Source: Bacteroidota bacterium
Lineage (GTDB): Bacteria; Bacteroidota; Bacteroidia; B-17B0; Aurantibacillaceae
NCBI GenBank assembly: GCA_021323535.1
Contig: JAJONO010000002.1
Span: 62,001-126,000 of the forward strand
Direction of reading: 5' to 3'
Length of the DNA: 64,000 nucleotides
Shown: positions 1 through 64,000 of the stretch, piece by piece
How the letters are laid out: every line of letters starts with the position of its first letter
How positions within the stretch are numbered: position 1 is the first letter of the stretch
Position numbers and translations under genes: made by a program
Notes under the pieces: generated by a model
What the model was told of the DNA's origin: nothing
The model's database searches: none
The model's input: the letters and a program-made list of their open reading frames with translations, nothing else

Positions 1-1822
1 AGCCTGCATTGTTGGTACTAGTAAGTACAATTTTGATCTGAGATTGGGCCGTATCTGTATTGGAAAGATTATACACTGCGGTAAAGTTGGTAATGCTTGG
101 CACAAAAGTTCCATTACCCGGCGACATTACCGACCATACACCCTGGTTAGTCGGGCCGATTACATTTCCTGTTAACTGAACTGTTGGGTTGTTAGAACAG
201 ATCGTAATGTCAAAACCGGCGTTAACAATAGGCGCCTGTTTTACTGTGAGTTTTAAAGTATCGGTTTTGTTAGGACAAATACCTGTTGAAGTAAGAAGAA
301 TTTTTACGGGTTTAATATTCGTATCAACCGGGTTGGGTGTATAAACGTTGTTCGTGAATTGTGTAGTTGGGCCAGACAATGTTCCAAATCCGTTATAACT
401 CCATACACCTGTATTAGGCCCCCCGCCTATTTGTCCGTTCAATGTAAATGTAGTATTTGAACATATTGTTGCTGTAGGAGCAGAGTTGGCAAAAACAAAG
501 GTATTTGCTCCAAACTCACTCGCATAAGCATATCCGCTTCCATTGGTAGTATTTCCGTTTTTCACTCCAAGATTAAAAAGGTCCTGATCGTTTCTTAGTA
601 AATTATATGAACCTACAGGAATAGTGGCTACCGGAAAATATAATCTCGCTGCAACTAAACTTCCCCCACTTCCGGGAACAGAAGTAAAACTGCTTCCTGC
701 AATTGGTACATTGGCGCCATTGGATGTTAGAGTGAACGTATTCTGATAACCTGTTCTTGTTACAAGATTAAGATCCAGTGAATCAGCGCTCAACCTCGTA
801 AAAGCTGTTGTATAGGATCCGGCACAGAAAGCAGGCGACACCTGGGCCCCGCTCAATTTGCAGCCATAACCACTTGCATGAATAACGTATGCAGGTTTGT
901 CACAGACAATGTACGTAATAGGATCGGTAATATTTACTGTATACGTTTCCCCAAAATTAATGAGCCAGTTAATTGTTGTTGTAGAATTGCTGATAGTTAA
1001 ACTGGTTGAATTAACGGTTGCAAGAATGTATGCGACATCTACTGTAGAGGTAGTTCCTTTGAGGATCACATAATTTTTTCCGATCTCATTACTTGCGGTT
1101 ATCTGGTCGGCATAATTGGACATGCATCCGGAATTCACAATACCATTTACTGTTACGCAAATGTTTTGATCGGCCGATACGATTGAACCCGATAATTCGC
1201 TTGGATTAATTGTATTTAAGTCACGAACAGAAAATGTTTCTCCCTGTAACAGGGTGCGCACAAAAGTCACATTTTTTGCCCTGCCTACACACGCAGCACG
1301 AGGTGTAATAAGTATTGTTGTGGTGCCGCTTTGAGTGGCCACAATATCAAATCCAATTCCTGCATCGCCTGGAGCCGTAGCAGTTGTAAGGGTATTTGGA
1401 ACCGGAATGTAAAAATCCATTCCTTTTGCTCTTTGTCCTTTCAGACTGATCATCTCTTTGTTAGTTCCTGCACCAATAGTATAGTAAGTAGAGATATTAC
1501 TTGTTGCGCTGATATACAAACCTTTTGTACTCACCGAGTTAACAGGCGCACTTTCAACCGCGGTAATGGTTGCTGTCATATCAAGCGTTCCTGTTGAATT
1601 TGCAGCTATAGTGATGGTGGCATTAACTCCGGCAGGATTTGCAGGTTGCCTTACGTATACGGTTGCAGGCTGACTGTACGTCTGCATGTGCAGAACAATT
1701 GGCGATTCTCCGAGTGTTGCTGAAATGTTTGGAGCAACGAACCAGAAGCTTGTATCAATCTGAGCAAGTCCTGGTAAAAATGAGAGTGCGAAAAACAAAA
1801 AAAGAAGTGTGGGTTTCTTCAT
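1..1822 (-). CDS. Secreted IgGFc-binding-domain protein, 3' end outside window
   Basis: Large exported surface protein, C-terminus cut off by the window edge. Reading the minus strand from an ATG at 1822-1820 gives a signal peptide (MKKPTLLFLFFALSFLPGLAQ, end near residue 21) and then the DTSFWFVAPNIS start typical of Bacteroidota proteins with an IgGFc-binding N-terminal domain. That domain runs to about residue 400 (motifs FYIPVP, NGIVNSGC, YVIHASGYGCKLSG). From about residue 480 it passes into Ig-like repeats of the 'NAGFDITIC...LTG...GVWS...GTFVPS' type that build SprB-like gliding adhesins. Only 607 codons are visible. Inference: a type IX secretion cargo with a type B sorting domain beyond the edge; that domain is not seen here. 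The start is secure because of the signal peptide. The frame stays open to base 2. Confidence 0.9.
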   Translation of the reverse strand, partial: MKKPTLLFLFFALSFLPGLAQIDTSFWFVAPNISATLGESPIVLHMQTYSQPATVYVRQPANPAGVNATITIAANSTGTLDMTATITAVESAPVNSVSTKGLYISATSNISTYYTIGAGTNKEMISLKGQRAKGMDFYIPVPNTLTTATAPGDAGIGFDIVATQSGTTTILITPRAACVGRAKNVTFVRTLLQGETFSVRDLNTINPSELSGSIVSADQNICVTVNGIVNSGCMSNYADQITASNEIGKNYVILKGTTSTVDVAYILATVNSTSLTISNSTTTINWLINFGETYTVNITDPITYIVCDKPAYVIHASGYGCKLSGAQVSPAFCAGSYTTAFTRLSADSLDLNLVTRTGYQNTFTLTSNGANVPIAGSSFTSVPGSGGSLVAARLYFPVATIPVGSYNLLRNDQDLFNLGVKNGNTTNGSGYAYASEFGANTFVFANSAPTATICSNTTFTLNGQIGGGPNTGVWSYNGFGTLSGPTTQFTNNVYTPNPVDTNIKPVKILLTSTGICPNKTDTLKLTVKQAPIVNAGFDITICSNNPTVQLTGNVIGPTNQGVWSVMSPGNGTFVPSITNFTAVYNLSNTDTAQSQIKIVLTSTNNAG

Positions 1823-2202
1823 ATATTATTCGGGTGGCTTATACTATATGTTACTTTACGAAGTTAAAAAAATTCTCTTTATTTCAGGATTTTTAACAAA
1901 CCGTTTTCCTTATCAAAAATCATTCCACAAACAAGAAATCAATTAGAGTTAGGAGTACAATTATTTCATTAAATAGATTAAAATCCTTTAAGTCGATAAA
2001 GTTATAAAAAAAGGTGATACATCTACAATTTTCATCGATTCATGTGAATAATATTACTTTTTGTTTAAATTTAAATGGTTTTAATATAAACTATTTATTG
2101 CCACTTTATTCACAATTGTTGAAATCAATGAACATTGCCTTTAACAAGACTTGGCTTGTTCCTTCCGGCATTTATTCATGATTCTTTGTACTTTTAGCTT
2201 TT
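1823..2202. other. Divergent intergenic region, no gene seen
   Basis: This 380 bp AT-rich gap separates two divergently transcribed genes, so it should hold both promoters. I see no convincing ORF, RNA gene or strong hairpin, and no perfect TAnnTTTG box on either strand. Confidence 0.5.
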
Positions 2203-3114
2203 ATGCCTATCAATCGCTCTGTTATTGAACCTTTCAAAAACCTTGAACTTCTTGCGAAAAAGGTAGTGGAAGGCTTTATTACAGGTTTACATAAAAGCCC
2301 GTTTCATGGCTTCTCGGTCGAATTTGCCGAACACCGCTTATACAATACCGGTGAAAGCACACGGCACATTGACTGGAAATTGTATGCCCGTACCGAAAAA
2401 CTGTTTATTAAACGTTATGAGGAAGAGACCAATTTAAGATGCCAGATCGTTCTGGATACCTCGTCCAGTATGCTTTTTCCAAAAGACACCGAGAATAACA
2501 AACTTCGTTTCAGTATCTACGCTGCGGCCGCTTTATGCGAGTTATTAAAACAGCAAAGGGATGCATTCGGGCTTACTACTTTTCAGAATGAAATTATCAA
2601 GCATTTATCCGCTAAAGGTAGCCCCGTCCACCAGAAACTAATTTATAATGTTCTCGAAGAGCAACTTGAAAATCAAACAGGCAATCATGCTACGGCCGCG
2701 GCATCAGCCCTTAACCAGGTGGCTGAAGTGGTGCATCAACGTTCACTTGTTGTTATTTTCAGTGATATGTTCGAGGGTCAAGCCAATAACGAGGAACTTT
2801 TCTCAGCACTTCAGCATTTAAAATACCGTAAGCATGAAGTGGTTTTGTTTCATGTAGTGGATAAAAGTAAAGAGCTGGATTTTGAATTTGAAAACAGGCC
2901 GCATCATTTTATTGATCTTGAAACGGGAGAAGAAATCAAACTGAATCCTTCGCAGATCAAAGAACAATACACGAAATCGATTAATGCTTTCTATGAGGAT
3001 TTAAAAACAAGATGTAATCAATACCGTATCGATCTTGTAGAAGCTGATATTAACCAGGGATTTGATACTGTTCTGTATACTTATCTCGTTAAGAGAGCCA
3101 TGATGATCAAGTAG
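2203..3114 (+). CDS. DUF58 domain protein (vWA-like)
   Basis: 303 residues, no signal peptide. The family signature is clear: a basic N-terminal region, then HIDWKLYARTEKLFIKRYEEE around residues 58-78, then a von Willebrand A-like domain beginning LDTSSSMLF (DxSxS metal site) near residue 88. Proteins of this family are usually encoded with a MoxR AAA ATPase and membrane vWA/BatA proteins in aerotolerance-type operons. None of those partners is next to it here, so it stands alone between a divergent adhesin gene and a convergent DUF3467 gene. ATG start. The biochemical role of DUF58 proteins is not established. Confidence 0.88.
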   Translation: MPINRSVIEPFKNLELLAKKVVEGFITGLHKSPFHGFSVEFAEHRLYNTGESTRHIDWKLYARTEKLFIKRYEEETNLRCQIVLDTSSSMLFPKDTENNKLRFSIYAAAALCELLKQQRDAFGLTTFQNEIIKHLSAKGSPVHQKLIYNVLEEQLENQTGNHATAAASALNQVAEVVHQRSLVVIFSDMFEGQANNEELFSALQHLKYRKHEVVLFHVVDKSKELDFEFENRPHHFIDLETGEEIKLNPSQIKEQYTKSINAFYEDLKTRCNQYRIDLVEADINQGFDTVLYTYLVKRAMMIK

Positions 3115-3146
3115 GCGCTCACAGTGTGGATAAAACAATTTCAATT

Positions 3147-3218
3147 TTCACGCAGATTTCGCGGATCGTACAGATAATTTGCATGACTGATCTGCGGAAT
3201 CAGCGCGATCTGCGTGAA
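3147..3218. repeat. Palindromic intergenic repeat, CACGCAGAT family, copy 1
   Basis: Imperfect inverted repeat. The left arm starts TTCACGCAGATTTCGCGGAT (3147-3166); the right arm reads as its approximate complement and ends ATCTGCGTGAA (near 3208-3218). A second member with the same arm ends lies at 46145-46227. Dispersed palindromes of this kind are known from many Bacteroidota genomes. It lies between two convergent genes, so it may also end transcription, but there is no clear T-tract. Confidence 0.7.
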
Positions 3219-3231
3219 CAAAAAATGTCGA

Positions 3232-3540
3232 TTACGCTTGCGCCGTTGGTCCACCGAAATTCATCGGGAAAGCCGTATCAATATCCTTGATTTTTCCGTT
3301 TTGTTGTTCGAACTTCGAAATATTATCGGCTAATGCTCGTGCTAATCTCTTGGCATGTTGCGGTGTTAAAAGAATACGTGATTTTACACGCGCCTTCGGA
3401 ACACCCGGCATGATTTTTACAAAATCAATCACAAATTCACTTTGGGAATGCGTAATGATTGCAAGATTAGAATAGATCCCTTCAGCGATGTCTTCACTGA
3501 GTTCAATGTCTAAATGTGGTTGGTTTTGGTTTTCTTCCAT
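3232..3540 (-). CDS. DUF3467 domain protein
   Basis: 102 residues, soluble. The whole protein matches the small DUF3467 family: IELSEDIAEGIYSNLAIITHSQSEFVIDF near the N-terminus, then the conserved MPGVPKARVKSRILLTPQHAKRLARAL centre. The family is conserved and widespread in Bacteroidota but has no known function. ATG start. The 74 bp to pyrF contain a self-complementary stretch (GTTGAG... / ...CTCAAC) that is too weak to call a terminator. Confidence 0.85.
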   Translation of the reverse strand: MEENQNQPHLDIELSEDIAEGIYSNLAIITHSQSEFVIDFVKIMPGVPKARVKSRILLTPQHAKRLARALADNISKFEQQNGKIKDIDTAFPMNFGGPTAQA

Positions 3541-3614
3541 ACGGTTGAGAGTTTAGTGTTAAGAGTTCAGAGTAGCGGTTTCTCAACCTTCAACTCTTAA
3601 CCCTCAACTATTCG

Positions 3615-4430
3615 TTATTTTATAAAATGTTTCATTTGTTCAGCCATTTTTTTGGCTTCTATCAGTGCTTTTTCGGCAAAATCTTCTCCTTGTGAAGCAT
3701 AAATAATTCCTCGACTGGAGTTAATCAATAAACCTATGTCTTTTGTGAGTCCGTATTTACAAACATCCTCAAGGCTACCACCCTGGGCCCCTACTCCGGG
3801 CACAAGAAGAAAATGATTTGGTGCGATTTTCCTTATTTCTTCAAGCATTTGTGCTTTTGTGGCACCAACCACAAACATCATGTTATTTTCGTTGCCCCAT
3901 TTGGCACAGGTTTCAATTACATGTAAATAAAAATCCCTGCCATCGAATTTCTGTTGCTGAAAATCCACTGAACCTTCGTTGCTTGTAAGTCCAAGTACAA
4001 TGGCCCATTTGTTTTCAAACTGAAGAAACGGTTTTACAGAATCGCTCCCCATGTAAGGCGCCACTGTGATAGCATCTGCATTAAGACGTTTAAAGAAAGC
4101 CTTGGCGTACATGCTACTGGTATTTCCAATATCACCACGTTTTGCATCTGCAATGAGAAAATGATCAGGATGATTTGTTTTAATGTACTTGATCGTTTTT
4201 TCGAGGCTATCGATCCCACTCAAACCATACGCCTCATAAAAAGCTGTATTAGGTTTAAATGCCACGCAATATGGCGCTGTTGCTTCTATGATCTGTTTGT
4301 TAAATTCATAGATCGGATCTTCCTCCTCTTCAATAATATGTTTCGGGATCTTTTCGGCATCGGGATCAAGTCCTACGCACAAAAATGATTTCTTTGCTCT
4401 TATTTGTTTTATAAGTTCTGCTCTGTTCAT
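3615..4430 (-). CDS. pyrF: Orotidine 5'-phosphate decarboxylase (pyrF)
   Basis: Last step of de novo UMP synthesis: decarboxylates OMP to UMP in the cytoplasm. 271 residues, matching the longer subgroup of bacterial PyrF rather than the roughly 230-residue E. coli form. Visible motifs are FLCVGLDPD near the N-terminus, the catalytic [12 protein letters not shown] (about residues 93-104) and PGVGAQGG plus [10 protein letters not shown] in the phosphate-binding C-terminal part. ATG start. One base separates it from the upstream nucleoside phosphorylase stop, so the two are almost certainly one transcript, joining pyrimidine synthesis and salvage. Confidence 0.96.
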
Positions 4431-4431
4431 G

Positions 4432-5304
4432 TTAATTCGTTAATCGGTTCAAACAGTTTTCTATCAATGTATCTACACTCGTTTTATAATCGCTGGTAAA
4501 TTCTTTTCTCACGCGGTTAGCAATGATTACACAAACAGTGAGACAATTATGGCCGAGTAATTTCCCCAAACCGTAAAGTGCCGATGTTTCCATTTCAAAG
4601 TTGGTGATCCTGTGGTCGCCAAGTTTAAAAGAAGTCAGTAATTTATTCAGGTCGGGCGATGCCGCTTTAAGGCGTATCTGGCGGCCCTGAGGGCCATAAA
4701 AACCCGGGGCTGTTGCCGTTATGCCGACATGGTTCCCTGAAGAAAATTTAACTAACAGTTCGGTGCTTGCCGAAACACAATAAGGATAAGGAAGATTTTT
4801 GAGCCACGAGGTATGTTTAATGAATTCTTCACTGATAGCGTCTTCATTGATAGCTTGCCAGCCATCGTAAAAGTTCAGGAGCCCATCCAGGCCAAGCCCG
4901 TAAGAACTCACAACCAAACCGTTTACAGGAATTTCCGCCTGCAATGCGCCGCTTGTTCCAAGACGGATGATGTTAAGTGAACGATGTGTTTTATTTAATT
5001 CTCGTTTTTCAGGATTGATATTCACCGCGGCATCGAGTTCGTTAAGAACAATATCAATGTTATCGGTCCCAATTCCGGTACTAAGAACTGTAATGCGTTT
5101 TCCGTTAAATGTTCCGGTATGAGTTACAAACTCACGATGTTCTGTTTTGAAATCAATTTTACTGAAGAATCGGGAGATCTGAGCCACACGATGCTGATCG
5201 CCAACAACAATAACATCGTCGGCAACATCTTCTCCTCTTAAATTAATATGATAAACGCGGTTCTCGTTTGTTAGTATAAGCTCTGTTTCAGGAAACTGTC
5301 CCAT
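4432..5304 (-). CDS. Nucleoside phosphorylase (uridine phosphorylase type)
   Basis: 290-residue member of the PNP/UDP phosphorylase family, expected to cleave a nucleoside with phosphate to base and ribose 1-phosphate. Motifs: [12 protein letters not shown] (about residues 28-39), [28 protein letters not shown] (phosphate site) and [12 protein letters not shown] (ribose-binding Met-Glu). The family call is firm. Uridine as substrate is inferred from resemblance to Udp-type proteins and from pyrF lying one base downstream. ATG start; no signal peptide. Confidence 0.88.
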
Positions 5305-5359
5305 TATGTACGTTTAATCAATCCATGGTAACAGGACCATCCTGTTAACTAAAACAAAG

Positions 5360-8300
5360 TTACGCTCTTTTTTTCTGGAAAAAGTTAATATTTCCGAAAG
5401 CATCCAAAACACGCTTGAATACATCGAAATAGAGGGTAATGATAAGAACTATACTCATTGACCAGATCACACAAAGGTTGAACCAGAACGTTGAGAAATA
5501 AGTCCCCAGGAAATTCTTACGCGGAGCAAAGAAATGAGCGCGGCCCATTTTTGATTCAACCGGATCCTGGAACACAGGATCGATCTGCTGAATAAGCTTA
5601 CCATCTTTCTCAATACAACGGTTTAATTCGCTTGCATTCTTAACGAGATTATTCAGATTATCATTGTTATACTGCTCAGCTAATCTAAGGAAAGCTTCTT
5701 TCTCTGCAGGTGTCTTTTGCATTTTAGAAGTTACCTCATCTTTTTTCTTGTAAGCAGTGTTCTGAACATTGATGTAATGATCTTTAATTCGCCCGAGATA
5801 TCCTTTGATCACCGCTGCTACTGCTGGATTATACTTTGAAACATTGATCTGATCAAGAGATTCACATTGAATCTTTTTGTTAAAGACCATTTCTTTTTTA
5901 ATCTCGTTATACAACAGATCAATATCCGGCTTCACATCATTAATGGTTTTACCTTCCTTAATCTCATTTTCGATCTTGGTTAACTTGCTTTCCAGCTTCG
6001 GCATCCAATAATCTTTTTTGTATTGAGCCACACTAATACTCTTATCGTATTTATAGAAATTCTTTTCGTATTTATTTTCCTTAAACTGGTTTACTGCCAA
6101 AGCCTCAAACGCCCAACGACTGGCCATAACTTCACCACTAATGGGAACGCTTCCCTGCGCCGCTAAAGTAGGATTAAGTTTATCGAACTTTACTACCACA
6201 CCAGCTAAAAGAAGCTGTGGAATAATAAGAAAAGGAATGAGAATGTAAATAGTTACCGCGCTGTTAAATGCCGATGAAATATTTAATCCTAAAACATTCG
6301 CGAAGCAGGAAGTTGTAAAGAGAACCAGCCAGTAATCAAAATACATTCCTTTGATGCCTAATACAAGATTTCCAACAATGATAAAACTTAAGGTCTGAAT
6401 GGCAGATAAACAAAACATGATAATGATCTTGCTCCATAAATAACTTCCTTTACTTAAGTTAAGGAAAGATTCACGTTTTCGGATCTTTCTATCGCGGATA
6501 ATTTCCTCGGCACTTACTGTTAATCCGATAAAGAGCGCAACTACTACAGACATGAACATATACGCGGGAATGTTTTCGTTTTCGCTGAAAATATATCCCT
6601 TCGTAGTGTCAACATCGGTGTTGTAAAATCTCACAAGGTATCCGAGGATGAAAGCCAGTAAAGGTGCCTCCAGGAAATTGATCATGAGGTACTGCGTATT
6701 GGTGAGTTTACTTTTCACATCACGCGTCATGAACACTTTGAACTGCTTTAATACATTCGGAATCTTGAAAATACTTTCAGGAATTTCGGTGTGTTTTTTC
6801 TCAGAGTGAATATTACTTTCAATGAGTTCTTTGTAATGAACGTTCCACTCTGAAGGCGTTACTTTTCTTGTGTAAGTAAGGTTTCCGTACTCATCCAATA
6901 CCTTACTTTCAATAATATTGAAGATCTGTTCCGGATTTACGTTACCGCAGTTCCAGCATTCCGATTCTTCGGCATTAACATGATTAACAAGACGTTTAAA
7001 ATAACTTACCGCGTCAACCGGGTTTCCGTAATAAATAGGATATCCGCCCACGTCAAGGATCATAAGCTTGTCAAACATTTTATAAATGTCTGACGAAGGC
7101 TGGTGAATTACCACGAAGATTAATTTCCCTTTAAGAGCAAGTTCTTTTAAAAGGTCCATGATGTTCTCAGAGTCGCGCGACGATAAACCCGATGTGGGTT
7201 CATCCACGAAGAGAACACTTGGCTGACGGATCAATTCGAGACCAATGTTGAGACGTTTACGCTGACCGCCGGAAATTGTTTTCTCGAGAGGAGAACCCAC
7301 TTTTAACAGGCGAGTTTCGCTAAGACCTAAATCTGCAAGAAGATCGTTACAACGTTTGCTGATCTCGTCATCACTTAAATTTCCGAAACACAGTTTAGCA
7401 TTATAAAATAAGTTCTGGTACACGGTGAGTTCCTCAATAAGAAGGTCATCCTGGCTTACGTGGCCAATTACACCTTTGATCTCATCCTTTTCGGTGTGAA
7501 TATTTTTTCCGTTGATCTTAACAGAGCCCCCGCTTGGAGTTTCCATACTGTTAAGCACGTTCAATAAAGTAGATTTACCGGCACCCGATCCACCCATAAT
7601 ACCAATGAGTTTACCGCTTTCCTCGTTGATGTTTACATCGCGGAGGCCAAGTTTACCGCCTTTGAATTTGTATTCGAGATTTTTTACCTCGAATGTAATT
7701 TTAGCCTGCGATTCATCGCTTAAGAAGCGGCTGATGACATCGGAATAATAGATTGGCTTAATTTTGCTTGAACGGATAGAAGAACCGGGAGTAAAAATGT
7801 GAACACGTTCCTTGGAGATACCTTGTCCGTTGAGAATTAATTCCTGGTTACCGTAAATGCGAAGCGCGTACATACCAACACTCGGGATCTGCACAATGCG
7901 GATATCCTGTGTAATTGTGTCGCTGAAAATATGTTTGCTTAAATTCTGGTAGCCACCTTCCTTGTTGTTGATCACAAGAATATTCTGATCATTTGGAATT
8001 ACCTCAACCTTGGTTTCAATAAACGATTTCAGCAAAGTAAATTCTTCATTCGGAATGTTGAATGAATCGGCCACAGTAATAACGAATTCGTATTCCTGTT
8101 CAGAAATTTCGTTACTTGAATAAATAAATTCGAGAAGACGCAGGAGCACGATCACTTTCTGCGTTTGCTCCAGTTCCTGGTTGATCTGATTACAGATCTT
8201 TAATACTTTTACCGAGTTAAGTGAAGTACGTTTTGCCGCGCCTTCTTTCTTTTTACCGGCCTGCTGGTGCGACTCAAGATATTCATCAAATATTTTGAGG

Positions 8301-8437
8301 TAGGTTTCTACCTGCTCCTGGCTCAATTGCTGCTTTAAGAAAGATTGTACAATCTGGCGACCTGTATTGTTGATACCGTCTACCTTCGCGATAATCGCGA
8401 ACATCTGCATCAGGGCTCTTAGTATTCGTTCACTCAT
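5360..8437 (-). CDS. ABCG-like ABC transporter, fused TerB-like/ATPase/permease
   Basis: 1025-residue half-transporter. Residues 1-150 form a helical TerB-like region, 150-250 a beta-rich segment resembling an FHA-like regulatory domain, and about 265-480 the nucleotide-binding domain, with Walker A GGSGAGKST, signature SGGQRKR, Walker B VLFVDEPTSGL and switch His in VVIHQPSS. Two cysteine pairs (ECWNCG) follow near residue 505. The rest is an ABC-2 permease with about six membrane spans, interrupted by a soluble, charged, coiled-coil-like insert of roughly 200 residues (about 770-970) before the last helix. This layout recurs in Bacteroidota; the substrate is unknown. ATG start; 15 bp after the small exported gene upstream, probably the same transcript. 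Confidence 0.88.
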   Translation of the reverse strand: MSERILRALMQMFAIIAKVDGINNTGRQIVQSFLKQQLSQEQVETYLKIFDEYLESHQQAGKKKEGAAKRTSLNSVKVLKICNQINQELEQTQKVIVLLRLLEFIYSSNEISEQEYEFVITVADSFNIPNEEFTLLKSFIETKVEVIPNDQNILVINNKEGGYQNLSKHIFSDTITQDIRIVQIPSVGMYALRIYGNQELILNGQGISKERVHIFTPGSSIRSSKIKPIYYSDVISRFLSDESQAKITFEVKNLEYKFKGGKLGLRDVNINEESGKLIGIMGGSGAGKSTLLNVLNSMETPSGGSVKINGKNIHTEKDEIKGVIGHVSQDDLLIEELTVYQNLFYNAKLCFGNLSDDEISKRCNDLLADLGLSETRLLKVGSPLEKTISGGQRKRLNIGLELIRQPSVLFVDEPTSGLSSRDSENIMDLLKELALKGKLIFVVIHQPSSDIYKMFDKLMILDVGGYPIYYGNPVDAVSYFKRLVNHVNAEESECWNCGNVNPEQIFNIIESKVLDEYGNLTYTRKVTPSEWNVHYKELIESNIHSEKKHTEIPESIFKIPNVLKQFKVFMTRDVKSKLTNTQYLMINFLEAPLLAFILGYLVRFYNTDVDTTKGYIFSENENIPAYMFMSVVVALFIGLTVSAEEIIRDRKIRKRESFLNLSKGSYLWSKIIIMFCLSAIQTLSFIIVGNLVLGIKGMYFDYWLVLFTTSCFANVLGLNISSAFNSAVTIYILIPFLIIPQLLLAGVVVKFDKLNPTLAAQGSVPISGEVMASRWAFEALAVNQFKENKYEKNFYKYDKSISVAQYKKDYWMPKLESKLTKIENEIKEGKTINDVKPDIDLLYNEIKKEMVFNKKIQCESLDQINVSKYNPAVAAVIKGYLGRIKDHYINVQNTAYKKKDEVTSKMQKTPAEKEAFLRLAEQYNNDNLNNLVKNASELNRCIEKDGKLIQQIDPVFQDPVESKMGRAHFFAPRKNFLGTYFSTFWFNLCVIWSMSIVLIITLYFDVFKRVLDAFGNINFFQKKRA

Positions 8438-8452
8438 GGGTTAATTTCTGTT

Positions 8453-8932
8453 CTATTTTTTATTCGAAATAGCGTCGTAAAAACAACTCGACATTTGTTT
8501 TATTGATGCTCTGTCCTGTTTTGAAAATTTTGTTTCGGCTTTATTGAAAACAATAGAAGTAATTCCATCATCCTTCAATGTTCCCATATAGTTCTTAAAT
8601 AATTCTACAACATAAAAGCCTGTATGTTTATCAAGCTGATACTGTTTTGTTTCCTTTGCATAAAAACTTTTTCCTCCCGACTTTATTTCAAGCATGTCCA
8701 CGCGGTCGAAATACAGATTTTCTGTAACAGTAAGTTTCATATAATACCTTGCGCCTTCAACAATAAAAAACTGAATATTTGATCTGTTCTTTAAAGACGC
8801 CTGAAGATATTTTCCGTTAACCACTTTACCTTCTTTGGGAATAAAAAGAGTGTCATTTGTAAACGCACAGTTATTCTGCGCGGACATAACAACGGTAAAT
8901 AACAGTGATATAATAACCAAAAACTGCTTCAT
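8453..8932 (-). CDS. Small exported protein, unknown function
   Basis: 159 residues with a clear signal peptide (MKQFLVIISLLFTVVMSAQ). The mature part is beta-rich with single cysteines near both ends (NNCAFTND, SSCFYDA) that could form a disulphide. I do not recognise the family. It precedes the ABC transporter by 15 bp, and three exported proteins lie in a row here (8453-10385), suggesting a local envelope cluster. ATG start. Confidence 0.75.
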   Translation of the reverse strand: MKQFLVIISLLFTVVMSAQNNCAFTNDTLFIPKEGKVVNGKYLQASLKNRSNIQFFIVEGARYYMKLTVTENLYFDRVDMLEIKSGGKSFYAKETKQYQLDKHTGFYVVELFKNYMGTLKDDGITSIVFNKAETKFSKQDRASIKQMSSCFYDAISNKK

Positions 8933-8955
8933 AAAAGAGCTATCTAATATACAAA

Positions 8956-8984
8956 AAAAGGATAAAGTTGAACTTTATCCTTTT
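8956..8984 (-). terminator. Terminator after the 9007-9435 gene
   Basis: Perfect inverted repeat AAAAGGATAAAGTT / AACTTTATCCTTTT with a 1-base centre. On the minus strand it is followed by a run of T (T7), so it fits an intrinsic terminator for the gene ending at 9007. Confidence 0.8.
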
Positions 8985-9006
8985 GAATTTTTTCGAAAAA
9001 ACAGAA

Positions 9007-9435
9007 TTACTTCTGCTTGAAACCAATAAGAATAACCGCACAACCTGAACCTGGGTTCCTGTTGGCATCCAATTGGGCTTCTATGATCGTTTCCAGAGTA
9101 GATTTTACTTTAAAATCCCAATAAGGAGCATTTTTTTGCTTACGGTTTGTAAAAAGAAGATTACGGTCCTGATCGTAAATATTGAAGATAAGATTTCCGT
9201 CAGATGTTCCGCTGCAGGCTGCAATACGATAAGTGGTTTCACCGAAGAATGTAGTGTGAAACTCTGCAGTTTCTTCAGAGTTCAATAACAAAGCACGGTA
9301 TTGCTGACCATCGGAAATGAAAGTGGAAATAATGTGCTTTGCACAGATGTTAGCAATAGTATCACATTGTGCATTCAGCTTATTGAAGAAAGTTCCTGCT
9401 GCGACAAATGATAAAATAAAAACTAATTTCTTCAT
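9007..9435 (-). CDS. Small exported protein, unknown function
   Basis: 142 residues. Signal peptide MKKLVFILSFVAAGTFFNKLNAQ, then a compact domain with four cysteines (CDTIANIC, ACSG, SGCAV) and the ending AVILIGFKQK. It is not a recognised family. The start lies 20 bp after the lipoprotein gene upstream, and a strong terminator follows, so 10385-9007 looks like a two-gene transcript of envelope proteins. ATG start. Confidence 0.75.
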   Translation of the reverse strand: MKKLVFILSFVAAGTFFNKLNAQCDTIANICAKHIISTFISDGQQYRALLLNSEETAEFHTTFFGETTYRIAACSGTSDGNLIFNIYDQDRNLLFTNRKQKNAPYWDFKVKSTLETIIEAQLDANRNPGSGCAVILIGFKQK

Positions 9436-9455
9436 AGTGATGATTATAGTATTAA

Positions 9456-10385
9456 TTAAGATTGTGTTGCGTTAATGATTTTATTTCTGATCTCTTTGAT
9501 TTTTTCGCTGATCTGAACGATCTGCTCATCATTAACAACAACTTCTGTAGTGCTGTTTACATATGTCACTTTTTTTGCAGTATCATCTGTTGGAGGAACG
9601 AAGGTGTACTTGAACTGAATGCCATCATACACTTTGGCAAGATCCTGCAATTGCGCCGTTAATGCGGCAACTTCAGGTGATTTGTTACCTCCTAATATTT
9701 TGATCAGGCTTCCGAGCGCTTGTTTTTGTTCAGCGATCCTGAATTTAATCTCGTTATTTGGTTTTGATTTGTAGGCTGATATCGAGAAGTGCATACTTTC
9801 GATCCAGCCACCTGTAAGAATGAGACTGCTAAGATCGTTACGCTGGTTGTTTTTAAGGTAAGCATCGCTACCGCGGTAAGCAATACCAACGAGCACCATC
9901 ATACTGTCTTTATTTGTTACATTTTTCTGGATACGTTCCATGGTTGAAGCATCGAACGCCGCAGAAATACCAAGTTTATCGGCTAATTGTTTTACTGAAG
10001 CGAGGTAACCTAAAGCATCCTGGGTTTGGTTATAAAGAGAAACATAACCCAGATCAGCGCCATAAATCCCGAGATTCAATGATTTAGCGTAATCAGTGGT
10101 GAAAGTATTTACTTTATTAGAAGCACTAAGGATAGATTTGTCGTAAGAAATTCCGCTTTTCTGGATCAGCAAAGCAGTCTGGATAGGAGAAGGTACGCTG
10201 AATAACTCACCACCAACATTAAGACCCAAAGTCTTTACTGTATCTGTATCTACAATATCTTCTTTTCCATTATCGTCCTTTTTCTCTTCCGAGCAGGAAG
10301 TACATGCAAAAAGTCCGGCAGAAATCACACCAATAGCGATTGGAGCCAAAAAACGCTTGTTTAACATATTTCTATAAATATTCAT
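9456..10385 (-). CDS. Lipoprotein, unknown function
   Basis: About 310 residues. The N-terminus has a basic stretch, a hydrophobic core and a lipobox (SAGLFAC), followed by an acidic linker (EEKKDDNGKEDIVDTDT) typical of Bacteroidota surface lipoproteins. The rest is predicted mostly helical and has no further cysteine. I used the ATG at 10385; an ATG at 10367 (MLNKRFLAPIAIGV) would also give a good signal sequence, and an in-frame TTG lies at 10391. Function unknown; a small exported protein is encoded 20 bp downstream. Confidence 0.8.
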   Translation of the reverse strand: MNIYRNMLNKRFLAPIAIGVISAGLFACTSCSEEKKDDNGKEDIVDTDTVKTLGLNVGGELFSVPSPIQTALLIQKSGISYDKSILSASNKVNTFTTDYAKSLNLGIYGADLGYVSLYNQTQDALGYLASVKQLADKLGISAAFDASTMERIQKNVTNKDSMMVLVGIAYRGSDAYLKNNQRNDLSSLILTGGWIESMHFSISAYKSKPNNEIKFRIAEQKQALGSLIKILGGNKSPEVAALTAQLQDLAKVYDGIQFKYTFVPPTDDTAKKVTYVNSTTEVVVNDEQIVQISEKIKEIRNKIINATQS

Positions 10386-10498
10386 CGACAAATTAATGTT
10401 TTTGAAGGATTAAAACGCCGCAAGTAAATAAAAAATACTGAAATGCACAAATAAACTTTATCACATTCCAGTACCTTTTGTTAAAAACTATAAGGGGC

Positions 10499-10942
10499 CT
10501 AATTATTGTCTCCTCCGAAGTAACTTTCCTCAATGATATCGGCGTTGAAAGCCACATCATAAAGGGCTTCGTTGAGGTATGTTTCGCTGATCAATTCAAC
10601 AGGACAAGAAGCCTGAACGATAACAGTTTCGCAAGGCGAACCATCTTTGCGTTTGTCGGTTGTAATAGTAACCTGTGCAAATGTTCCGTATCCTCCTTCT
10701 TTAAGCATTTTATAATGATTAAGATTAGGGTTATACTCACCGCAACGGCTGTTCATATATATAACGTCTTTACCAAAATGACGGCCAGCAATCAGCCAGG
10801 CCCAAACGAACTGGTAGCGCCATGTTCCGTCTTTCATTTTAATGGCTACATCCATTCTGTAAACTCCGGGGCTGACTTCTTCCATTTTGTATTTCCAACG
10901 CTCAGCAATGTTGGTTAAGGCTTGTTTTAAATCAAATGACAT
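10499..10942 (-). CDS. Conserved-looking cytosolic protein, unknown function
   Basis: 147 residues from the ATG at 10942 (MSFDLKQALTNIAERW). The frame is open 16 codons further up, but that extension is hydrophobic and lysine-rich and looks like leader sequence. Features are a mixed alpha/beta fold, an aromatic-rich centre (TWRYQFVWAWLIAGRHFGKDVIYMNSRCGEYN), a CPVELISETYLNEALYDVAFNADIIEESYFG end and no signal peptide. I do not recognise the family. It stands alone between the lipoprotein operon and hemW. Confidence 0.7.
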   Translation of the reverse strand: MSFDLKQALTNIAERWKYKMEEVSPGVYRMDVAIKMKDGTWRYQFVWAWLIAGRHFGKDVIYMNSRCGEYNPNLNHYKMLKEGGYGTFAQVTITTDKRKDGSPCETVIVQASCPVELISETYLNEALYDVAFNADIIEESYFGGDNN

Positions 10943-11128
10943 GTTTTTGTTTTTTAAAGATTTGTGTCCAAAAATAAATGAAAAAACCAATCATCCAAAA
11001 AATTGTTTTTAAGATTGACAATCCGGTAACAGTGATTAAAATTTACTAATACGGTTTAAGCTCTGTGATTACAATTTAGATGGACTTATGATTAGCTTAT
11101 ACAGTCTTTAATCATAAGTTATTTGTCC

Positions 11129-12250
11129 TTAATCGAGGAATAAATCAGCGGCAATTCCATCTGCCTGCAATCGTCCTTCTTTATTCAATGCATACACGCC
11201 ACTTTTCTCATCAACAAAAAATGACTTTGTTTTTATAAGATCAAGAAAATGTTTCACAACATCTTCGCCAAACATGTGTTTCATTTCCTGTGTGTCGCAG
11301 CCCCAGATAGTTCGAAGGCGCGTAAGTACATATTCATTGTACCTGTCTTTAAGGGATAACTCTTCTGTTTCAAAAAAACCACTGCCCTCTTTTACTTTCT
11401 GTATATATAGATGATTGTTCTTTACATTCCAGTGACGGGTTGCACCATTAAACGAATGAGCCGATGGTCCTAATCCCAGATAATGCTTACCTAACCAATA
11501 ATTACTATTATGTACCGCAAACAAACCAGGCTTTCCGAAATTGGAGATTTCATAGTGAATGAATCCCGCGTCTTCCAGCATCTGCGACATGAGTAAAAAC
11601 TGCCTGCTGCTGAGATCGTCATTTACTGCGGGTTCCAGGCCTTTATCCAACTGGTGACCCAACCTTGTTTTGTTTTCTATCGTAAGGTTATAGGAAGACA
11701 GATGTTGTGTATCGAGGGCCACAGCCTGTTCTAATGTTCTTTCCCAGGTTTTCATATCCTGGAAGCGGCTACCATATATAAGGTCTATTGTGATATTATT
11801 AAAGCCCGCGTCCTGAGATAACTTTACGGAACGAAGCGACTCCTCGGCAGAATGCGCACGGTTCATCCATCTGAGCTCATCATTGTTAAAACTCTGAAGT
11901 CCTATACTCAGGCGGTTAATACCAGAGCTCATCCAGTTTTTTAAAACGCTTTGATTAATATCATCAGGATTTGCTTCCAGAGTAATTTCAATTTTATCGG
12001 AAAATGAAAAATGTTTTCTGATAGAATTTAAAATCAGTTCGAGCTCTGTTGCATTAAGCAGACTCGGAGTTCCGCCACCAAAGTATATGCTGCTTAAAGT
12101 TGTATCCTTTAAATAAGAATGCATTATACCTGTTTCCAGTGATATGGAATTTACTAGTTCCGCTTTGTTATTTAATTGCGTGCTGAAATGAAAATCGCAG
12201 TAATTACAGGCCTGTTTGCAAAAAGGAATATGTATATAAATGCCTGACAA
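11129..12250 (-). CDS. hemW: Radical SAM heme chaperone HemW
   Basis: 373 residues, the usual HemW length. The start MSGIYIHIPFCKQACNYCDF has the CxxxCxxC cluster motif for a [4Fe-4S] centre, and the family GGGTPS and EANPDD motifs follow. HemW binds heme and delivers it to respiratory proteins; older annotation as oxygen-independent coproporphyrinogen oxidase (HemN) is wrong for this subgroup. The only start that fits is TTG (12250-12248), since the first codon precedes the invariant GIYIHIPFC by one residue. Single gene, divergent from the PorE-like gene. Confidence 0.95.
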   Translation of the reverse strand: MSGIYIHIPFCKQACNYCDFHFSTQLNNKAELVNSISLETGIMHSYLKDTTLSSIYFGGGTPSLLNATELELILNSIRKHFSFSDKIEITLEANPDDINQSVLKNWMSSGINRLSIGLQSFNNDELRWMNRAHSAEESLRSVKLSQDAGFNNITIDLIYGSRFQDMKTWERTLEQAVALDTQHLSSYNLTIENKTRLGHQLDKGLEPAVNDDLSSRQFLLMSQMLEDAGFIHYEISNFGKPGLFAVHNSNYWLGKHYLGLGPSAHSFNGATRHWNVKNNHLYIQKVKEGSGFFETEELSLKDRYNEYVLTRLRTIWGCDTQEMKHMFGEDVVKHFLDLIKTKSFFVDEKSGVYALNKEGRLQADGIAADLFLD

Positions 12251-12362
12251 CTATTAAAAGTGTAATTTATTTATTGTTTAATATATAATCTGCAAAAGAC
12301 CGGTAATTTTTAGAAATATGGGCAAAAAAGTTAATTTTTTTTTCGTTTATAATAAAAACTAC

Positions 12363-12370
12363 TATATTAG
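12363..12370 (+). promoter_or_regulatory. Possible -7 box of the OmpA-family gene
   Basis: TATATTAG, one mismatch from the Bacteroidota -7 consensus TAnnTTTG, 25 bp before the ATG at 12396. A T-rich block lies upstream. Weak by itself. Confidence 0.35.
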
Positions 12371-12395
12371 CAGCTTATTAACCCTAAATTAAAGT

Positions 12396-14465
12396 ATGAA
12401 AAACATTACTAAACTTACTTTAACCGCCGCAGCCACAGTTATTTTAACGGCTTCCGGATTCTCTCAGAAACTACTAAAGAAAGCAGACGCTACATTTGAG
12501 GCCCGTCAATATGCTAAGGCTATTGAAATGTATAAACAGGCTTATCCAAACGCTCCAAAGGATAAAAAACCATTGATTTTATACAAGCAAGGTATTTCTT
12601 CCCAAGAGATCAACGATTATAAACAAGCTGAGGTAAGTTATCAGAAAGCGATTAGCACCGGATTTGATGATCCGACTGTGTATCTTCGTCTGGCTGAGGT
12701 ACTTAAGAACCAATTAAAGTATCCTGAAGCAATTGTTGAGTACAATAATTACAAATCTAAAGGCGGCGATGCTAAAAAAGCTGATTTAGGGGTTAAATCA
12801 TGCGAACTTGCGCAACAGTGGAAAGACGCTCCAATGCGTTATAAAATTGAGAACATGTCGCTTATCAATTCAAAAGAAAGTGATTACGCTCCTGCTTATA
12901 GTGATAAAAAATATCAGACCCTGATCTTTACTTCACGTCGAGAAGGCGCTTTAGGAGAAAAAGAGGTTAACCTTGGTGCTAACCACTCTGATATCTACGA
13001 AACTAAATTAGATAAAAACGGTAAATGGTCAACTCCTGTTCAATTACCTCCTGCAATTTCTTCAATGGTTAACGAAGGTCGTGGTTGGGTAAGTAAAAAA
13101 GGAGATATGATCTTCTTTACACGTTGTCCGGAAGAAAAAAACAAGCAAATGAAATGCGGTCTTTACATGGCTAAAAAACAAGGTAGCACATGGGGTGAAG
13201 CAAGCCGTCTTCCATTTAACGCAGATTCTGTTCAATTCGGTCACCCTACTCTTTCAGCTGATGGCAAAAAATTATTCTTTGCTTCACGTATGAGTGGTGG
13301 TTATGGCGGAGTTGATATCTGGAGCTGTACTTACGATGCTAAAAATAATGCATGGGGACAACCAACTAATGCTGGTCCTGCCGTTAATACTGAAGGAGAC
13401 GAAATGTATCCTACAATCTCTGATGACAGTAAAAAATTATACTTCTCTTCAAACTACCATCCTGGTATGGGAGGATTAGACATCTTCATGGCTGAAGCTG
13501 GTGCTGATGGAAAATTCACTAAGCCGGTTGAAAACTTAAAATACCCTATCAATTCATCTTATGATGATTTCGGTATCGTTTATGAAGGTAAAAAACAAAA
13601 AGGCTATTTCACTTCAAACCGCGAAGGCGGCAAAGGAAGCGATGATATCTGGTCATTTAACTTACCTCCATTAGTATTTAACCTTAAAGGTGTAGTATTA
13701 AGCGCTGGTGAAGAAAAGACCGGACGTGGTAAAGGTGAACCTGTTGAAGGTGTAAAAGTTAAAATCATTGGTTCTGATGGAACTATCAATGAGTTTACTA
13801 CTGCTAAAGACGGTTCTTACAAAATGGATAAACTGAAAGAAAAAGTAACTTATTCCGTTTCTACTTTAACCGAAAAAACTTCTAAATCTGTAACTCATAA
13901 CAAAGACGGGTTCTTTACTCCAAAAGACGTAAAATTAATCGGTACATTTAAAGACGTTTCTACAAACTTCACTGCTGATTTTGCTGTTGTTCCTGTAATT
14001 AAAGAACAACGTATGCCTGAAGTTCAGTACGCTTTAGGTAGCTATGAATTAGTTGGTGGTTCAAAAGACTCATTAAATTACTTATACAACGTATTAAAAG
14101 ATAACCCTACAACAGTTATCGAACTTAGCGCCCATACCGATACACGTGGTAAAGCGGTTGCTAATATGACTCTTTCTACGGCTCGTGCTCAGGCTTGTGT
14201 TGACTACTTAGTAAAAGAAAAAGGAATTCCAGCTGAGCGTTTAACCGCGAAAGGTTATGGTATGACTATGCCAATCGTTTCTGATGCTGCGATCAAAGCT
14301 GCAAGAACAAAAGAAGAAAAAGAAGCTCTTCACCAAAAGAACAGAAGAACAACCTTCAAAATCTTACGTTGGGATTATGTTGATCCGAACGCTCCTAAAA
14401 CCACACCTGGCGGTAACAATAACAACAATAAAGGCGGTGGCGACGAAGAAGACGGAGACGAATAG
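12396..14465 (+). CDS. OmpA-family protein with TPR, PD40 propeller and CarboxypepD-like domain (PorE-like)
   Basis: 689 residues. In order: signal peptide (to about 23), TPR repeats (about 25-140), a WD40/PD40-type beta-propeller (about 170-430; 'SDYAPAYS', 'FTSRREGALGEKEVN', 'GHPTLSADGKKLFFASRMSGG', 'YFSSNYHPGMGGLDIF', 'GYFTSNREGGKGSDDIW'), a carboxypeptidase-regulatory-like beta-sandwich (about 435-520) and an OmpA C-terminal peptidoglycan-binding domain (about 545-660; 'LSAHTDTRGKAVANMTLSTARAQACVDYL'). This is the domain order of PorE, the type IX secretion component that anchors the machine to peptidoglycan. Bacteroidota carry several paralogues, so PorE identity is an inference. PorE is a lipoprotein; no lipobox is seen here. 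It ends in an acidic Gly/Asn-rich tail. Single gene with its own terminator. Confidence 0.88.
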   Translation: MKNITKLTLTAAATVILTASGFSQKLLKKADATFEARQYAKAIEMYKQAYPNAPKDKKPLILYKQGISSQEINDYKQAEVSYQKAISTGFDDPTVYLRLAEVLKNQLKYPEAIVEYNNYKSKGGDAKKADLGVKSCELAQQWKDAPMRYKIENMSLINSKESDYAPAYSDKKYQTLIFTSRREGALGEKEVNLGANHSDIYETKLDKNGKWSTPVQLPPAISSMVNEGRGWVSKKGDMIFFTRCPEEKNKQMKCGLYMAKKQGSTWGEASRLPFNADSVQFGHPTLSADGKKLFFASRMSGGYGGVDIWSCTYDAKNNAWGQPTNAGPAVNTEGDEMYPTISDDSKKLYFSSNYHPGMGGLDIFMAEAGADGKFTKPVENLKYPINSSYDDFGIVYEGKKQKGYFTSNREGGKGSDDIWSFNLPPLVFNLKGVVLSAGEEKTGRGKGEPVEGVKVKIIGSDGTINEFTTAKDGSYKMDKLKEKVTYSVSTLTEKTSKSVTHNKDGFFTPKDVKLIGTFKDVSTNFTADFAVVPVIKEQRMPEVQYALGSYELVGGSKDSLNYLYNVLKDNPTTVIELSAHTDTRGKAVANMTLSTARAQACVDYLVKEKGIPAERLTAKGYGMTMPIVSDAAIKAARTKEEKEALHQKNRRTTFKILRWDYVDPNAPKTTPGGNNNNNKGGGDEEDGDE

Positions 14466-14486
14466 AATTTAAAATAAATTTATAAG

Positions 14487-14516
14487 AACCCTGGAAGAAA
14501 TTTCCGGGGTTTTTTA
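14487..14516 (+). terminator. Terminator of the OmpA-family gene
   Basis: Stem AACCCTGGAA / TTCCGGGGTT (ten pairs, one G-T) with a five-base loop and a following T-tract, 21 bp after the stop. It is a strong intrinsic terminator. Confidence 0.9.
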
Positions 14517-14679
14517 TTTCCTGTTAATACAAGAAAAAATAATTACAAAGGGCACTAAGTCGCAAAGTTGCCCGAAATTTTAAGTAGTGTATTTCTACCT
14601 TTGGCATAAAACAAAGAATACAAAGCTACATTTACAACTCCTGATCTGCGAAAATCCGTGGAATCTGTGGCTCCTGAAG

Positions 14680-15396
14680 TCAGGAAATCTGTTTTGCGAA
14701 AAAACTCCATACTGCATCGTTACTTACAGGTAAAGCTTTTAAACTGATCTTTTCTTTTTTGATAGGATGCTCAAACTCCAATGAGTAACTATGAAGATGA
14801 ATAAAGCCTCCATCGTTAGTACGGTTAAACCCGTATTTTAAGTCGCCTTTGATGGGCGAACCTATTGCGCTAAGCTGACAACGGATCTGGTGGTGACGGC
14901 CCGTTAAAAGTTTTATATGAAGTAAATGGTAGTTGTCTGAGGATGAAATAACTTCGTATTCCAGTTGTGACTTTAAACTATGTGGAACCTCTTTATTAAA
15001 CGCCTTCGAGGTATTTGTCTTTTCGTTTTTAATGAGATAATGCGTTAACAGATCTTTTTCCTTCGCTGGTTTATTCTTTACAACCGCCAGATATGTTTTC
15101 TGTATGGTTTTCTCCCTGAACAATTCATTGAACTTTGAAAGCCCTTTCGATGTTTTTGCGAAGATCACCAGTCCGCTTACAGGTCTGTCGAGTCTATGGA
15201 TCACACCACAAAAAACATTTCCGGGTTTATGATCACGGACTTTTAAATAGTTTTTAATTTTTTCGCTGAGAGGAAGATCACCGGTTTTATCGCCCTGAAC
15301 AATTTCGGAAGGAAGCTTATTGATCACAATAATGTGATTGTCTTCGTAAACGATCTGTTCTTCCCAGATAGATTCTTTATTGATTCCACTTATCAC
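14680..15396 (-). CDS. RluA-family pseudouridine synthase
   Basis: 238 residues. Motifs: YEDNHIIVINKLPSEIVQGD near the N-terminus, the catalytic GVIHRLDRPVSGLVIFAKTS (Asp in RLD, about residue 69) and LLTGRHHQIRCQLSAIGSPIKGD. It converts uridine to pseudouridine in rRNA or tRNA; the exact position cannot be told from sequence. It has only the catalytic domain, without an S4 domain. The start is GTG at 15396, two bases after the stop of the TlpA-like gene, so the two are co-transcribed. A perfect 14 bp palindrome TCCTGAAGTCAGGA (14672-14685) overlaps the stop codon. Confidence 0.9.
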   Translation of the reverse strand: MISGINKESIWEEQIVYEDNHIIVINKLPSEIVQGDKTGDLPLSEKIKNYLKVRDHKPGNVFCGVIHRLDRPVSGLVIFAKTSKGLSKFNELFREKTIQKTYLAVVKNKPAKEKDLLTHYLIKNEKTNTSKAFNKEVPHSLKSQLEYEVISSSDNYHLLHIKLLTGRHHQIRCQLSAIGSPIKGDLKYGFNRTNDGGFIHLHSYSLEFEHPIKKEKISLKALPVSNDAVWSFFAKQIS

Positions 15397-15398
15397 TA

Positions 15399-16880
15399 TT
15401 ACCGTATTCCTGTTTTTGTACCTTTCTGGTTCCTCTTAAAAAGAATATTTAGCTTGTACTCTATTCCTTTTGATGGAGCCTGTGCAGGAGATTGCGCAAG
15501 GTAACCAAAATTATTGATGAGGAAATACGCTTCGGTACCAGTGACAAAATATTTTTCTTTGGCTGTTTTTGCCAATGAAGGGTCGTAGTTATACCAGATG
15601 GTCCAATCGTATTTCGGATTGGCTTTTATAAAATTAGTATACGATTTGAGGCTATCATCGAGGCAAATACTCACGAACGAAACTTTATCACCGAATTTTT
15701 TTTTCAATGCCGCGATCTTTGGCATTTCTTTCAGGCTCTCTACATTTTTAGTAGAGAAGAAATTAAGATAGATCCACCGTCCTTTAAATGAATTCAAAGA
15801 TCCAACCTTTCCATCTTTTGATCTTGCCGAAAAATCAGGTGCCGCCGAACCTGGCTGCATTTTATTGAAGTACGACAACATAGTTGCCATAATTTTTTTA
15901 TGAACCGTAATTTTTGATTGTACGTTCATGTCGGACACGATCTGCTCAATGCCATCGGGGTTAAAATCGGCGCTGTAGTAAAGGTCCCAGAGGTTGCTGA
16001 TAATGACAAGCTCCCTTAGCGAATCGTTCTTCAGGAATTTATCATCTTTCAGAAAAACGTCGAGCAATTCGTAACTCGCTTTTACATTAATAATGTTGTA
16101 CAAGGTTTGTCCTTTCTTTTGCGAAGCAACGGCATTTAAATACCCGGAGAAACAGGTGTTAAAGAACTGCATGTATTCGTAGTGATTATACTGAATAGGT
16201 TTATTGATGATGTAACCATTAATAAGATAATTCTCTCCCCGGGATAAACTTGCATTAATGGAAGCAATGGAGTACTCATAATAATTTTTGAAATATGTAT
16301 TATTAATAGTTTTGTACCTGTCATCACACAATCTTTTCAATGTGTCCGCTTTTTTAAATAACACGTTTCTGTTAAGGAAGCGGTTGTCTTTCGGCATAAA
16401 AATTCTATTGTATTGTTCCTGGTAATCGAAGGTGAGCATATTTAGTTCGGTAGAATCTCTTCCTACAATTCCAATATTAATGGTTAAATCAGCGTCGTTT
16501 TTCCTGTCGAAACTTTTTTCGAGCTCAGGAATAGTAATACCATAAACAAAGTCGGGTTGCACGTACATTTTTGCAACAACGTTTTCAATTCTAAGAATAA
16601 CGGGCTGTGTATAATCTGTATGAATTGTAATTTCAAAAAAACCGTCTTTCTGAATCGTATCCTGACCTTCCTTTTGAGGAACATTTGTTACAAAATCACT
16701 GTAGGTAAATAATTGAATGGTTTTTCCTGCATAAGACTCATGTGCTTTTCCTTTAACCGTTACATTTTGTGAAAATGCAGCTACAGAACAAAACAGGATC
16801 AATAACAGGTATTTGATTTTATCAACGATACGTCTATAATATTGGTATTGGAAAAAGGTTACAACATGGTAACCCTCCAA
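15399..16880 (-). CDS. TlpA/redoxin-like exported protein lacking the CxxC motif
   Basis: About 493 residues. A signal sequence (IKYLLLILFCSVAAFSQ) leads into a beta-sandwich N-terminal domain of the DUF4369/carboxypeptidase-like type, a helical middle and a C-terminal thioredoxin-fold domain (about 350-475). The fold is unmistakable (PDFSARSKDGKVGSL, GRWIYLNFF, KEMPKIAALKKKFGDKVSFVSI), but where active TlpA/ResA proteins have WCxPC this one has STKNVES, so it cannot do thiol-disulphide exchange there. No in-frame ATG precedes the signal peptide; TTG at 16880 is the only usual start and leaves an odd 18-residue lead, so the true start is uncertain. Followed after two bases by the pseudouridine synthase gene. 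Confidence 0.8.
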   Translation of the reverse strand: MEGYHVVTFFQYQYYRRIVDKIKYLLLILFCSVAAFSQNVTVKGKAHESYAGKTIQLFTYSDFVTNVPQKEGQDTIQKDGFFEITIHTDYTQPVILRIENVVAKMYVQPDFVYGITIPELEKSFDRKNDADLTINIGIVGRDSTELNMLTFDYQEQYNRIFMPKDNRFLNRNVLFKKADTLKRLCDDRYKTINNTYFKNYYEYSIASINASLSRGENYLINGYIINKPIQYNHYEYMQFFNTCFSGYLNAVASQKKGQTLYNIINVKASYELLDVFLKDDKFLKNDSLRELVIISNLWDLYYSADFNPDGIEQIVSDMNVQSKITVHKKIMATMLSYFNKMQPGSAAPDFSARSKDGKVGSLNSFKGRWIYLNFFSTKNVESLKEMPKIAALKKKFGDKVSFVSICLDDSLKSYTNFIKANPKYDWTIWYNYDPSLAKTAKEKYFVTGTEAYFLINNFGYLAQSPAQAPSKGIEYKLNILFKRNQKGTKTGIR

Positions 16881-16913
16881 ATTTACAAAAATTAGTATGA
16901 AGAAGTAGAAAAG

Positions 16914-16943
16914 AAACCCTCAACAGCGAACGGTTGAGGGTTA
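16914..16943 (-). terminator. Terminator of the 1043-residue T9SS cargo gene
   Basis: Stem AACCCTCAAC / GTTGAGGGTT around an eight-base loop, followed on the minus strand by a TTTCTTTTC tract, 20 bp after the stop at 16964. Confidence 0.8.
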
Positions 16944-16963
16944 AAAATTGTTTATGTCCTGGT

Positions 16964-19900
16964 TTAACGGTAAAGGCTCACATTACCTTTCTGACTGTAT
17001 TCCTTGGAATCTTTTCCGGTCGCGGTAATAATATAGAAGTATGTTCCTGCAGCACAGTCCTTACCCTGGAGGTTTTTACCGTCCCAGGCAATGTTACCGG
17101 TGTTGCTGGTTACTTCATAAACCCTGTTACCCCAGCGATCATAAATAAGCGCTGTAACTTCACCAATACTTTGGGTTTTCAGGAAGAACAAGTCGTTGCT
17201 TCCGTCATCGTTTGGAGTAAACACGTTTGGAATATCGAGTTTAGAAGGTATCTCTACTTTAATGACCTTATAAGCTGTATCAATACATGATCCTTTTTTA
17301 GCAAGTAGCATAACTGTGTATGTTCCCGGCGTATTATAAGTTGTTGATAGTTGAATGCTGGTAGTTGTAGTTTGCGCTATTCCATTACCAAAGCTCCAGA
17401 GCGAAGTAATACTTGATGAAGAAGCAGTTGTAGAGGAGTTATTTGTAAAGTTTACATTTAATGGTGCAAAACCAGATGAAGGATCCATTATAAAATCGGC
17501 ATTTAATCCTCCGCCAACAACTTCAAAAGTTCCGATGGTCTGACAACCGGTTACTGTGTTTGTAATTAAATAACTGTAAGTTCCAATGGCGTCAACAAAT
17601 ACCGATTGGGTAGCAGCTACTCCAATTGGATAATTAACTGCCCCTAGTGGCGAGAAATTAGCATCATGGGGGAAATATGTATAAACAATCGTGTGTCCGC
17701 CATTTCCTCCGCTTACTGTAGGGTATAAGGTAGTGCTTGGAGCGGCGCAATCCAGAAGCACCGTTGGCGAATGAGTCATTACAGGAGGTTGTGTTCTGTC
17801 AAGAATGGTATACGTTTTAGATCCCATGCAACCATTGTATGAATCTCTTACTGTAAGTGTATAAACACCCGCTATACAAGCGGTATATTGAGTAACACTT
17901 GATGGGCCGCATGGCGATGGAGCCGGGCCGCACCAGGCAGTTACCTGGCCAATGGCTCCTGGCACACCCGATTGCGCCGCGTTGTTAGTGTAACTTATGA
18001 TAGGACAGATTCCATTGCAGTTAATAACAGAAGGATTGCTGATTGCAAGACTCGGTGTTGGTATTCTGAAGTTCTGACTCACTATAACAACAGACTTTGT
18101 CTGACACGCATTCACCGTATTTGATGCAATGACCGTATAATTCGCATAGGTTAAATTATTTGTATGCGTTACAGGCCCGGTTGATGGCCCAAGTTCAATT
18201 GTTGATGATGGAATAATGGGCGGCGTTGAAGGTACCTGCCACGAGATTACCGTTCCGGGAGTGGACGATGTTCCTGTTGCAAGAATGGTGGGATTAAAAC
18301 AAGTTAGGGTTTGACTTACCGGAGCAAAACTTGCCAAAACATGCGGTGCGATTGTATTTTGTAAAATAGGAATAATGAGTTGGGTCTGGCACCCGTTAGA
18401 CGGATCATTCACCACACAGGTCCACTGGCCGGGTGTTGTAAGAACAGTACACGACTGCGCTCCGAAAGCTGTTGTTGAAACTGGCACTGCCGAAGGTGTT
18501 CCGGGAGGCAGAAACAAGAATTGCACAGCGGCGCTGTTAGACGACTGGGCATTAACCATACACAAGGTGCTTTGATGTAAAGGCGTACAACCTACCGAGT
18601 AATTTGTAGTACTTGATGTATTAAATGTAGGGAAGCCTGATATAGAAGTTACACTTACTGTTTTTGTATTGCAGCATCCGTTAACAAGGTTACAAAGTTC
18701 AACTGTATAAGTTCCTGGTCCGAATGGAACCGCGTTGAAAATAGACTGCAGATTATTATCAGATTGTACAGGAGGACCAACCGGGTAAGGTGAAAGCGGG
18801 CTATACCAGTTATGCACCAGATTTACAGTAGGACTAATAGCGGTATTCGTAAACGTAGCCGGACTGGCCTGGTTACAGGTAATGATCTGTGTAACCGGGT
18901 TCACTGTAAGATTGGGAATTGCAATGTCCTGCGTTACAGTAAAAGTCAGGCACATGGAACATTGAGTCGCAGCATCCATCCCGCAGACATTATAGCTGTT
19001 GGCCTGCCCAATATTTACACTGGCTCCTGTGGCGGTAAAACTAGTACTTGTCCAGGTATACGTGAGTGTTCCATAAGTATAACCCGATGAAGCATTCATT
19101 GTAATACTTTGTTGAGAACAAGTAAGAGTTGCCGGCTGATTAATGGCAAATGTAACCGGAGGCGGTGCCGGAAGAATGTTGAGAGTTGTGGTGGCCATAC
19201 AACCTGTTTGATCAAAAACTGTAATTGTTGTGATTCCCACAGGTAAACCGGTTGCTACAAGAGAATTGGCTGAAACCGATGTTGGTATCGGGTTCCATGT
19301 TATTGAAGTTTGAACCGAAGCCGAACCAGCCGGACTTAATGTTGCTGTGGCAACACTGTTAGAACAACTCGATTGTGTAGCATTGGTATTGAGAATTGCA
19401 GAACCACTGCTAACATTAATATTTTTTATTGTGTTAACGGTCCAGCAGCCAAGTAAGCCACCAGAAACTGTACAGGTATAATCTGTAGTAACAGAAGGTG
19501 ACGCCACCGGATTAGGACAATTGGTACAGCTTAACCCTGTTGCAGGCGCCCACGCATAAGTTGGAGGCGTTATACCGCATGTATTGCTTACAGTTACCTG
19601 CATGCTCGAAACCTGTGGTGGACAAACGGTAGATGAGCTGGCTGCAATATTAATGGTTGGAGGTGTAAATGTTCCGGGAGTTGTGAAAGTAAAGGTTGAA
19701 GTCCATCCACTGAACTGAGAACCCGCATACACTTCGCGTGCGCGGAATTGGTACACCGTACCAGGACAAAGATTACCAATAGTAATAGACTGAAGCGGGT
19801 AATTGGCCGGAGCCGCGCTTGGTTTTACAAGGGCCGGGCTCATAAATAACGTTGAAGGATTTGTTCCTGTAAAAGCCGAACCCATGCATTGTAATTCTAC

Positions 19901-20095
19901 CTGCACCGAATAGGTACAGTTATAAGTATTGGTACTCTGCCATTGAAGATTTAAGTTTCCACCCGAAATAGCCTGACTGATTAAGTTAGGAACTGTTAAC
20001 GGTGAACACGCATTGCCTGAAAAATTGAAGCCTACCAGAAAAATTATAGCAAAAAGAATTCTGCCCAGGTAGTTGTTAACGGTTATTGTTTTCAT
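16964..20095 (-). CDS. Large secreted protein, PKD domain and type B T9SS sorting domain
   Basis: 1043 residues. Signal peptide (to about 30), an Fn3-like domain (about 35-145, ending FTFTTPG), then Ig/SprB-like repeats rich in Ser/Thr/Pro with paired cysteines, a PKD domain (about 855-950; 'SSGFAPLNVNFTNNS', 'TYNTPGTYTVMLLAKKG') and the gliding-motility-associated type B C-terminal domain (about 955-1043; PNVFTPNDDGSNDLFF, YDRWGNRVYE, WDGKNLQGKDCAAGTYFY). The last domain directs export by the type IX system and release or attachment at the cell surface. The cargo role is unknown; adhesin or matrix protein is an inference. ATG start; single gene. Confidence 0.93.
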   Translation of the reverse strand: MKTITVNNYLGRILFAIIFLVGFNFSGNACSPLTVPNLISQAISGGNLNLQWQSTNTYNCTYSVQVELQCMGSAFTGTNPSTLFMSPALVKPSAAPANYPLQSITIGNLCPGTVYQFRAREVYAGSQFSGWTSTFTFTTPGTFTPPTINIAASSSTVCPPQVSSMQVTVSNTCGITPPTYAWAPATGLSCTNCPNPVASPSVTTDYTCTVSGGLLGCWTVNTIKNINVSSGSAILNTNATQSSCSNSVATATLSPAGSASVQTSITWNPIPTSVSANSLVATGLPVGITTITVFDQTGCMATTTLNILPAPPPVTFAINQPATLTCSQQSITMNASSGYTYGTLTYTWTSTSFTATGASVNIGQANSYNVCGMDAATQCSMCLTFTVTQDIAIPNLTVNPVTQIITCNQASPATFTNTAISPTVNLVHNWYSPLSPYPVGPPVQSDNNLQSIFNAVPFGPGTYTVELCNLVNGCCNTKTVSVTSISGFPTFNTSSTTNYSVGCTPLHQSTLCMVNAQSSNSAAVQFLFLPPGTPSAVPVSTTAFGAQSCTVLTTPGQWTCVVNDPSNGCQTQLIIPILQNTIAPHVLASFAPVSQTLTCFNPTILATGTSSTPGTVISWQVPSTPPIIPSSTIELGPSTGPVTHTNNLTYANYTVIASNTVNACQTKSVVIVSQNFRIPTPSLAISNPSVINCNGICPIISYTNNAAQSGVPGAIGQVTAWCGPAPSPCGPSSVTQYTACIAGVYTLTVRDSYNGCMGSKTYTILDRTQPPVMTHSPTVLLDCAAPSTTLYPTVSGGNGGHTIVYTYFPHDANFSPLGAVNYPIGVAATQSVFVDAIGTYSYLITNTVTGCQTIGTFEVVGGGLNADFIMDPSSGFAPLNVNFTNNSSTTASSSSITSLWSFGNGIAQTTTTSIQLSTTYNTPGTYTVMLLAKKGSCIDTAYKVIKVEIPSKLDIPNVFTPNDDGSNDLFFLKTQSIGEVTALIYDRWGNRVYEVTSNTGNIAWDGKNLQGKDCAAGTYFYIITATGKDSKEYSQKGNVSLYR

Positions 20096-20200
20096 AGGCT
20101 GTTTAGTTTAGAATGAATTTAACAAATTTTAATCAAACACTATGCCAAAATAGACAAGTTTAACTTTTACTGAGGGGAATTAAGGGGAATCTCTTATGTT

Positions 20201-20410
20201 TTAAGGAACCGGATCATAACCATGTCCGCCCCAGGGATGGCAACGAAGGATCCTTCTGAAACCAAGCCATCCTCCTTTAAACGCCCCGTATTTCTGGATG
20301 GCGTCAATTGCATATTGACTGCAGGAAGGCGTATAACGACACGCACTAGGAAGAAGCGGCCGGATACAATACTGATAGAACTTTACAAAAAGGATGGCTA
20401 TTTTTTTCAA
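20201..20410 (-). CDS. yidD: Membrane protein insertion efficiency factor YidD
   Basis: 69 residues, full family length. Contains the diagnostic [19 protein letters not shown] and [24 protein letters not shown], with the three conserved cysteines. YidD is a small membrane-associated protein that assists YidC-dependent insertion. The start is TTG at 20410 ([13 protein letters not shown]), 30 bp after the FAH-family gene. It is not next to rnpA/yidC as in many genomes. Confidence 0.95.
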
Positions 20411-20440
20411 GAGCTAACTGATTTTATTGGTTCCGGGCAA

Positions 20441-21046
20441 TTATTTTACGTTAAGTTTCAAAAAACTTTCTCCTTCCAGAAAACCTTCCAGCTTATCGCC
20501 GATTTTTACCTGACCCACTCCTTCAGGGGTTCCGGTATAAATAAGATCGCCTACTTTAAGGCTCACAAATTTAGAAACATAACTTATTACTTTATCGAAT
20601 GAAAAAATAAGATCTGACGAGTTGCCAAGCTGGCGGCTCTCACCGTTCACTTTCAATTCAAACTTAATATTGTTCAATTGAAGCGTATCTTTTTTTACAA
20701 ATTTTCCGATCGGGGCGCTGCTATCAAAGGCCTTTGCTTTTTCCCAGGGCAAGCCTTTCTCTTTGCATTTGGCCTGAACGTCGCGTGCCGTAAAATCAAT
20801 CCCCAGACCAATTTCGTCGTAATACTTTCCTGCAAATTCCTCTTCAATATGTTTTCCCGCTTTACAGATCTTAAGTACCAGTTCTATTTCGTGATGAAGA
20901 TCTTTAGTAAAATCAGGGTGATAAAAATCATTCTCTTTCAAAAGAGCTGTATCGGGTTTCATAAAGAAAACCGGTTCAGTAGGTAAATCCGCTTTCATTT
21001 CTTTAGCATGTTCTGCGTAATTTCTTCCAATGCAAATTATCTTCAT
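20441..21046 (-). CDS. Fumarylacetoacetate hydrolase family protein
   Basis: 201 residues, the short FAH-domain form. Motifs: ICIGRNYAEHAKEM (N-terminus), metal ligands in HHEIELVLKICK and GLGIDFTARDVQ, and LIYTGTPEGVGQVKIGD at the C-terminus. Members act on 2-oxo or acylpyruvate-type compounds (acylpyruvase, oxaloacetate decarboxylase/tautomerase); which one applies here is not decided by sequence. ATG start. The yidD gene follows in the same orientation. Confidence 0.88.
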   Translation of the reverse strand: MKIICIGRNYAEHAKEMKADLPTEPVFFMKPDTALLKENDFYHPDFTKDLHHEIELVLKICKAGKHIEEEFAGKYYDEIGLGIDFTARDVQAKCKEKGLPWEKAKAFDSSAPIGKFVKKDTLQLNNIKFELKVNGESRQLGNSSDLIFSFDKVISYVSKFVSLKVGDLIYTGTPEGVGQVKIGDKLEGFLEGESFLKLNVK

Positions 21047-21119
21047 AACGTAGGTTTAGAGCCTCAAAATTATAATTATTGCAACTAACAAAAAAACGAC
21101 TTTTTAGCTCTTTATTTGG

Positions 21120-21127
21120 TACATTTG
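21120..21127 (+). promoter_or_regulatory. -7 box upstream of lhgO
   Basis: TACATTTG, a perfect match to the Bacteroidota -7 element TAnnTTTG, 10 bp before the ATG. The -33 TTTG element is not clear. Confidence 0.6.
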
Positions 21128-21137
21128 CTGGAGTTTT

Positions 21138-22358
21138 ATGAATCCTGAATTTGACATTATAATCGTTGGTGGTGGAATCGTTGGATTAGCCACTGCCTAC
21201 AAGTTAACAAATATGCACCCGGATAAAAAAGTACTGGTGCTTGAAAAAGAAAAAGAAGTTGCCGCTCATCAGACATCACATAACAGTGGTGTTATTCACA
21301 GCGGGATTTACTATAAGCCCGGATCGTACAAAGCGCGTAACTGCGTGGAGGGGCGCCGTGAACTTGTAAAGTTTGCAAAAGACTATCACATTCCACATGA
21401 TATTTGCGGAAAAATCATAGTGGCTACTCATGAAAGCGAACTCGCTCACATGAACAAGGTTTACAATAATGGTATTGCCAACGGTGTTGAGGATATTGAG
21501 ATCATTGATTCGAAACGCATCAAAGAAATTGAACCATATTGCGAAGGTATTTCGGGTTTATGGGTAGGCTGTACCGGTATTATTGACTACGGCGATGTAG
21601 CCCGAAAATACGTTGAACTTATTCACGCGAAAAATAACGGAAGCAAAGTAAAAACCGATCAAAAAGTTATAGGCTTTGAAAAAGAAGGTGATTTCACAAC
21701 CGTTATCACACAATCGTTCAGTTACAAAGCAAGATATGTGATAACCACTTCGGGTTTGCAGGCCGATCGTATTACAAAAAAAGAAGGAGCTAAAACAGAT
21801 TCCGCCATTGTAGGTTTCCGTGGAGATTATTACGATCTTACCGAAAAAGGATTAAGCAAGGTGAAGAATCTTATTTACCCTGTTCCTAATCCGAAATTTC
21901 CTTTTCTTGGTGTTCACTTTACACGTATGATCAAAGGGGGAACAGAGTGCGGACCAAACGCCGTGTTCGTTTTCGATCGAGAAGGTTACAAAAAAACTGC
22001 TTTCAGTTTAAAGGATACAGCAGAAGCTTTTGGTTATGCCGGAACGTGGAAATTTTTCGCTAAACACTGGAAGTTTGGCATGGATGAATACCGTGGCGCT
22101 TTCAGTAAAACTTATTTCCTGAATCGTTTACGTAAACTTATTCCATCTCTGGAAATGGACGATATCGTGGCAGCGCGTTGCGGCATTCGTGCAATGGCAC
22201 TTGGTCCTGAAGGAGAAATGCTCGATGATTTTAAAATCGAAAAACATGGCAACGCTATGCACGTGATCAACAGCCCTAGTCCTGCCGCCACTGCAAGCCT
22301 GGCTTATGGAAACGAAATCGCATTAATGGCTACAGAATACTTCAACCTGAAATCCTGA
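21138..22358 (+). CDS. lhgO: L-2-hydroxyglutarate oxidase
   Basis: 406 residues. FAD-binding IIVGGGIVGLATAYKL at the N-terminus, HQTSHNSGVIHSGIYYKPGSYKA (about residues 44-66; the LhgO signature) and the C-terminal GPEGEMLDDFKIE and NSPSPAATASLAYG. Oxidises L-2-hydroxyglutarate, a by-product of malate dehydrogenase and other enzymes, to 2-oxoglutarate and passes electrons to the quinone pool. Soluble or membrane-peripheral. ATG start. The stop codon lies in an eight-pair stem (AATCCTGA / TCAGGATT, 22351-22393) that may attenuate read-through into dapA. Confidence 0.93.
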   Translation: MNPEFDIIIVGGGIVGLATAYKLTNMHPDKKVLVLEKEKEVAAHQTSHNSGVIHSGIYYKPGSYKARNCVEGRRELVKFAKDYHIPHDICGKIIVATHESELAHMNKVYNNGIANGVEDIEIIDSKRIKEIEPYCEGISGLWVGCTGIIDYGDVARKYVELIHAKNNGSKVKTDQKVIGFEKEGDFTTVITQSFSYKARYVITTSGLQADRITKKEGAKTDSAIVGFRGDYYDLTEKGLSKVKNLIYPVPNPKFPFLGVHFTRMIKGGTECGPNAVFVFDREGYKKTAFSLKDTAEAFGYAGTWKFFAKHWKFGMDEYRGAFSKTYFLNRLRKLIPSLEMDDIVAARCGIRAMALGPEGEMLDDFKIEKHGNAMHVINSPSPAATASLAYGNEIALMATEYFNLKS

Positions 22359-22421
22359 GGTAGTCCTGATGATTACAGGGACACTTCAGGATTATTTTAA
22401 TATTTTTATATAAAGAATTTT

Positions 22422-23306
22422 ATGAGTAACAAAAATCTTAGAGGTACCGGTGTGGCAATTGTTACACCGTTTGATAAAAAAGGAAATGTAGATACCGATG
22501 CTTTAGCAACAGTTGTAAAACATCTTCACAACGGTAAGATCGAATACATTGTGGCGCTTGGAACCACAGGCGAAAGCGTAACTCTTTCCAAAGAAGAAAA
22601 AGAAGTTGTGATTAGCACCATTGTAAAAGCCAATGCAAACAAACTTCCTTTGGTTTTAGGAATCGGTGGAAATAATACTGCCGAAGTTGTAAATACTATT
22701 AAGAAGAGCAATCTCAAAAACTTTGAAGCTATTCTTTCTGTGGCACCTTACTATAACAAACCCAGCCAGGAAGGCTATTACCAGCATTTCAAAGCTGTTT
22801 CAGAAAGTACCAAGAAAGATATTATCCTCTATAACGTTCCGGGAAGAACAGGAAGTAATGTTACCTGGGAAACGCAGGTGAGAATTGCGAAAGCATGTAA
22901 AAATATTGTAGCCACAAAAGAAGCCAGTGGCAATATGGAACAAATCATGAAGATCATTAAAAACAAACCAAAAGATTTTATGGTGATCAGCGGTGATGAT
23001 AATCTTACGCTTCCAATCATTGCAGCGGGCGGTGTTGGAGTTATATCGGTTGTGGCCCAGGCTGTACCAAAAGATTTCAGTGACATGGTTCGCCTCTGCC
23101 TGAAAGGAGACTTCGAAAAAGCACAAAAATTACATTATAACATCATTGATATTACCGACCAGTTATTTGCCGATGGCAATCCTGGGGGAATTAAATGGGC
23201 CCTGAGCGAACTAAACAAATGTAAGCCTTATGTTCGTCTCCCTTTAGTTGAGCCTAATGAAAAAGTAAAACAAACTTTATCGCAACTCATTAAAAATTAC
23301 AAATAG
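22422..23306 (+). CDS. dapA: 4-hydroxy-tetrahydrodipicolinate synthase
   Basis: 294 residues, standard length. Motifs: GTGVAIVTPFDKKG, ALGTTGESVTLSKEE (active-site Thr-Thr), YNVPGRTGSN (catalytic Tyr) and VATKEASGNMEQ (Schiff-base Lys). Condenses pyruvate with aspartate semialdehyde, the committed step of lysine and meso-diaminopimelate synthesis. ATG start, eight bases before the phosphoribosyltransferase gene, so these are probably co-transcribed. Confidence 0.96.
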   Translation: MSNKNLRGTGVAIVTPFDKKGNVDTDALATVVKHLHNGKIEYIVALGTTGESVTLSKEEKEVVISTIVKANANKLPLVLGIGGNNTAEVVNTIKKSNLKNFEAILSVAPYYNKPSQEGYYQHFKAVSESTKKDIILYNVPGRTGSNVTWETQVRIAKACKNIVATKEASGNMEQIMKIIKNKPKDFMVISGDDNLTLPIIAAGGVGVISVVAQAVPKDFSDMVRLCLKGDFEKAQKLHYNIIDITDQLFADGNPGGIKWALSELNKCKPYVRLPLVEPNEKVKQTLSQLIKNYK

Positions 23307-23314
23307 TTGTAACA

Positions 23315-23821
23315 ATGAGCAACAAAGTAAAAATATTAAATAACGTTCAAATTCGTCAGAAGATGGACAGGCTGGCATATGAAGTGTATGAAAATAATTT
23401 CAACGAAAAAACACTTCTGGTTGTTGGTATTGAAGGAAATGGTTACAAAGTAGCTGCCGGTCTCGCTGACAAACTGAAAGAGATCTCAAAAATTAAAATT
23501 CAACTCGGTAAAATTAAAATTGATAAAGCAGAACCCTGGAAAGGAGATCCTAAAACTGATTTTACCGATAAGGATTTTGCAAACAAAACAGTTATCCTGG
23601 TTGATGATGTTTTAAACAGCGGAAAAACGTTGATGTATGCTGTAAAATTATTTCTCGACAAACCTGTAAAAAAATTAAGTACTGTGATTTTGGTAGATCG
23701 CAGTCACACGCGTTTTCCCGTAAAGGCCGATTTTGTTGGTTTAACTTTAAGCACTACATTGCAGGAAAGAATTGAAGCCGATCTTTCTAAAAAAGGAAAC
23801 GAGGCTGTATACCTGATTTAA
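23315..23821 (+). CDS. Phosphoribosyltransferase family protein (PyrR/Hpt-like)
   Basis: 168 residues with the type I phosphoribosyltransferase fold. The PRPP loop is VILVDDVLNSGKTLMYAVKLF, and an N-terminal LLVVGIEGNGYKVAAGLADKL and VDRSHTRFPVKADFVGL are also present. PyrR-type proteins can be uracil phosphoribosyltransferases or pyrimidine-operon regulators, and purine enzymes share the fold; the substrate is not resolved. Packed between dapA (8 bp) and a SpoIIE gene (2 bp). ATG start. Confidence 0.85.
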   Translation: MSNKVKILNNVQIRQKMDRLAYEVYENNFNEKTLLVVGIEGNGYKVAAGLADKLKEISKIKIQLGKIKIDKAEPWKGDPKTDFTDKDFANKTVILVDDVLNSGKTLMYAVKLFLDKPVKKLSTVILVDRSHTRFPVKADFVGLTLSTTLQERIEADLSKKGNEAVYLI

Positions 23822-23823
23822 TT

Positions 23824-25059
23824 TTGGCGGAAAATTCAAAAATATGGCAACAGAAACACATTCAGGATCTGAAACTGAATGCCCTGCTTGAAGTTACCAA
23901 AGCCATTAATACCAACGCAGCTACCTCTACCCTACTCGATCTTTACCAGGATATTCTTGAAAACCGGCTCGGGGTTGGTAAACTCGTTTTGTTTAGCTTC
24001 GATACCGAATGGACCTGTATTTTAAAATACGGTATCACAGAGGAATTCAATCACATTAATTTTGAACCCGAACTTTTAAACATCACCGAAATTGAAACCA
24101 TTACTTTCAGCAAAGGTCAATTAAGTAAGAGTTTCGAAATTGTAGTCCCTGTTTATCATAAACAAACACCACTGGCTTACGTGCTTCTTGGTGATGTGAA
24201 CCAGGAAAAACTGGAACTTAGCGCAGCCATCAAACATTTGCCTTTTGTGCAAACGCTCACCAACATTATTGTGGTAGCTATTGAAAATAAAAAGCTGGCA
24301 AAAGATAATATTCAGCGTGCACAGATAAAGAAAGAGCTTGAACTTGCACAGAATATGCAGAAATTATTATTTCCGCAGGAATTTCCTGATACTGATTATT
24401 TCCAGGTAGCAGCAAAGTATTTACCACATCAGCAGGTTGGCGGAGATTACTACGATTTCATTAAACTCAACAATCACGAATTTATTTTTTGTATTGCTGA
24501 TGTGAGTGGTAAAGGAGTAGCCGCGGCACTTTTAATGAGTAACATCCAGGCAACACTTCATAGCCTGATTAATTATACGCATAACTTAAAAGATCTTATC
24601 ATCGAGATCAACAAACGTGTTATCAATAACGCGAAGCACGAAAAATTTCTTTCTATTTTTCTCGGAAAACTAAATACAAAAAGTCAGCAGCTAACTTACA
24701 TCAATGCCGGGCATAATGCGCCTATCCTTTATTATGAAGGACGCTTTTTTGAACTCATCAAAGGATGTACTTTACTTGGGATCGCGGATACGCTTCCTAA
24801 TATGAATGTAGAAACTTTCAATTACACAGCAGAATTTACGCTTCTTTGTTATACCGATGGATTAACAGATACTATCAACGACAAAGATGAGTCCATCAGC
24901 GTTGAAGCTTTACAGGACATTATGGCGAAAAATAACAAGGCGAAACCTGATTTTCTTAACCAGGCAATTTTATATTACGCCGAAGAATACAAAGGAGAAA
25001 ACGCTTTCCCCGATGACATAGCCTTGCTTACACTTAAAGTAAGTGATTTAGGTTTTTAA
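23824..25059 (+). CDS. SpoIIE/PP2C phosphatase with GAF-like N-terminal domain
   Basis: 411 residues, cytosolic. Residues about 1-165 form a GAF-like sensor domain, then a coiled-coil linker (QIKKELELAQNMQKLLFPQ) and the SpoIIE-type Ser/Thr phosphatase domain (about 195-411). Metal-binding acidic motifs are present: GGDYYDF, CIADVSGKGVAAALLMS, YTDGLTDT and FPDDIALLTL. Such enzymes usually dephosphorylate STAS anti-anti-sigma proteins. No STAS or kinase partner is adjacent. TTG start (MAENSKIWQQKHIQDLKLN), two bases after the upstream stop. It lacks the 3' module shared by the three TPR phosphatases. Confidence 0.9.
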   Translation: MAENSKIWQQKHIQDLKLNALLEVTKAINTNAATSTLLDLYQDILENRLGVGKLVLFSFDTEWTCILKYGITEEFNHINFEPELLNITEIETITFSKGQLSKSFEIVVPVYHKQTPLAYVLLGDVNQEKLELSAAIKHLPFVQTLTNIIVVAIENKKLAKDNIQRAQIKKELELAQNMQKLLFPQEFPDTDYFQVAAKYLPHQQVGGDYYDFIKLNNHEFIFCIADVSGKGVAAALLMSNIQATLHSLINYTHNLKDLIIEINKRVINNAKHEKFLSIFLGKLNTKSQQLTYINAGHNAPILYYEGRFFELIKGCTLLGIADTLPNMNVETFNYTAEFTLLCYTDGLTDTINDKDESISVEALQDIMAKNNKAKPDFLNQAILYYAEEYKGENAFPDDIALLTLKVSDLGF

Positions 25060-25242
25060 TCGCATAAGCATTTAGCCGGTACTGGCCTTTCTAAAATGCC
25101 AATGCTTGGTTCCATGTTCCCAATGTGTATCTCTAATCTCTCCAATTCATATATCAAAAATAATACTGAATGACGTTTTGAAACTTCAAAAGAGTTCAGG
25201 ATACCCTTAAATGAAGGATATTACTCAGTTCATTTTTAAGCT

Positions 25243-25413
25243 TTATTCAACCCCTTCAGGGTTGTGACACAAAAATTCCATTTTTGTTAATAATATTGAA
25301 GTCCTTCGGACTTCCTTGAATTTCTTGAGTTTAATGTACAGAACCCCCGAAGAGTTCAATATTATTAATACAGGTAAAACAAAACTTTCACAACCCCTGA
25401 AGGGGTTGAATAA
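25243..25413. repeat. Nested palindromic repeat (REP-like) between convergent genes
   Basis: Outer arms: TTATTCAACCCCTTCAGG GTTGTGA (25243-25267) and TCACAACCCCTGAAGGGGTTGAATAA (25388-25413); they are reverse complements apart from one missing G. Inner arms: TAATAATATTGAAGTCC..GGACTTC (about 25289-25313) and GAACCCCCGAAGAGTTCAATATTATTA (about 25341-25367), also largely complementary. The whole block can fold into one long cruciform or hairpin. Together with 25060-25242, in which I see no gene, it fills the 356 bp gap. It probably ends transcription from both sides and resembles REP-type mobile palindromes. Confidence 0.8.
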
Positions 25414-25415
25414 CA

Positions 25416-25919
25416 TCAAAGTAGCTCTCTAATACTTGCCAGATGATGATCATCATGTTCGGCAGTAAAAAAAGCCATATCAACAGGACGCATAAACACT
25501 TTTAAACGAGGATGCATAGATTTAAATTGTTGCGTCTCGTCATCCAGTTTTTGTAACCTTGAAATAAAACGATCGCGGTTTGATTTAAATTCTTTTATCA
25601 ACTGATCAAGGCTTTTTTTATTATGATTGGCCTGGTTTGTTTTTACATTCTGCATATCGGCCGCACGAAGCATTTCTTTTCTTGCTAAAAAATCATCTAT
25701 TCTTCCCTCATGTAATTCTTCAAGGTCGTTAAGATGTCCAATATGTTCTTTAATGCTCCAGGCATCGCCGTTTTTTTTAGAAAGTTGCTGGTCGTTTAAT
25801 GAAGCAGTCATGGCTTTTATCCTGATCTCGGTGCCGTATAAACGTTCAATGATATCAGGCAACCAGCCTTCGGGAATATCAAGGCCGAATTTTCTGTCGG
25901 TCCATTTTGTTCTTTGCAT
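25416..25919 (-). CDS. DinB family protein
   Basis: 167 residues. Four-helix DinB/YfiT fold with the metal-binding histidine pattern: SIKEHIGHLNDLEELHEGR in helix 2 and FFTAEHDDHHLASIRELL at the end. The family is widespread and includes thiol transferases and hydrolases, many without assigned reaction. The stop codon (TGA at 25416) lies three bases from the palindromic repeat. ATG start. Confidence 0.85.
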   Translation of the reverse strand: MQRTKWTDRKFGLDIPEGWLPDIIERLYGTEIRIKAMTASLNDQQLSKKNGDAWSIKEHIGHLNDLEELHEGRIDDFLARKEMLRAADMQNVKTNQANHNKKSLDQLIKEFKSNRDRFISRLQKLDDETQQFKSMHPRLKVFMRPVDMAFFTAEHDDHHLASIRELL

Positions 25920-26071
25920 GTTTAAATTTAAAAGTATTTCTTCAACTGAAAAAGCGTCATTCTTTCTTTAACATTCCTGCAATTTTTTCAGGGTTTTAAC
26001 TTCCGTTAACATTAAAAATGTCAGAAATTCTATTGAAGCCTCGTGGCATAGCGTTTGAAATCCTATGAGAG

Positions 26072-26122
26072 GAATTGCAATTCTCCAGACAAACAATGAA
26101 GTAGAATAAATTCACTTCATTG
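26072..26122 (+). promoter_or_regulatory. Two palindromes upstream of hsp20
   Basis: A perfect 12 bp palindrome GAATTGCAATTC (26072-26083) and a perfect 9 bp inverted repeat CAATGAAGT / ACTTCATTG with an 11-base loop (26094-26122) lie 43 bp before the Hsp20 ATG. They could be an operator and a 5'-UTR hairpin. Neither matches CIRCE. A heat-shock role is only inferred from position. Confidence 0.45.
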
Positions 26123-26164
26123 CAAGAAACAAACAATAAATAATAACCTTAAAAACATAAAGCC

Positions 26165-26620
26165 ATGACAACCTTAGTTAAATCAAACGGACACGGAAGA
26201 CATTTCTTCCCTGAGTTTCCAAGCTTATTTGATGATTTCTTCACAAGAGACATGATCAACTTTGCTAAGCCCACAAACAACCACCTTCCAGCGGTAAACG
26301 TAAAAGAAACCGATAAAGCTTACAGCATTGAAGTGGCTGTTCCGGGCATGGACAAAAAAGATTTTAAAATTGAATTAAAAAACAATCTTCTTGTGATATC
26401 TGCAAAAAAAGAAAACAAGCAGGAAGAAAAAAGTGAAGACGGAAAATATGTTCGTAAAGAATTTGGTTTCCAATCGTTCACCAGGTCGTTCACCTTACCT
26501 GAGAAAAGTGTAGAAGGTGAAAACATATCGGCTAATTACACGGATGGTATTTTAAACATTACCATTCCTAAGAAAGAAAAAGAGCAAACCAGCTCGGTGA
26601 GAGAGATTCAGATTAGCTAG
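26165..26620 (+). CDS. Hsp20/alpha-crystallin small heat-shock protein
   Basis: 151 residues: a Phe-rich N-terminal arm (FFPEFPSLFDDFFTRDM), the alpha-crystallin domain (about 45-140; LPAVNVKETDKAYSIEVAVPGMDKKDFKIEL, ANYTDGILNITIPKKE) and a C-terminal IQI, the I-x-I motif that docks into neighbouring subunits. An ATP-independent holdase that forms large oligomers. Single gene with its own hairpin-rich upstream region and a strong terminator. ATG start. Confidence 0.95.
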   Translation: MTTLVKSNGHGRHFFPEFPSLFDDFFTRDMINFAKPTNNHLPAVNVKETDKAYSIEVAVPGMDKKDFKIELKNNLLVISAKKENKQEEKSEDGKYVRKEFGFQSFTRSFTLPEKSVEGENISANYTDGILNITIPKKEKEQTSSVREIQIS

Positions 26621-26627
26621 AACAAAA

Positions 26628-26660
26628 AAGCCCCGTGGTAATGTCACGGGGCTTTTGTTT
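26628..26660 (+). terminator. Terminator of hsp20
   Basis: Stem AAGCCCCGTG / CACGGGGCTT with a seven-base loop and a T-rich tail, starting eight bases after the stop. In reverse it also faces the end of the module downstream of the SpoIIE gene and could act in both directions. Confidence 0.92.
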
Positions 26661-26662
26661 TT

Positions 26663-26823
26663 CTAAACTCTTACAGCAACAATAAGCACATCCATTCGTC
26701 TGCGCTCCATCGGTCGCCAACCGCGTGTCGCTGAAGCTTTAGCGGAGGCACAAGGCTTGCCAACGGCGTAGCGGGGCAAGCTACTCTGTTTGCAATCAAA
26801 TTCTTATTCCTATAATGCAAACA
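26663..26823 (-). repeat. SpoIIE 3'-end module, locus A
   Basis: Read on the minus strand, it has an 8 bp inverted repeat TGTTTGCA / TGCAAACA (arms 26816-26823 inside the last codons and 26787-26794 just after the stop), the core AGAGTAG, a palindromic insert (GCTTGCC...GGCAAGC; CGCTAAAGCTTCAGCG), then a second degenerate copy of the gene end at 26692-26663 reading D-V-L-I-V-A-V-R-V-stop. Loci B and C have the same plan without the extra insert of about 65 bp. Confidence 0.65.
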
Positions 26824-28844
26824 TCGTCTACCTGCTCCAGGTTTCCGCGCCATTCTTCAAATTTTTTATCCAGAATTTCTTTTTGCTCTGCAGGATCTTT
26901 TTCGAAGATGTCCATTAATAAAGTTTCAAGTTGTTTATACTTAAATTTCTTTCCTTTTGGTCCTCCAAACTGGTCGGCGTAACCATCAGAAAAAACATAT
27001 AACATATCGCCTTTATTCAAATCAATGACATGATTAGTAAACGGAAGCGATTTTCCCATAAAGTAACCAATGGGACGTTTATCAGCGACATAATGGTTCA
27101 TACCAACCTCGCCGTTCTTTTTAGTGCAGATCCATAACGGATTATTTGCTCCTGCATATTCCACCTGAGAATTATCCTCGTTGAAACAAACCAGCGCCAT
27201 ATCCATCCCATCTCTTGATGCGCCAACTTCTCCGGTTTGTTTCAGTGATGACTTTACCCTGTTACGTAATTCGCCAAGTATTTCGGAAGGTTTTAAAACG
27301 CCTTGTCCGTTCACGATTTCGTTCAGGAACGCGCTTCCCAACATACTCATTAAAGCGCCAGGCACGCCATGCCCTGTACAATCCACTGCAGCAACAATTT
27401 TCTGTCCATTCTTCCTGGCGTACCAATAAAAGTCGCCGCTAATAACATCTTTGGGCTTAAAGAGAATAAATGAATCAGGAAACAGCGGGGTTTCATTTTC
27501 CATTGGAGGAAGAATTACTTCCTGGATACGTTTCGCGTAATTAATAGAGTCAGTAATATCTTTGTTTTTCTCTTCAATGATCTTTTTCTGATGAGAAATT
27601 TCTACGAGAGATTGTTTCTTTTGTTTATATCCTTTAAAAATGAAAAATAACAGCGCCGTCATTAATACAAGTCCAAAGAAGCTGACATAGATCACAAACG
27701 ATTTTTCGCGCGACTCGAGAGAACTCTTTTCAATTTCCAGATCTTTTACTTTCAGCTCGCGATCCTTCTTATCGGTCTCGTACTTTGTTTGCATATCCGC
27801 GATTTGTTTCGCGTTACTTTCTGAATGAAGAGAATCCCGCGCAACCTGGTATTTTCCAAGGTAAAAAGACGCGCTATCGGGTTTACCAAGATAGGCTGAT
27901 GTTACAATAAGATCAGCCGAAGAGGCTTTAATAAATTCAAGGCTGTTTATTTCACGTGCAAGATTGTATGATTTCAAAAAATACTGATGAGAGATCTTCC
28001 AGTCTTTAAGATGCAGGTGACTTAAGCCGAGATAATAATTGAGTTGCGACAATGATCTTGGATCGTTAAACGATAAATAGATCGGAAGTATTCTGTTATA
28101 ATAGGAAATGGCCTTCTCATGATCTTTATTCTCCGAATAGTTTTGCGCTAGGCTTATGTATGCATCCGCTATCAGAACAGAATCACCTGCAATCCTGGCA
28201 TTCTCAATGCACCTGTTCATGTAACTGAGAAATTCTGTCTGCGTGCTTTTACGATCGAGACATGAGGCAATATTAAGACAGCACGACGCGATTCCGTAAT
28301 TATCCTTGCTTTGTTCCCTGATCTTTAATGAGCGTTTAAAATAGGACAGGGCCTTTTCGTTTTCCTGTCGTTGAAAATAAACAGCACCCAGATTATTGCA
28401 GGCACGGGCAATAGCAACGCTATCACCTAGCGCTTCTGCCACATTCAGAGTTTTTATATAATTGCGGATCGCTTCCGGAAACTTTCCCTGGTAATCGTAA
28501 CAGATTCCAATGTTAGAATACGCGTCACACAATCCTTTATTGGATTCTGACGCTTCAAAAAACTTAATGGCTTCATTAAAATAAGTAATAGCCGTATCAT
28601 ACTTTCCCTCGTATAAATAACAAAGAGCGATGTAATTCTTTCCTAATCCCCTTCCCTTTGTATATTTTTTTTCACTGGATTCCTTATAAATTTTATCCGC
28701 TAAATATTTCGCCGAATCCAGGTTTGTTTTTAAATGATTACGAAAACGCTCAGCCAGTTTTGCAAAATAGATGCTGTCGTTCTGAGAGAACAATTTTCCA
28801 CCCAGGAATAACATTAGAAAAATATATTTGTGATAACAACGCAA
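26796..28844 (-). CDS. Membrane-anchored TPR-SpoIIE/PP2C phosphatase A
   Basis: About 680 residues. Signal/anchor peptide, about seven TPR repeats in the presumed periplasm (NIGICYDYQGKFPEAIRNYIKTL, NNLGAVYFQRQENEKALSYFKRSL and others), a membrane span (VIYVSFFGLVLMTALLFFIF, near residue 400), a coiled coil with DITDSINYAKRIQ, and the cytosolic SpoIIE phosphatase domain (GDFYWY, VDCTGHGVPGALMSMLG, VFSDGYADQFGG, DDVCIIGIRI). Expected to sense an external signal through the TPRs and dephosphorylate a regulatory protein. I chose the TTG at 28844 (MRCYHKYIFLMLFLGGK); TTG at 28889 is possible. Last gene of an apparent NarX-NarL-SpoIIE-SpoIIE operon. Confidence 0.88.
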   Translation of the reverse strand: MRCYHKYIFLMLFLGGKLFSQNDSIYFAKLAERFRNHLKTNLDSAKYLADKIYKESSEKKYTKGRGLGKNYIALCYLYEGKYDTAITYFNEAIKFFEASESNKGLCDAYSNIGICYDYQGKFPEAIRNYIKTLNVAEALGDSVAIARACNNLGAVYFQRQENEKALSYFKRSLKIREQSKDNYGIASCCLNIASCLDRKSTQTEFLSYMNRCIENARIAGDSVLIADAYISLAQNYSENKDHEKAISYYNRILPIYLSFNDPRSLSQLNYYLGLSHLHLKDWKISHQYFLKSYNLAREINSLEFIKASSADLIVTSAYLGKPDSASFYLGKYQVARDSLHSESNAKQIADMQTKYETDKKDRELKVKDLEIEKSSLESREKSFVIYVSFFGLVLMTALLFFIFKGYKQKKQSLVEISHQKKIIEEKNKDITDSINYAKRIQEVILPPMENETPLFPDSFILFKPKDVISGDFYWYARKNGQKIVAAVDCTGHGVPGALMSMLGSAFLNEIVNGQGVLKPSEILGELRNRVKSSLKQTGEVGASRDGMDMALVCFNEDNSQVEYAGANNPLWICTKKNGEVGMNHYVADKRPIGYFMGKSLPFTNHVIDLNKGDMLYVFSDGYADQFGGPKGKKFKYKQLETLLMDIFEKDPAEQKEILDKKFEEWRGNLEQVDDVCIIGIRI

Positions 28845-28864
28845 GATTCTCTGAGCTTTAAAGT

Positions 28865-28932
28865 TGTTTAATAGTTTAAGACAGTTCAAATAGTCTTTTG
28901 AACAATTTTAAACTTCTTTAAACAATTTTGAG
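28865..28932. repeat. TTTAAAC-rich intergenic tract
   Basis: Clustered GTTTAA, GTTCAA and TTTTAAAC units on both strands between phosphatase genes A and B. A similar tract lies at 60391-60475 upstream of the vWA gene. It is simple AT-rich sequence and its role is unknown. Confidence 0.45.
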
Positions 28933-28934
28933 AT

Positions 28935-29030
28935 CTAAACGCGAATTCCAATTATACAAACATCCCTTCGACAGTCCTCAGGGCAGGCTACTCCGTATGC
29001 TATTATATTCTTATTCCAATTACGCATACG
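28935..29030 (-). repeat. SpoIIE 3'-end module, locus B
   Basis: Minus strand: inverted repeat CGTATGC / GCATACG (arms 29024-29030 in the last codons, 28994-29000 after the stop), core GGAGTAG, a spacer with CCTGCCCTGAGGACTG, then a 30-base second copy of the gene end at 28964-28935 reading D-V-C-I-I-G-I-R-V-stop. That copy matches the coding version closely (GTTTGTATAATTGGAATTC against GTATGCGTAATTGGAATAA). Confidence 0.75.
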
Positions 29031-31168
29031 TCGTCAACCTGTTCCAGTTTTCCTTTCCAGCTTTCGAAAGTTGATTCCAATTGTATTTTCTGATCTTTCA
29101 ATTGATGTTCAATCATCAACAAAAGAATTTCTTTCATCTGCGAATATTTGAACTTCTTTCCTTTTGGTCCGCCAAACTGGTCGGCGAAACCGTCGCTGAA
29201 AATATATAAGACGTCTCCTTTATGAAGATCGATCTCATGATTGGTAAAAGGAAGAGATTTTCCCATGAAATAACCTATCGGTCGTTTATCTGCAGTATAT
29301 TGAATTACTTCCCAGCTTCCCGAACGTTTGGTAAACAACCAGAGCGGGTTATTTGCTCCGGCAAATTCAACTTTTGTATTCCCTTCGTAAAAAGAAAGAA
29401 GCGCCATATCCATTCCATCCTTCGACTCCCCTACTTCACCGGTTTGTTTTAAAGATGTTTTTACTTTGTTTCTCAACTCGCTTAAAATTTCCGAAGGCCG
29501 AACAATTCCTTTTTCATTTACAACTTCATTAAGGAAGGCGGTTCCGATCATACTCATTAAAGCACCCGGGACACCATGCCCTGTACAATCCGCCGCTGTA
29601 ATTATTTTACGATCATTCTTTTTGTTATACCAGTAAAAATCGCCGCTGATAACATCCTTCGGTTTATAAATGACAAAAGTTTCCGACAAAAAATCAGGGC
29701 TTATTTCAGGTGAGGGTAAAATCACTCCCTGTATTCTCTGTGCGTAATTAATGGAATCGGTAATATCTTTATTCTTCTCTTCAATGATTTTATTTTTCTC
29801 AGAAAGTTCAACCAGGGATTGTTTCTTTTGTTTGTATCCCCTGAAAATAAAAAAGGCCATTCCTATTACCAGAATAAATCCTCCTATGAACGCGTTACGT
29901 TGTGTTTCCTTTTGTTTTGTTTTAAGGGCCTCTTCCTTAATCTGTGAATTCTGTTCAAGTATTCTTCTATCCTTTAACTCGGTGTCGTACTTTGTTTGCA
30001 TTTCGGTCATTTGCTCCGAACGTTCCACATTGAGTACCGAATCTTTTATAGCTTCATATTTTTTTCTGTACAAAAGCGCGTTTTTAAGATCGCCTTCTCC
30101 TTCAAAATCTTTCGCAATGGCGTCGTAAAGCGTAACGCGTTCTTCCCTTAAACCATTTTTCAAAATAATGTCAAGGGCTTTAAAATGATTCTCCTTGGCG
30201 AGTTTTATATCTTTGAGTGCAAAATAATCGGCTCCGAGATTAATATATGAAGAGGCAATTCCTAACTCATCGCCAAGTGATTCTTTAATAGCCAGTGATT
30301 TTTGGTTAGCGCGAATGGCGGATTGATAATCTCCAAGGTCGTAATACACGCCACCAAGATTATTGTAACACAAACCCTGCCCCTGGGGATTTTCTATTTC
30401 GGTAAACTTACGTAACGCGTCTTCGTAATATCGTTTAGCGATAAGGTCCTTCTCGTCGAAATCGTAAATAATCCCAATGTTAAGAATTGTATTGGCCAGG
30501 CTTTTTACGTCAAGTGGATTTTTCATATTCGCTTTACGTTTCTTCATATCAAGCGCCTTATTAAAGTAGATGAGCGCTTTATCATAATCCTGAATTCCTT
30601 TATATACAAGCCCAAGGTTATTATACGCAGAAGCTGTCATGAGCGTATCTCTTATCTCTTCGGCAATGCGGGCCGACTCGAGACAGTATTTCATTGCGTT
30701 CTGAAAATCGCCGCGAATGATATAACCCTGTCCGATGTTTCCGTTGGAAGCAGCGATTCCTTTTTTCCATTTTATTTCTTTACGGAGTTCCAGCGCCTTT
30801 AAATGGAAATAGATGACCGAGTCTGGCATACCCAGAACATTATATACATTTCCAAAAGCGAATAAGACATTGCTCTCTCCTTTTTTATCTTTTATCTTTT
30901 CGGAGAGTTTAAGGGCCTGATCACCTATACGAAGAGCCTTATCCGGATCAAATGCCGTATAATTCACACAGAGGTGATAGTACGTAATAACCTTGTTGGT
31001 GTCTTCTTTTGAGTTTTTAAGTACAAGTTCCAGCGAATCAATAATGCGTTTTTTACCAACCGGAATTTTCGCTTGTGATTTTATGGTTAAAGAAAAAAGG
31101 AAAAATACACAGAAAACAATTATCTGCACATTAAAAACCTTTTTTGTATAATTATTTGATAGCCGCAA
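29003..31168 (-). CDS. Membrane-anchored TPR-SpoIIE/PP2C phosphatase B
   Basis: 721 residues. N-terminal signal/anchor (NVQIIVFCVFFLFSLTIKSQ), about eight TPRs (AYNNLGLVYKGIQDYDKALIYFNKAL, NLGGVYYDLGDYQSAIRANQKSL), a coiled coil (MTEMQTKYDTELKDRRILEQ), a membrane span (NAFIGGFILVIGMAFFIFRG, near residue 435), the DITDSINYAQRIQ linker and a SpoIIE domain with all acidic metal motifs (GDFYWY, ADCTGHGVPGALMS, FSDGFADQFGG, DDVCVIGIRI). Close paralogue of phosphatase A. The start is TTG at 31168, needed for the signal sequence. It begins 34 bp after the NarL-type regulator gene, so it is likely in the same transcript. Confidence 0.9.
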   Translation of the reverse strand: MRLSNNYTKKVFNVQIIVFCVFFLFSLTIKSQAKIPVGKKRIIDSLELVLKNSKEDTNKVITYYHLCVNYTAFDPDKALRIGDQALKLSEKIKDKKGESNVLFAFGNVYNVLGMPDSVIYFHLKALELRKEIKWKKGIAASNGNIGQGYIIRGDFQNAMKYCLESARIAEEIRDTLMTASAYNNLGLVYKGIQDYDKALIYFNKALDMKKRKANMKNPLDVKSLANTILNIGIIYDFDEKDLIAKRYYEDALRKFTEIENPQGQGLCYNNLGGVYYDLGDYQSAIRANQKSLAIKESLGDELGIASSYINLGADYFALKDIKLAKENHFKALDIILKNGLREERVTLYDAIAKDFEGEGDLKNALLYRKKYEAIKDSVLNVERSEQMTEMQTKYDTELKDRRILEQNSQIKEEALKTKQKETQRNAFIGGFILVIGMAFFIFRGYKQKKQSLVELSEKNKIIEEKNKDITDSINYAQRIQGVILPSPEISPDFLSETFVIYKPKDVISGDFYWYNKKNDRKIITAADCTGHGVPGALMSMIGTAFLNEVVNEKGIVRPSEILSELRNKVKTSLKQTGEVGESKDGMDMALLSFYEGNTKVEFAGANNPLWLFTKRSGSWEVIQYTADKRPIGYFMGKSLPFTNHEIDLHKGDVLYIFSDGFADQFGGPKGKKFKYSQMKEILLLMIEHQLKDQKIQLESTFESWKGKLEQVDDVCVIGIRI

Positions 31169-31202
31169 GAGCTACTAAATTAACAAAAAAAGCCCAGTGT
31201 GT

Positions 31203-31835
31203 TTAAAAAACAAGGCCCTTTTCTACAACAATACGCGTGAGAGAGGCCACATTGTGGATGTTGAGTTTTGTAAAAATATTATTCTTATGTACATCCACCG
31301 TTTTAGGGCTGATAAATAATTTTTCAGCTATTTCACGGGAAGTATTTCCGCCTATTATGAGTTTGATAACATCAAGCTCACGTTGGGTAAGCGTTGCCGA
31401 CCGTTCGGACACCGAGTTTTTTTCTTCTACGAGTTTATTGGAACATGATCGGTGAACGTAAACATCACCTTTATGCACCGAAATAATGGCATCGAACAAT
31501 TCCTCCTTCGACGCGATCTTAGGAAGAAAGCCTTTTACACCTGCCTGAAACATTTTCTTAATATAACCTGCCTCTGAATGCATAGTTAAGGCCAGTACTT
31601 TTACCCATGGCGTTGTGTTATTAATAATTCCAGTTGCTACAATTCCATCAAGTATGGGCATGTTGATATCCATTAACACAAGATCCACTTTTCTGATTTT
31701 TATCTGGTCAATGACTTCTTGTCCGTTGCCAACACAGGCCACAACCTCCATATCGGGCCTGCTTTGAATAAGTACCTGCCAGGCTTCTCTTAAAAGCGTG
31801 TAATCATCCGCTATTACAATTTTTATCTTATTCAT
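31203..31835 (-). CDS. NarL/FixJ-family response regulator
   Basis: 210 residues. Receiver domain with acidic pocket ADD (10-11) and phospho-acceptor Asp56 in VLMDINMP, plus Lys in GFLPKIASKEEL; then a LuxR-type helix-turn-helix (about 143-205; LTQRELDVIKLIIGGNTSREIAEKLFISPKTVDVHKNNIFTKL). DNA-binding regulator of the adjacent NarX-type kinase, whose gene overlaps this one by eight bases (31828-31835). Targets unknown; the two phosphatase genes directly downstream suggest cross-talk. ATG start. Confidence 0.93.
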   Translation of the reverse strand: MNKIKIVIADDYTLLREAWQVLIQSRPDMEVVACVGNGQEVIDQIKIRKVDLVLMDINMPILDGIVATGIINNTTPWVKVLALTMHSEAGYIKKMFQAGVKGFLPKIASKEELFDAIISVHKGDVYVHRSCSNKLVEEKNSVSERSATLTQRELDVIKLIIGGNTSREIAEKLFISPKTVDVHKNNIFTKLNIHNVASLTRIVVEKGLVF

Positions 31836-33234
31836 ATACTTGTTTAACTTTTTTCTTTAAATCGTTCTTATTTTTCTTGTTGGTCGGAAGGGAACTATAG
31901 TTATTGAACATTCCAAAAACAACGGATATGCTGGTTCCTTCATTAAGTGTAGAATTAATTATGGCGTGGGTTTGCAGTAGTTCGGCGCGCAGGTTAATAT
32001 TTTTGAGGCCATTGCCGGGATTGATCTTTTCCTTATTGAAGCCGGTTCCATTATCTTTTATCTGAAGACTCACAAGGCGAAGATCAGTTTGTAATCTTAC
32101 GGTTATATGTGAGGCCTGTGAATATTTAAGGCTGTTATTAAGGGCTTCCTGCGCGATCCGGAAAATATGAAGCTTACGATCTGGTGAAAGAAGTTTGTAA
32201 TTGCTGGAATTATCTACATTCAGACTTACCTGCATTTTTCCTGGAATAGTAGATTGAGAGCACAATTCAAAAAGCAGATCGCAGATATTTTCAGAAGCAA
32301 GATCGATTGGCTGAAGATTGTAAGAGATATTTCTTAGTTCTTCGATGGCGTTGGCAATCAATCCGGCCAGCTCCTTCATTTTTCCGGAATTTTTCCCATC
32401 AGGAATTTCCACCGATTCCATTTGAATCTTAATGACCGTAAGTAATTGTCCGACTCCATCATGAATTTCTCTCGAAATACGTTTACGCTCTGTTTCCTGG
32501 CTGGACAAAGCCGAGCGAATGGATGCTTTGCGCCTGTCATCGATCGCGTTTACCAGGAGTTGATTGCTTCTTAAGAGTTGTTTTTTGAGTTCTTTGGAAG
32601 CTTTGATCTGACTAATGATCAGAAACACAAGAAGCGCAACAAACGTGAGGAGGTTGAGAAAGAAGGAACTCCTCATATCCATTACAGTTTTAAGTGATTC
32701 GGAATAAATGGTCGGAAAAATAACGAGGCAGATGAATAATCCGGCCAATGGATACACAATGTGAAATACAGAATGGATGTTATCGCGTTTGATGAGATTG
32801 GAGTTAACAAAGGTGGCAATCAGGATGGAGATGAAAAAGTAAAGATAATATCCACCTTGTGCGTTTTCGTTGTTGAAAGTATAATACTCCAAAAAAACAA
32901 GCTGAAAGGATGTTAGAAAATGAATGAAATGTCCGGATAATTCAACCTTGCCGATCCATTTAAATGCCTGACCAATAACCAGGAAAAAACCAATCAGGAG
33001 TATAAGCATCACTTTGTTTAAATCGTGGGAAAAGAAGTAGTTGATGGATCCCAGGAAAAAAACAATGGAGACAAAAACAACGGTGATACGGTTTGTATGA
33101 ATAATATAAGCTTCTACCTGTTTATTTTGCTGATCCATAAACGGAACATTGTTCGTTCCAATATGGCTCCAGCGGCGAAACTGTTTAAACAAAAAGTGTT
33201 TTATCAGTCTGAATAAATGAACCAATGCCTGCAT
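31828..33234 (-). CDS. NarX-type sensor histidine kinase
   Basis: 468 residues. Residues about 45-215 carry six membrane spans (for example ITVVFVSIVFFLGSINYFF, SFFLNLLTFVALLVFLIIS) with almost no extracytoplasmic domain. Then comes a HisKA_3 dimerisation domain with the phospho-acceptor His in ETERKRISREIHDGVGQLLTV (about residues 250-270) and a HATPase domain (EALNNSLKYSQASHITVRL, IKDNGTGFN, GNGLKNINLRAELL). The signal is probably membrane-borne. First gene of the operon with the NarL regulator and two SpoIIE genes; divergent from the LytS-type kinase genes. ATG start. Confidence 0.92.
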   Translation of the reverse strand: MQALVHLFRLIKHFLFKQFRRWSHIGTNNVPFMDQQNKQVEAYIIHTNRITVVFVSIVFFLGSINYFFSHDLNKVMLILLIGFFLVIGQAFKWIGKVELSGHFIHFLTSFQLVFLEYYTFNNENAQGGYYLYFFISILIATFVNSNLIKRDNIHSVFHIVYPLAGLFICLVIFPTIYSESLKTVMDMRSSFFLNLLTFVALLVFLIISQIKASKELKKQLLRSNQLLVNAIDDRRKASIRSALSSQETERKRISREIHDGVGQLLTVIKIQMESVEIPDGKNSGKMKELAGLIANAIEELRNISYNLQPIDLASENICDLLFELCSQSTIPGKMQVSLNVDNSSNYKLLSPDRKLHIFRIAQEALNNSLKYSQASHITVRLQTDLRLVSLQIKDNGTGFNKEKINPGNGLKNINLRAELLQTHAIINSTLNEGTSISVVFGMFNNYSSLPTNKKNKNDLKKKVKQVYE

Positions 33235-33390
33235 TTTTTTCCTCCCCCAGCACCTTTTTGGTACTGATTTTAATTCAAATTTATCGTATACCGTTAAGAG
33301 CTATTTGATTCAATTAATATAAAAGGGAGCACAATTAACCAAATAGTCTTTTTAATTAATGAAATATGAATCAATTGAATCTGTGATACT

Positions 33391-33398
33391 TACCTTAG
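33391..33398 (+). promoter_or_regulatory. Possible -7 box, first TPR-LytS gene
   Basis: TACCTTAG, one mismatch from TAnnTTTG, ends four bases before the ATG at 33403. The same eight bases occur at the same place before the second kinase gene (35444-35451). If real, both messages would be almost leaderless. Confidence 0.4.
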
Positions 33399-33402
33399 TT
33401 AC

Positions 33403-35304
33403 ATGCTGATATCCTATTTTAAAAACTGTCTGCCTTTACTTTTAGTAATTAATTTATCCCCAAAAAAGTTTAAATCCTTATCAGCACCGGGATTCCAGCC
33501 AGTTTCTTACGATTCAGAAGGTCCGGTAAAGGGGGGGGATCCGGAATTGTCGGTCAGCACTCCAACTCTGTTATCTTATCCCAACAATCCTAACCCTGAT
33601 AAGAAACAGGTTTTTAAAAAGCTGTTTAACGAAGTAGAAAAAATAAAACGATCGGGTGATCTAAAAGAACTTTTCAAAATATACTCTCTTTTAGGTTCAA
33701 GATATTATGAGAACAACGATTATGTGAGCTCGCTCAGATACTATGGTATGGCGCTTGAACAATTCAAAGGGAACCCTTCTGATACTAATTATGTTGAAGT
33801 ACTGGTAAGAACAGGGGTCATTAATAGCGAAATGAGAAATCATGAAATTGCTTACACTATTTTTAAGAAAGCTATTACAATTCTTGAGCACATGGAAGGA
33901 GAAAACCATGCGCTTAGCTACAAGTATTACCTGAACATGGCTTCGGAATATTACCGCCTGGATAAGATCCCCGAAGCGGAGAGTTATTACAGAACACACC
34001 TCAAACACAGTATACTTTTCAATGACAGCATACAGATCGGGAAAGCCTTATTCGGCTTATCAAGAATTGAACTACAAAAAAATAATCTTACTGAAGCGTT
34101 ACGGTTAGCGAAACAATCCTTTTCTATTTTATCTTCAAATAAAGCGGATAAAAAAACAAGAATGGTCTGCGCCCTTAATTTTAGTCATATCTACATACAT
34201 CTTAAGCAATATGACAATGCGCTAATCGAAGCAGAAAAAGCATTTACCCAGGCGCGGGAAGCTAATGATCTCAAAATATTGTCAGAGGCGGCTTTTCACC
34301 TTAAAACGATTTACTACGAAAAAAAGGATTACGAGTCCGCTTTCAACTACCAGGAATTTTACTCCCTGTTAAAAGACAGTTTGTTTAATCTGAATAAAAA
34401 ACTGGAGCTGTTCACCCAGAGTGTAAACTATGAGTTTGAGCAGAAAAGTAAACAGGACAGCCTTCACCACTCGTCTGTACGGCAAAAACTGGAGAATGAG
34501 CTGCAGATAAAAGAAGTAAAACAAAGATCGAACAATATCATTTTTTTTGCTGTGGGATTTGGAGTTGTCGCTGTTATGATGTTCTATTTTTACGCGCACA
34601 AACAAAATCGTCAGAAACAACAGATCGAATATGAAAAGAGACTTTCAGAAGCCAAAATCACTACCCTTATTGCCCAGATCAATCCTCACTTTGTTTTTAA
34701 TTCCCTAAATTCCATTCTCTCGTTTATTCAAAGTTCGAACAAAGAAGAGGCTATAAAATACCTGAGTAAATTTTCGAAAATTGTGCGGCTCATCCTTGAG
34801 GGTTCTAACCAGCAAACTGTAACAGTAAACGATGAAATGCAATTACTCCGCTTATATGTCGAACTGGAACAATTGCGTAATGATCATCAATTTGATTTCA
34901 CCATCGAGGTTGGGGAGGAAATAGACCGGTTCAATACTGAAATACCTGTGATGATGCTTCAACCGTTCATTGAAAACGCTATTCTTCACGGCATTCAGAA
35001 TAAAATCAGTTTATCGAAAGAAATAAAAGTTGATTATCGTGGTTTGTTAAACATCAGTTACGAGCAAAAAGGGAGTAAAATCGTATGCTCTATAAAGGAC
35101 AATGGGGTTGGAAGAAAAAAAAGCAGGGAGCTTATGCATGAAAGTATGTTCCGGTACCGCTCCATGGGCCCCGAATTTGTTGAAAAACGACTTGAGCTTC
35201 TTACCGGCAGTGCCTGTTGTATTAAATATAATGACATTTATCATGAACTCACCAATGAACCCGTTGGAACCGAGGTTGTCATAGAATTGCCTATAATGAA
35301 CTGA
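33403..35304 (+). CDS. TPR-LytS-type sensor histidine kinase 1
   Basis: 633 residues. A hydrophobic N-terminus, a linker carrying a G8 tract (33531-33538), about six TPRs (about 75-330), one membrane span (NNIIFFAVGFGVVAVMMFYFYAH, about 378-400) and a His_kinase/LytS-type domain. The phospho-acceptor His is in AQINPHFVFNSLNSILSFIQ (about 425-445), with the HATPase motifs MLQPFIENAILHGIQNK and IKDNGVGRKKS. The partner is expected to be the LytTR regulator at 37484. Paralogue of the next gene, with near-identical kinase core but diverged TPRs. ATG start. Confidence 0.92.
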   Translation: MLISYFKNCLPLLLVINLSPKKFKSLSAPGFQPVSYDSEGPVKGGDPELSVSTPTLLSYPNNPNPDKKQVFKKLFNEVEKIKRSGDLKELFKIYSLLGSRYYENNDYVSSLRYYGMALEQFKGNPSDTNYVEVLVRTGVINSEMRNHEIAYTIFKKAITILEHMEGENHALSYKYYLNMASEYYRLDKIPEAESYYRTHLKHSILFNDSIQIGKALFGLSRIELQKNNLTEALRLAKQSFSILSSNKADKKTRMVCALNFSHIYIHLKQYDNALIEAEKAFTQAREANDLKILSEAAFHLKTIYYEKKDYESAFNYQEFYSLLKDSLFNLNKKLELFTQSVNYEFEQKSKQDSLHHSSVRQKLENELQIKEVKQRSNNIIFFAVGFGVVAVMMFYFYAHKQNRQKQQIEYEKRLSEAKITTLIAQINPHFVFNSLNSILSFIQSSNKEEAIKYLSKFSKIVRLILEGSNQQTVTVNDEMQLLRLYVELEQLRNDHQFDFTIEVGEEIDRFNTEIPVMMLQPFIENAILHGIQNKISLSKEIKVDYRGLLNISYEQKGSKIVCSIKDNGVGRKKSRELMHESMFRYRSMGPEFVEKRLELLTGSACCIKYNDIYHELTNEPVGTEVVIELPIMN

Positions 35305-35443
35305 TTCGCCTCTTCAACTTCTTTAAGTCCATCTAAGCCGATTTAGTAGAATAGGCTTATCACAAGCGGCTTTTCGCTTAACAAAACGCCATTCTCGATT
35401 AACGAAAACAATGCGCTTTTAGCTGTTTTATCTTTAAAATCTA

Positions 35444-35451
35444 TACCTTAG
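35444..35451 (+). promoter_or_regulatory. Possible -7 box, second TPR-LytS gene
   Basis: TACCTTAG, identical to the box at 33391-33398. It is followed directly by ATG TAG CTG AAA, where CTG at 35458 gives the best signal peptide. Confidence 0.4.
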
Positions 35452-35457
35452 ATGTAG

Positions 35458-37473
35458 CTGAAAACCCCTTCCCAACATATTATTTTATTGCTTTTTTTGT
35501 GCTTTAAATTTGTCAATAGCCAGGTTAATTATACTCAGCTGTATGAGAAAATAAGAAAAGGCGATACTGCTTTTTTAAAGAATTCGGAATCTTCCGCGGC
35601 CTCATTATTTACTGATACAAAAGGAGGCGTACAAAGCAAATTAAAAAGCTTAAACATTAAAAACACGTCTTCACAGTTTTACTATATTCTCTGCCACTCG
35701 CATATTGAGAATATGCGTAATGAAAAAGGTTCAGAAATACTTAAAGATCTTCTTATCGCTCACCAGATTGCAAAAGCGTCAAAGAACAATGATCTCCAGT
35801 TTGTGATTTACCGGGAACTCGGAGACTATTATCTCCGTCATTACGATTACTCGAGTTCGCTCAGGTATTTCAATCTCGCCAAAGAAATATATACCGGAAA
35901 AACAACCGAGGAAGCCTTTTTAGATATCGTTCTGAAAATTGCAAAGATCAATGGGGAGGGAGATAACACAAAATTCGCCCTTGATGAGCTTAACAAAGTT
36001 CTGAATACTCTAAATCATAATCCAAAAGATATACCCCGAATGCGGGCGCAGGTCTACCAGGGGCTGGGAGCGATGAATCTGCGCGAAAAAAAAATTGAAC
36101 TATCGAAAGAATATTATCAGAAGGCCTACGACATATTTGCTTCTCTGAAAGACACCATCGGCATGTCCCGATCTGTACTGGGCTTCGGAATTATCCAGGG
36201 TGTTCTCGGATCTATTGAACAACGTAACGGAAACAACAAAAATGCCAGAACACATTTTAAAGCTTCACTGGATCAATACAAAACCGCTGAGAAAATAGTA
36301 AGTCCTCTCATTACCGGAAATGATCTCAGGTGGGGAATTATGCTTTATATCTGCGATGCTCACATTTCACTTAACAATCTGAAACAGGCAACCATTCTTG
36401 CCGAAAGGGTTTATAATGAATCAGCCGAAGCAAAAAAAATGCGAATCACAATGGATGCATGCTTGTTTCTCACTGAAATTTTTAATGCGGAAAGAAATTT
36501 TGAGAAAGCGCTAAAGTATAACAGCCGTTATGTTATTCTGAGAGATAGTATTTTAAGTGTTGACCGTTCACATGATCTTCTCATCCAAACCATCAGTTTT
36601 GAATTTAACCAGAAAGCCAAAGCCGACAGTCTCAAATTCATAAGTGAAAAACAGAGACTTGAACATGCGCTTCAATTAAAAGAAGTTAACCAACGGATCA
36701 TCTACATTATTTTTGCCGGCCTTGTGGTGATAGTAGGACTGATCATTGCTTTTTATCTTTACGCGGTGAGACAGAAAAAGCAGGAACAGAAAATTGAATT
36801 TGAACGCAAGTTATCTGAGGCAAAAATCACAACATTACTTGCGCAAATCAATCCTCATTTTGTTTTCAACTCCCTTAATTCCATCCTTTCTTTTATTCAG
36901 AACTCAAATAAGGAAGAAGCTATAAAGTATCTTTCCAAGTTTTCGAAAATAATCCGGCATGTTTTGGAAGGTTCCGACAAGCAAACTGTTTCGGTGCATG
37001 ATGAAATCACTATTCTAAAACTTTATATCGAGCTCGAACAATTGAGATACAACCATCTGTTCGATTTCGATATCAGGGTTAATCCTTCTATTGATAAATT
37101 CAACACCGAAATTCCGGTAATGATGCTTCAACCCTTTATTGAAAACGCACTTATTCACGGAATTCAGAATAAGATCAGAATAAGCCGAGAATATAAAGTA
37201 AGTTACAAAGGCGAACTTATTGTTAATTATACTCAGCTGAGTAATAAAATAGTTTGCACTGTGACAGACAATGGCATTGGAAGAAAAAAAAGTTATCAAT
37301 TAAAGAACGAAAATTTTTTCGGACACCGCTCGCTTGGTATAAAATTCACGGAAAAAAGACTGGAGCTATTGAGCAGAAACGAGTGCAGAATTATTTATAA
37401 CGACCTTCATGACACTAAAACAAATGAACCAACAGGAACAGAAGTTATTGTAGAATTACCGATATTAAATTAA
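35458..37473 (+). CDS. TPR-LytS-type sensor histidine kinase 2
   Basis: 672 residues if read from CTG at 35458, which gives a proper signal sequence (M-KTPSQHIILLLFLCFKF). An ATG exists two codons earlier but is followed at once by TAG, and the next ordinary start (TTG 35488) removes the basic part of the signal. TPR repeats fill about 60-395, the membrane span is IIYIIFAGLVVIVGLIIAFY (about 412-432), then the kinase domain follows with AQINPHFVFNSLNSILSFIQ, MLQPFIENALIHGIQNK and VTDNGIGRKKS. The LytTR regulator follows after ten bases, so this pair is one transcript. Same output domain as kinase 1, different sensor part. Confidence 0.88.
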   Translation: MKTPSQHIILLLFLCFKFVNSQVNYTQLYEKIRKGDTAFLKNSESSAASLFTDTKGGVQSKLKSLNIKNTSSQFYYILCHSHIENMRNEKGSEILKDLLIAHQIAKASKNNDLQFVIYRELGDYYLRHYDYSSSLRYFNLAKEIYTGKTTEEAFLDIVLKIAKINGEGDNTKFALDELNKVLNTLNHNPKDIPRMRAQVYQGLGAMNLREKKIELSKEYYQKAYDIFASLKDTIGMSRSVLGFGIIQGVLGSIEQRNGNNKNARTHFKASLDQYKTAEKIVSPLITGNDLRWGIMLYICDAHISLNNLKQATILAERVYNESAEAKKMRITMDACLFLTEIFNAERNFEKALKYNSRYVILRDSILSVDRSHDLLIQTISFEFNQKAKADSLKFISEKQRLEHALQLKEVNQRIIYIIFAGLVVIVGLIIAFYLYAVRQKKQEQKIEFERKLSEAKITTLLAQINPHFVFNSLNSILSFIQNSNKEEAIKYLSKFSKIIRHVLEGSDKQTVSVHDEITILKLYIELEQLRYNHLFDFDIRVNPSIDKFNTEIPVMMLQPFIENALIHGIQNKIRISREYKVSYKGELIVNYTQLSNKIVCTVTDNGIGRKKSYQLKNENFFGHRSLGIKFTEKRLELLSRNECRIIYNDLHDTKTNEPTGTEVIVELPILN

Positions 37474-37483
37474 ATAAATATAT

Positions 37484-38245
37484 ATGTACACAACCGTAAT
37501 TATTGAAGACGAACAACAAAGTATTGAATACCTTAAATCAATGCTTAAAGAAGTAAGTCAGGATATTAATTTTGTAGGAGCCGCGCAGAATCTAAAAGAC
37601 GGCGTTAACCTGATCAATGAAGTAAATCCTGATCTTGTTTTTCTCGATATTAAACTTAACAGCGATACCGGATTTGATGTGCTTGACCAGGTCAAGGACA
37701 AATCATTTAATGTGATCTTCACTACAGCGTATGAGCAATATGCACTTAAAGCCATTAAATTCGCAGCAATAGACTACCTTCTTAAGCCTATTGATAAAAA
37801 TGAACTGATAGAAGCTGTTGCAAAAATCAAAAACAGGAAAGACAGCCTGAGCCTTCAGAAAAGCCTTTCTGTCTTTTTTGAGAATGTGAATAAACCACAA
37901 AAACAGAAAATAGCTATATCAACGGTTTCTTCACTGATAGTTGTTGAAATCGCTGATATTCTGTATTGCTCTGCCGATGGGCCCTATACCAACTTTTACC
38001 TGAAGAATGGTCCCGAAAAAATAATGAGTTCAAAAAACCTCAAGGAATATGAAGAACTTCTTACCGATCATGATTTTTTCAGGATACACAAATCGTATCT
38101 CGTAAATCTTAAAGAGGTAAAACAATATCTGAAGGCAGATGGAGGAAAATTAAAAATTTCGAACAACGTTTTACTTGATGTTTCAGAAAAGAAAAAAGAA
38201 GATCTGATAAAAGTGCTTTCGAAAGAGGTACATTTTCTTAAGTAA
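37484..38245 (+). CDS. LytTR-family response regulator
   Basis: 253 residues. Receiver domain with EDE (8-10), phospho-acceptor Asp55 in LVFLDIKLN and DYLLKPIDKNEL; then a LytTR DNA-binding domain (about 150-250; ISTVSSLIVVEIADILYCSADGPYTNFYLKNG, FRIHKSYLVNLKEVKQYLKADGGKLKISNN). Probable common target of the two TPR-LytS kinases encoded directly upstream. ATG start; a terminator follows. Confidence 0.94.
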   Translation: MYTTVIIEDEQQSIEYLKSMLKEVSQDINFVGAAQNLKDGVNLINEVNPDLVFLDIKLNSDTGFDVLDQVKDKSFNVIFTTAYEQYALKAIKFAAIDYLLKPIDKNELIEAVAKIKNRKDSLSLQKSLSVFFENVNKPQKQKIAISTVSSLIVVEIADILYCSADGPYTNFYLKNGPEKIMSSKNLKEYEELLTDHDFFRIHKSYLVNLKEVKQYLKADGGKLKISNNVLLDVSEKKKEDLIKVLSKEVHFLK

Positions 38246-38271
38246 TAATCATTCCTTTTTTTATAATAATC

Positions 38272-38297
38272 GAGGGCAGCTTAAACGCTGCCTTTTT
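38272..38297 (+). terminator. Terminator after the LytTR regulator gene
   Basis: Stem GGCAGC / GCTGCC around TTAAAC (38275-38292), followed by T5. Good intrinsic terminator 27 bp after the stop. Confidence 0.85.
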
Positions 38298-38472
38298 ATT
38301 TCATGACATATGATTAGTTCTTCAAGCTTATCATTTTGATAATGAATAAACACATTAGGTAAAACTACTTACTGTCGCTTAGGTAGCCTTCCCTATTTTG
38401 ATTTTATTACTGTTCTCTTTGCTTTACAATAAGAGCTCCATGGTTGTAAACTTGTATTAACAACAAACAACC

Positions 38473-40998
38473 ATGAAAAAATTTACCCTCCTATTTTACT
38501 TTGCCCTGTTAGTTATTTTATCTCAGAACTCATTTTCTCAAAATTATACCTGGAACGGGTCTATAAGCAGTTCCTGGGCTGTTGGAACAAACTGGACTCC
38601 CGTAGCTCCTGCGGGAGGACCCGGTGCAGCAAACAATGTTATTATTAATGGCGGTACACCGTTCAGTCCGCAACTTGTAGCTAACGTTACCATTACCAAT
38701 CTTACAATGAATGCCGGAAGTGTTTTAAATGTGGGCGCATTTGTAATTACCACTGTAGGTAACACCAACCTGACAAGTTGTACACTTGCAGGTACAACAG
38801 GAAACATACAATTTAACGGTAACAGCAATATCATCAGCGCATTAACCTGCAACATCCCTTTTAACGTCAACGGATTCTGGACCATTACCAACTCTACTTT
38901 TTCGCAGCCTGTTACCATGGTGAGAAGCGGAGGGAATACCATTAATTCGAGCGGAGGCAATACTTATAATAATACTGTATCAATTATCAATAACAGTTCC
39001 GGAGCAGGTGGACATTTCCGTTACGGTGTTACAAATCCCGATGTATTTAATTCAACCGTTACGGCAGAGGCTCAAACAAGTGTAGCGCAGATTCACTTTG
39101 CGTATAATTCGGCAGGAAATAGCTTTAATGGGAACATTACAGTAACATCTATTTTTGCAGGTGCCGGCCCTGTTATAAGTTTTGGTATTCTTGGCGGCAC
39201 AACTACATTAAATGCGGGAGTCGCTATCGTTGAAGGAGGAGTTGGTTTTTCGGGAGGACTCCTTGATATAAGGAACCTAACCCAACTGGGAAATACGGCG
39301 CAAACACTGGATCTCTCATGGCCAGGCGCACTCTCAGCCTCAGCACTTGTTTTAAATATTGGTCCAAATGTAATTTTTAACGGCAATGTTAACTATACCG
39401 CTTCCAATATACTGGTTCAATCCACCACGTTCAATGGTCCAACTTCTACAGGTCTTACCAAAGTAGTGAATGGCGGATCAATAAACTCCTGGTTTGGTGC
39501 AAACACGTTTAACAGCGCAACCACTACAATAATGAATTCAACAGGATCTTCCGAATTGAGGATGGCCACAGTTTCTCCCGATGTGTTTAACAGCGCTACA
39601 ACCATTTTCCACAGAACTACCAATAGCTGCATAATAAATGTTGCATACACAGGAATAAATACTTTTTTTGGTGATGTTACGGTAAGTTCTTCCGGAGGGC
39701 TCGCAGGAACAGCAATTACTTTTGGAGCAGGCGGAGGAACAGCTTTATTTACCGGTTCAAATTCCCAGATAATTAATAAACCAACTGCAGCCATGGTGCC
39801 GCCGGTATTCTGCCGTCTTGATATCAATAAAGCAGCGCAAGCCGTAACTCTCAATTCACCGATTACAGTTTCTGTAAACCTTTCTCTTAACAATGGTATA
39901 TTATTTACGAATATTACCAAGATACCAACTCTTATTCCAGGAGCAGTAACAAATATAGGAAGCCCTGTAAGTTACGTTTGTGGACCCATTATTTGCCAGG
40001 TGGCCTCAGCAGGGACGAGTACTTTAATATTACCGGTTGGCAAAAACGGACTTCACCGTCCGGCCCTTTTATCAGTTAATCACACTAATGCGACTATAAC
40101 CTCTTACACAGCGGAAGTTATTCATTCCTCGGCAATGGCCTTAGCCTATACAATGCCTCCTACTTTAAGCCTGGTTTCAGGCGTGCGTTACTGGCAGATA
40201 GACAGACAAGCTGTTGCCAATTTCAATGATGCCCAGGTAACTTTGTATTATGGGGCCGACGATGGAGTGGCTGACCCCACTAATCTGAGAGTTGCGAAAA
40301 CGTTTGGAGCTGGCACAACATGGAACGATGTTGGAGGAACAGGATCGGGAGCACCAACCGGCAGCATTACATCAGTTCCATTTACAACATTCAGTAAGTT
40401 CACACTCGCAAATAATGGCGCTATTGGTTTTAATCCGCTTGGTAACGTTGTTTTACCAATTGAGCTTATTGACTTTGCAGCTAAACCTGAAAACAAAAAA
40501 GTAAAACTAATATGGGAAACAGCCACAGAAACAAATAATAAATTTTTTACTGTAGAACGTTCATCAGATGCCGTAAACTTTGAAACGGTGATTACCATTG
40601 AGGGAGCCGACAATAGTGACCATCACAGAAACTATTCCGTATATGACAATAATCCTTTGAAGGGAATTTCATATTACCGTTTAAAGCAAACGGATCATTT
40701 AAGAGGAACCTCTTATTCAAATCTAAAAACAGTTCATTACACACACTCCGGAGAAAGAATGATCTTATTTCCAAATCCTGCAGAATCAGAAATTAATTTA
40801 AGTTATTTATCAGAAAAGGATGAAACTATCATTACAAAAGTCTTAGCATTTGATGGCAGAACCATCGCTGAATCTAAAATGGATGTAAAAGAAGGTTCGA
40901 ATAACTTAAGAGTAAATATTGAAGAACTCAGTAAAGGAATTTACACTCTTGAAGTAAATGGAGATCAGCAGACATATCTGAAATTTTCAAAAAAATAA
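38473..40998 (+). CDS. Secreted beta-rich protein with type A T9SS sorting domain
   Basis: 841 residues. Signal peptide (MKKFTLLFYFALLVILSQNS), YTWNGSISSSWAVGTNWTPVAPAGGPG (the short W-N repeat often heading Bacteroidota autotransporter-like beta-helices), then a long Gly/Asn/Thr-rich beta-solenoid with partial repeats (NPDVFNSTVTAEAQTSV, SPDVFNSATTIFHRTTN). The C-terminal type A sorting domain is ILFPNPAESEINLSY ... GIYTLEVNGDQQTYLKFSKK. Exported by the type IX system. Function unknown, perhaps an adhesin. No cysteine-rich or catalytic motif seen. ATG start; three small genes of unknown role follow. Confidence 0.9.
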   Translation: MKKFTLLFYFALLVILSQNSFSQNYTWNGSISSSWAVGTNWTPVAPAGGPGAANNVIINGGTPFSPQLVANVTITNLTMNAGSVLNVGAFVITTVGNTNLTSCTLAGTTGNIQFNGNSNIISALTCNIPFNVNGFWTITNSTFSQPVTMVRSGGNTINSSGGNTYNNTVSIINNSSGAGGHFRYGVTNPDVFNSTVTAEAQTSVAQIHFAYNSAGNSFNGNITVTSIFAGAGPVISFGILGGTTTLNAGVAIVEGGVGFSGGLLDIRNLTQLGNTAQTLDLSWPGALSASALVLNIGPNVIFNGNVNYTASNILVQSTTFNGPTSTGLTKVVNGGSINSWFGANTFNSATTTIMNSTGSSELRMATVSPDVFNSATTIFHRTTNSCIINVAYTGINTFFGDVTVSSSGGLAGTAITFGAGGGTALFTGSNSQIINKPTAAMVPPVFCRLDINKAAQAVTLNSPITVSVNLSLNNGILFTNITKIPTLIPGAVTNIGSPVSYVCGPIICQVASAGTSTLILPVGKNGLHRPALLSVNHTNATITSYTAEVIHSSAMALAYTMPPTLSLVSGVRYWQIDRQAVANFNDAQVTLYYGADDGVADPTNLRVAKTFGAGTTWNDVGGTGSGAPTGSITSVPFTTFSKFTLANNGAIGFNPLGNVVLPIELIDFAAKPENKKVKLIWETATETNNKFFTVERSSDAVNFETVITIEGADNSDHHRNYSVYDNNPLKGISYYRLKQTDHLRGTSYSNLKTVHYTHSGERMILFPNPAESEINLSYLSEKDETIITKVLAFDGRTIAESKMDVKEGSNNLRVNIEELSKGIYTLEVNGDQQTYLKFSKK

Positions 40999-41001
40999 AA
41001 C

Positions 41002-41103
41002 ATGAGAATATTACCAGAATTATTCGGAAGAAAAAGAATTTTCGGTTTAATTACCGTATTAGTAACCGTATTTACCGCAACAGTTTTCATTTTAAATAAT
41101 TAA
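41002..41103 (+). CDS. 33-residue putative small membrane protein
   Basis: Very short ORF starting four bases after the T9SS cargo stop: MRILPELFGRKRIFGLITVL followed by VTVFTATVFILNN. A basic patch (GRKR) precedes a clean single membrane span of about 18 residues, as in genuine small membrane proteins. No homologue is recognised. Support is only the start position, the composition and the tight packing in an apparent four-gene set (38473-41784). Confidence 0.45.
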   Translation: MRILPELFGRKRIFGLITVLVTVFTATVFILNN

Positions 41104-41126
41104 CACACTATAAACACAAACAGAAT

Positions 41127-41342
41127 ATGCACACATTTAACGACACCTACATTGTAAATTCCTCAGAGCTATCGACGGGTGAAATTGTACTCTGGATTGA
41201 AATAAACGGAATCCTGAAAAAAGTTCATAACGCAAAACTTAAACTCAACAGGATTCATAAGCATATCGAAATATCAGGGTCCGAAGGGAAAATTTCAATT
41301 AAACAATTTAAAGATCTTAAATTAACAGACGGCCTTATTTAA
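41127..41342 (+). CDS. Small cytosolic protein, unknown function
   Basis: 71 residues, basic, predicted beta-rich (STGEIVLWIEINGILKKVHNAKLKLN, KHIEISGSEGKISIKQFKDLKL). No known family recognised. Eleven bases before the next gene, so translationally linked with it. ATG start. Confidence 0.6.
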   Translation: MHTFNDTYIVNSSELSTGEIVLWIEINGILKKVHNAKLKLNRIHKHIEISGSEGKISIKQFKDLKLTDGLI

Positions 41343-41352
41343 CTAAAGGATC

Positions 41353-41784
41353 ATGTACTTCGCACTTCCCTATCGGGGATTATTAATAATTATCCTAAGG
41401 ATATGGATTGTCCTTATATTTTTACCTGTTTCCATTTTGGCTAATAATGGCAATCAATGTGGTACACAGGTCGCTAAAAGTAAGAAACCGGAACTTATTT
41501 CAAAACATGTATATCTCGGAAATACAGTTTTTATTTACAGAAGTGAAAGCGTTAATAATCCCTTTACTATAAAAATTCATGGTAAAACTTTGTCGAGAGA
41601 TTTTCTGATAATTGAAACAAATAATGATTCAAAAAAATACATTATGATTGAAAAGATCGGTGCTTCCTCAGTTCCCACAGATATCTCATGGGAATCACTT
41701 CAACACATATCCGTTGAAGATTTGGTAGAACACTGTAATGGTATTTTACTCAAAACCCTGAAATCAAAATCCAGGGAATCATGA
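41353..41784 (+). CDS. Small exported protein, unknown function
   Basis: 143 residues. N-terminal hydrophobic segment (GLLIIILRIWIVLIFLPVSILA) acting as a signal peptide or anchor, then a basic domain with two cysteines (NQCGTQ, EHCNGI). Not recognised. Convergent with mnmE, seven bases apart, with no obvious terminator between. Confidence 0.6.
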   Translation: MYFALPYRGLLIIILRIWIVLIFLPVSILANNGNQCGTQVAKSKKPELISKHVYLGNTVFIYRSESVNNPFTIKIHGKTLSRDFLIIETNNDSKKYIMIEKIGASSVPTDISWESLQHISVEDLVEHCNGILLKTLKSKSRES

Positions 41785-41791
41785 TCATAAG

Positions 41792-43189
41792 TTATTTCCC
41801 GATACAGAATCTTGTAAAAATAGAATCCAGCAGATCTTCGTTAGTAACCTGTCCGGTAATGGCACCCAGCTCTTCAAGCGCGTAGCGGATATCGAGCGCA
41901 AGAAGATCGCCGGCAATATTGCCGTTCAAACCTTCACTTACTTTATATAAAGCTTTTTCGGCGTTACGAAGCGCGTTAGCATGGCGGGCATTTGTAACAA
42001 TTGTGTCAGTAGCATTAATTGTTCTTGTATCAAAAAGGGAAACCAGTTTCTGCTTTAATACATCAATATTCTTATGATGCTTCGCCGAAATATAGATCAT
42101 TTCAGGAAACTGATTAAATTCCTTTCTTAAGTCGCTATCGTTTTCCACATCTATTTTATTAGCTACAAGAACGAGCTGCGAATCACCAATATGATCTTTA
42201 AGCATATCAATTTCCATTTTAAGATCGCCACTGCTTATCTCATGTGAATCGAAAAGATAAACGACGATAGCAGATTTACGGATCACTTCAAGCGCTTTGT
42301 TCACACCAATTTGTTCAATCACATCACTCGTGGTTCTTAACCCCGCAGTATCAATAAAACGGAACAAAACTCCATCAATGGTTATTTCATCTTCAATGGT
42401 ATCACGCGTAGTACCCGGAATATCACTCACAATGGCGCGATCATCATCCAACAAAGTATTCAATAAAGTAGATTTTCCTGCATTTGGCTTGCCAACAATA
42501 CCAACAGGAATTCCGTTCTTGATCACGTTTCCAACATCGAAACTATTGACGAGCTTTCCGATAACAGCAATGATCTTAGCAATGAGATTTTTAAGATCGT
42601 TCCTGTTCGCAAACTCCACATCTTCCTCGCTGAAATCAAGCTCAAGTTCGATCAACGCGGCGAAGTCGATCAGATTTTCGCGCAATAATCTTATTTTATT
42701 ACTGAAACCTCCACGCATCTGCTGCATGGCCACCTGGTGAGAGATAGCTGAATTACTGGCGATAAGATCGGCCACTGCTTCAGCCTGGCTAAGATCCAGT
42801 TTTCCATTGAGAAAAGCTCTCATGGTAAACTCGCCCGGTTGCGCCATTCTTGCTCCCGAACTCAGAAAGAGTTTTAATAACTGTTGCTGAATAAATAAAG
42901 AACCGTGACATGAAATTTCAACACTATCCTGACCTGTATATGAATTTGGTCCTTTAAAAATAGTAACGAGTACTTCGTCAATAATTATATCCTGGTGAAT
43001 AATGGTTCCAAAATGAACAGTATGACTCTTTTTATCAGTGAGCGATTTCCTTTTTTGTTCCTTCGAATAAAAATAGTCTTCAACCACACTAAAAGCATTG
43101 GGCCCGCTTAACCTTATTACAGCAATAGCCGAACTGCCATGGGCTGTTGCCAGGGCTACAATTGTATCGTTCGGCTGATAATTCGTCAT
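41792..43189 (-). CDS. mnmE: tRNA uridine-5-carboxymethylaminomethyl synthesis GTPase MnmE
   Basis: 465 residues. N-terminal tetrahydrofolate-binding domain (TIVALATAHGSSAIAVIRLSG, SYTGQDSVEISCHG), helical domain (RAFLNGKLDLSQAEAVADLI), inserted G domain (GIVGKPNAGKSTLLN, SDIPGTTRDTIED, DTAGLR, ANKID) and the invariant C-terminal CIGK. Works with MnmG to modify the wobble uridine of several tRNAs. ATG start. The 121 bp upstream hold the 3' module of the next SpoIIE gene. Confidence 0.97.
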   Translation of the reverse strand: MTNYQPNDTIVALATAHGSSAIAVIRLSGPNAFSVVEDYFYSKEQKRKSLTDKKSHTVHFGTIIHQDIIIDEVLVTIFKGPNSYTGQDSVEISCHGSLFIQQQLLKLFLSSGARMAQPGEFTMRAFLNGKLDLSQAEAVADLIASNSAISHQVAMQQMRGGFSNKIRLLRENLIDFAALIELELDFSEEDVEFANRNDLKNLIAKIIAVIGKLVNSFDVGNVIKNGIPVGIVGKPNAGKSTLLNTLLDDDRAIVSDIPGTTRDTIEDEITIDGVLFRFIDTAGLRTTSDVIEQIGVNKALEVIRKSAIVVYLFDSHEISSGDLKMEIDMLKDHIGDSQLVLVANKIDVENDSDLRKEFNQFPEMIYISAKHHKNIDVLKQKLVSLFDTRTINATDTIVTNARHANALRNAEKALYKVSEGLNGNIAGDLLALDIRYALEELGAITGQVTNEDLLDSIFTRFCIGK

Positions 43190-43244
43190 CGTTTAAATAT
43201 ACTAAATATTCGCGGCGCGAAGTTAAACAGTTTTTATGGAAAGG

Positions 43245-43338
43245 CTATAGCTTTATTCCAATAATGCAAACATTCCCTCACCTTCGTTCAGCACAGACTA
43301 CTCCGTTTGTTCAGATTCTAATTCCGATTATACAAACG
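43245..43338 (-). repeat. SpoIIE 3'-end module, locus C
   Basis: Minus strand: inverted repeat CGTTTGT / ACAAACG (arms 43332-43338 in the last codons, 43304-43310 after the stop), core GGAGTAG, a short spacer, then a 30-base second copy of the gene end at 43274-43245 reading N-V-C-I-I-G-I-K-L-stop. Confidence 0.75.
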
Positions 43339-45380
43339 TCGTCAACCTGCTCCAGCGTTCCTTTCCAGTTTTCAAAATTCTCTTCAAGTCTTTTATTTTG
43401 TTCTTCGAAAGATAAACCTGCATTATCCGCCAATAACTGATTAAGTGGTTTGTATTTGAATTTCTTTCCTTTAGGGCCTCCAAACTGGTCGGCAAATCCG
43501 TCGGTATAAAGATACAGACTGTCACCCGGAGAAGCTTCTATCGTTCTTAACGTAAATGAATCCGTCTTCTCTCCTTTTCCAACCGGCATTTTATCTTTTC
43601 CAAGTTCGATGCTGTTTCCTTTAGAAACAACTATCGGATGATTATTTGCGGCAGCATAAGTTATTTTCCGGGCTTCGTTCCCATTTGAATCTTTCGTTGT
43701 TTCTATGCAAAGTAATATGGCATCCATTCCGTCCTTTCCTCCGTCTTTTGAGATCTCATCGATCAGGCGCTGGCGGACATGATCCAGTATCTCATTTGGC
43801 TGATAGATCTTTTTTTCATTGATAGCTTCATTAAGAAATGAAATATTAAGAAGGCTCATAAATGCCCCGGGAACACCATGACCGGTGGAATCGCAGACTG
43901 CGAGGTAGAATCGTTGAATATTTAACGTTGAATGTTGAACGACAGTACTCCAGTAAAAGTCGCCACTCACAATATCTTTTGGTTTAAAGAAAACGAAATG
44001 TTCCGGAAGATGTTCTTTCAGAAATTCATCGTGTGCCAGTAAAGTATGCTGAATGCGTTTTGCATAATTGATAGAATCAATGATCTCTTTCTGCTTTTCT
44101 TCAATGATGTGATTTTTTTCTTCTACCAGATGTTTTTGTTCTTCAATAATTGTCTTTTGTTTTCGTGTTACCTGTAAGCGATTAAATACAAACACCGCGA
44201 AAACAAGAATCAATACCAATCCAAGCCCAATACCAATACTAATAACACGTTGCTTCTGCTCACGCTCACCCGCAAGTACAAGTTCCTTTTCATGTACCAC
44301 CTTATCAATCGCTGTTTGTTTTTCGTATTCAAATTTCACCTGCTCTTTTATAGCGGCACCCGCGTTCTCAATATTGTTGATGCTATCGCGCATAGAGTAA
44401 AACAACTTATGGTATTCAAGTGCATCTTTCCAGTTTCCTAAAGCAGATTCAATTTTATACAGCGAGCTTGCCTGCGATTGAATATGTGCAGGATAACCAA
44501 TTTCCTTTGCTATCGTTAGGGCCTTTAAGGCATACTTTTTTGCTTCATTGTATTTTTTTTCTTTGAGAAGAAGATCGCTTATATTTCCCCAAACAACGCA
44601 CAAGCCTCTCTGATTCTTTATTCTTTCCTGTATTTCAAGACTTTTGCGAAAATACTCCATCGCTTTTTTCAGGTCACCTTCACCTTCATACAACGTACCA
44701 ATATTATTCAATGTTAAAGCTACGCGAACAGGATCATCTGATATTTTATACATTTCAAGAGCTTTGAAATAGAAATATTTAGCCCTTTCATTTTGCATCA
44801 TTTCATCATAGGTACTACCAAGGTTCCCGTATATCTGCCCTATTCCTTTTTTGTCTCCCATTTCAATCCTGATGGTAAGACTTTTCATAAAAAATTCGAT
44901 CGCATTATTGTAGAGCTTTTGCTGAATATATATTCCTCCCAGATTATTATAAACCAGGGCGAGATTTGTTTTATTATTGATCTTTTTCTCAATTTCCAGC
45001 GACTTGTGGTAAAACTCAATCGCCTTTGGAAGATCTTCTTTATTATGCAGTTCGTAGCCTTTGTTATTATAGGCATTGGAGAGACGAACCATATAGAAAG
45101 TGTCGAGACTGGTAACAGGAACTTTTATACTTTTCAACTTTGCCTCGCATATCTTAATGATCTCATTGTTGTATAGCGGCCACTCAGTTTCATCAAGAAT
45201 TACATCAACCAGAGCAGTAAGCGCGGTACATCTGGCTGTATCACTTGGCGATGATTTAACGATCGCTTTTAATGAATCAACGTTTTGGGCTGGAAGAAAA
45301 CATGAAAAGAAAAGTAACAAAGATGTGATCATCTTTGCGGATGGCTTAATGACAAATTGCGTATGGGGATAATAACGCAT
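43311..45380 (-). CDS. Membrane-anchored TPR-SpoIIE/PP2C phosphatase C
   Basis: 689 residues. Signal sequence (MITSLLLFFSCFLPAQ, from residue 17), TPRs from about 90 to 340 (YNNLGGIYIQQKLYNNAIEFFMKSL, NNIGTLYEGEGDLKKAMEYFRKSL), a membrane span (VISIGIGLGLVLILVFAVFVF, near 380), a long coiled coil (QKTIIEEQKHLVEEKNHIIEEKQKEI) and the SpoIIE domain (GDFYWS, VCDSTGHGVPGAFMSLL, LYTDGFADQFGGPKGKKF, DDVCIIGIRI). Same architecture as phosphatases A and B but more diverged, with a 12-residue insert after GDFYWS. Stands alone between mnmE and the rRNA/tRNA methyltransferase gene. ATG start. Confidence 0.9.
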   Translation of the reverse strand: MRYYPHTQFVIKPSAKMITSLLLFFSCFLPAQNVDSLKAIVKSSPSDTARCTALTALVDVILDETEWPLYNNEIIKICEAKLKSIKVPVTSLDTFYMVRLSNAYNNKGYELHNKEDLPKAIEFYHKSLEIEKKINNKTNLALVYNNLGGIYIQQKLYNNAIEFFMKSLTIRIEMGDKKGIGQIYGNLGSTYDEMMQNERAKYFYFKALEMYKISDDPVRVALTLNNIGTLYEGEGDLKKAMEYFRKSLEIQERIKNQRGLCVVWGNISDLLLKEKKYNEAKKYALKALTIAKEIGYPAHIQSQASSLYKIESALGNWKDALEYHKLFYSMRDSINNIENAGAAIKEQVKFEYEKQTAIDKVVHEKELVLAGEREQKQRVISIGIGLGLVLILVFAVFVFNRLQVTRKQKTIIEEQKHLVEEKNHIIEEKQKEIIDSINYAKRIQHTLLAHDEFLKEHLPEHFVFFKPKDIVSGDFYWSTVVQHSTLNIQRFYLAVCDSTGHGVPGAFMSLLNISFLNEAINEKKIYQPNEILDHVRQRLIDEISKDGGKDGMDAILLCIETTKDSNGNEARKITYAAANNHPIVVSKGNSIELGKDKMPVGKGEKTDSFTLRTIEASPGDSLYLYTDGFADQFGGPKGKKFKYKPLNQLLADNAGLSFEEQNKRLEENFENWKGTLEQVDDVCIIGIRI

Positions 45381-45415
45381 ATTGATTTAAATATACGAAT
45401 TTAAGACATAAGCAT

Positions 45416-46105
45416 TTACTGCTTCAGATCTTTTTCTTTGAGAAAACCCTGAATAAGTCCTTCGCTGCTATCGATACTCGTTTTGAGCCATTCGAAATAA
45501 ACATCAGTGCGTTCTTCTTCAGTAAGAAGGTAATCTTTTACTTCCTTTCGTATCCGTGTGGTGAGCTCGTACATACAAAGCGCGGCACATACACTAATAT
45601 TAAAGCTCTCTGTAAAACCATACATTGGAATTTTTACAAATTCATCTGCCAGTTCAAAAACTTCGGGAGTAATTCCATCTATTTCGGTTCCGAATACCAA
45701 TGCCATTTTATCATTTACCGGCAAGGTATCAATGGTAAAATCATCTTTATGCGGAGTAGTTGCAATAATTTTGTAACCCCGGGCTTTAAGATCCAGTAAA
45801 GTTTTACGTGTATTATTTTCTGCTTCGCGGTGACGATGTATAGTGAGCCAGTTACTGCTTCCCATGGCCACATCGGCGCTTATCTTAAGATTATTTTTAT
45901 TCTCGATAAAATGCACATTCTGAACACCAAAACAATCGCAGCTTCTTAATACAGCACTGGCGTTATGTCCTTGATAAAGATCTTCGAGTACAATCCTCAG
46001 ATGATCTGTACGGTGTGAGATCACTTCATCAAAACGTTGTTTTCTTCTTTCAGAAATAAATCCCGATAGATAGTCTATAAGTTCTTTCTTTTGCTGGTAA
46101 TTCAT
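45416..46105 (-). CDS. TrmH/SpoU-family RNA 2'-O-methyltransferase
   Basis: 229 residues from the ATG at 46105 (MNYQQKKELIDYLSGFISE); the frame is open further up, but that part runs through the palindromic repeat and is not credible protein. SPOUT knot motifs: HNASAVLRSCDCFGVQNVHFIE (motif 1), ALVFGTEIDGITPEVFELAD (motif 2) and IPMYGFTESFNISVCAALCMYEL (motif 3). Closest in style to TrmH, which methylates G18 of tRNA; target not certain. Confidence 0.9.
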   Translation of the reverse strand: MNYQQKKELIDYLSGFISERRKQRFDEVISHRTDHLRIVLEDLYQGHNASAVLRSCDCFGVQNVHFIENKNNLKISADVAMGSSNWLTIHRHREAENNTRKTLLDLKARGYKIIATTPHKDDFTIDTLPVNDKMALVFGTEIDGITPEVFELADEFVKIPMYGFTESFNISVCAALCMYELTTRIRKEVKDYLLTEEERTDVYFEWLKTSIDSSEGLIQGFLKEKDLKQ

Positions 46106-46144
46106 TGGTTTTGCAAAGAAACAAAATATTTCTCTAACTAAATT

Positions 46145-46227
46145 TTCACGCAGATTGCACAGATTGCGCAGATATAATTTTAATGCATTTATTGTATCAA
46201 TCTGCAGAATCAGCGAAATCTGCGTGC
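46145..46227. repeat. Palindromic intergenic repeat, CACGCAGAT family, copy 2
   Basis: Left arm TTCACGCAGATTGCACAGAT (46145-46164) and a complementary right arm ending AATCTGCGTG (46218-46227). Same outer arms as 3147-3218, different centre. Lies between the methyltransferase start and the B12 promoter. With the promoter and riboswitch it fills the 403 bp gap before the receptor gene. Confidence 0.7.
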
Positions 46228-46251
46228 AACATATCCGGGTTCTCAATCTTT

Positions 46252-46282
46252 TTTGTCAACGTCCAAAAATTACATATATTTG
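46252..46282 (+). promoter_or_regulatory. Promoter of the B12 uptake operon
   Basis: TTTG (46252-46255), 19 bp, TATATTTG (46275-46282): a textbook Bacteroidota sigma-ABfr promoter. Predicted start of transcription near 46288, just before the riboswitch. Confidence 0.85.
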
Positions 46283-46288
46283 CCCCGT

Positions 46289-46470
46289 AATTGGTTCTTT
46301 ACTAAAAGAATAATAGGGAATAACGTGAGAGTCGTTAACAGTACCCGCTGCTGTATGTTCCTGGAATGTTTGATCATTCTTTGCCACTGAAGCTTCTGAA
46401 AAGAAGAACGGGAAGGCGATCAAACCGGAACGAGTCAGAAGACCTGCCAGATACATTAAAACCGGAACCT
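46289..46470 (+). ncRNA. Cobalamin (B12) riboswitch
   Basis: The conserved elements of the AdoCbl aptamer are present in order: AATAGGGAAT (46312-46321), CGTGAGAGTCGTTAACAGTA, CCCGCTGCTGTATG (46344-46357), GCCACTGAAGC, ACGGGAAGGCGATCAAACCGG and GTCAGAAGACCTGCC (46434-46448). It lies in the leader of a TonB-dependent receptor gene and should switch the operon off when B12 is plentiful. The downstream stem around CCGGAACCTTCGGGAG is probably the expression platform. Exact ends approximate. Confidence 0.93.
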
Positions 46471-46508
46471 TCGGGAGAAGAGGTCAAAGGTGTGAAAAAA
46501 ATTTACTA

Positions 46509-48458
46509 TTGAATTATTTTATAAATAGACAGCTCTATTCTGCATTGACTATTTTAATGATGGCTTGCCAGGCTCATTTTTTTGGGCAGGACACAGTACA
46601 ATTAAAAGAAGTAGATGTTACATCTCAAAAAACGGGACTATCTTCTCTTGGAAAAAAAACCGAAACGCTCGATTCCGCCACACGTCAGCGTTTTGTGTTT
46701 AACTCGGTGAGCGATGTACTAAGTCTTAATTCACCTGTCTTCATAAAAAATTATGGCCCCGGAAGTCTTTCCTCTAGTTCATTTCGTGGTGGCAACGCTT
46801 CTCAAACAGGAATTATCTGGAACGGTTTCAATATTCAGAACATGATGCTGGGCCAGATTGATCTTGCTTTACTGCCTTCCGCGCTGTTTGATAACATACG
46901 TGTAGAGTTCGGGGGATCTTCTGCATTGTGGGGATCAGGCGCGGTTGGCGGAAGCATACATTTAGACAATAAGCCGCTCTTCAACAGGGGTCTCACAACA
47001 CGTGTTAACCTGGGAGCCGGAAGTTTCGGACTTACGAATGCTTCTACAAACATTGAATACAGCCGGAGTAAATTTGTAAGCTCAACAAAAGCTTACCTGC
47101 AAAGTGCATTGAATGATTTTACATTTAAGGATACCCTCGACAAAAAAAATCCTTACAAAAGGCAAACTCACGGAGCTTACACGTTTGGTGGTTTTATACA
47201 GGAATTTCGTTTTGTACTTACACCAAAACAATTATTAACGGTGAATGCCTGGTACAATACAGGTAACCGGCAGCTTCCGATCTATAACAGCCTGACTATT
47301 TCAAGGGCCGAACAAAAAGACGCGAATCTTAAAACTTCTGTGAACTGGAATTATTTATCACGAAACTTTAACTCAACAATTAAGGCAGCTTATTTCGACG
47401 ATGTTTTAAATTACTCTGACACGGCGCTTTCCATTGATTCGAGAAGTAAACTTCAGACGGTAATCGCTGAGTCGGAAAATATTTTTAACTGGGCGAAAAA
47501 TAATCTCCTGAACATTGGACTTAATTATACTTCTGCAACAGGAAAAACAAATAACTATAACGGTATTAAAACACTAACTAAAGCCGCTGCCTCACTGGGA
47601 AATAAATTCAGTTTCATGGACCAGAAATTTATCGCTTATGCTGCTGTGAGAATGGAATACATTAATTCGGGACAAATTCCGCTTACAGGTAATGTTTCCC
47701 TGGAATATAAACCCTGGAAAAACATCTCGGCAAAAATAAACGCGGCGAAAGTTTACAGGCAACCAACACTTAATGAACGTTACTGGACTCCCGGAGGAAA
47801 TCCGAACCTTTTACCGGAAGAAGGCTTTACTTACGAAGGTGATCTTAGTTTTGTAAAACAGTTTGGACATTTGCATCTCAGCGCTTCAGGATCGGTTTTT
47901 TACAGGGTAATTGATAACTGGATCCTGTGGCTACCGGGACCAAATTCCACAACACCTGTTAACATTCAGCAAGTATGGAGCCGCGGTACAGAAACAAATA
48001 CAAAACTTGTTTACAGAAGAAATAAATTTTTCATTGGTATAAATGTTATCACCGGCTATGTTCTTTCAACTGTAACTTCCTCGGACCAGGAAAACGGAAA
48101 CACAAAAGACAAACAACTTATTTATACACCAAGATATACCGTGAATTCAAATCTTTCTATTGGATACAACAGATTCTCCGTAGCGTATTATCATCAGTAC
48201 GTAGGTTACCGTTTTACTTCGAGTGATAATTTACAATGGCTGCTTCCCTATCACTATTCAAGCCTGCGAATTAACTGGGGAACCAACATTAAAGAAACCA
48301 GTCTAATTACTTTCGCAGCCTGTAATAATGTGCTTAACACCAATTATAATGTTGTAGCAGGTAGGCATATGCCGTTGATCAATTTTGAAATCGGAATTAC
48401 TTTATCGGCTAATAAATCTTTAAAAAAAGTTGAACTGGAAAACATTTTAGAAAAATAA
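46509..48458 (+). CDS. btuB: BtuB-like TonB-dependent receptor for cobalamin
   Basis: 649 residues. Signal peptide, plug domain (DTVQLKEVDVTSQK, FIKNYGPGSLSSSSFRGGNASQTGIIWNGF, VEFGGSSALWGSGAVGGSIHL) and a 22-strand type barrel ending in LINFEIGITLSA. The plug starts close to the signal peptide, so there is no N-terminal carboxypeptidase-like domain as in SusC proteins; this fits BtuB. Imports B12 across the outer membrane with TonB energy. Substrate inferred from the riboswitch upstream and the BtuG-like gene downstream. TTG start (46509). 15 bp to the next gene. Confidence 0.92.
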   Translation: MNYFINRQLYSALTILMMACQAHFFGQDTVQLKEVDVTSQKTGLSSLGKKTETLDSATRQRFVFNSVSDVLSLNSPVFIKNYGPGSLSSSSFRGGNASQTGIIWNGFNIQNMMLGQIDLALLPSALFDNIRVEFGGSSALWGSGAVGGSIHLDNKPLFNRGLTTRVNLGAGSFGLTNASTNIEYSRSKFVSSTKAYLQSALNDFTFKDTLDKKNPYKRQTHGAYTFGGFIQEFRFVLTPKQLLTVNAWYNTGNRQLPIYNSLTISRAEQKDANLKTSVNWNYLSRNFNSTIKAAYFDDVLNYSDTALSIDSRSKLQTVIAESENIFNWAKNNLLNIGLNYTSATGKTNNYNGIKTLTKAAASLGNKFSFMDQKFIAYAAVRMEYINSGQIPLTGNVSLEYKPWKNISAKINAAKVYRQPTLNERYWTPGGNPNLLPEEGFTYEGDLSFVKQFGHLHLSASGSVFYRVIDNWILWLPGPNSTTPVNIQQVWSRGTETNTKLVYRRNKFFIGINVITGYVLSTVTSSDQENGNTKDKQLIYTPRYTVNSNLSIGYNRFSVAYYHQYVGYRFTSSDNLQWLLPYHYSSLRINWGTNIKETSLITFAACNNVLNTNYNVVAGRHMPLINFEIGITLSANKSLKKVELENILEK

Positions 48459-48472
48459 ACAATAACACCAAT

Positions 48473-49447
48473 ATGAAAAAAACAATTACACAATTTGCAA
48501 TCGTACTCACAACTACGCTCTGCTTCCTGAGCAGCAAAGCACAAACCTATACGGCCGATTTTGAGTCGTTCACTTTAACCCCATCGTCGTATTATAAAGA
48601 TACGAATAGCGTTCCCTTTCAGACCTCTAATGCTTTATTCAGACATAAATGGACCAACGGAGGTTTTCCTTACTGGAGTGGTGGCTTTGCTTATACCAAT
48701 ATTCACGATTCTGTTCAGGGAAGCTACAAACATCTTTATAGCTGCAAACCAAAATTCGGTTATAACAATTCGAACACTTATGTTACAGGAAAAAACGGAG
48801 GTGTAATTGTTGTAAAAGGCCCGTACGATCAGGTTGACGGATTTTATATTACCAACACTACTTACGCTGATTCATCAATACGTTACGGAGATGGCTTTGG
48901 AAAAAAATTTGGTGGCGCAACAGGAAACGATCCCGACTGGTTTAAAATTACAGTTAAAGGATACCTGAACGGTTCAATGAAAACAGACAGTTCCGAATTT
49001 TATTTAGCAGACTTCCGTTTCACCAACAATACCCAGGATTATGTGATACAAACCTGGCAGTGGTTAAACACTTCTATCCTCGGGCAAGTAGACAGTATTA
49101 AATTTTTCATGTATTCAAGCGATGTAGGTTCTTTTGGTATTAATACCCCACTTTTCTTCAGCATTGATAACATTCAAACAGTTGATAACGTTGTTGGGAT
49201 TTCAGAAAACAAGTTGTCATCAAATCTCAGTGCTTATCCAAATCCATTTAAAGATAAAATCATCATTCAATTAAACTCCGAAAACGAATTCACCTTAAAC
49301 ATTACTGATGTGATAGGAAAACAGGTTTACAGCCAGAGTGTTTCTGATAAAACTGAAATTGATTTGTCATTATTGCCAAAGGGTGTTTACTTTGCTGAAA
49401 TAAGAAACGAGCACCACCGAGCCATTAAAAAAATCGTAAAAGAATAA
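48473..49447 (+). CDS. DUF4465 protein with type A T9SS sorting domain
   Basis: 324 residues. Signal peptide (MKKTITQFAIVLTTTLCFLS...AQ), a DUF4465 domain (about 25-235; TADFESFTLTPSSYYKDT, FRHKWTNGGFPYWSGGFAYTN, SSEFYLADFRFTN, VDSIKFFMYSSDVG) and a C-terminal sorting domain (LSAYPNPFKDKIIIQL ... KGVYFAEIRNEHHRAIKKIVKE). DUF4465 proteins often accompany B12 receptors in Bacteroidota, so a surface role in B12 capture is likely but unproven. It is exported by the type IX system here. ATG start; three bases before the next gene. Confidence 0.9.
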   Translation: MKKTITQFAIVLTTTLCFLSSKAQTYTADFESFTLTPSSYYKDTNSVPFQTSNALFRHKWTNGGFPYWSGGFAYTNIHDSVQGSYKHLYSCKPKFGYNNSNTYVTGKNGGVIVVKGPYDQVDGFYITNTTYADSSIRYGDGFGKKFGGATGNDPDWFKITVKGYLNGSMKTDSSEFYLADFRFTNNTQDYVIQTWQWLNTSILGQVDSIKFFMYSSDVGSFGINTPLFFSIDNIQTVDNVVGISENKLSSNLSAYPNPFKDKIIIQLNSENEFTLNITDVIGKQVYSQSVSDKTEIDLSLLPKGVYFAEIRNEHHRAIKKIVKE

Positions 49448-49450
49448 CAG

Positions 49451-50479
49451 GTGATTAAAAAAATCTTTATAGCATTTATCTTCTTTACAATGTATGCCTG
49501 TGTTAAGGATAAGCCTAACTCTGTGGGACAACCGGAGGTTGAGCTTAGCAATAACAAAAAGGTGTACATTGTAAACGAGGGTAATTTTATGACTGGAAAT
49601 TCTTCCGTTTCTCTTTACGATCCAGGCACAGGTAATGTGATAGAGAATTTTTATAATTCACAGAACGGCACTTCATTGGGGGACGTGGCTCAAAGCATGA
49701 ATTTCTTTAATTCGAACTATTACATTATAGTGAACAACTCCAATAAAATTGTAGTATGTGATGAACAGTTTAAAACAAAAACTACCATTATGGGTTTTAC
49801 GTCACCGCGCTATATTTTACCGGTAAGCAATTCCAAAGCTTATGTAAGCGATCTTTATGCCAATAAAATCAACATTGTAAATTTAAATAACAATACTGTG
49901 TCCTCTTCCATTTCATGTCAGGGGTGGACAGAAGAAATGGTGATGGTTTACAACAAAGTATTTGTGACTAACAAAAAAAGGGATTATGTTTTTGTGATCG
50001 ATGCGCTAAGTGATTCAAAAGAAGACAGTATTCATGTAGGATATAATTCGTCGAGTATTGTTGTAGATAAATACGATAAGATATGGGTGATGAGTGCCGG
50101 AAATACTACCACTTCGGTGTTACCATCTCTCAAAAGAATTGATCCACTCACGAAACAGGTCGATAAATCGTTTAGTTTTACATCTGCCGATACACCCGGA
50201 AGTCTATGTATAAACAAAACAAAAGATACTTTGTATTTTTTAAATCAGGGGATTTTCAGAATGGACATTTCCTCGGGTTCCCTTCCATTGGCTGCGTTTA
50301 TTTCTAAAGGCAGCAAAACATTTTACGGACTTGGTGTCAACAAAAACGATTATACCATTTACGCTTCCGATGCTCTTGACTATATTCAGAAATCTAATAT
50401 TTACATTTACGACGCTTCTGGTAACCAAAAGTCATTATTTAAAGCCGGAATCAATTCCAATAGCTTTTATTTTGAATAA
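49451..50479 (+). CDS. BtuG-like cobalamin-binding beta-propeller lipoprotein
   Basis: 342 residues. Lipoprotein signal (MIKKIFIAFIFFTMYAC, Cys17) and a seven-bladed YncE-like propeller (KVYIVNEGNFMTGNSSVSLYDPGTG, YILPVSNSKAYVSDLYANKINIVNL, IVVDKYDKIWVMSAG, IYASDALDYIQKSNIYIYD). BtuG proteins of gut Bacteroides bind B12 tightly on the cell surface and hand it to BtuB. Position at the end of a riboswitch-controlled btuB operon makes the same role likely. GTG start, three bases after the DUF4465 stop. Confidence 0.88.
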   Translation: MIKKIFIAFIFFTMYACVKDKPNSVGQPEVELSNNKKVYIVNEGNFMTGNSSVSLYDPGTGNVIENFYNSQNGTSLGDVAQSMNFFNSNYYIIVNNSNKIVVCDEQFKTKTTIMGFTSPRYILPVSNSKAYVSDLYANKINIVNLNNNTVSSSISCQGWTEEMVMVYNKVFVTNKKRDYVFVIDALSDSKEDSIHVGYNSSSIVVDKYDKIWVMSAGNTTTSVLPSLKRIDPLTKQVDKSFSFTSADTPGSLCINKTKDTLYFLNQGIFRMDISSGSLPLAAFISKGSKTFYGLGVNKNDYTIYASDALDYIQKSNIYIYDASGNQKSLFKAGINSNSFYFE

Positions 50480-50500
50480 ATTTTAGCCATCTTTGGCTTT

Positions 50501-51622
50501 CTGAGCAAGTCTGTTAATATTATTTCCTTTGATGTGCCTTTCCCCGCAAATTACGGAGGAATTATTGACGTTTATTATAAACTTGTCTGGCTTAAAAAAG
50601 CAGGAATAAAAATACACCTTCATTGTTTTACTTATGGAAGGCAACCTGCAAAAGAACTTGAAGAACTTTGCGAAAAAGTATATTATTATCCAAGAAAAAT
50701 AGGGTTGTATTCGGGTTTGTCGTGGATGCCTTACACTGTTAAATCGAGGAAATCTGTTGAGTTGGAAAAGAATCTTCTCTCAAATGATTTTCCCATTCTG
50801 TTTGAAGTGCTTCACACCTGTTACCTGCTAAACGATTCAAGATTTAAAAACAGACTGAAGATCTATCGCCATAGTAACATTGAACACGAGTATTATTCAC
50901 GCCTCGCTGAATCAGAAAAAAGTCTCTCGAAAAAATTATATCTCAAAACAGAAGCCAAACGTCTGGAACGTTTTGAAAGGATAGTAAATAACGCGGATTA
51001 TATTTTAGCTGTTAACGAGGAAGACGCTGCATACTTCACAAAAAAATACAGGCATCCCAAAACCATTTACCTTCCCAGTTTTCATCATAACTCAGAAGTA
51101 AATGTGAAAGAAGGGAAAGGAGAATACATTTTATATCACGGTAATCTTGGTATTTCAGAAAATTACGAGGCGGCTGACTGGCTTATCGCCAATGTACTTT
51201 CGAAAACAAATCACAAAGCAATTATTGCGGGATTAAGGCCCCCTGATTTTCTGAAACAAAAAATTGCTCCCCACAAAAATATTTCGCTGATTGAAAATCC
51301 TTCAGATGAAAAAATGCTGGAACTTATTCAGAACGCGCATATTCATTGTCTACACACGCCGCAGGCAACAGGATTAAAACTCAAATTACTCAATGTGCTT
51401 TTTGGGGGAAGATTTATTCTGTGTAATCCTCAGATGTTAGAAGGAACTGGTCTGAAAGAAAACGAATCGCTTCTGATCTGTCATTCAAAAGAAGATTATA
51501 TTCAGAAAATAAATTCGTTATACAGAACAGCTTTCTCCACTGATTTTCTTGCAGGCAGAAAAAAAGCTTCGGAACGTTTTGATTGCAGCATCAACGTTAA
51601 GAAACTCGTCGATCTACTTTAA
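50501..51622 (+). CDS. Glycosyltransferase, GT-B fold
   Basis: About 373 residues. N-terminal strand [27 protein letters not shown], then [22 protein letters not shown] (start of the second Rossmann domain), [11 protein letters not shown] and a C-terminal family-1-like [20 protein letters not shown]. Donor and acceptor unknown. GTG at 50534 would delete the first beta strand, so I start at CTG 50501 ([15 protein letters not shown]); an upstream TAA at 50477 limits the choice. It follows the BtuG-like gene by 21 bp. Its stop overlaps the end of the convergent Nramp gene by four bases. Confidence 0.78.
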
Positions 51623-53481
51623 ACCAGCACCAGCGGTACTTTCACATTGTGCCTTACGCTTTCAATAGTAGTTCCAAGTAAGATATCCTTCATGGTTTTA
51701 TGTCCGTGCGTTCCCATAACCAGCATATCACAATTGTTTTTCACTACCAGTTGAGGTATAGATTGCTTTGGGTTTCCAAAACCTAACTGAATTTCGGAGT
51801 TGATTCCCTGTTGGTCGAGCTCAAGTTGATATTGTTTCAGCTTCTGAACATCCTCTTCCCTTTCTAAATCAAATGCGTCTTCTCCGTAAACAACTGCGTT
51901 AGTACTTTCTAAAACGTGAATTAATATAAGTGTAGAATCTTTGCTTCCGATCTGAACGGCGCGATTAATAGCTTTGTTATCGCTGGTACTGAAATCAACC
52001 GTTACAGCAATACGCTTTACGATTTTCTCCGATTCAATTTTTATTGGCATTACTTCGTTGTGGAACTCAGGCTTTTTCAAAATTTTTCCTTTAGTAATGA
52101 ATGGGACAAGGAAAACATACAATAACATGATGAAACAGAAAATACAAATTGGAACAACTGTGAAACTAACAAGCATCGGATTTTTAGACTCCATTAAAAG
52201 ATCGTAGATTTCCTGGTAAACCAGTTTAACGTTTAACCCGATAATAATGATAGCCGCGACCCATGCCAGAAGCATTTGCCAGAGAGGAACCACAAATTCT
52301 CCCATTTTCTTTTTATCACTCACAAAATGTATCAGGGGGATGACTGCGAAACCCAACTGCAGACTTAAGATTACCTGGCTCAGAATCAAAAGATTTCCTG
52401 TTGCCCCTTCACCAAAAAAAACAATAGTAATAACAGCAGGCACAATGGCGATTAAACGTGTAAGCAATCTCCTTATCCATGGTTGAAGACGAAGGTTAAG
52501 ATAACCTTCCATCACTACTTGTCCGGCAAGCGTACCCGTGATGGTAGAACTTTGTCCTGCCGCAATTAACGCTACAGCAAATAAGATCGGAGCAAGTGTG
52601 CTTCCCAGCATTGGCGAAAGAAGTTGGTGCGCCTCCTGAATCTCTGAAACATCGTGCCTGCCCTGTTTAAAAAATGTGGTAGCGGAAAGAATCAGAATAG
52701 CAGCATTTACAAAAAGTGCGAAGTTTAAAGCTACGGCACTGTCAATCGTGTTAAATCGTATTGCTTTCTTTATATCACCGGGCGTGCGTTTAAATTGCCG
52801 TGTTTGAACCAGGGAACTATGCAGATATAAATTGTGAGGCATAACAGTGGCGCCAATGATACCAATAGCAATGTAAAGCGCTTCATCGTTTTCAATAAAA
52901 GGTTTTAATCCCGTTGCAATTTCACTGATCTCTGGTTTTGCTATTATTAGCTGTATCATAAAAGACGCGCCAATGAGCAACACAAGGCAAATAATAAATG
53001 CTTCGAGTTTACGTACTCCACGGTTAAGAAGGAAAAGTAAAATAAAACTATCCAGCACGGTGATACAAACTCCTTCGAGAATGCTTACGTGAGGAAACAG
53101 GAGATGAATTCCTATTGCCATGCCAATTACTTCTGCAAGATCGCAGGCAGCAATCGCTATTTCGGCAAGAACGTAAAGAAACAGATTGACGAATGGCGGA
53201 TAATTTTCGCGGCTCGCCTGTGCAAGGTCCTTTCCTGTTACAATACCCAGTCGCGCGCAAAAACTCTGTAACAACAATGCAATAATGTTACTCATTACGA
53301 GCACCCAGATAAGGCTATAACCGAATTTACTTCCACCGGCTATATCAGTGGCCCAGTTTCCCGGATCCATGTAGCCCACGCTGATCATATAAGCCGGACC
53401 GATAAAGGCCAGGAGCCTCCTGAAATTGCTTGTCCGCTGCGTGTTTACTGTAGAGTTAACTTCTTCTAACGACTTGTTCAT
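51619..53481 (-). CDS. mntH: Nramp family Mn2+/Fe2+ transporter fused to a USP domain
   Basis: 620 residues from the ATG at 53481. Residues 30-455 form an Nramp transporter with eleven helices and the metal-site motifs DPGNWATD (helix 1) and [10 protein letters not shown] (helix 6). Residues about 470-620 are a universal-stress-protein domain with the nucleotide loop [20 protein letters not shown]. Proton-coupled uptake of manganese or iron; the USP part may regulate it by nucleotide. Such fusions are known in Bacteroidota. The upstream frame to a GTG at 53517 overlaps the promoter and is not used. Regulation: operator at 53541-53569. Confidence 0.93.
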
Positions 53482-53516
53482 TTTATTAAGTACGGGAAAA
53501 ACAAAATTCCCCGGCA

Positions 53517-53569
53517 CAAAGGTAGGTTATAATTAAATAAGCCTAAACATTTTTTTAGGCATACCTAAA
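53517..53569 (-). promoter_or_regulatory. mntH promoter with MntR/DtxR-type operator
   Basis: On the minus strand a perfect -7 box TACCTTTG (53524-53517) is preceded after 20 bp by GTTT at the -33 position. Two overlapping inverted repeats cover the -33 region: TTTAGG-CATA-CCTAAA (53554-53569) and GCCTAAA / TTTAGGC (53541-53547 and 53554-53560). TTTAGG..CCTAAA resembles DtxR/MntR-family sites, so metal-dependent repression of mntH is likely. The regulator gene is not in the window. Confidence 0.72.
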
Positions 53570-53672
53570 TATTGAAAATATTGCTTTCTCCCCCTTTCAG
53601 AGTGAATTTGCGTGTTTATTTTGGCTGTAGCTTCTAAAATATTAGCTTTGTTTAACACAAAAATCACACTTA

Positions 53673-56600
53673 ATGAAAAGAACTTTAATAACCACGCTGG
53701 CTGTTTTATCGGTTACACTGATAACTGCTCAGAAAAAAGATGCTGACAAAAAAGAAGATAAAAAACCAGCAACGTCAACGAATCCGGTATTAAAACCCGA
53801 AACTTATTCCTCACTTTCCTTCAGGAATATTGGTCCGGCTGTTACATCCGGCCGTGTAATTGATATTGCTGTTAACCCAAAAAATAAAAATGAATGGTAT
53901 ATCGCAGCTGCTGCTGGTGGCGTATTTAAAACCAAAAATGCCGGTGTTACTTTCTCTCCCATCTTCGATGGACATGGCGCCTACTCTATTGGCTGTTTAG
54001 CTATTGACAGAAACAATACCAACATTGTGTGGATTGGAACCGGGGAGAACAACAACCAGCGTGCTGTTGGTTATGGCGATGGCATTTATAAAAGTGAAGA
54101 CGGTGGAAAATCCTTCAAAAATATGGGACTCACAAAGTCTGAACACATTGGCAACATTGCCATTGACCCCGAAAATTCAGATGTGGTGTACGTGGCTGCT
54201 TACGGCCCGGTTTGGAGTGCAGGCGGCGACCGTGGTATTTATAAAACAACCGATGGTGGAAAAACCTGGAAACAAGTGCTGACCGTTAGTGAAAATACAG
54301 GGTTCAACGAAGTTCATATTGACAAGCATCATCCCAATATTGTTTATGCCTGCGCGCACCAGAGAAGAAGACATGAGTGGACCTACATAAGTGGAGGCCC
54401 TGAGAGCGCCATTTATAAAAGTAAGGATGGTGGCGCTACCTGGGATAAAATTACCAATGGTGTTCCTTCGGGAGATGTAGGACGCATTACCCTGGCTATT
54501 TCTCCTGTAAATACCGATGTGCTTTATGCCATGTTTGAAGGAAGAGACAATAAAGGATTTTACAAAAGTACCGATCGTGGTGCCAGCTGGGAAAAACAAA
54601 GCGGAAAAGCCACCGACGGAAATTATTACCAGGAAATTATTGCCGATCCAAAAAACATAGATAAGGTTTATGTAATGGATACCTGGGCCAATGTGACCAC
54701 TGATGGGGGAAAAACTTTTAAAGGCATGGGAGAAATTCACAAGCATGTAGACAATCACGCGCTTTGGATCGATCCAATGAACACCCAACATTATCTTATG
54801 GGCTGCGATGGCGGTTTGTATGAAAGTTTTGACGGAGCCGCTACCTGGGATTACAAATCCAATTTACCTATCACACAATTTTACAGAGTATGCGTAGATA
54901 ACAGCAAACCTTTTTATTATATCTATGGAGGAACCCAGGATAATAACACCCTTGGCGGACCAGGCAGAACGATCAGTGGAAGCGGAATTACCAATGCCGA
55001 CTGGTTCGTGACCGTTGGAGGAGATGGTTTTCAGAGCCGTGTTGACCCCAAAGAACCAAACATCATTTACAGTGAATGGCAATATGGAGGCTTAGTTCGT
55101 TTCGATAGAAAGACAGGAGAAAAAGTTGATATTAAACCTATGGAAAAAGACGGAGAAGCCGCTTACCGCTGGAACTGGGACGCTCCGATCATCATCAGCA
55201 ACTCCGATAACAAAAGAATTTATTTCGCGGCGAACAAAGTTTTTAAAAGTAACGACAGAGGTGATTCATGGACCGTGATAAGTCCGGACCTTACCCGCCA
55301 GATCGACCGCAACAAATTACCTATCATGGGTAAAGTATGGAGCATGGATGCAGTTGCCAAAAATGCTTCAACATCTATTTTCGGAAACATTACTGCATTA
55401 AGTGAATCTCCAAAAAATGAAAATGTGATCTATGCCGGAACAGATGATGGATTAATTCAGGTGACAGATAACGGAGGAACAAGCTGGACAAAGATTGACA
55501 ACATAGGAGGTATTCCTCAAATTGCTGTTGGAAATGTAAAGATGCAGCCACTCGTAAATTACATTCTCGCATCGCAACACAATGAAAACGTAGCCTACGC
55601 CGTATTCAATAATCACAGGCAGGGAGACTTTAAACCGTATCTCGTTAAAACAAGTGATAAAGGAAAAACCTGGACATCCATCAGTTCTACTTTACCTGAA
55701 AAAGGTTCTGTGTATTCCGTTGCAGAAGATCATAAAAACCCGGATCTTCTTTTCTGCGGAACCGAATTCGGATTTTACTTTAGTAACGACGGCGGAAAAA
55801 ACTGGACAGAATTAACCGGTGGGCTCCCAACGTCTATTTGTATTAAAGATATCGCCATTCAGAAAGAAGAGAATGACATTGTACTCGCCACATTTGGCCG
55901 TGGATTTTTTGTTCTGGATGATTACAGTCCACTACAAAACATGAAAGCGGATGACCTCAATAAGAAGGCTCATATTTTTCCAATTAAAGACGGACTTGTT
56001 TTCAATCCTTCTTCGCCTTACGGGCACAAGGGAAAATCGTTTCAGGGCGAATCGTTTTACATTGCTCAGAATCCGCCTATCGGAGCAACCATTACTTATT
56101 TTATAAAAGATGATTTTAAAACCATCAAAGAAAAACGTCAGGAAGCTGAAAAAGAAAAAATAAAGAACAATCAGCCGGTGTATTACCCAAGTGCCGACAG
56201 TATGCGTTTAGAAGACACTGAAATTGCCGCTTACGTTTTAGCCATCATTACCGATGAACAGGGAAATGAGATCCGTAAAATAAAACTGGATGCGAAAAAA
56301 GGAATGAAGCGTTTTACATGGGACGGAAGATATGAAGTAACGTCTCCAATTAATTTTCACGAACCCGATGTAAATAATCCGTATTACGACGCAGATCAGG
56401 GCCCGCCTGCAGTTCCGGGCAAATACAATGTTCAGCTGGTGAAAGTGTATAACGGGCAAACAGAAAATCTAACCGATAAGGTAGCTTTTAATATTACCAT
56501 TCTTAACCAGTCTACATTACCGTTACCTGATCAGCAAAAAATGTTAGCCCTCAATAAGGACATGTCTGAATTCAGAAGGATTTCTAACGGTACACAACAG

Positions 56601-56993
56601 TATTATGAAACTCTGAAGGAAAGAATAAAATATCTGAAAAAAGGAATCACGAATGGAAGCGCCAATGCTTTAAGTCTGCTTGGCGATCTGAATACTTTTG
56701 ACACAAAAGCAAAAGCGATGGACATGAAATTATACGGCGATGGAAGTCTCGCTAAACGTGAATTTGAAACATTGCCGGGATACATTGGTATGCTAGAGCA
56801 AATCATTTATTACAGTTGGAGCGCTTCGATGGGCGCCACAAAAACGCATGAAGAAAAATATAACAAACTGAAAGTGGAGTTTAAGGGAATTTATAATTCT
56901 GTTGTTGAATTAAAAACTCTTGTAGAAAGTATAGAACAAAAAGCCGATGAATTAAAAATGCCGGCAACACATGGAAGACTGCCAAAATATTAA
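53673..56993 (+). CDS. Exported Asp-box (BNR/VPS10-like) beta-propeller protein
   Basis: 1106 residues. Signal peptide (MKRTLITTLAVLSVTLITAQ), a charged linker (KKDADKKEDKKP), then two large propellers with eight Asp-box repeats (SEDGGKSF, TTDGGKTW, SKDGGATW, STDRGASW, SNDRGDSW, TDNGGTSW, TSDKGKTW, SNDGGKNW; about 60-750). These are followed by a beta-sandwich (about 860-960) and a helical C-terminus (about 970-1100). Sortilin/VPS10 and sialidase-like propellers share this repeat, but no catalytic set was identified. No type IX sorting domain, so probably periplasmic. ATG start; single gene with a strong terminator. Confidence 0.88.
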   Translation: MKRTLITTLAVLSVTLITAQKKDADKKEDKKPATSTNPVLKPETYSSLSFRNIGPAVTSGRVIDIAVNPKNKNEWYIAAAAGGVFKTKNAGVTFSPIFDGHGAYSIGCLAIDRNNTNIVWIGTGENNNQRAVGYGDGIYKSEDGGKSFKNMGLTKSEHIGNIAIDPENSDVVYVAAYGPVWSAGGDRGIYKTTDGGKTWKQVLTVSENTGFNEVHIDKHHPNIVYACAHQRRRHEWTYISGGPESAIYKSKDGGATWDKITNGVPSGDVGRITLAISPVNTDVLYAMFEGRDNKGFYKSTDRGASWEKQSGKATDGNYYQEIIADPKNIDKVYVMDTWANVTTDGGKTFKGMGEIHKHVDNHALWIDPMNTQHYLMGCDGGLYESFDGAATWDYKSNLPITQFYRVCVDNSKPFYYIYGGTQDNNTLGGPGRTISGSGITNADWFVTVGGDGFQSRVDPKEPNIIYSEWQYGGLVRFDRKTGEKVDIKPMEKDGEAAYRWNWDAPIIISNSDNKRIYFAANKVFKSNDRGDSWTVISPDLTRQIDRNKLPIMGKVWSMDAVAKNASTSIFGNITALSESPKNENVIYAGTDDGLIQVTDNGGTSWTKIDNIGGIPQIAVGNVKMQPLVNYILASQHNENVAYAVFNNHRQGDFKPYLVKTSDKGKTWTSISSTLPEKGSVYSVAEDHKNPDLLFCGTEFGFYFSNDGGKNWTELTGGLPTSICIKDIAIQKEENDIVLATFGRGFFVLDDYSPLQNMKADDLNKKAHIFPIKDGLVFNPSSPYGHKGKSFQGESFYIAQNPPIGATITYFIKDDFKTIKEKRQEAEKEKIKNNQPVYYPSADSMRLEDTEIAAYVLAIITDEQGNEIRKIKLDAKKGMKRFTWDGRYEVTSPINFHEPDVNNPYYDADQGPPAVPGKYNVQLVKVYNGQTENLTDKVAFNITILNQSTLPLPDQQKMLALNKDMSEFRRISNGTQQYYETLKERIKYLKKGITNGSANALSLLGDLNTFDTKAKAMDMKLYGDGSLAKREFETLPGYIGMLEQIIYYSWSASMGATKTHEEKYNKLKVEFKGIYNSVVELKTLVESIEQKADELKMPATHGRLPKY

Positions 56994-57041
56994 AAAAGTC
57001 AATAGACAATAGTTGTTAGCTTATAGTCTGATCATTAAAAT

Positions 57042-57073
57042 AAAGAAGGCGGAGAGAAATCTCCGCCTTCTTT
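57042..57073. terminator. Bidirectional terminator
   Basis: Perfect 14-pair stem AAAGAAGGCGGAGA / TCTCCGCCTTCTTT with loop GAAA and T-tract on the plus side; the A-run on the other side lets it work for the convergent release-factor-like gene too. Confidence 0.92.
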
Positions 57074-57083
57074 TTGTACCAGA

Positions 57084-57767
57084 TTATTTCATGAGTTCTA
57101 ATCTGCCTTTCATGAATTGTTTCAGGCTTGCTGTTTTTCCGGTTTCGTGATCAATCACTTTATCATCTTTCTCGCGATAAGTTCTTTTTTTATCTGACCT
57201 TTCGCCGTTACCAATCTGGTTATTTCGTTCTTCAACAATTTCTTCCAGATGTCCCGTCCGGTAAAAATAATTTACTCTCTTTTTTATTTCCGCGAGAGCA
57301 TCCTCCTTGTTTTTGTGTTGGTTCCTTCCATCACGAACCACTTTTATTCCTGTTGGTAAATGCACAATAATAACGCAGGAGTCGGTTACGTTACGGTGTT
57401 GCCCGCCATTACCGGTACCGCGCGTAAAAACAATCTGAAGTTCGTTTATGTTGATTTCAACATCGTGATAAATTTTAGAATCGAGAACCGCAACCGTTAT
57501 TGTAGACGTGTGAATCCTTCCTCTTCGTTCTGTTGGAGGTACCCTTTGCCAGCGATGGCCGCCGGCTTCGTTCTTAAAGTAATGTTTTACTCCTGAACCG
57601 GTAAGTCAGATGGAAACAAAACCCGGACTTCAGCGTTCGTTAGACACTGTAAAATTATTATTCCTGGCTGCTTTGATGTACATCGCAGCCATGTCTCTCA
57701 CAAGGAGTTTAGAGTCTTCTCCGCCTTCGGCAGCACGAAGCTCTATAACGATTGTTTCTGTTTTCAT
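57084..57767 (-). pseudogene. RF1-like peptide chain release factor-like gene with two in-frame UGA codons
   Basis: A single frame runs from ATG 57767 to TAA 57084 (227 codons plus stop) and is homologous throughout to release factors lacking domain 1. ETIVIELRAAEGGEDSKLLV is the start of domain 2; NEAGGHRWQRVPPTERRGRIHTS carries a PxT-type codon-recognition motif, here PPT; RGTGNGGQHRNVTDS has the catalytic GGQ; LPTGIKVVRDGRNQHKNKEDAL and a basic RF-like tail follow. Codons 46 (57632-57630) and 54 (57608-57606) are TGA, with no frame change: ..SNER-x-SPGFVSI-x-LTGSG... UGA is a normal stop elsewhere here. Either two nonsense mutations or regulated read-through. No usual start follows the second UGA before 57365, so the GGQ part is not made without read-through. 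Confidence 0.85.
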
Positions 57768-57830
57768 GACTGTTTATTTTTTGTAAAGATATAAATTTAA
57801 GATGCAGGTTTTACGAAAATCCATAAACAT

Positions 57831-57860
57831 AAAAAAGGCGAAGATCTCTCTCCGCCTTTT
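57831..57860 (-). terminator. Terminator of the lipoprotein gene at 57884
   Basis: Arms AAAAGGCG / CGCCTTTT extended inward by AGA/TCT, followed on the minus strand by a T-run, 24 bp after the stop. Confidence 0.85.
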
Positions 57861-57883
57861 CACAAAACAAAACTAGAACTATC

Positions 57884-58876
57884 TTATAGGTAACCAAACA
57901 CTTTTTTATTAGTTTTCTTTTTATGGCTCCATTCTACTTTCCAACCGTAAGGACAAGAGTTAGAACCAGCTGTTTCAGGATCACCATCTTTATTAACGCT
58001 AAACAGAACTTTAAGTGCAAATTCTTTATCTTCTACTTTAATATTTACTTCTCCGGCAACAGGCGCCCACCATCCGCAGGTCCAGTTCCAAACTATAGGA
58101 GTTGTTACCTGGCTCGTGAAAGCATCACCATCACGGGTAACACCGTAGTTTTCTAGCTGACCCAGACCATCGCTTGAACCTATTCCTTCACCTGTACAGG
58201 TAAGAATTCCACCAGGAACAGTGTAAGTGAATTTACGGTTAATGTTATACGTTGCTGTTTTATCACCATCAAATGTTACCTGTAAATCGTTACCTGTAAC
58301 CGAAGTAGCAAGGCTCGCTTGTGTCTTCAACCATAATAATTCTAACCAGCTTCCACCGGTTTCATTAGTAATATTCTGCGAACCATTCAGTTCAATACTC
58401 TTACCATCTGAAGCTCGTGTTACTTTATAATTAAGATAATCTACTTTTAATACACAACCTTGTTGTTTCCAGCGTTTACCCTGAGCATAATTAACAATGG
58501 TTAAACGAATAGAACCCGTACGTGTACGGTTAGATTCAGTGACACCAGTATAATTTAACTTAATAGTTCCCTGATAAGCTCCTGTAGTATCAATAACATA
58601 AGGAACGCTTGTAATTCCAAGAATACTGTACAATACATTTGTACCCTGTGTTCCAGAGGCACCTGTGGTACGTCCGTAAAGCGGGCATGATGTTTTTCCT
58701 AATTCGGTATTAACATCGTTTACAGCAGCGTCATTTTCTGTCTGAACTGATCTGTTATCGGCAGAAGACTGACCATCTTCATTCTTGAAAGCCTTCTTCT
58801 TTTTACAACCTGTTACACCTAATGTTAAAGCCAGAGCGGCAATCATTACGGTACTAAGTATTGTTTTTGTTTTCAT
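57884..58876 (-). CDS. Lipoprotein, unknown function
   Basis: 330 residues. Lipoprotein signal MKTKTILSTVMIAALALTLG with lipobox LGVTGC (Cys24), then a Lys- and acid-rich linker and a beta-rich domain with several cysteines (TSCPLYG, QGCVLKV, LTCTGEG, WTCGWWAPV, SCPYGWKVEW). Not a recognised family. The leader before the ATG (TAAACTAAACA) resembles that of the 1043-residue T9SS gene at 20095. Monocistronic, with its own terminator. Confidence 0.8.
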   Translation of the reverse strand: MKTKTILSTVMIAALALTLGVTGCKKKKAFKNEDGQSSADNRSVQTENDAAVNDVNTELGKTSCPLYGRTTGASGTQGTNVLYSILGITSVPYVIDTTGAYQGTIKLNYTGVTESNRTRTGSIRLTIVNYAQGKRWKQQGCVLKVDYLNYKVTRASDGKSIELNGSQNITNETGGSWLELLWLKTQASLATSVTGNDLQVTFDGDKTATYNINRKFTYTVPGGILTCTGEGIGSSDGLGQLENYGVTRDGDAFTSQVTTPIVWNWTCGWWAPVAGEVNIKVEDKEFALKVLFSVNKDGDPETAGSNSCPYGWKVEWSHKKKTNKKVFGYL

Positions 58877-58959
58877 GGTTTGTTTAGTTTAAGTAAATAT
58901 ACAAATTCAGACGACTTTTGCCGGGTAAGGTTTAAAATGCTACTGAAAAATTTGAAAAT

Positions 58960-60327
58960 TTATTTAAAAAGCTCCACAACTGATTGATTATCAGATGTTA
59001 TTATCACTTTCTTTTCGATGGAGTAGATACTTCCTTTAAGTGATTTAGCTCTCCAGGCCACAACATAATTACCAGGCTGAAGATAAAACGTTTGAATAGT
59101 TTGCGTGGTAAGATTGGTGACCCATTCCAGTTTATCGGCCCGTTTAATAAGTATACAGCCATCTCCGGCTTCGAGGCATTTTACCTGCAGCATTCCTGCA
59201 TTGGGAATTTCTAAACTTTTTGTCTGACTCTGTTGAATTTCGCTATCGTTAATATGAATACGTGGCAAAGTAAGAATTTCTATATCGTATTTACCGGTAA
59301 TATATTTATCGGTGTAATTCAACATCTGCACATTGAGCGTTTGCATGGTGCCGCTTTTACGGATAATGCATTTCACTCTTTCGTTATAATTATAGGCTCC
59401 TTCAGGTCTTTTTACAGTAAGATATCCTTGTGGCGCGTCTATCGGAATGATCGTGTGTTTACCCGCGCTTAATTTTACTTCCTTGCTTTCGGTTGGCGGA
59501 ATGGTATGCGCTACTACTTTATAAGTTGGAAAATCGTCGAGGTAAAGCGTATCGGGATTGTTCTTATAGTTTAAAGTGTGAATGTAATTGTATTTATAGG
59601 ACTTTGCTTTTACGTCGTAAAAAGTAATGTTCACATCGGTTTCGGCAGGAAGCGATTTTGAATCGAGCAGGTTTACCTGAGCCGTTGTTTTATTGAGTTT
59701 CTGTTGCTGAATGATCTTTGTGATCTCCGGAAATGAATTCTGATCGTCGATGTCGTAATACGTTCCAACACACTCAAATGTTTTTATCTGTTCAGGCGTT
59801 AATCCAATTCCTATTATAAAAGGTTTAAAGATGATCCCTTTCTCCATGAGCTTCTGACGCGCCTTACACGGATCACCTCCACACTCTTCAATTCCATCGG
59901 TTATAATAATAACAATGTTATTGGATTTGTTATCCTTAAAATCATTCGCCGATTCGGTTAACGAATGTTCAATTGGCGTAATACCGGTTGGTTTTGCTTC
60001 TTTTACTTTTTGTTTGATCTGGGTAATATTATTAGGACCAAAAGGAACAACAAGCTTGCTATCCTTACAATCGCCCGGAGGATATTTCACAGTATGTCCA
60101 TACATTCTCAAGGCGAACTGCATGGTTTTATCCTTGCTTAAACTATCAATAAAACGAAAGAATAATGTTTTGGCTCCATCCATGCGCGTCATACCCTGGT
60201 ACTTTGCGATCATGCTATTACTGGCATCAAACACAAATAAAATATTGGTGGGTTTGGCAACAGGTTTTTTTTGCCCGTAAACAAAGGCAACTGAAAAAAC
60301 AATAATTATAGTGAGAAGCCTGCGCAT
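58960..60327 (-). CDS. Exported vWA domain protein
   Basis: 455 residues. Signal peptide (MRRLLTIIIVFSVAFVYGQ), then a von Willebrand A domain (about 25-205) with the metal-ion motif FVFDASNSM (DxSxS), the Thr in PTGITPIEHSL and the Asp in IIITDGIEECGGDPC. The C-terminal 250 residues are beta-sandwich-like (KVVAHTIPPTESKEVKLSAGKHTIIPIDAPQGYLTVKRPEG) with no recognised name. Periplasmic or surface protein-binding role inferred. A TTTAAAC-rich tract lies upstream. ATG start. Confidence 0.88.
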   Translation of the reverse strand: MRRLLTIIIVFSVAFVYGQKKPVAKPTNILFVFDASNSMIAKYQGMTRMDGAKTLFFRFIDSLSKDKTMQFALRMYGHTVKYPPGDCKDSKLVVPFGPNNITQIKQKVKEAKPTGITPIEHSLTESANDFKDNKSNNIVIIITDGIEECGGDPCKARQKLMEKGIIFKPFIIGIGLTPEQIKTFECVGTYYDIDDQNSFPEITKIIQQQKLNKTTAQVNLLDSKSLPAETDVNITFYDVKAKSYKYNYIHTLNYKNNPDTLYLDDFPTYKVVAHTIPPTESKEVKLSAGKHTIIPIDAPQGYLTVKRPEGAYNYNERVKCIIRKSGTMQTLNVQMLNYTDKYITGKYDIEILTLPRIHINDSEIQQSQTKSLEIPNAGMLQVKCLEAGDGCILIKRADKLEWVTNLTTQTIQTFYLQPGNYVVAWRAKSLKGSIYSIEKKVIITSDNQSVVELFK

Positions 60328-60390
60328 TAATTTCCCGAAGTTAGTTTAAAGGTGCTTCTTCTTACTTGTATAATGAGGAAAGTTTTAAAC

Positions 60391-60475
60391 GTTACACACA
60401 TAAATAGTTTAAAATTGTTGAAGGTTTAAAATAGTTTAAAGAAGGTTGATTTGAACCATTTTAAACAATTATTGT
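60391..60475. repeat. TTTAAAC-rich intergenic tract, second copy
   Basis: Several AGTTTAAA, GTTTAAA and TTTTAAAC units between the vWA gene and the T9SS cargo gene, resembling 28865-28932. Low-complexity; may contain the promoter of the vWA gene. Confidence 0.4.
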
Positions 60476-62478
60476 AAGAGTGTAACCGACCCTTTAACCT
60501 CTTTATATTCGCCTCTTGAGTTTTTGAAGCGGATGAGATAAATGTAAACATCAGGTGTCATACCCGCACCGTCCCATGATTTAGTGTCGTCGTTGGTTTC
60601 AAACACTTTATTTCCCCAACGGTTATAAACAGTTACAGAGTATTCGCTTTTATCTACAAAATGGGTAACAGGCAACCATTCTTTATTTCTTCCTCTTGGG
60701 GCAAACGCGTTAGGAACATACACATCGCCTTCGATATAAACCGGAACGAGGTTGGAATTACTTCTTTCCATGAACGAATAAGGATTGCCAATTCCTTCCA
60801 CCGCTTCTACCTTATAATCAATTTTAGACCCATTAGGAGCTTCGTCTTCCAGAACATCGGTATACGTTGTATCGCCTGGTCCTCTTGTTCCTGCGGGTAT
60901 AGAGCTCTGCACATCGTTCACAATTCTGTAAATATTATACCCGCTCACGCCGCCCGCAAAACCTTTGTAGTCTGTCCACGTTAGTTTTTTTGTAAAGAAA
61001 TCGTTTTTATCCTCCTGCACTTTTAATAAGATCGTTTTTGCGATGTTACTGGTGGTTCTTGAATTTCCGCAACTATCGCTTACCACTGCTTTATAGAAAT
61101 AACTTACATTTTTTGTATCAGCATCCTCATCTGAAAAAGAATAAAAAGGAATGGAATTGGCTGTTGCAAAACCAATGTGCGTATAATAAGATCCGTCGGT
61201 GGAGCGGTATAAATGAATGCCCTGGCTGCTTTTGGATGTATCGAGATACACATCAATGCCTACCGAAGTTTTACTGAGAACGGTTACACTTCTGATATAA
61301 ACAAAACCCGCAGCAGATACCTGTGTTGAGAAAAATCCGGAACGGTTAGATGAAGCCGTAATGTTTTTATTGTTATTGATAACTCTCACAAAATAACTGA
61401 TGTTTTGTGCTGGACTAACATTTGTGTGTACAAAAGAGGTTCCTGTTGTTGCTCCCACGTTAACATACGCACTTCCATTTACCGAATAATAGATCCGGTA
61501 TTCCAGCACACCGCTTTTCATACCCTGATAAGTGTTCCATTGCAGACTGGTTTTATACGCGCATTTATCATAGGTTGTTTTCAGATGCATGGTGGTTGGC
61601 AGAATATCAAAAGGGCCAATTTGTTTACAGCTGTCAATGGCAGCTACATAAAGAGGTAAAGGAGCGTTTAATGCAGCGGTAGATGTATAAGTATACAATG
61701 TGGTAGGTCTTCCGTTTATTGTATCTATCCAGGTATTAATTCCTCCAATAGATTCGTATATAGCATAATCTACAATATCCTTATCGCGGGGAATGGTCCA
61801 GGCAATAACCGTTTGCCCGTTTGGTAAAACACTAATGGAGTCTACCTCAGGCATATCGGGCGCTTTTTTGTCGTTGTACACTCCGCCCTGGATATTGGAT
61901 GTAGAAACACAACCGCTACCATCCAGCTGCGTTACCTGGTAATTAAGGCTTGCAGAACATACGCTGATGGTATCGGCATAATTTGTTTTGGTAGTGATCC
62001 CATGAATGTTCCATATTGCAGCAGGATATTCTTTGGCAATAGTAAAGGATGAAACCGTAGTGGGAAGCTTTGGAAGATGTAGTTGATTGTATTGTAATTT
62101 AAGATCGGGAACACTTGGAATAATATTAAGAAAAATTGATCTCAGGGTATCAGAAGGTGAAGAAACACTTGCGCCCCCAACACCTGATTTTGTTTTTATA
62201 AAGTAATAACGGCTCTGAACATTTCCACCTGCGCCTCCATGGATAAAGCTTGTTGTTGCAATTGCAGAGATACTTCCTGAGTTAGTGAATGGTCCGCTTG
62301 ACGAAATAGATGAAAATACTTCATAAGAGAAAAAATTTCCTCCCGGATCCGCAGGTGATATCCAGGTAAGTTTGATATCTCCGTTTGCAAGAACTTCAAT
62401 ACAACGCAAATCGGGAGCAGCTACCTGCGAAACAAATTTAAGAGGTATGAGGAAAAGTATGAAGAGCGCGCGTTTCAA
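60469..62478 (-). CDS. Fn3-rich secreted protein with type B T9SS sorting domain
   Basis: 669 residues from TTG 62478, which gives a clean signal peptide (M-KRALFILFLIPLKFVSQ). The frame is open to a GTG at 62634, but that 52-residue extension would bury the signal and is rejected. Five or six fibronectin type III-like modules follow (VAAPDLRCIEVLANGDIKLTW, MPEVDSISVLPNGQTVIAW, TSLQWNTYQGMKSGVLEYRIY, KKLTWTDYKGFAGGVSGYNIY) and then the type B domain (VYVPNAFAPRGRNKEWLPV, VYNRWGNKVFETNDDTKSWDG, PDVYIYLIRF). Surface or secreted cargo, probably adhesive. Confidence 0.9.
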   Translation of the reverse strand: MKRALFILFLIPLKFVSQVAAPDLRCIEVLANGDIKLTWISPADPGGNFFSYEVFSSISSSGPFTNSGSISAIATTSFIHGGAGGNVQSRYYFIKTKSGVGGASVSSPSDTLRSIFLNIIPSVPDLKLQYNQLHLPKLPTTVSSFTIAKEYPAAIWNIHGITTKTNYADTISVCSASLNYQVTQLDGSGCVSTSNIQGGVYNDKKAPDMPEVDSISVLPNGQTVIAWTIPRDKDIVDYAIYESIGGINTWIDTINGRPTTLYTYTSTAALNAPLPLYVAAIDSCKQIGPFDILPTTMHLKTTYDKCAYKTSLQWNTYQGMKSGVLEYRIYYSVNGSAYVNVGATTGTSFVHTNVSPAQNISYFVRVINNNKNITASSNRSGFFSTQVSAAGFVYIRSVTVLSKTSVGIDVYLDTSKSSQGIHLYRSTDGSYYTHIGFATANSIPFYSFSDEDADTKNVSYFYKAVVSDSCGNSRTTSNIAKTILLKVQEDKNDFFTKKLTWTDYKGFAGGVSGYNIYRIVNDVQSSIPAGTRGPGDTTYTDVLEDEAPNGSKIDYKVEAVEGIGNPYSFMERSNSNLVPVYIEGDVYVPNAFAPRGRNKEWLPVTHFVDKSEYSVTVYNRWGNKVFETNDDTKSWDGAGMTPDVYIYLIRFKNSRGEYKEVKGSVTLLQ

Positions 62479-62654
62479 CTGTGTTCTATAACGTTTAAAG
62501 TTACATTTTATTATACGAAATAAAGCGTTTGTAAGTTGTACCAGTGAGCTTTTACCACAGTTAAATGTTGAAATCTTTGAGTTAATTTGTGCTTTAAATG
62601 AGGCATTTCTTAAAAAAGTATCGCCTTTTTTCACTAATATTGTAATTATAAACT

Positions 62655-63050
62655 TTGAAGAAGGTATTACTTATAATTTTCCTGTTAATAGGGTTTGGTA
62701 TTTCTAACGATTATTACTCACAAAGTGGTGGCCGCAGGAAGGAGCACCGCAATCAGCGTAGAAGCGGGGGCCTTTTTAAACGTCACAGAAGCGCCGGTAA
62801 TGCCGATAAATTTGCTAAAGGCGCCGGCCGTAAAGGCTTTATAGCCCGTTTATTCAAAAAGGATCGGCCAGCCTGGGTGTATCATACCACTCGTCCCGGT
62901 AAGGTTCAGAACAGGGAACAACGCTTTTTATTCAGCCGTTTCCGTACCAAAGGCAAAAGATACCGTGAAGGTGTTCTCGCGAAACAAAACTCAGAAAGAT
63001 CAAGAAGGCGTAGCAGAGGAAATGCTGTCTTCCACAAACGAAAATATTAA
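62655..63050 (+). CDS. Small, extremely basic exported protein
   Basis: 131 residues. TTG start and signal peptide [20 protein letters not shown], cleaved near YYSQ. The mature part of about 108 residues has more than 30 Arg/Lys and very few acidic residues ([49 protein letters not shown]) and no cysteine. No family recognised; might bind nucleic acid, polysaccharide or lipid outside the cytoplasm. Divergent from the Fn3 cargo gene, with its own terminator. Confidence 0.75.
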
Positions 63051-63070
63051 GAACTCGTCTATAACTTATG

Positions 63071-63095
63071 ATCCCGGTAAAGCCGGGATTTTTTA
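63071..63095 (+). terminator. Terminator of the basic protein gene
   Basis: Stem ATCCCGG / CCGGGAT (63071-63089, five-base loop) followed by a T-run. The T-run merges into the -7 box of purD. Confidence 0.88.
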
Positions 63096-63101
63096 TTTTT
63101 G
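63094..63101 (+). promoter_or_regulatory. -7 box of purD inside the terminator tail
   Basis: TATTTTTG, a perfect TAnnTTTG, 16 bp before the purD ATG. Its first bases belong to the T-tail of the preceding terminator. The -33 element would fall within the terminator stem and is not recognisable. Confidence 0.6.
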
Positions 63102-63117
63102 CATCTCTAATTATATT

Positions 63118-64000
63118 ATGAACGTTTTAATTTTAGGATCAGGCGGAAGGGAGCATGCTTTTGCGTGGAAAATCGCTCAAAGCAAGCAATTACAGAACCT
63201 TTATATAGCTCCGGGGAACGCGGGCACCGCCAACTGCGGAACCAATGTAAACATTGCGGTAACCGATTTTGAAGGCATTAAAAACCTGGTTTGGGAAAAG
63301 GATATTGACCTGGTGCTTGTGGGGCCCGAAGATCCACTTGTAAAAGGTATTCATGACTATTTTCTGCAGGACGATGTGCTCAAGGAAGTACCGGTAATTG
63401 GCCCTAAGAAAGACGGCGCTCAACTCGAAGGCAGCAAGGATTTCAGCAAACAATTCATGCAGAAATACAATGTGCCAACCGCGAAATACGAAACGTTTAC
63501 GAAAAACAATCTTGAAAAAGGGTATACATTCCTGGAGAGTTTAAAACCTCCTTTTGTTTTAAAGGCCGATGGATTAGCTGCCGGAAAAGGTGTTCTTATT
63601 CTTAACGACCTTAACGAGGCAAAGAACGAACTCAAAAGTATGCTCATGGACGCCAAGTTCGGAGCCGCGAGCGCCAAAGTAGTAATCGAAGAATTTCTAC
63701 ATGGTATTGAATTATCTGTGTTTGTTCTTACCGATGGAAAATCGTACAAAATACTGCCTGCTGCCAAAGATTATAAACGCATTGGCGAAGGCGACACCGG
63801 TTTAAATACGGGCGGAATGGGCGCTGTGAGCCCTGTTCCTTTTGCCGATGATGCTTTTATTAAGAAAGTGGAAGAACGTGTTATAAAACCAACCATTAAT
63901 GGTTTAAATAAAGAAGGAATTGATTACCGTGGTTTTATTTTCATTGGATTGATGAACTGCGACGGCGATCCTTCCGTTATTGAATATAACTGTCGTATGG
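63118..64000 (+). CDS. purD: Phosphoribosylamine--glycine ligase, 3' end outside window
   Basis: The first 294 codons are visible. GAR synthetase: joins 5-phosphoribosylamine and glycine with ATP in purine synthesis. Motifs: [19 protein letters not shown] (N domain), [23 protein letters not shown]-grasp [54 protein letters not shown] and [11 protein letters not shown] start. The remaining part, about 130 residues, lies beyond base 64000. Confidence 0.96.

Follow-up and report, generated by a model that had tools for sequence, protein, structure and literature searches.

A candidate hairpin-bearing cassette that may resupply the C-terminus of TPR-SpoIIE phosphatase genes in Bacteroidia

The window analysed here, a stretch of 64,000 nucleotides from a Bacteroidota bacterium, carries on its minus strand the genes A, B and C, each of which encodes a phosphatase with TPR and SpoIIE domains. 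Gene A (26796..28889) is an open reading frame of 697 amino acids with matches to the Pfam families TPR_12 (1.1e-36) and SpoIIE (PF07228; 8.5e-20). By sequence reading, its proximal, used tail (T1, DDVCIIGIRI*) occupies 26796..26828 and ends with the stop codon TGA at 26798-26796. The last codons contain the 5' arm X (TGTTTGCA; 26816..26823) of a hairpin, H1, and just past the stop lies its 3' arm X-rc (TGCAAACA; 26787..26794), 21 nt away and complementary to X in 8/8 positions; both the stop and this pairing had been recorded in the initial annotation and agree with our reading of the sequence. The arm had been placed directly after the stop; it is there, but one extra T separates the stop from TGCAAACA. 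X-rc is followed by the tag GAGTAG (26781..26786; family consensus GGAGnAG or GAGTCAG), by nested palindromes and by an untranslated second gene end. Tag and REP-like hairpin region (H2), including a nested dispersed palindrome, together span 26693..26786, and the distal relic tail (T2, DVLIVAVRV*, GATGTGCTTATTGTTGCTGTAAGAGTTTAG) spans 26663..26692, all on the minus strand. This second gene end, at 26692-26663, had been described as in-frame. A gene end does lie there, but it starts 103 nt past the stop and in frame +1 relative to gene A, so that plain in-frame readthrough cannot reach T2.

Genes B (29003..31168) and C (43311..45380), assigned by the same Pfam domains, share this layout on the same strand. 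In gene B, arm X (CGTATGC) lies at 29024..29030, X-rc (GCATACG) at 28994..29000, followed by GAGTAG and H2, and the distal tail DVCIIGIRV* at 28935..28964; in gene C, X (CGTTTGT) lies at 43332..43338, X-rc (ACAAACG), again followed by GAGTAG and H2, at 43304..43310, and the distal tail NVCIIGIKL* at 43245..43274. From the stop of T1 to T2, the three genes have a spacing of 36-103 nt, and the insert contains no endonuclease ORF. When the distal end of gene A is compared with the gene's own last ten codons, it scores 30, and the distal ends of B and C score 47 and 39; when the 160 nt downstream of the respective gene are shuffled 2000 times with dinucleotides preserved, none of these values is reached. 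Chance debris is thus rejected as the origin of the three second ends, as the initial annotation had argued from the shared layout, and its suggested comparison of the distal 30 bases of A with shuffled sequence has the same outcome. The predicted RNA fold of the whole A stretch has z = -3.47; an unrelated terminator hairpin (26661-26621) lies in the same stretch. No known RNA family from Rfam matches the window between 25000 and 32000 at its gathering score. The strong terminator-like hairpin at 26621-26661 separates the second tail of A from a convergent ORF (26165-26620). Downstream of the distal tail of B, at 28934-28850, there is a long AT-rich palindrome of GTTTAAA-like words, and similar ones follow the distal tails of L038, L086 and L095; other SpoIIE genes end in GGAAAATGTAAG-like palindromes.

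The palindromes of the A insert are of two kinds. A segment of 66 bp (26707..26772, minus strand) recurs at 94% identity in an intergenic place of the same genome (G000:C63:41370), and its 32-bp core (CCTCCGCTAAAGCTTCAGCG..CACGCGG; 26721-26752) sits inside other palindromes at G000:C140 and C1, with a decayed form at C10. A comparison of the A unit with the L027 unit shows that the core was added in A. The extra palindrome of A is a second, unrelated repeat, separate from the tail element; in gene A, it would have entered the H2 hairpin later. The scan of the genome proposed in the initial annotation has found copies of its 'extra palindromic insert', which is a real, dispersed repeat; that annotation had not distinguished it from the tail element, but the two are distinct. 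As a separate observation, the CCTCCGCTAAAGCTTCAGCG.. palindrome sits in the loops of other palindromes (L099 at G000:C140, L100 at C1, and 26721-26752 of the window), as if hairpin tips were an insertion target.

The 5.3 Mb genome from which the window derives (G000) possesses about 90 TPR-SpoIIE genes, many of them in tandem runs, e.g. at G000:C25:31973-43262. An alignment of TPR-SpoIIE 3' ends had been suggested as a check; of 93 such ends from this genome, one of which (L034) is cut by a contig end, 11 have the same layout, including L038 with two units in tandem, and two more show remnants (L029, L089). Furthermore, at G000:C1:20056 (L164), a VL-type cassette and a second tail belong to the decayed end of a SpoIIE-like gene, in front of which no gene is recognisable. 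Across the window and eleven other stretches of the genome, DNA mostly chosen for its SpoIIE genes, a second tail within 160 nt follows 9 out of 24 SpoIIE-like ORFs and none of 143 other ORFs. The unit of tag and H2 shows the same restriction: GAGTCAGTTTAYCCTGAG, with at most one mismatch, has 34 sites in 6 of 10 genomes, and in a comparison by eye each of them falls within a place at a SpoIIE end. An ordinary REP- or terminator-like hairpin behind some genes, with a second gene end arising by chance, has next to no probability in our view and is refuted as a full account. The H2 core CCTGAGC..TCGAAGG is indeed a generally dispersed palindrome with 26 exact sites in G000, and the tag contains GTAG in this genome; the shuffles for A, B and C, the lack of the layout in all 143 non-SpoIIE ORFs and the empty sites in orthologs described below nevertheless speak against it. 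One general REP was likewise rejected, because the unit of tag and H2 is confined to SpoIIE ends even though the H2 core is dispersed. A free GGAGTAG element was also considered and rejected: 8 inspected sites among 39 other GGAGTAGCCTG-like ones turned out to be unrelated sequence without the unit.

With a covariance model built from twelve copies of the own genome, 22 of the 40 genus genomes give hits at E<=0.01, and in 11 of these the best E is below 1e-9. The order throughout the genus is T1 with its stop, X-rc, tag, H2 and T2. The tag reads GGAGTAG in the own genome, GAGTCAG in most relatives and GGAGGAG in G001 and G049, and H2 consists of CCTGAGC..TCGAAGG or another palindrome. Tandem arrays with a period of about 70 bp occur at several sites (G006:C12, G007:C8). 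Of 70 parsed loci, 57 entered the tests of arms and tails; the other 13 have no recognisable second tail, or are the pseudogene end at G000:C1:20056 or the remnants L029 and L089. Within the 57 loci, X-rc tracks the codons of its own gene: its exact match with its own T1 has a mean length of 7.30 nt, as against 5.91 nt with T2 and 5.39 nt when arms are swapped among loci, and the maximum in 1000 arm-swap shuffles is 5.86. Within single genomes, the number of shuffles out of 2000 that equal or exceed the observed value is 3 for G021, 3 for G045, 12 for G006, 1 for G049 and 4 for G000; for G019 it is 205, which is not significant. In 31 aligned units, 97.3% of the arm cells of X-rc and T1 pair, and 10 cells have changed on both sides, a result reached by none of 500 shuffles, although related sequences can inflate this pair count. 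X-rc is also able to pair with T2, in 95.7% of the cells of these units.

Which of the two tails is native can be read from orthologs with and without the insert. One group comprises G021:C178, G006:C10 and the empty G019:C12, whose sole tail, together with its flank, matches what the filled genes carry as distal tail and flank: G019:C12, 97% identical in amino acids to the filled G021:C178, ends with ..GGCGTTCGTTTGTAA+ATACCCTCATA, which the distal copy and flank of G021:C178 match (..GGCTTTCGTTTATAA+ATACCCTCATA) and its proximal copy (..GGTGTAAGACTATAA) does not. A second group comprises G019:C2:466111, G021:C198 and G007:C21; its empty member, G007:C21, ends with ..AAGATCTAA, as does the distal copy of G019:C2:466111, whereas the proximal copy of the latter (..AAAATATAA) differs. 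Because the empty genes end like the distal copies, the insert supplied the used tail in both groups: judged from these alignments, T2 and its flank are the native end and T1 is the newcomer. The initial annotation had supposed that the gene's 3' end had received a palindromic element and that a working C-terminus was either retained or restored. It had also proposed a search for insert-free alleles in which the distal copy is the real end; the two cases in relatives support the supposition. In a search of 40 relatives with gene A at E<=1e-130, two genes with an identity of about 40% were retrieved and otherwise no close ortholog that lacks the insert. No empty site was found for A, B or C, which counts against the cassette reading. 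With no close ortholog for A, B and C, the insertion reading applies to them by analogy. The T2 of gene A is nearer to the tail of the insert-free paralog L033 (24/30) than to its own T1 (18/30).

On these grounds, we presume, with a probability of about 0.62, that a mobile or copied hairpin cassette of ~65-100 bp resupplies the C-terminus of TPR-SpoIIE phosphatase genes in some uncultured Bacteroidota, its way of moving being the part we infer. According to this model, insertion would take place within the conserved 3' end of a TPR-SpoIIE gene, immediately 5' of roughly its last nine codons; the 5' part of the cassette would re-encode these codons and the stop (T1), followed by an inverted copy of the tail start (X-rc), the tag (GGAGnAG or GAGTCAG) and the REP-like hairpin H2, so that the native tail (T2) would be displaced downstream and no longer form the gene end. 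The cassette might move as hairpin-bearing single-stranded DNA in the manner of IS200/IS605 or REP elements, with X-rc, 5' of H2, acting as a guide through its pairing with X, both at the edges of the element itself and in the target. Such a guide would explain why only SpoIIE genes are targets, why there is a direct repeat from X on and why the arm is complementary to host codons; being harmless to the gene, the cassette would persist. Local recombination between T1 and T2 would then build tandem arrays and even out the copies. The observational ground of the model is the anatomy, the restriction to SpoIIE ends, the native T2 and newcomer T1 of the two ortholog groups, the unit-wise spread among paralogs in one genome and the tandem growth.

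The spread among paralogs was seen in G408, a genome of another family, where five paralogs carry a nearly identical cassette with a sharp left edge. The proportion of identical synonymous codons is 0.55 upstream (n=88) and reaches 1.00 throughout T1, in its DD part (n=20) as well as its 5' part (n=40) and 3' part (n=44); complete identity from GATGAT on is as expected of a unit that was, by this comparison, copied in one piece. In the own genome, no such jump in identity is present (0.48 upstream as against 0.52 and 0.48 for the halves of T1), and its units therefore look old. It is possible, though rather unlikely in our estimate, that gene conversion between paralogous ends has done all this without any mobile element, the homology of SpoIIE 3' ends allowing a hairpin-bearing tail to be copied onto paralogs. 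That only SpoIIE ends are affected, that some 90 SpoIIE paralogs are available in the genome as donors and that some ortholog pairs show concerted evolution of T1 and T2 would all suit such a process. Conversion tracts, however, should end at scattered places, while in G408 the GATGAT edge marks a drop in synonymous-codon identity from 1.00 to 0.55 despite continuing homology upstream; nor does conversion alone explain arms that complement each gene's own codons.

A point against the cassette reading is the likeness of the two tails within a locus. T2 agrees with its own T1 at 19.65 of 24 positions on average and with the T1s of other loci at 16.59; this likeness is significant in G021, G045, G006 and G000 and not in G019 and G049. 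In relatives, 16 out of 56 comparisons of T1 with a tail copy are identical in codons 2-9. To judge from these comparisons, likeness and identical copies fit local duplication or conversion, and we count them against the cassette reading. At L050 and at the pseudogene end G000:C1:20056, each of the two copies is a VL-type tail, which is a further point against this reading, as a DVC tail then does not come with every cassette. The doubled tail could instead stem from duplication in place, by template switching or slippage of replication at hairpins, with quasi-palindrome correction both making the arms and keeping them complementary; template switching reportedly gives rise to perfect stems and preserves them (excerpts of PMC8794818), and the tandem arrays of ~70 bp as well as a T2 that tracks its own T1 would follow. 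We regard this explanation as a little less probable still than conversion, since the proximal tail is foreign to the native end in two ortholog groups and since tag and H2 are common to many SpoIIE loci and absent elsewhere.

Beyond the genus, a second covariance model matches 13 of 395 genomes of the class at E<=1e-5, which belong to eleven genera and several families. The thirteen places outside the genus that were inspected are SpoIIE-type tails; a few of them start inside repeats, where the gene itself lies outside the inspected sequence. G371 (family f34) has a repeat that begins further in, with a corresponding shift of the arm (ATAGGTGT/ACACCTAT, G371:C44). Two observations count against a cassette: in G109 and G225, tails are repeated but tag and arm are missing, and the units of G408 show no clear X-rc arm. 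More tentatively, and with the odds against it, the cassette may represent a class of bacterial selfish DNA that has no protein of its own and owes its persistence to the final host-gene codons it brings along, with a guide arm that pairs with the coding sequence of one gene family, a C-terminus that is swapped harmlessly, growth in tandem and a spread through paralogs of several Bacteroidia families.

The displaced tail retains traces of coding constraint. Differences between T1 and T2 fall mostly on the third codon position (122/185 in relatives, 52/86 in the own genome); the finder of second tails, scoring likeness of amino acids, is biased towards such synonymous differences. In eight ortholog pairs, T2 shows 16 synonymous differences to 7 others, where about 25% synonymous would be expected without constraint (binomial 1.1e-5); for T1, the same pairs give 13 to 1. 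The T2 ratio is suggestive of selection, yet sequence comparison of this kind would give the same ratio if T2 was formerly the real tail. We consider it improbable that the distal tail is still in use, either because the hairpins drive an alternative C-terminus by ribosome hopping, RNA removal or DNA excision, or because X-rc toggles its pairing between T1 and T2 as a regulator of the 3' end. The T2 ratio and the ability of X-rc to pair with T2 would agree with this. T1 is far more constrained, though, T2 has decayed or lost its stop in several loci (G007:C20, G021:C152, G021:C109), and a past role as real tail together with conversion by T1 can produce the pattern. Moreover, nearly the same protein would result from either tail, with no evident benefit, and it is for this reason that we keep translational bypass or splicing only as a low rival.

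The proposed cassette shares features with several known systems. In fungal mitochondria, mORFs bring a foreign C-terminus to atp6 of Allomyces and to atp6, atp9, cox2 and nad3 of Glomus sp. (excerpts of PMC3630166). As described there, they supply a new in-phase C-terminus and displace the native one downstream, where it remains nearer to that of close relatives, and our two ortholog groups have just this arrangement. According to the same excerpts, mORFs contain an endonuclease ORF and measure about 1 kb; the cassette has ~65-100 bp, no ORF and two hairpins, is bacterial, occurs in many paralogs and forms tandems. REP sequences are short hairpins with a tag at the 5' foot, often located just after genes, and their ends sometimes supply a stop codon (excerpts of PMC3733652 and PMC6006769). 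The cassette resembles REP elements and their RAYT (TnpA-REP) partners, as these excerpts portray them, in the hairpin with its 5'-foot tag after genes. Its tag contains GTAG in the own genome but reads GAGTCAG or GGAGGAG, and not GT[AG]G, in most relatives. It differs from them in that it occupies the ends of one gene family only, instead of many dispersed intergenic places, and in a 6-10 nt arm complementary to the host gene. IS200/IS605 and REP elements possess a tetranucleotide guide 5' of the hairpin that pairs with the cleavage site (excerpts of PMC6006769). For IS200/IS605, this source places the cleavage or target site at the element edge, in an order comparable to X-rc, H2 and X, and X-rc indeed pairs with the X of both T1 and T2 in the 31 aligned units, less clearly so in those of G408; the guide of the known elements is a tetranucleotide, while the cassette arm has 6-10 nt and no linked transposase.

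Counting against the cassette reading, a transposase tied to the cassette was not found, and G006 lacks any Y1_Tnp match at E<=1e-6 even though some of the best units occur in it. Tag and H2 were seen near none of 15 inspected Y1_Tnp loci; a linked RAYT gene, flanked by the same repeat as in REP systems, was thus not found either. Y1_Tnp is present in 10 of 11 unit-bearing genomes and in 15 of 29 other genomes of the genus (Fisher p 0.03), a weak association for which genome size is a confounder. The own genome has three Y1 transposase genes, two of which (G000:C31:11237, C55:37324) contain an in-frame stop. For a reading of the insert as integron attC-like, the integron core consensus was not seen by eye. 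Rickettsia palindromic elements add residues in frame; the cassette, unlike these, would replace the last codons and displace the old ones. Rickettsia elements and other intragenic REPs have in common with the cassette that palindromes are tolerated within coding genes (excerpts of PMC3733652). In the mitochondria of Nematomorpha, inverted repeats overlap coding sequence as well, in this case with long perfect arms inside the genes of a eukaryotic organelle and, in the excerpts of PMC6649704, with no displaced second gene end described. Among open-licence PMC papers, we found none that describes a tail-replacing hairpin unit, which may be in print elsewhere.

If the cassette reading holds, the unit would be a tail-replacing insert of very small size whose guide arm tracks the sequence, and it would show how hairpin DNA that does not code can live within coding genes without evident cost. 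The mechanism of insertion is directly testable in ortholog pairs that differ in the presence of the cassette. The loci also offer a natural system for studying how REP-like hairpins might move where no linked transposase is seen, and how the arms of coding hairpins stay complementary as codons change. As a side observation, in five loci of G049 (L191-L193, L197 and L198), the tail and the post-stop arm form hairpins of up to ~15 bp that take in nearly the whole tail including the stop, and, read by eye, these hairpins have a different sequence in each gene.

Follow-up and report, generated by a model that had tools for sequence, protein, structure and literature searches.

In the window analysed here, the whole stretch of 64,000 nucleotides, the stops of three paralogous genes are each spanned by an inverted repeat. 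These stems probably make up half of a non-autonomous, REP-like miniature DNA element. It is found at the 3' ends of genes, chiefly SpoIIE paralogues but also tRNA-Asn, and would move or excise via the repeated gene end. The element is probably excisable and probably acts as folded single-stranded DNA, with an arm matched to its target.

The unit and its distribution

The three host genes, A, B and C, encode TPR and SpoIIE domains, and the coordinates, arms and base differences that an earlier note gave for their repeats were confirmed. That note did not include the REP-like core behind the second arm, the second copy of the gene end or the recurrence of the arrangement across the genus. As seen in Table 1, the parts follow each other in the same order at all three loci: the gene end with arm X1 and the stop, then directly 3' of it X', the core, and the gene end again. 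X' is an inverted copy of the last codons of the host gene (GCAAAC, for example) and so matches, as its complement, the first bases of the duplicated target; the core, with the REP-like pattern GAGTAGC..CCTGAGC..GAAGGG, is a hairpin with a GAG/GTAG foot. The small repeat behind the stop measures about 40 bases. Relative to an empty site the gain is about 70 bp, made up of X' (6-10 nt), the core (about 30 nt) and the extra target end (about 30 bp at SpoIIE).

Table 1. Positions in the window of the inverted repeats, host genes and unit parts at loci A, B and C
Locus	Feature	Position	Strand	Sequence or product
A	Exact inverted repeat	26787-26823	-	
A	Host gene	26796-28889	-	TPR + SpoIIE (PF07228)
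A	Copy 1, gene 3' end	26796-26828	-	GAC GAT GTT TGC ... TGA; DDVCIIGIRI*
A	Arm 1, inside copy 1	26816-26823	-	TGTTTGCA
A	Arm 2 (X'), reverse complement of the codons following the second Asp	26787-26795	-	TTGCAAACA
A	GAGTAG and long (~94 nt), hairpin-rich, REP-like core	26693-26786	-	
A	Second SpoIIE gene-end copy	26663-26692	-	DVLIVAVRV*
B	Exact inverted repeat	28994-29030	-	
B	Host gene	29003-31168	-	TPR + SpoIIE
B	Copy 1, gene 3' end	29003-29035	-	DDVCVIGIRI*
B	Arm 1, inside copy 1	29024-29030	-	CGTATGC
B	Arm 2 (X')	28994-29002	-	TAGCATACG
B	REP-like core	28965-28993	-	GAGTAGCCTGCCCTGAGGACTGTCGAAGG
B	Second gene-end copy	28935-28964	-	DVCIIGIRV*
C	Exact inverted repeat	43304-43338	-	
C	Host gene	43311-45380	-	TPR + SpoIIE
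C	Copy 1, gene 3' end	43311-43343	-	DDVCIIGIRI*
C	Arm 1, inside copy 1	43332-43338	-	CGTTTGT
C	Arm 2 (X')	43304-43310	-	ACAAACG
C	REP-like core	43275-43303	-	GAGTAGTCTGTGCTGAACGAAGGTGAGGG
C	Second gene-end copy	43245-43274	-	NVCIIGIKL*

The window genome has 94 SpoIIE-domain matches, of which A, B and C are three, and reading of the 3' ends placed the unit at about 12 of the 94, a minority. One of its loci, L081, carries two units in tandem. The core motif has few further matches elsewhere in this genome, and an orphan unit, L166 on contig C1, is flanked by hutI and aroC and lacks a SpoIIE body.

A covariance model of the unit gave matches in 23 of 40 genomes of the same genus, with up to 19 per genome, and the strong matches were SpoIIE ends, the orphan excepted. 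The same architecture was seen at all genus loci that were read, and tandem arrays (L172, L175, L176, L187, L215 and L218) have a bare gene end as their last element. Loci collected with the covariance model are biased towards presence of the stem, a bias from which core-only loci are free; when the core alone was searched and the stem ignored, 38 places in 8 genomes were obtained, consisting of 29 SpoIIE ends (25 genes), 3 tRNA-Asn and 6 other repeats. Cores differ by species, as in GAGTCAGTTTATCCTGAGC..GAAGGA and, in G049, GGAGGAAATCCCGAC..GTCGGGAT. Directly before the palindrome, GTAG stands in most units of the window genome and GAGTC, GGAGG or GAGAA in relatives. At the class level only weak matches were found; a SpoIIE end with a core occurs in G125 (L359), and a SpoIIE end with a core and a second end in G255, which belongs to another family (L360). 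Most core-like repeats elsewhere, of the GTCATCCTGAGC... and TGGTTAAA types, apparently represent different repeat classes. A literature search for the core sequence or for such an arrangement returned nothing matching.

Pairing of the arm with its target

One stem of 7-8 bp is unremarkable, as gene ends paired at random with the downstream DNA of other genes yield about 5 stems of at least 7 bp per 118. What lies beyond chance is the common register and the co-change of the arms, and a pure chance origin is ruled out by the common register together with the shuffles. In a sample of 33 distinct arms, to which each orthologue set contributed one, pairing holds in 92.4% of cells, compared with 84.4% after shuffling; double changes occur at 5 of the 8 pairs, and the covariation score is 0.271 versus 0.123 +/- 0.015 in shuffled sets (0/500), with slid controls at no more than 0.073. 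With arms anchored on the core and one locus taken per orthologue set, arm 2 pairs at 6.95 of 8 positions with its own gene and at 6.12 of 8 with the arms of other genes (z 8.8, 0/20,000 shuffles). The compensatory variation claimed from three loci thus holds with many more sequences. The earlier note had named loss of significant covariation in a larger alignment as its first refutation test, and the stem therefore passed it.

Stem position 7 takes the pairs A-T, G-C, T-A and C-G, tracking Ile, Val and Leu codons. The third Val position appears as T-A, A-T and G-C in the covariation set, and the second gene of L215 adds a C-G case. At arm positions where copies 1 and 2 differ, X' matches copy 1 in 45 cases and copy 2 in 6; counted by locus, 19 prefer copy 1 and 0 prefer copy 2. 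Arm changes without compensation are present at L062, L210, L220 and L172. Cells with G-U outnumber those with A-C, an excess that is not diagnostic given codon constraint and the direction of mutation. Predicted folds are stable, with z from -2.8 to -5.9. Past X', the first core bases can re-pair with the target across a GA/GA loop, as judged by eye in only two target classes (GAC GA T GTTTGC / GCAAAC GA GTC at SpoIIE; TTC GA GCCCAG / CTGGGC GA GAA at tRNA-Asn).

Conservation in place can be followed at the gene FLDWKGDYEQV, whose bodies are nearly saturated at silent sites (32-51% identical at 4-fold sites). Within this set identity is 89-100% for X', 81-97% for the short cores, 68-86% for copy 2 and 47-85% for the 40-nt flank, and the core of G045, which is longer, aligns at only 52-54%. 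All four orthologous cores have the uncommon ACCC..GGGA variant in common, and for this reason the FLDWKGDYEQV unit is likely one old insertion. Position 7 of its X1:X' pairing is T-A in G007 and G045 and C-G in G019 and G006. This difference probably arose by compensation within the existing unit, and less probably by repeated insertion.

Compensatory changes in excess of shuffled and slid controls are what a selected RNA structure predicts. Such a structure, in which the X1:X' helix over the stop and the core hairpin would tune termination, mRNA 3'-end stability or decay of the SpoIIE mRNA, would agree with the strong covariation and its four pair types, with an arm that follows the translated copy and not copy 2, with the conservation of X' and core in place, with the stable folds and with the probable T-A to C-G change in place at one locus. 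The conservation and the tracking of the gene copy also leave room for the selected stem of the earlier note, but compensatory change fits a templated arm or a DNA-level structure as well, and the covariation signal is equally expected from either. The unit holds a short mirror copy of its own gene's letters, and for this reason the stem changes in step with the gene.

Empty sites and a second target

Among closely related species, alleles with the unit alternate with empty ones. Orthologue sets comprise L226/L227 (occupied) versus L228-L230 (empty), and L232 and L235-L237 (occupied) versus L233, L234, L238 and L239 (empty). The gene ALTEWQGDLEQI is occupied in G019 and G006 and empty in G044, G045 and G007, and the flank GATTTAAG, native to the G044 gene in its empty state, recurs 3' of copy 2 in G006. 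The gene FLDWKGDYEQV is occupied in G007, G045, G019 and G006 and empty in G021, G044, G053 and G012. Homologues without the downstream arm, which had been put forward as evidence against the stem, therefore exist as empty sites; they are expected of a mobile unit, not of an intrinsic mRNA structure.

The core was also found behind tRNA-Asn in five species (G045, G007, G019, G006 and G021), among which it is 80-97% identical. The order there is the tRNA end GCCCAGGAGAGGGAGC, a terminator, X', GAGAAGTTTATCCTGAGC..GAAGGA, a second tRNA end and another terminator. X' is CTGGGC, with the variants CTTGGGC and CTGTGC, complementary to GCCCAG of the tRNA, and the loop of the stem holds the tRNA terminator and no stop codon. 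The tRNA-Asn of G044, G001 and G012 is without the unit; the empty G044 gene has the second terminator, and the empty G012 gene one that resembles the first. Since X' matches its target at tRNA-Asn too, the arm follows the target and a stop codon is unnecessary. Translation termination therefore cannot be the general role, and a stop-codon-specific role was rejected as such.

The same units weigh against a selected RNA structure, as the arrangement recurs in the absence of a stop codon and with a terminator inside the loop. Most SpoIIE genes lack the unit, closely related species differ in whether an orthologue is occupied or empty, and the G-U excess does not help to decide; we consider an RNA structure an unlikely explanation. 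The interpretation in the earlier note is partly supported. Two alternatives that it named, templated copying of one arm and a single-stranded recombination substrate, suit an inserted, apparently excisable unit with tRNA-Asn copies better than any function tied to the stop does. Strong covariation over a stop codon is thus not necessarily the mark of an mRNA regulatory structure.

For the miniature REP-like element favoured here, the following steps are proposed. X' would be written from the target on insertion, or be held matched later. One DNA strand would fold, with X1 pairing to X' beside the core hairpin, and this form may be used by a recombinase or a replication fork; movement or excision would then proceed by recombination at the repeated gene end. 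Because the gene side keeps a complete gene end, the host gene would remain unbroken, which would permit residence in important or highly repeated genes. The copies amount to a natural replicated experiment, with dozens of copies that share one codon position across many paralogues and carry arms fitted to their respective hosts, and with tRNA-Asn targets in addition. This makes it testable how so small an element, having no known enzyme, locates gene ends, copies them and leaves them whole.

A more specific form of the element, in which the 6-10 nt of X' serve as a guide, is doubtful. The guide would pair with the target gene end, and beyond an internal GA/GA loop there would be some further pairs, GAC:GTC at SpoIIE and TTC:GAA at tRNA-Asn. 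Each insertion would rewrite the guide for its new target; if so, every copy would be addressed to its own host gene. No link to a transposase or recombinase was detected, as the core is absent near all 32 Y1-transposase loci, and G006 has 11 unit matches and no Y1 match. Mobilisation by RAYT or Y1 was rejected, no linked gene having been found.

Known elements and the repeated gene end

Transposition of the IS200/IS605 type is not known to make a target duplication. Orthologues with the unit have the gene end twice and empty ones have it once, and the unit further differs from IS200/IS605 in its 6-10 nt target complement and in having no linked tnpA or other Y1 gene among the loci searched. 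IS200/IS605-type Y1 enzymes and TnpA-REP act on single-strand DNA hairpins beside short tetranucleotide guides that choose the cleavage site (PMC8266576, PMC6006769). The putative fold of the unit is similar, with a core hairpin beside the short X'. REP/REPIN sequences, with the GTAG and CGTC superfamilies, are palindromic repeats of 20-40 nt with a tetranucleotide foot, occur in clusters and are proposed to be non-autonomous mobile DNA (PMC3733652, PMC3116915). In the GTAG superfamily a conserved GTAG adjoins a short imperfect palindrome. The core of the unit is like REPs a short palindromic repeat behind genes and clustered, and most units of the window genome have a GTAG foot, for which relatives have GAGTC, GGAGG or GAGAA. 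Unlike REPs, the unit has a target-complementary arm and a duplicated gene end and is of low copy number, with 0-19 copies per genome concentrated mostly at the ends of one paralogous family, SpoIIE, whereas REPs are intergenic and usually number more than 100 per genome. REPs also flank or accompany a RAYT gene, for which no counterpart was seen (core at 0/32 Y1 loci).

Islands of tyrosine recombinases at tRNA 3' ends restore the gene end on one side and displace the old end to the other. The unit resembles them in this arrangement, in targeting tRNA-Asn and in its att-like repeats; it differs in its size of about 40-120 bp, too short for an integrase gene, in its mainly protein-gene targets and in the inverted target copy. 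Integron attC sites and cassettes resemble the unit in forming arrays of short units and in its proposed fold of a single strand at gene ends. Unlike attC, the unit has a target-specific arm (GTTTGC/GCAAAC, and GCCCAG/CTGGGC at tRNA), and the defining R'' RYYYAAC and R' GTTRRRY core sites are absent. The unit works most like REP elements and single-strand transposition. It is a variant and not a clean member of any family tested, because copy number and RAYT linkage both depart from REP and the no-duplication rule of IS200/IS605 fails.

Located with a profile that omitted its own gene, copy 2 best matches its own gene end (nucleotide z 13, amino acid z 12). It is identical to copy 1 in 12 of 48 pairs and keeps the stop in 45 of 48. 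Differences between the copies number 46/30/122 by codon position, and 101 codon differences are silent against 52 replacements. Mostly silent differences are not predicted by plain target-site duplication; they better fit a native copy 2 with a unit-borne copy 1, or frequent recombination between alleles.

The former arrangement would arise if a mobile cassette of gene end, X' and core inserted before the native end and replaced it, leaving copy 2 as the old native end. The coding-like differences, the bare gene end at the close of arrays, and the tRNA-Asn loci, where the terminator behind copy 2 is that of the empty G044 allele and the one behind copy 1 resembles that of G012, are all consistent with such a cassette; however, copy 1 retains residues particular to its own gene (VCLIGVKV, VLVVGIAI), which would require the unit to come from an allele of the same gene, and no recombinase was identified. 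We regard the cassette as quite improbable. It is very improbable that X' is a neutral snap-back or quasi-palindrome product, rewritten from the adjacent gene end in replication around an inert repeat, since this would account for the match to the target and its partial mismatches without a dedicated enzyme but leaves the conserved core, the recurrence at the same codon, the adherence of X' to copy 1 despite a copy 2 at similar distance, and conservation beyond the neutral expectation unexplained.

Behind the stop, copy 2 occurs in each of the three frames (19/18/11), and bypass of the stop or read-through into it is therefore unsupported. A foreign gene end brought from other paralogues is not general, as both copies retain residues of their own gene. 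At locus A of the window and at L059, the second ends are clearly different.

SpoIIE host genes and their units

The SpoIIE/PP2C-type phosphatase family of the window's own genome (G000, 5.3 Mb) is exceptionally big, with 94 domain matches across the whole genome and a TPR fusion in many of the SpoIIE-domain proteins. SpoIIE-type domains are also abundant in further members of the genus. Several hairpins are predicted within the core of unit A, behind host gene A, and a terminator-like hairpin lies immediately 3' of the unit. At the orphan locus L166, two SpoIIE-like ends exist without a SpoIIE gene body; this unit is either the relic of a deleted gene or a copy that moved.

Locations of cores and units
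Feature	Location	Remark
Unit A core	window 26693-26786	~3x length of other units' cores
L166, orphan unit	G000 C1:20059-20124	flanked by hutI and aroC
L324, core	G053 C18:374340	non-SpoIIE site
L350-L352, L376, L377, L379, cores		tRNA-Asn loci

tRNA-Asn and other sites

At the tRNA-Asn loci, the core lies between two tRNA-Asn 3' ends whose terminators differ. Because the acceptor-stem variant AGGGGGA is present in both tRNA copies in G007, a congener, compared to AGAGGGA elsewhere, the sequences suggest concerted evolution of these copies.

The L324 core, flanked by the inverted repeat AGTCCTTCTC/GAGAAGGATT, possibly represents a third target. A different, intergenic repeat class, approximately ATGTGYCCGRRGCCTGCCCTGAGC..GAAGGGTGGTTAAA, was found in the window's own genome (L093, L097, L102), with AAACC/GGTTT arms in some copies.

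Follow-up and report, generated by a model that had tools for sequence, protein, structure and literature searches.

The doubled 3′ end of a TPR-SpoIIE phosphatase gene in the window, meaning the whole 64,000-nucleotide stretch of Bacteroidota DNA analyzed here, is probably the trace of a palindromic mobile unit of 65-95 bp, which, judging from related sequences, appears to have been inserted at a fixed position close to the 3′ end of the SpoIIE-phosphatase gene. A sequence-only reading of the window had suggested a tiny element which uses SpoIIE gene ends as its target, rebuilds the end and leaves behind the former one as a repeat, and this suggestion is now supported by empty orthologous sites, by control genes which lack the tail and by an ortholog trio with a foreign upstream end. 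The proposed insertion point would lie at the pair of Asp codons in the DDVC motif. The unit itself would code for no enzyme, yet it would bring a substitute for the last ~10 codons and the stop, and by virtue of this carried end the reading frame would be repaired upon insertion. The new end would be followed by a complementary arm, forming a hairpin (H1) around the stop, by a GGAGTAG-like box and by a second hairpin (H2), and the gene's old end would be displaced downstream as a dead repeat.

The target gene examined here (gene B) occupies positions 29003..31168 of the window on the minus strand, as do all further features given below, and was identified as an open reading frame with a PF07228 match at C113:91006. 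Its last 30 nucleotides (29032-29003) recur at 28964-28935 with 20/30 identity and no indel, and the ending DVCVIGIRI-stop is repeated as DVCIIGIRV-stop, in agreement with the earlier claim of a near-repeat. The copy had been placed 68 bp past the stop; it does exist, yet it starts 38 nt after the stop, and 68 is the repeat period. The first gene end (E1, 29003..29032) would be the end which the element brought in, and the second (E2, 28935..28964) the displaced former end. The pairing across the stop, the GGAGTAG and the palindrome of the same reading were all recovered: GTATGC in the Val-Cys codons forms the left arm of H1 (29024..29029), GCATAC complements E1 across the stop codon as its right arm (28995..29000), and these are followed by the conserved GGAGTAG box (28988..28994) and by H2, the palindrome CCCTGAGGACTGTCGAAGGG (28964..28983). 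E1, the right arm of H1, the box and H2 together would constitute an inserted unit of 68 bp (28965..29032), as delimited by the repeat period and by the empty sites of relatives. The gene B locus has no close ortholog, and hence its own empty state was not seen.

Three copies had been counted in the window, and the other two are indeed present, behind the genes whose ends lie at 26796 and 43311. The SpoIIE gene next to gene B (26796-28889; C113:88799) carries the second copy of the layout, with E1 at 26796..26825 and, behind an enlarged H2, a degraded E2 (DVLIVAVRV-stop) at 26663..26692. The region 26663-26795 contains this strongly enlarged H2 with extra nested palindromes of the GCCTCCGCTAAAGC type. 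In the third copy, that of the SpoIIE gene 43311-45380 (C113:105314), E1 lies at 43311..43340, the right arm of H1 (ACAAAC, which pairs with the gene's own GTTTGT), the box and H2 at 43275..43310, and E2 (NVCIIGIKL-stop) at 43245..43274.

Recurrence of this arrangement, and its specificity for one gene family, are established in the genome from which the window derives (G000; 5.3 Mb, 141 contigs, 94 SpoIIE (PF07228) matches). The 3′ regions of the SpoIIE matches were read (93 ends), and the clear layout was found behind 11 of the 93, three of them in the window, in the order of gene end E1 with stop, E1-complementary arm (H1 around the stop), GGAGTAG-like box, H2, and E2 with stop; at C72:4055 two units stand in tandem. 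A pattern of the core box and hairpin, GGAGTAGCYTGCYCTGAGCG, allowing up to 3 mismatches, has 7 matches in this genome, every one behind SpoIIE genes. Nor is the rate of such tails equal at unrelated genes: the final 30 nt are repeated at no less than 20/30 in 9/89 SpoIIE genes vs 0/143 other long open reading frames of the same genome, which, together with the SpoIIE-only core pattern, excludes chance as the source of the tails. Many of the SpoIIE matches are TPR-SpoIIE genes in tandem clusters, e.g. C25:31970-43262.

The fold is likewise established through compensatory changes. H1 is formed by the Val-Cys codons of the gene end and the post-stop arm, and includes tandem G-A mismatches plus two additional pairs; in H2, CCCU pairs with AGGG. 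Among 10 elements, both-side changes occur in 7/14 pairs, which none of 500 shuffles equalled; among 57 aligned matches they occur in 10/14 pairs (again 0/500 shuffles), in an alignment which was fitted to the model and is biased towards it. The post-stop arm fits its own gene better than others of the same genome (6.65 vs 5.49, sd 0.13; best of 2000 permutations, 5.87), and the sequence of the H1 arm follows the codons of the gene (GTATGC, GTGTGC), which argues against a fixed triplet, like the conserved GTT cleavage triplet of integron attC-like sites, beyond the Val codon.

A covariance model yielded 80 matches, in 14/40 genomes of the genus; it also had matches in two more genera of the same family and in another family of the class. 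Nearly all the matches lie at the stop codon of SpoIIE genes. The box and H2 vary by lineage, being GGAGTAGC-TGCCCTGAGC in G000, GAGTCAGTTTATCCTGAGC in G006, G007, G012, G027, G034 and G043, and GGAGGAGATCCCGAC-GTCGGGAT in G039, and the tag beside the palindrome is GTAG in G000 and GAGTCAG or GGAGGAG in relatives. Tandem arrays of the unit, repeating about every 70 bp, stand at several loci; their leading ends are the same, and the last one has diverged. One of the carriers, G001, is a single-contig assembly of 4.6 Mb, which makes an assembly artefact unlikely. Hairpins resembling H2 elsewhere were considered as further targets and rejected, since the box and gene-end arrangement are absent there; such stray hairpins imply that H2 is a member of a common dispersed palindrome type. 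The palindrome type CATCCTGAGCG-AGTCGAAGGA (L237-L254) is dispersed in these genomes between unrelated genes, without a gene-end repeat, and no flanking transposase was identified for it. A search of IMG/VR for viral carriage gave no exact match to the core.

Comparison of orthologous loci, which the sequence-only reading had recommended, established empty sites, relative to which the occupied loci contain 67, 95 and 94 additional bases; in these pairs the downstream flank continues from E2. In G043:C178 vs G027:C12, 165/170 upstream coding bases are equal, and the occupied G043 allele is longer by 67 bases. Its E1 and the empty end disagree at 8/30 positions (5/170 upstream), mostly in the 3′ half (GTAAGACTATAA vs GTTCGTTTGTAA), and its E2 reads CTTTCGTTTATAA, keeps the distinctive 3′ codons of the empty allele and joins a flank like that of G027:C12 directly (81/88). 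The ortholog in G006 is a two-unit array, whose last end again reads GTTCGTTTATAA. From the end patterns of this trio it follows that the downstream E2 is ancestral and E1 foreign. So clear a foreign E1 occurs in one ortholog trio only: in G043:C71 vs G027:C1 (+95 bases; flank 86/90) both ends are 28/30, too alike to tell old from new, in G043:C58 vs G007:C20 (+94 bases) the origin of E1 is not readable, and in G043:C152, where the flank does not align, E1 has an ancestral look (27/30) and E2 a degraded one.

Arm pairing, codon agreement and the NTA-stop ends favour E1 as the incoming end. At loci with unequal E1 and E2, the longer pairing of the post-stop arm is with E1 26 times and with E2 twice. 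Agreement of synonymous codons among carriers does not exceed background at Val(-11) (0.30), and reaches 0.71 at Asp(-10), 0.77 at Asp(-9) and 0.97 at Val(-8); at codons -3 to -1 it is 0.76-0.89 (0.88-0.89 at -3 and -2), vs ~0.4 in non-carriers. The onset of codon homogenisation at the Asp pair of DDVC suggests that the left border is fixed. NTA-stop ends, a feature picked post hoc, are found in 26/33 E1, 16/31 E2 and 5/15 empty (non-carrier) genes (E1 vs non-carriers, p=0.004), and discordant E1/E2 pairs divide 10:1 for the same post hoc feature. The diverged E2s appear to behave as expected of former coding ends; E2 retains its stop in 11/11 cases in G000, and the differences are mostly at third positions. 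At many loci E1 equals E2, unusual endings included (G043:C39, G003:C36, G006:C12), and E2 is closer to its own E1 than to other E1s, a likeness not expected if the end were purely carried. Both E1 and E2 are thus the gene's own end at several loci, which indicates that local duplication or homogenisation also occurs.

In the preferred mechanism, the unit would move between paralogs by means of a recombinase which acts in trans and reads the folded strand, and the tandem arrays and exact E1/E2 copies would be secondary, arising through slippage or repeat recombination. At 65-95 bp the unit has no open reading frame beyond the gene end, and thus no site-specific recombinase of its own. A mobilising enzyme was not found in the families searched, namely Y1 transposases and reverse transcriptases. 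Mobilisation by RAYT/Y1 was rejected, as H2 flanks none of the 30 Y1 loci examined, and PF01797 (Y1 transposase) has no match in the complete genome of the carrier G006, which has 9 unit matches. Mobilisation by a reverse transcriptase (DGR, group II intron) was rejected as well, as PF00078 is without a match in the carriers G000, G006, G043 and G027.

The main rival, a possible but rather doubtful one, is homology-driven copying, whereby an existing E1-H1-H2-E2 block spread from paralog to paralog by ordinary recombination or template switching. The conserved coding end would then provide the left homology and E2 the right, and a dedicated enzyme would be unnecessary. This would suit a target which is always a SpoIIE end, the homology of E1 and E2 and their likeness within a locus, as well as the absence of Y1 transposase from G006 and of reverse transcriptase from G000, G006, G043 and G027. 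Yet the upstream bases of paralogs are only ~70% alike, and homogenisation ends sharply between Val(-11) and Asp(-10), with no variable fading tract, although a short conserved run could place crossovers there.

The foreign E1 of the G043/G006/G027 trio speaks against another reading, which appears unlikely, in which each locus duplicated its own end in place, the intervening hairpins formed or were inserted locally, and no end came from elsewhere; hairpin-primed template switching or a ~29 bp target-site duplication would be possible routes. In its favour are the loci where E1 and E2 are exact copies with an unusual ending, the tandem arrays of regular period and an H1 arm which tracks the local gene, whereas, besides the trio, the greater likeness of carrier ends compared to non-carrier ends, the conservation of the box and H2 core at many loci and the resemblance of diverged E2s to separately evolved coding ends speak against it. 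The covarying hairpins and the stop codons kept in E2 could also reflect a structured RNA at the mRNA end, kept for a function in stability, termination or translation control, with E2 as part of the fold or as a used alternative end; this seems highly improbable, given that empty orthologs are intact genes, that most SpoIIE genes are without the unit and that many E2s have decayed. In-frame readthrough or bypass into E2 was also considered and rejected, the period modulo 3 being spread over 0, 1 and 2, so that E2 is not an in-frame extension.

For integrative elements such as phages, ICEs and genomic islands, the 3′ end of a tRNA, tmRNA or protein gene serves as insertion site and is restored. 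The mobile unit proposed here would share with them the insertion at a gene 3′ end, the restoration of that end from the element and the old end as a direct repeat, and it also exists as occupied and empty alleles (67, 94 and 95 bp). It differs in its size of 65-95 bp, in having no integrase and in occupying many paralogs of one protein family, and for the unit site-specific recombination is presumed; the supply of the end by the element is clear in one trio and tied or contrary in others. The REP/REPIN elements, which are mobilised by RAYT (TnpA-REP), are tiny, hairpin-forming and non-autonomous (PMC3733652, PMC6006769, PMC3116915). The unit is similar to these in its small size, its hairpins and, in G000, the GTAG tetranucleotide beside the palindrome, yet REPs are mostly intergenic and without a gene end, which the unit carries, and relatives have GAGTCAG or GGAGGAG as the tag, the Y1 loci examined are without H2 and G006 is without Y1. 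Rickettsia palindromic elements are short palindromic units within coding sequence, in which the genes stay readable (PMC10969869); they put an internal segment, in frame, into unrelated genes, whereas the SpoIIE unit would replace the terminus of one family. Two subterminal hairpins, a fixed target and no obvious target duplication are shared with non-autonomous derivatives of the IS200/IS605 type, but a cognate transposase was not found for the unit, and nothing in sequence or experiment ties it to them. The terminal inverted repeats and short target-site duplication of a classical MITE are absent from the unit, in which the inverted repeat is internal (E1 and the post-stop arm) and the gene end serves as the border repeat.

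The literature was searched for the palindrome sequence as well as for miniature elements restoring a 3′ end, and no matching description was found. Quite tentatively, the unit could represent an undescribed class of miniature elements, which tracks one expanding paralogous family by means of a carried copy of its target terminus; the fold (H1 and H2) might then be the recognition structure for a putative single-strand recombinase, such that insertion would always restore the frame. To our knowledge, elements which repair the invaded gene are known at the kilobase scale and with an integrase of their own. If the proposal is true, a unit of ~68 bp which performs end repair across ~90 paralogs would rank with the smallest known mobile elements, and it would rewrite the ends of signalling proteins. 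The unit offers a compact natural set of target, carried end and hairpins for hunting the responsible enzyme.

Several variants of the arrangement were also observed. A long form of the unit (~95 bp; L168, L172, L175 and L176) contains a second inverted half-hairpin nested in H2, AGTTTATCCTGAGC-CTTTCGACTTC-GCTCAAGATAAACT. One E1-H1-H2-E2 block in G000 (L180; G000:C1:20056-20167) is an orphan, with no SpoIIE gene upstream; it is probably the relic of a lost gene, and possibly an insertion outside the usual target. The tandem arrays at L185 and L189 (G039), L191 (G007), L202 (G006) and L294 (G061) exhibit a polarity like that of CRISPR arrays.
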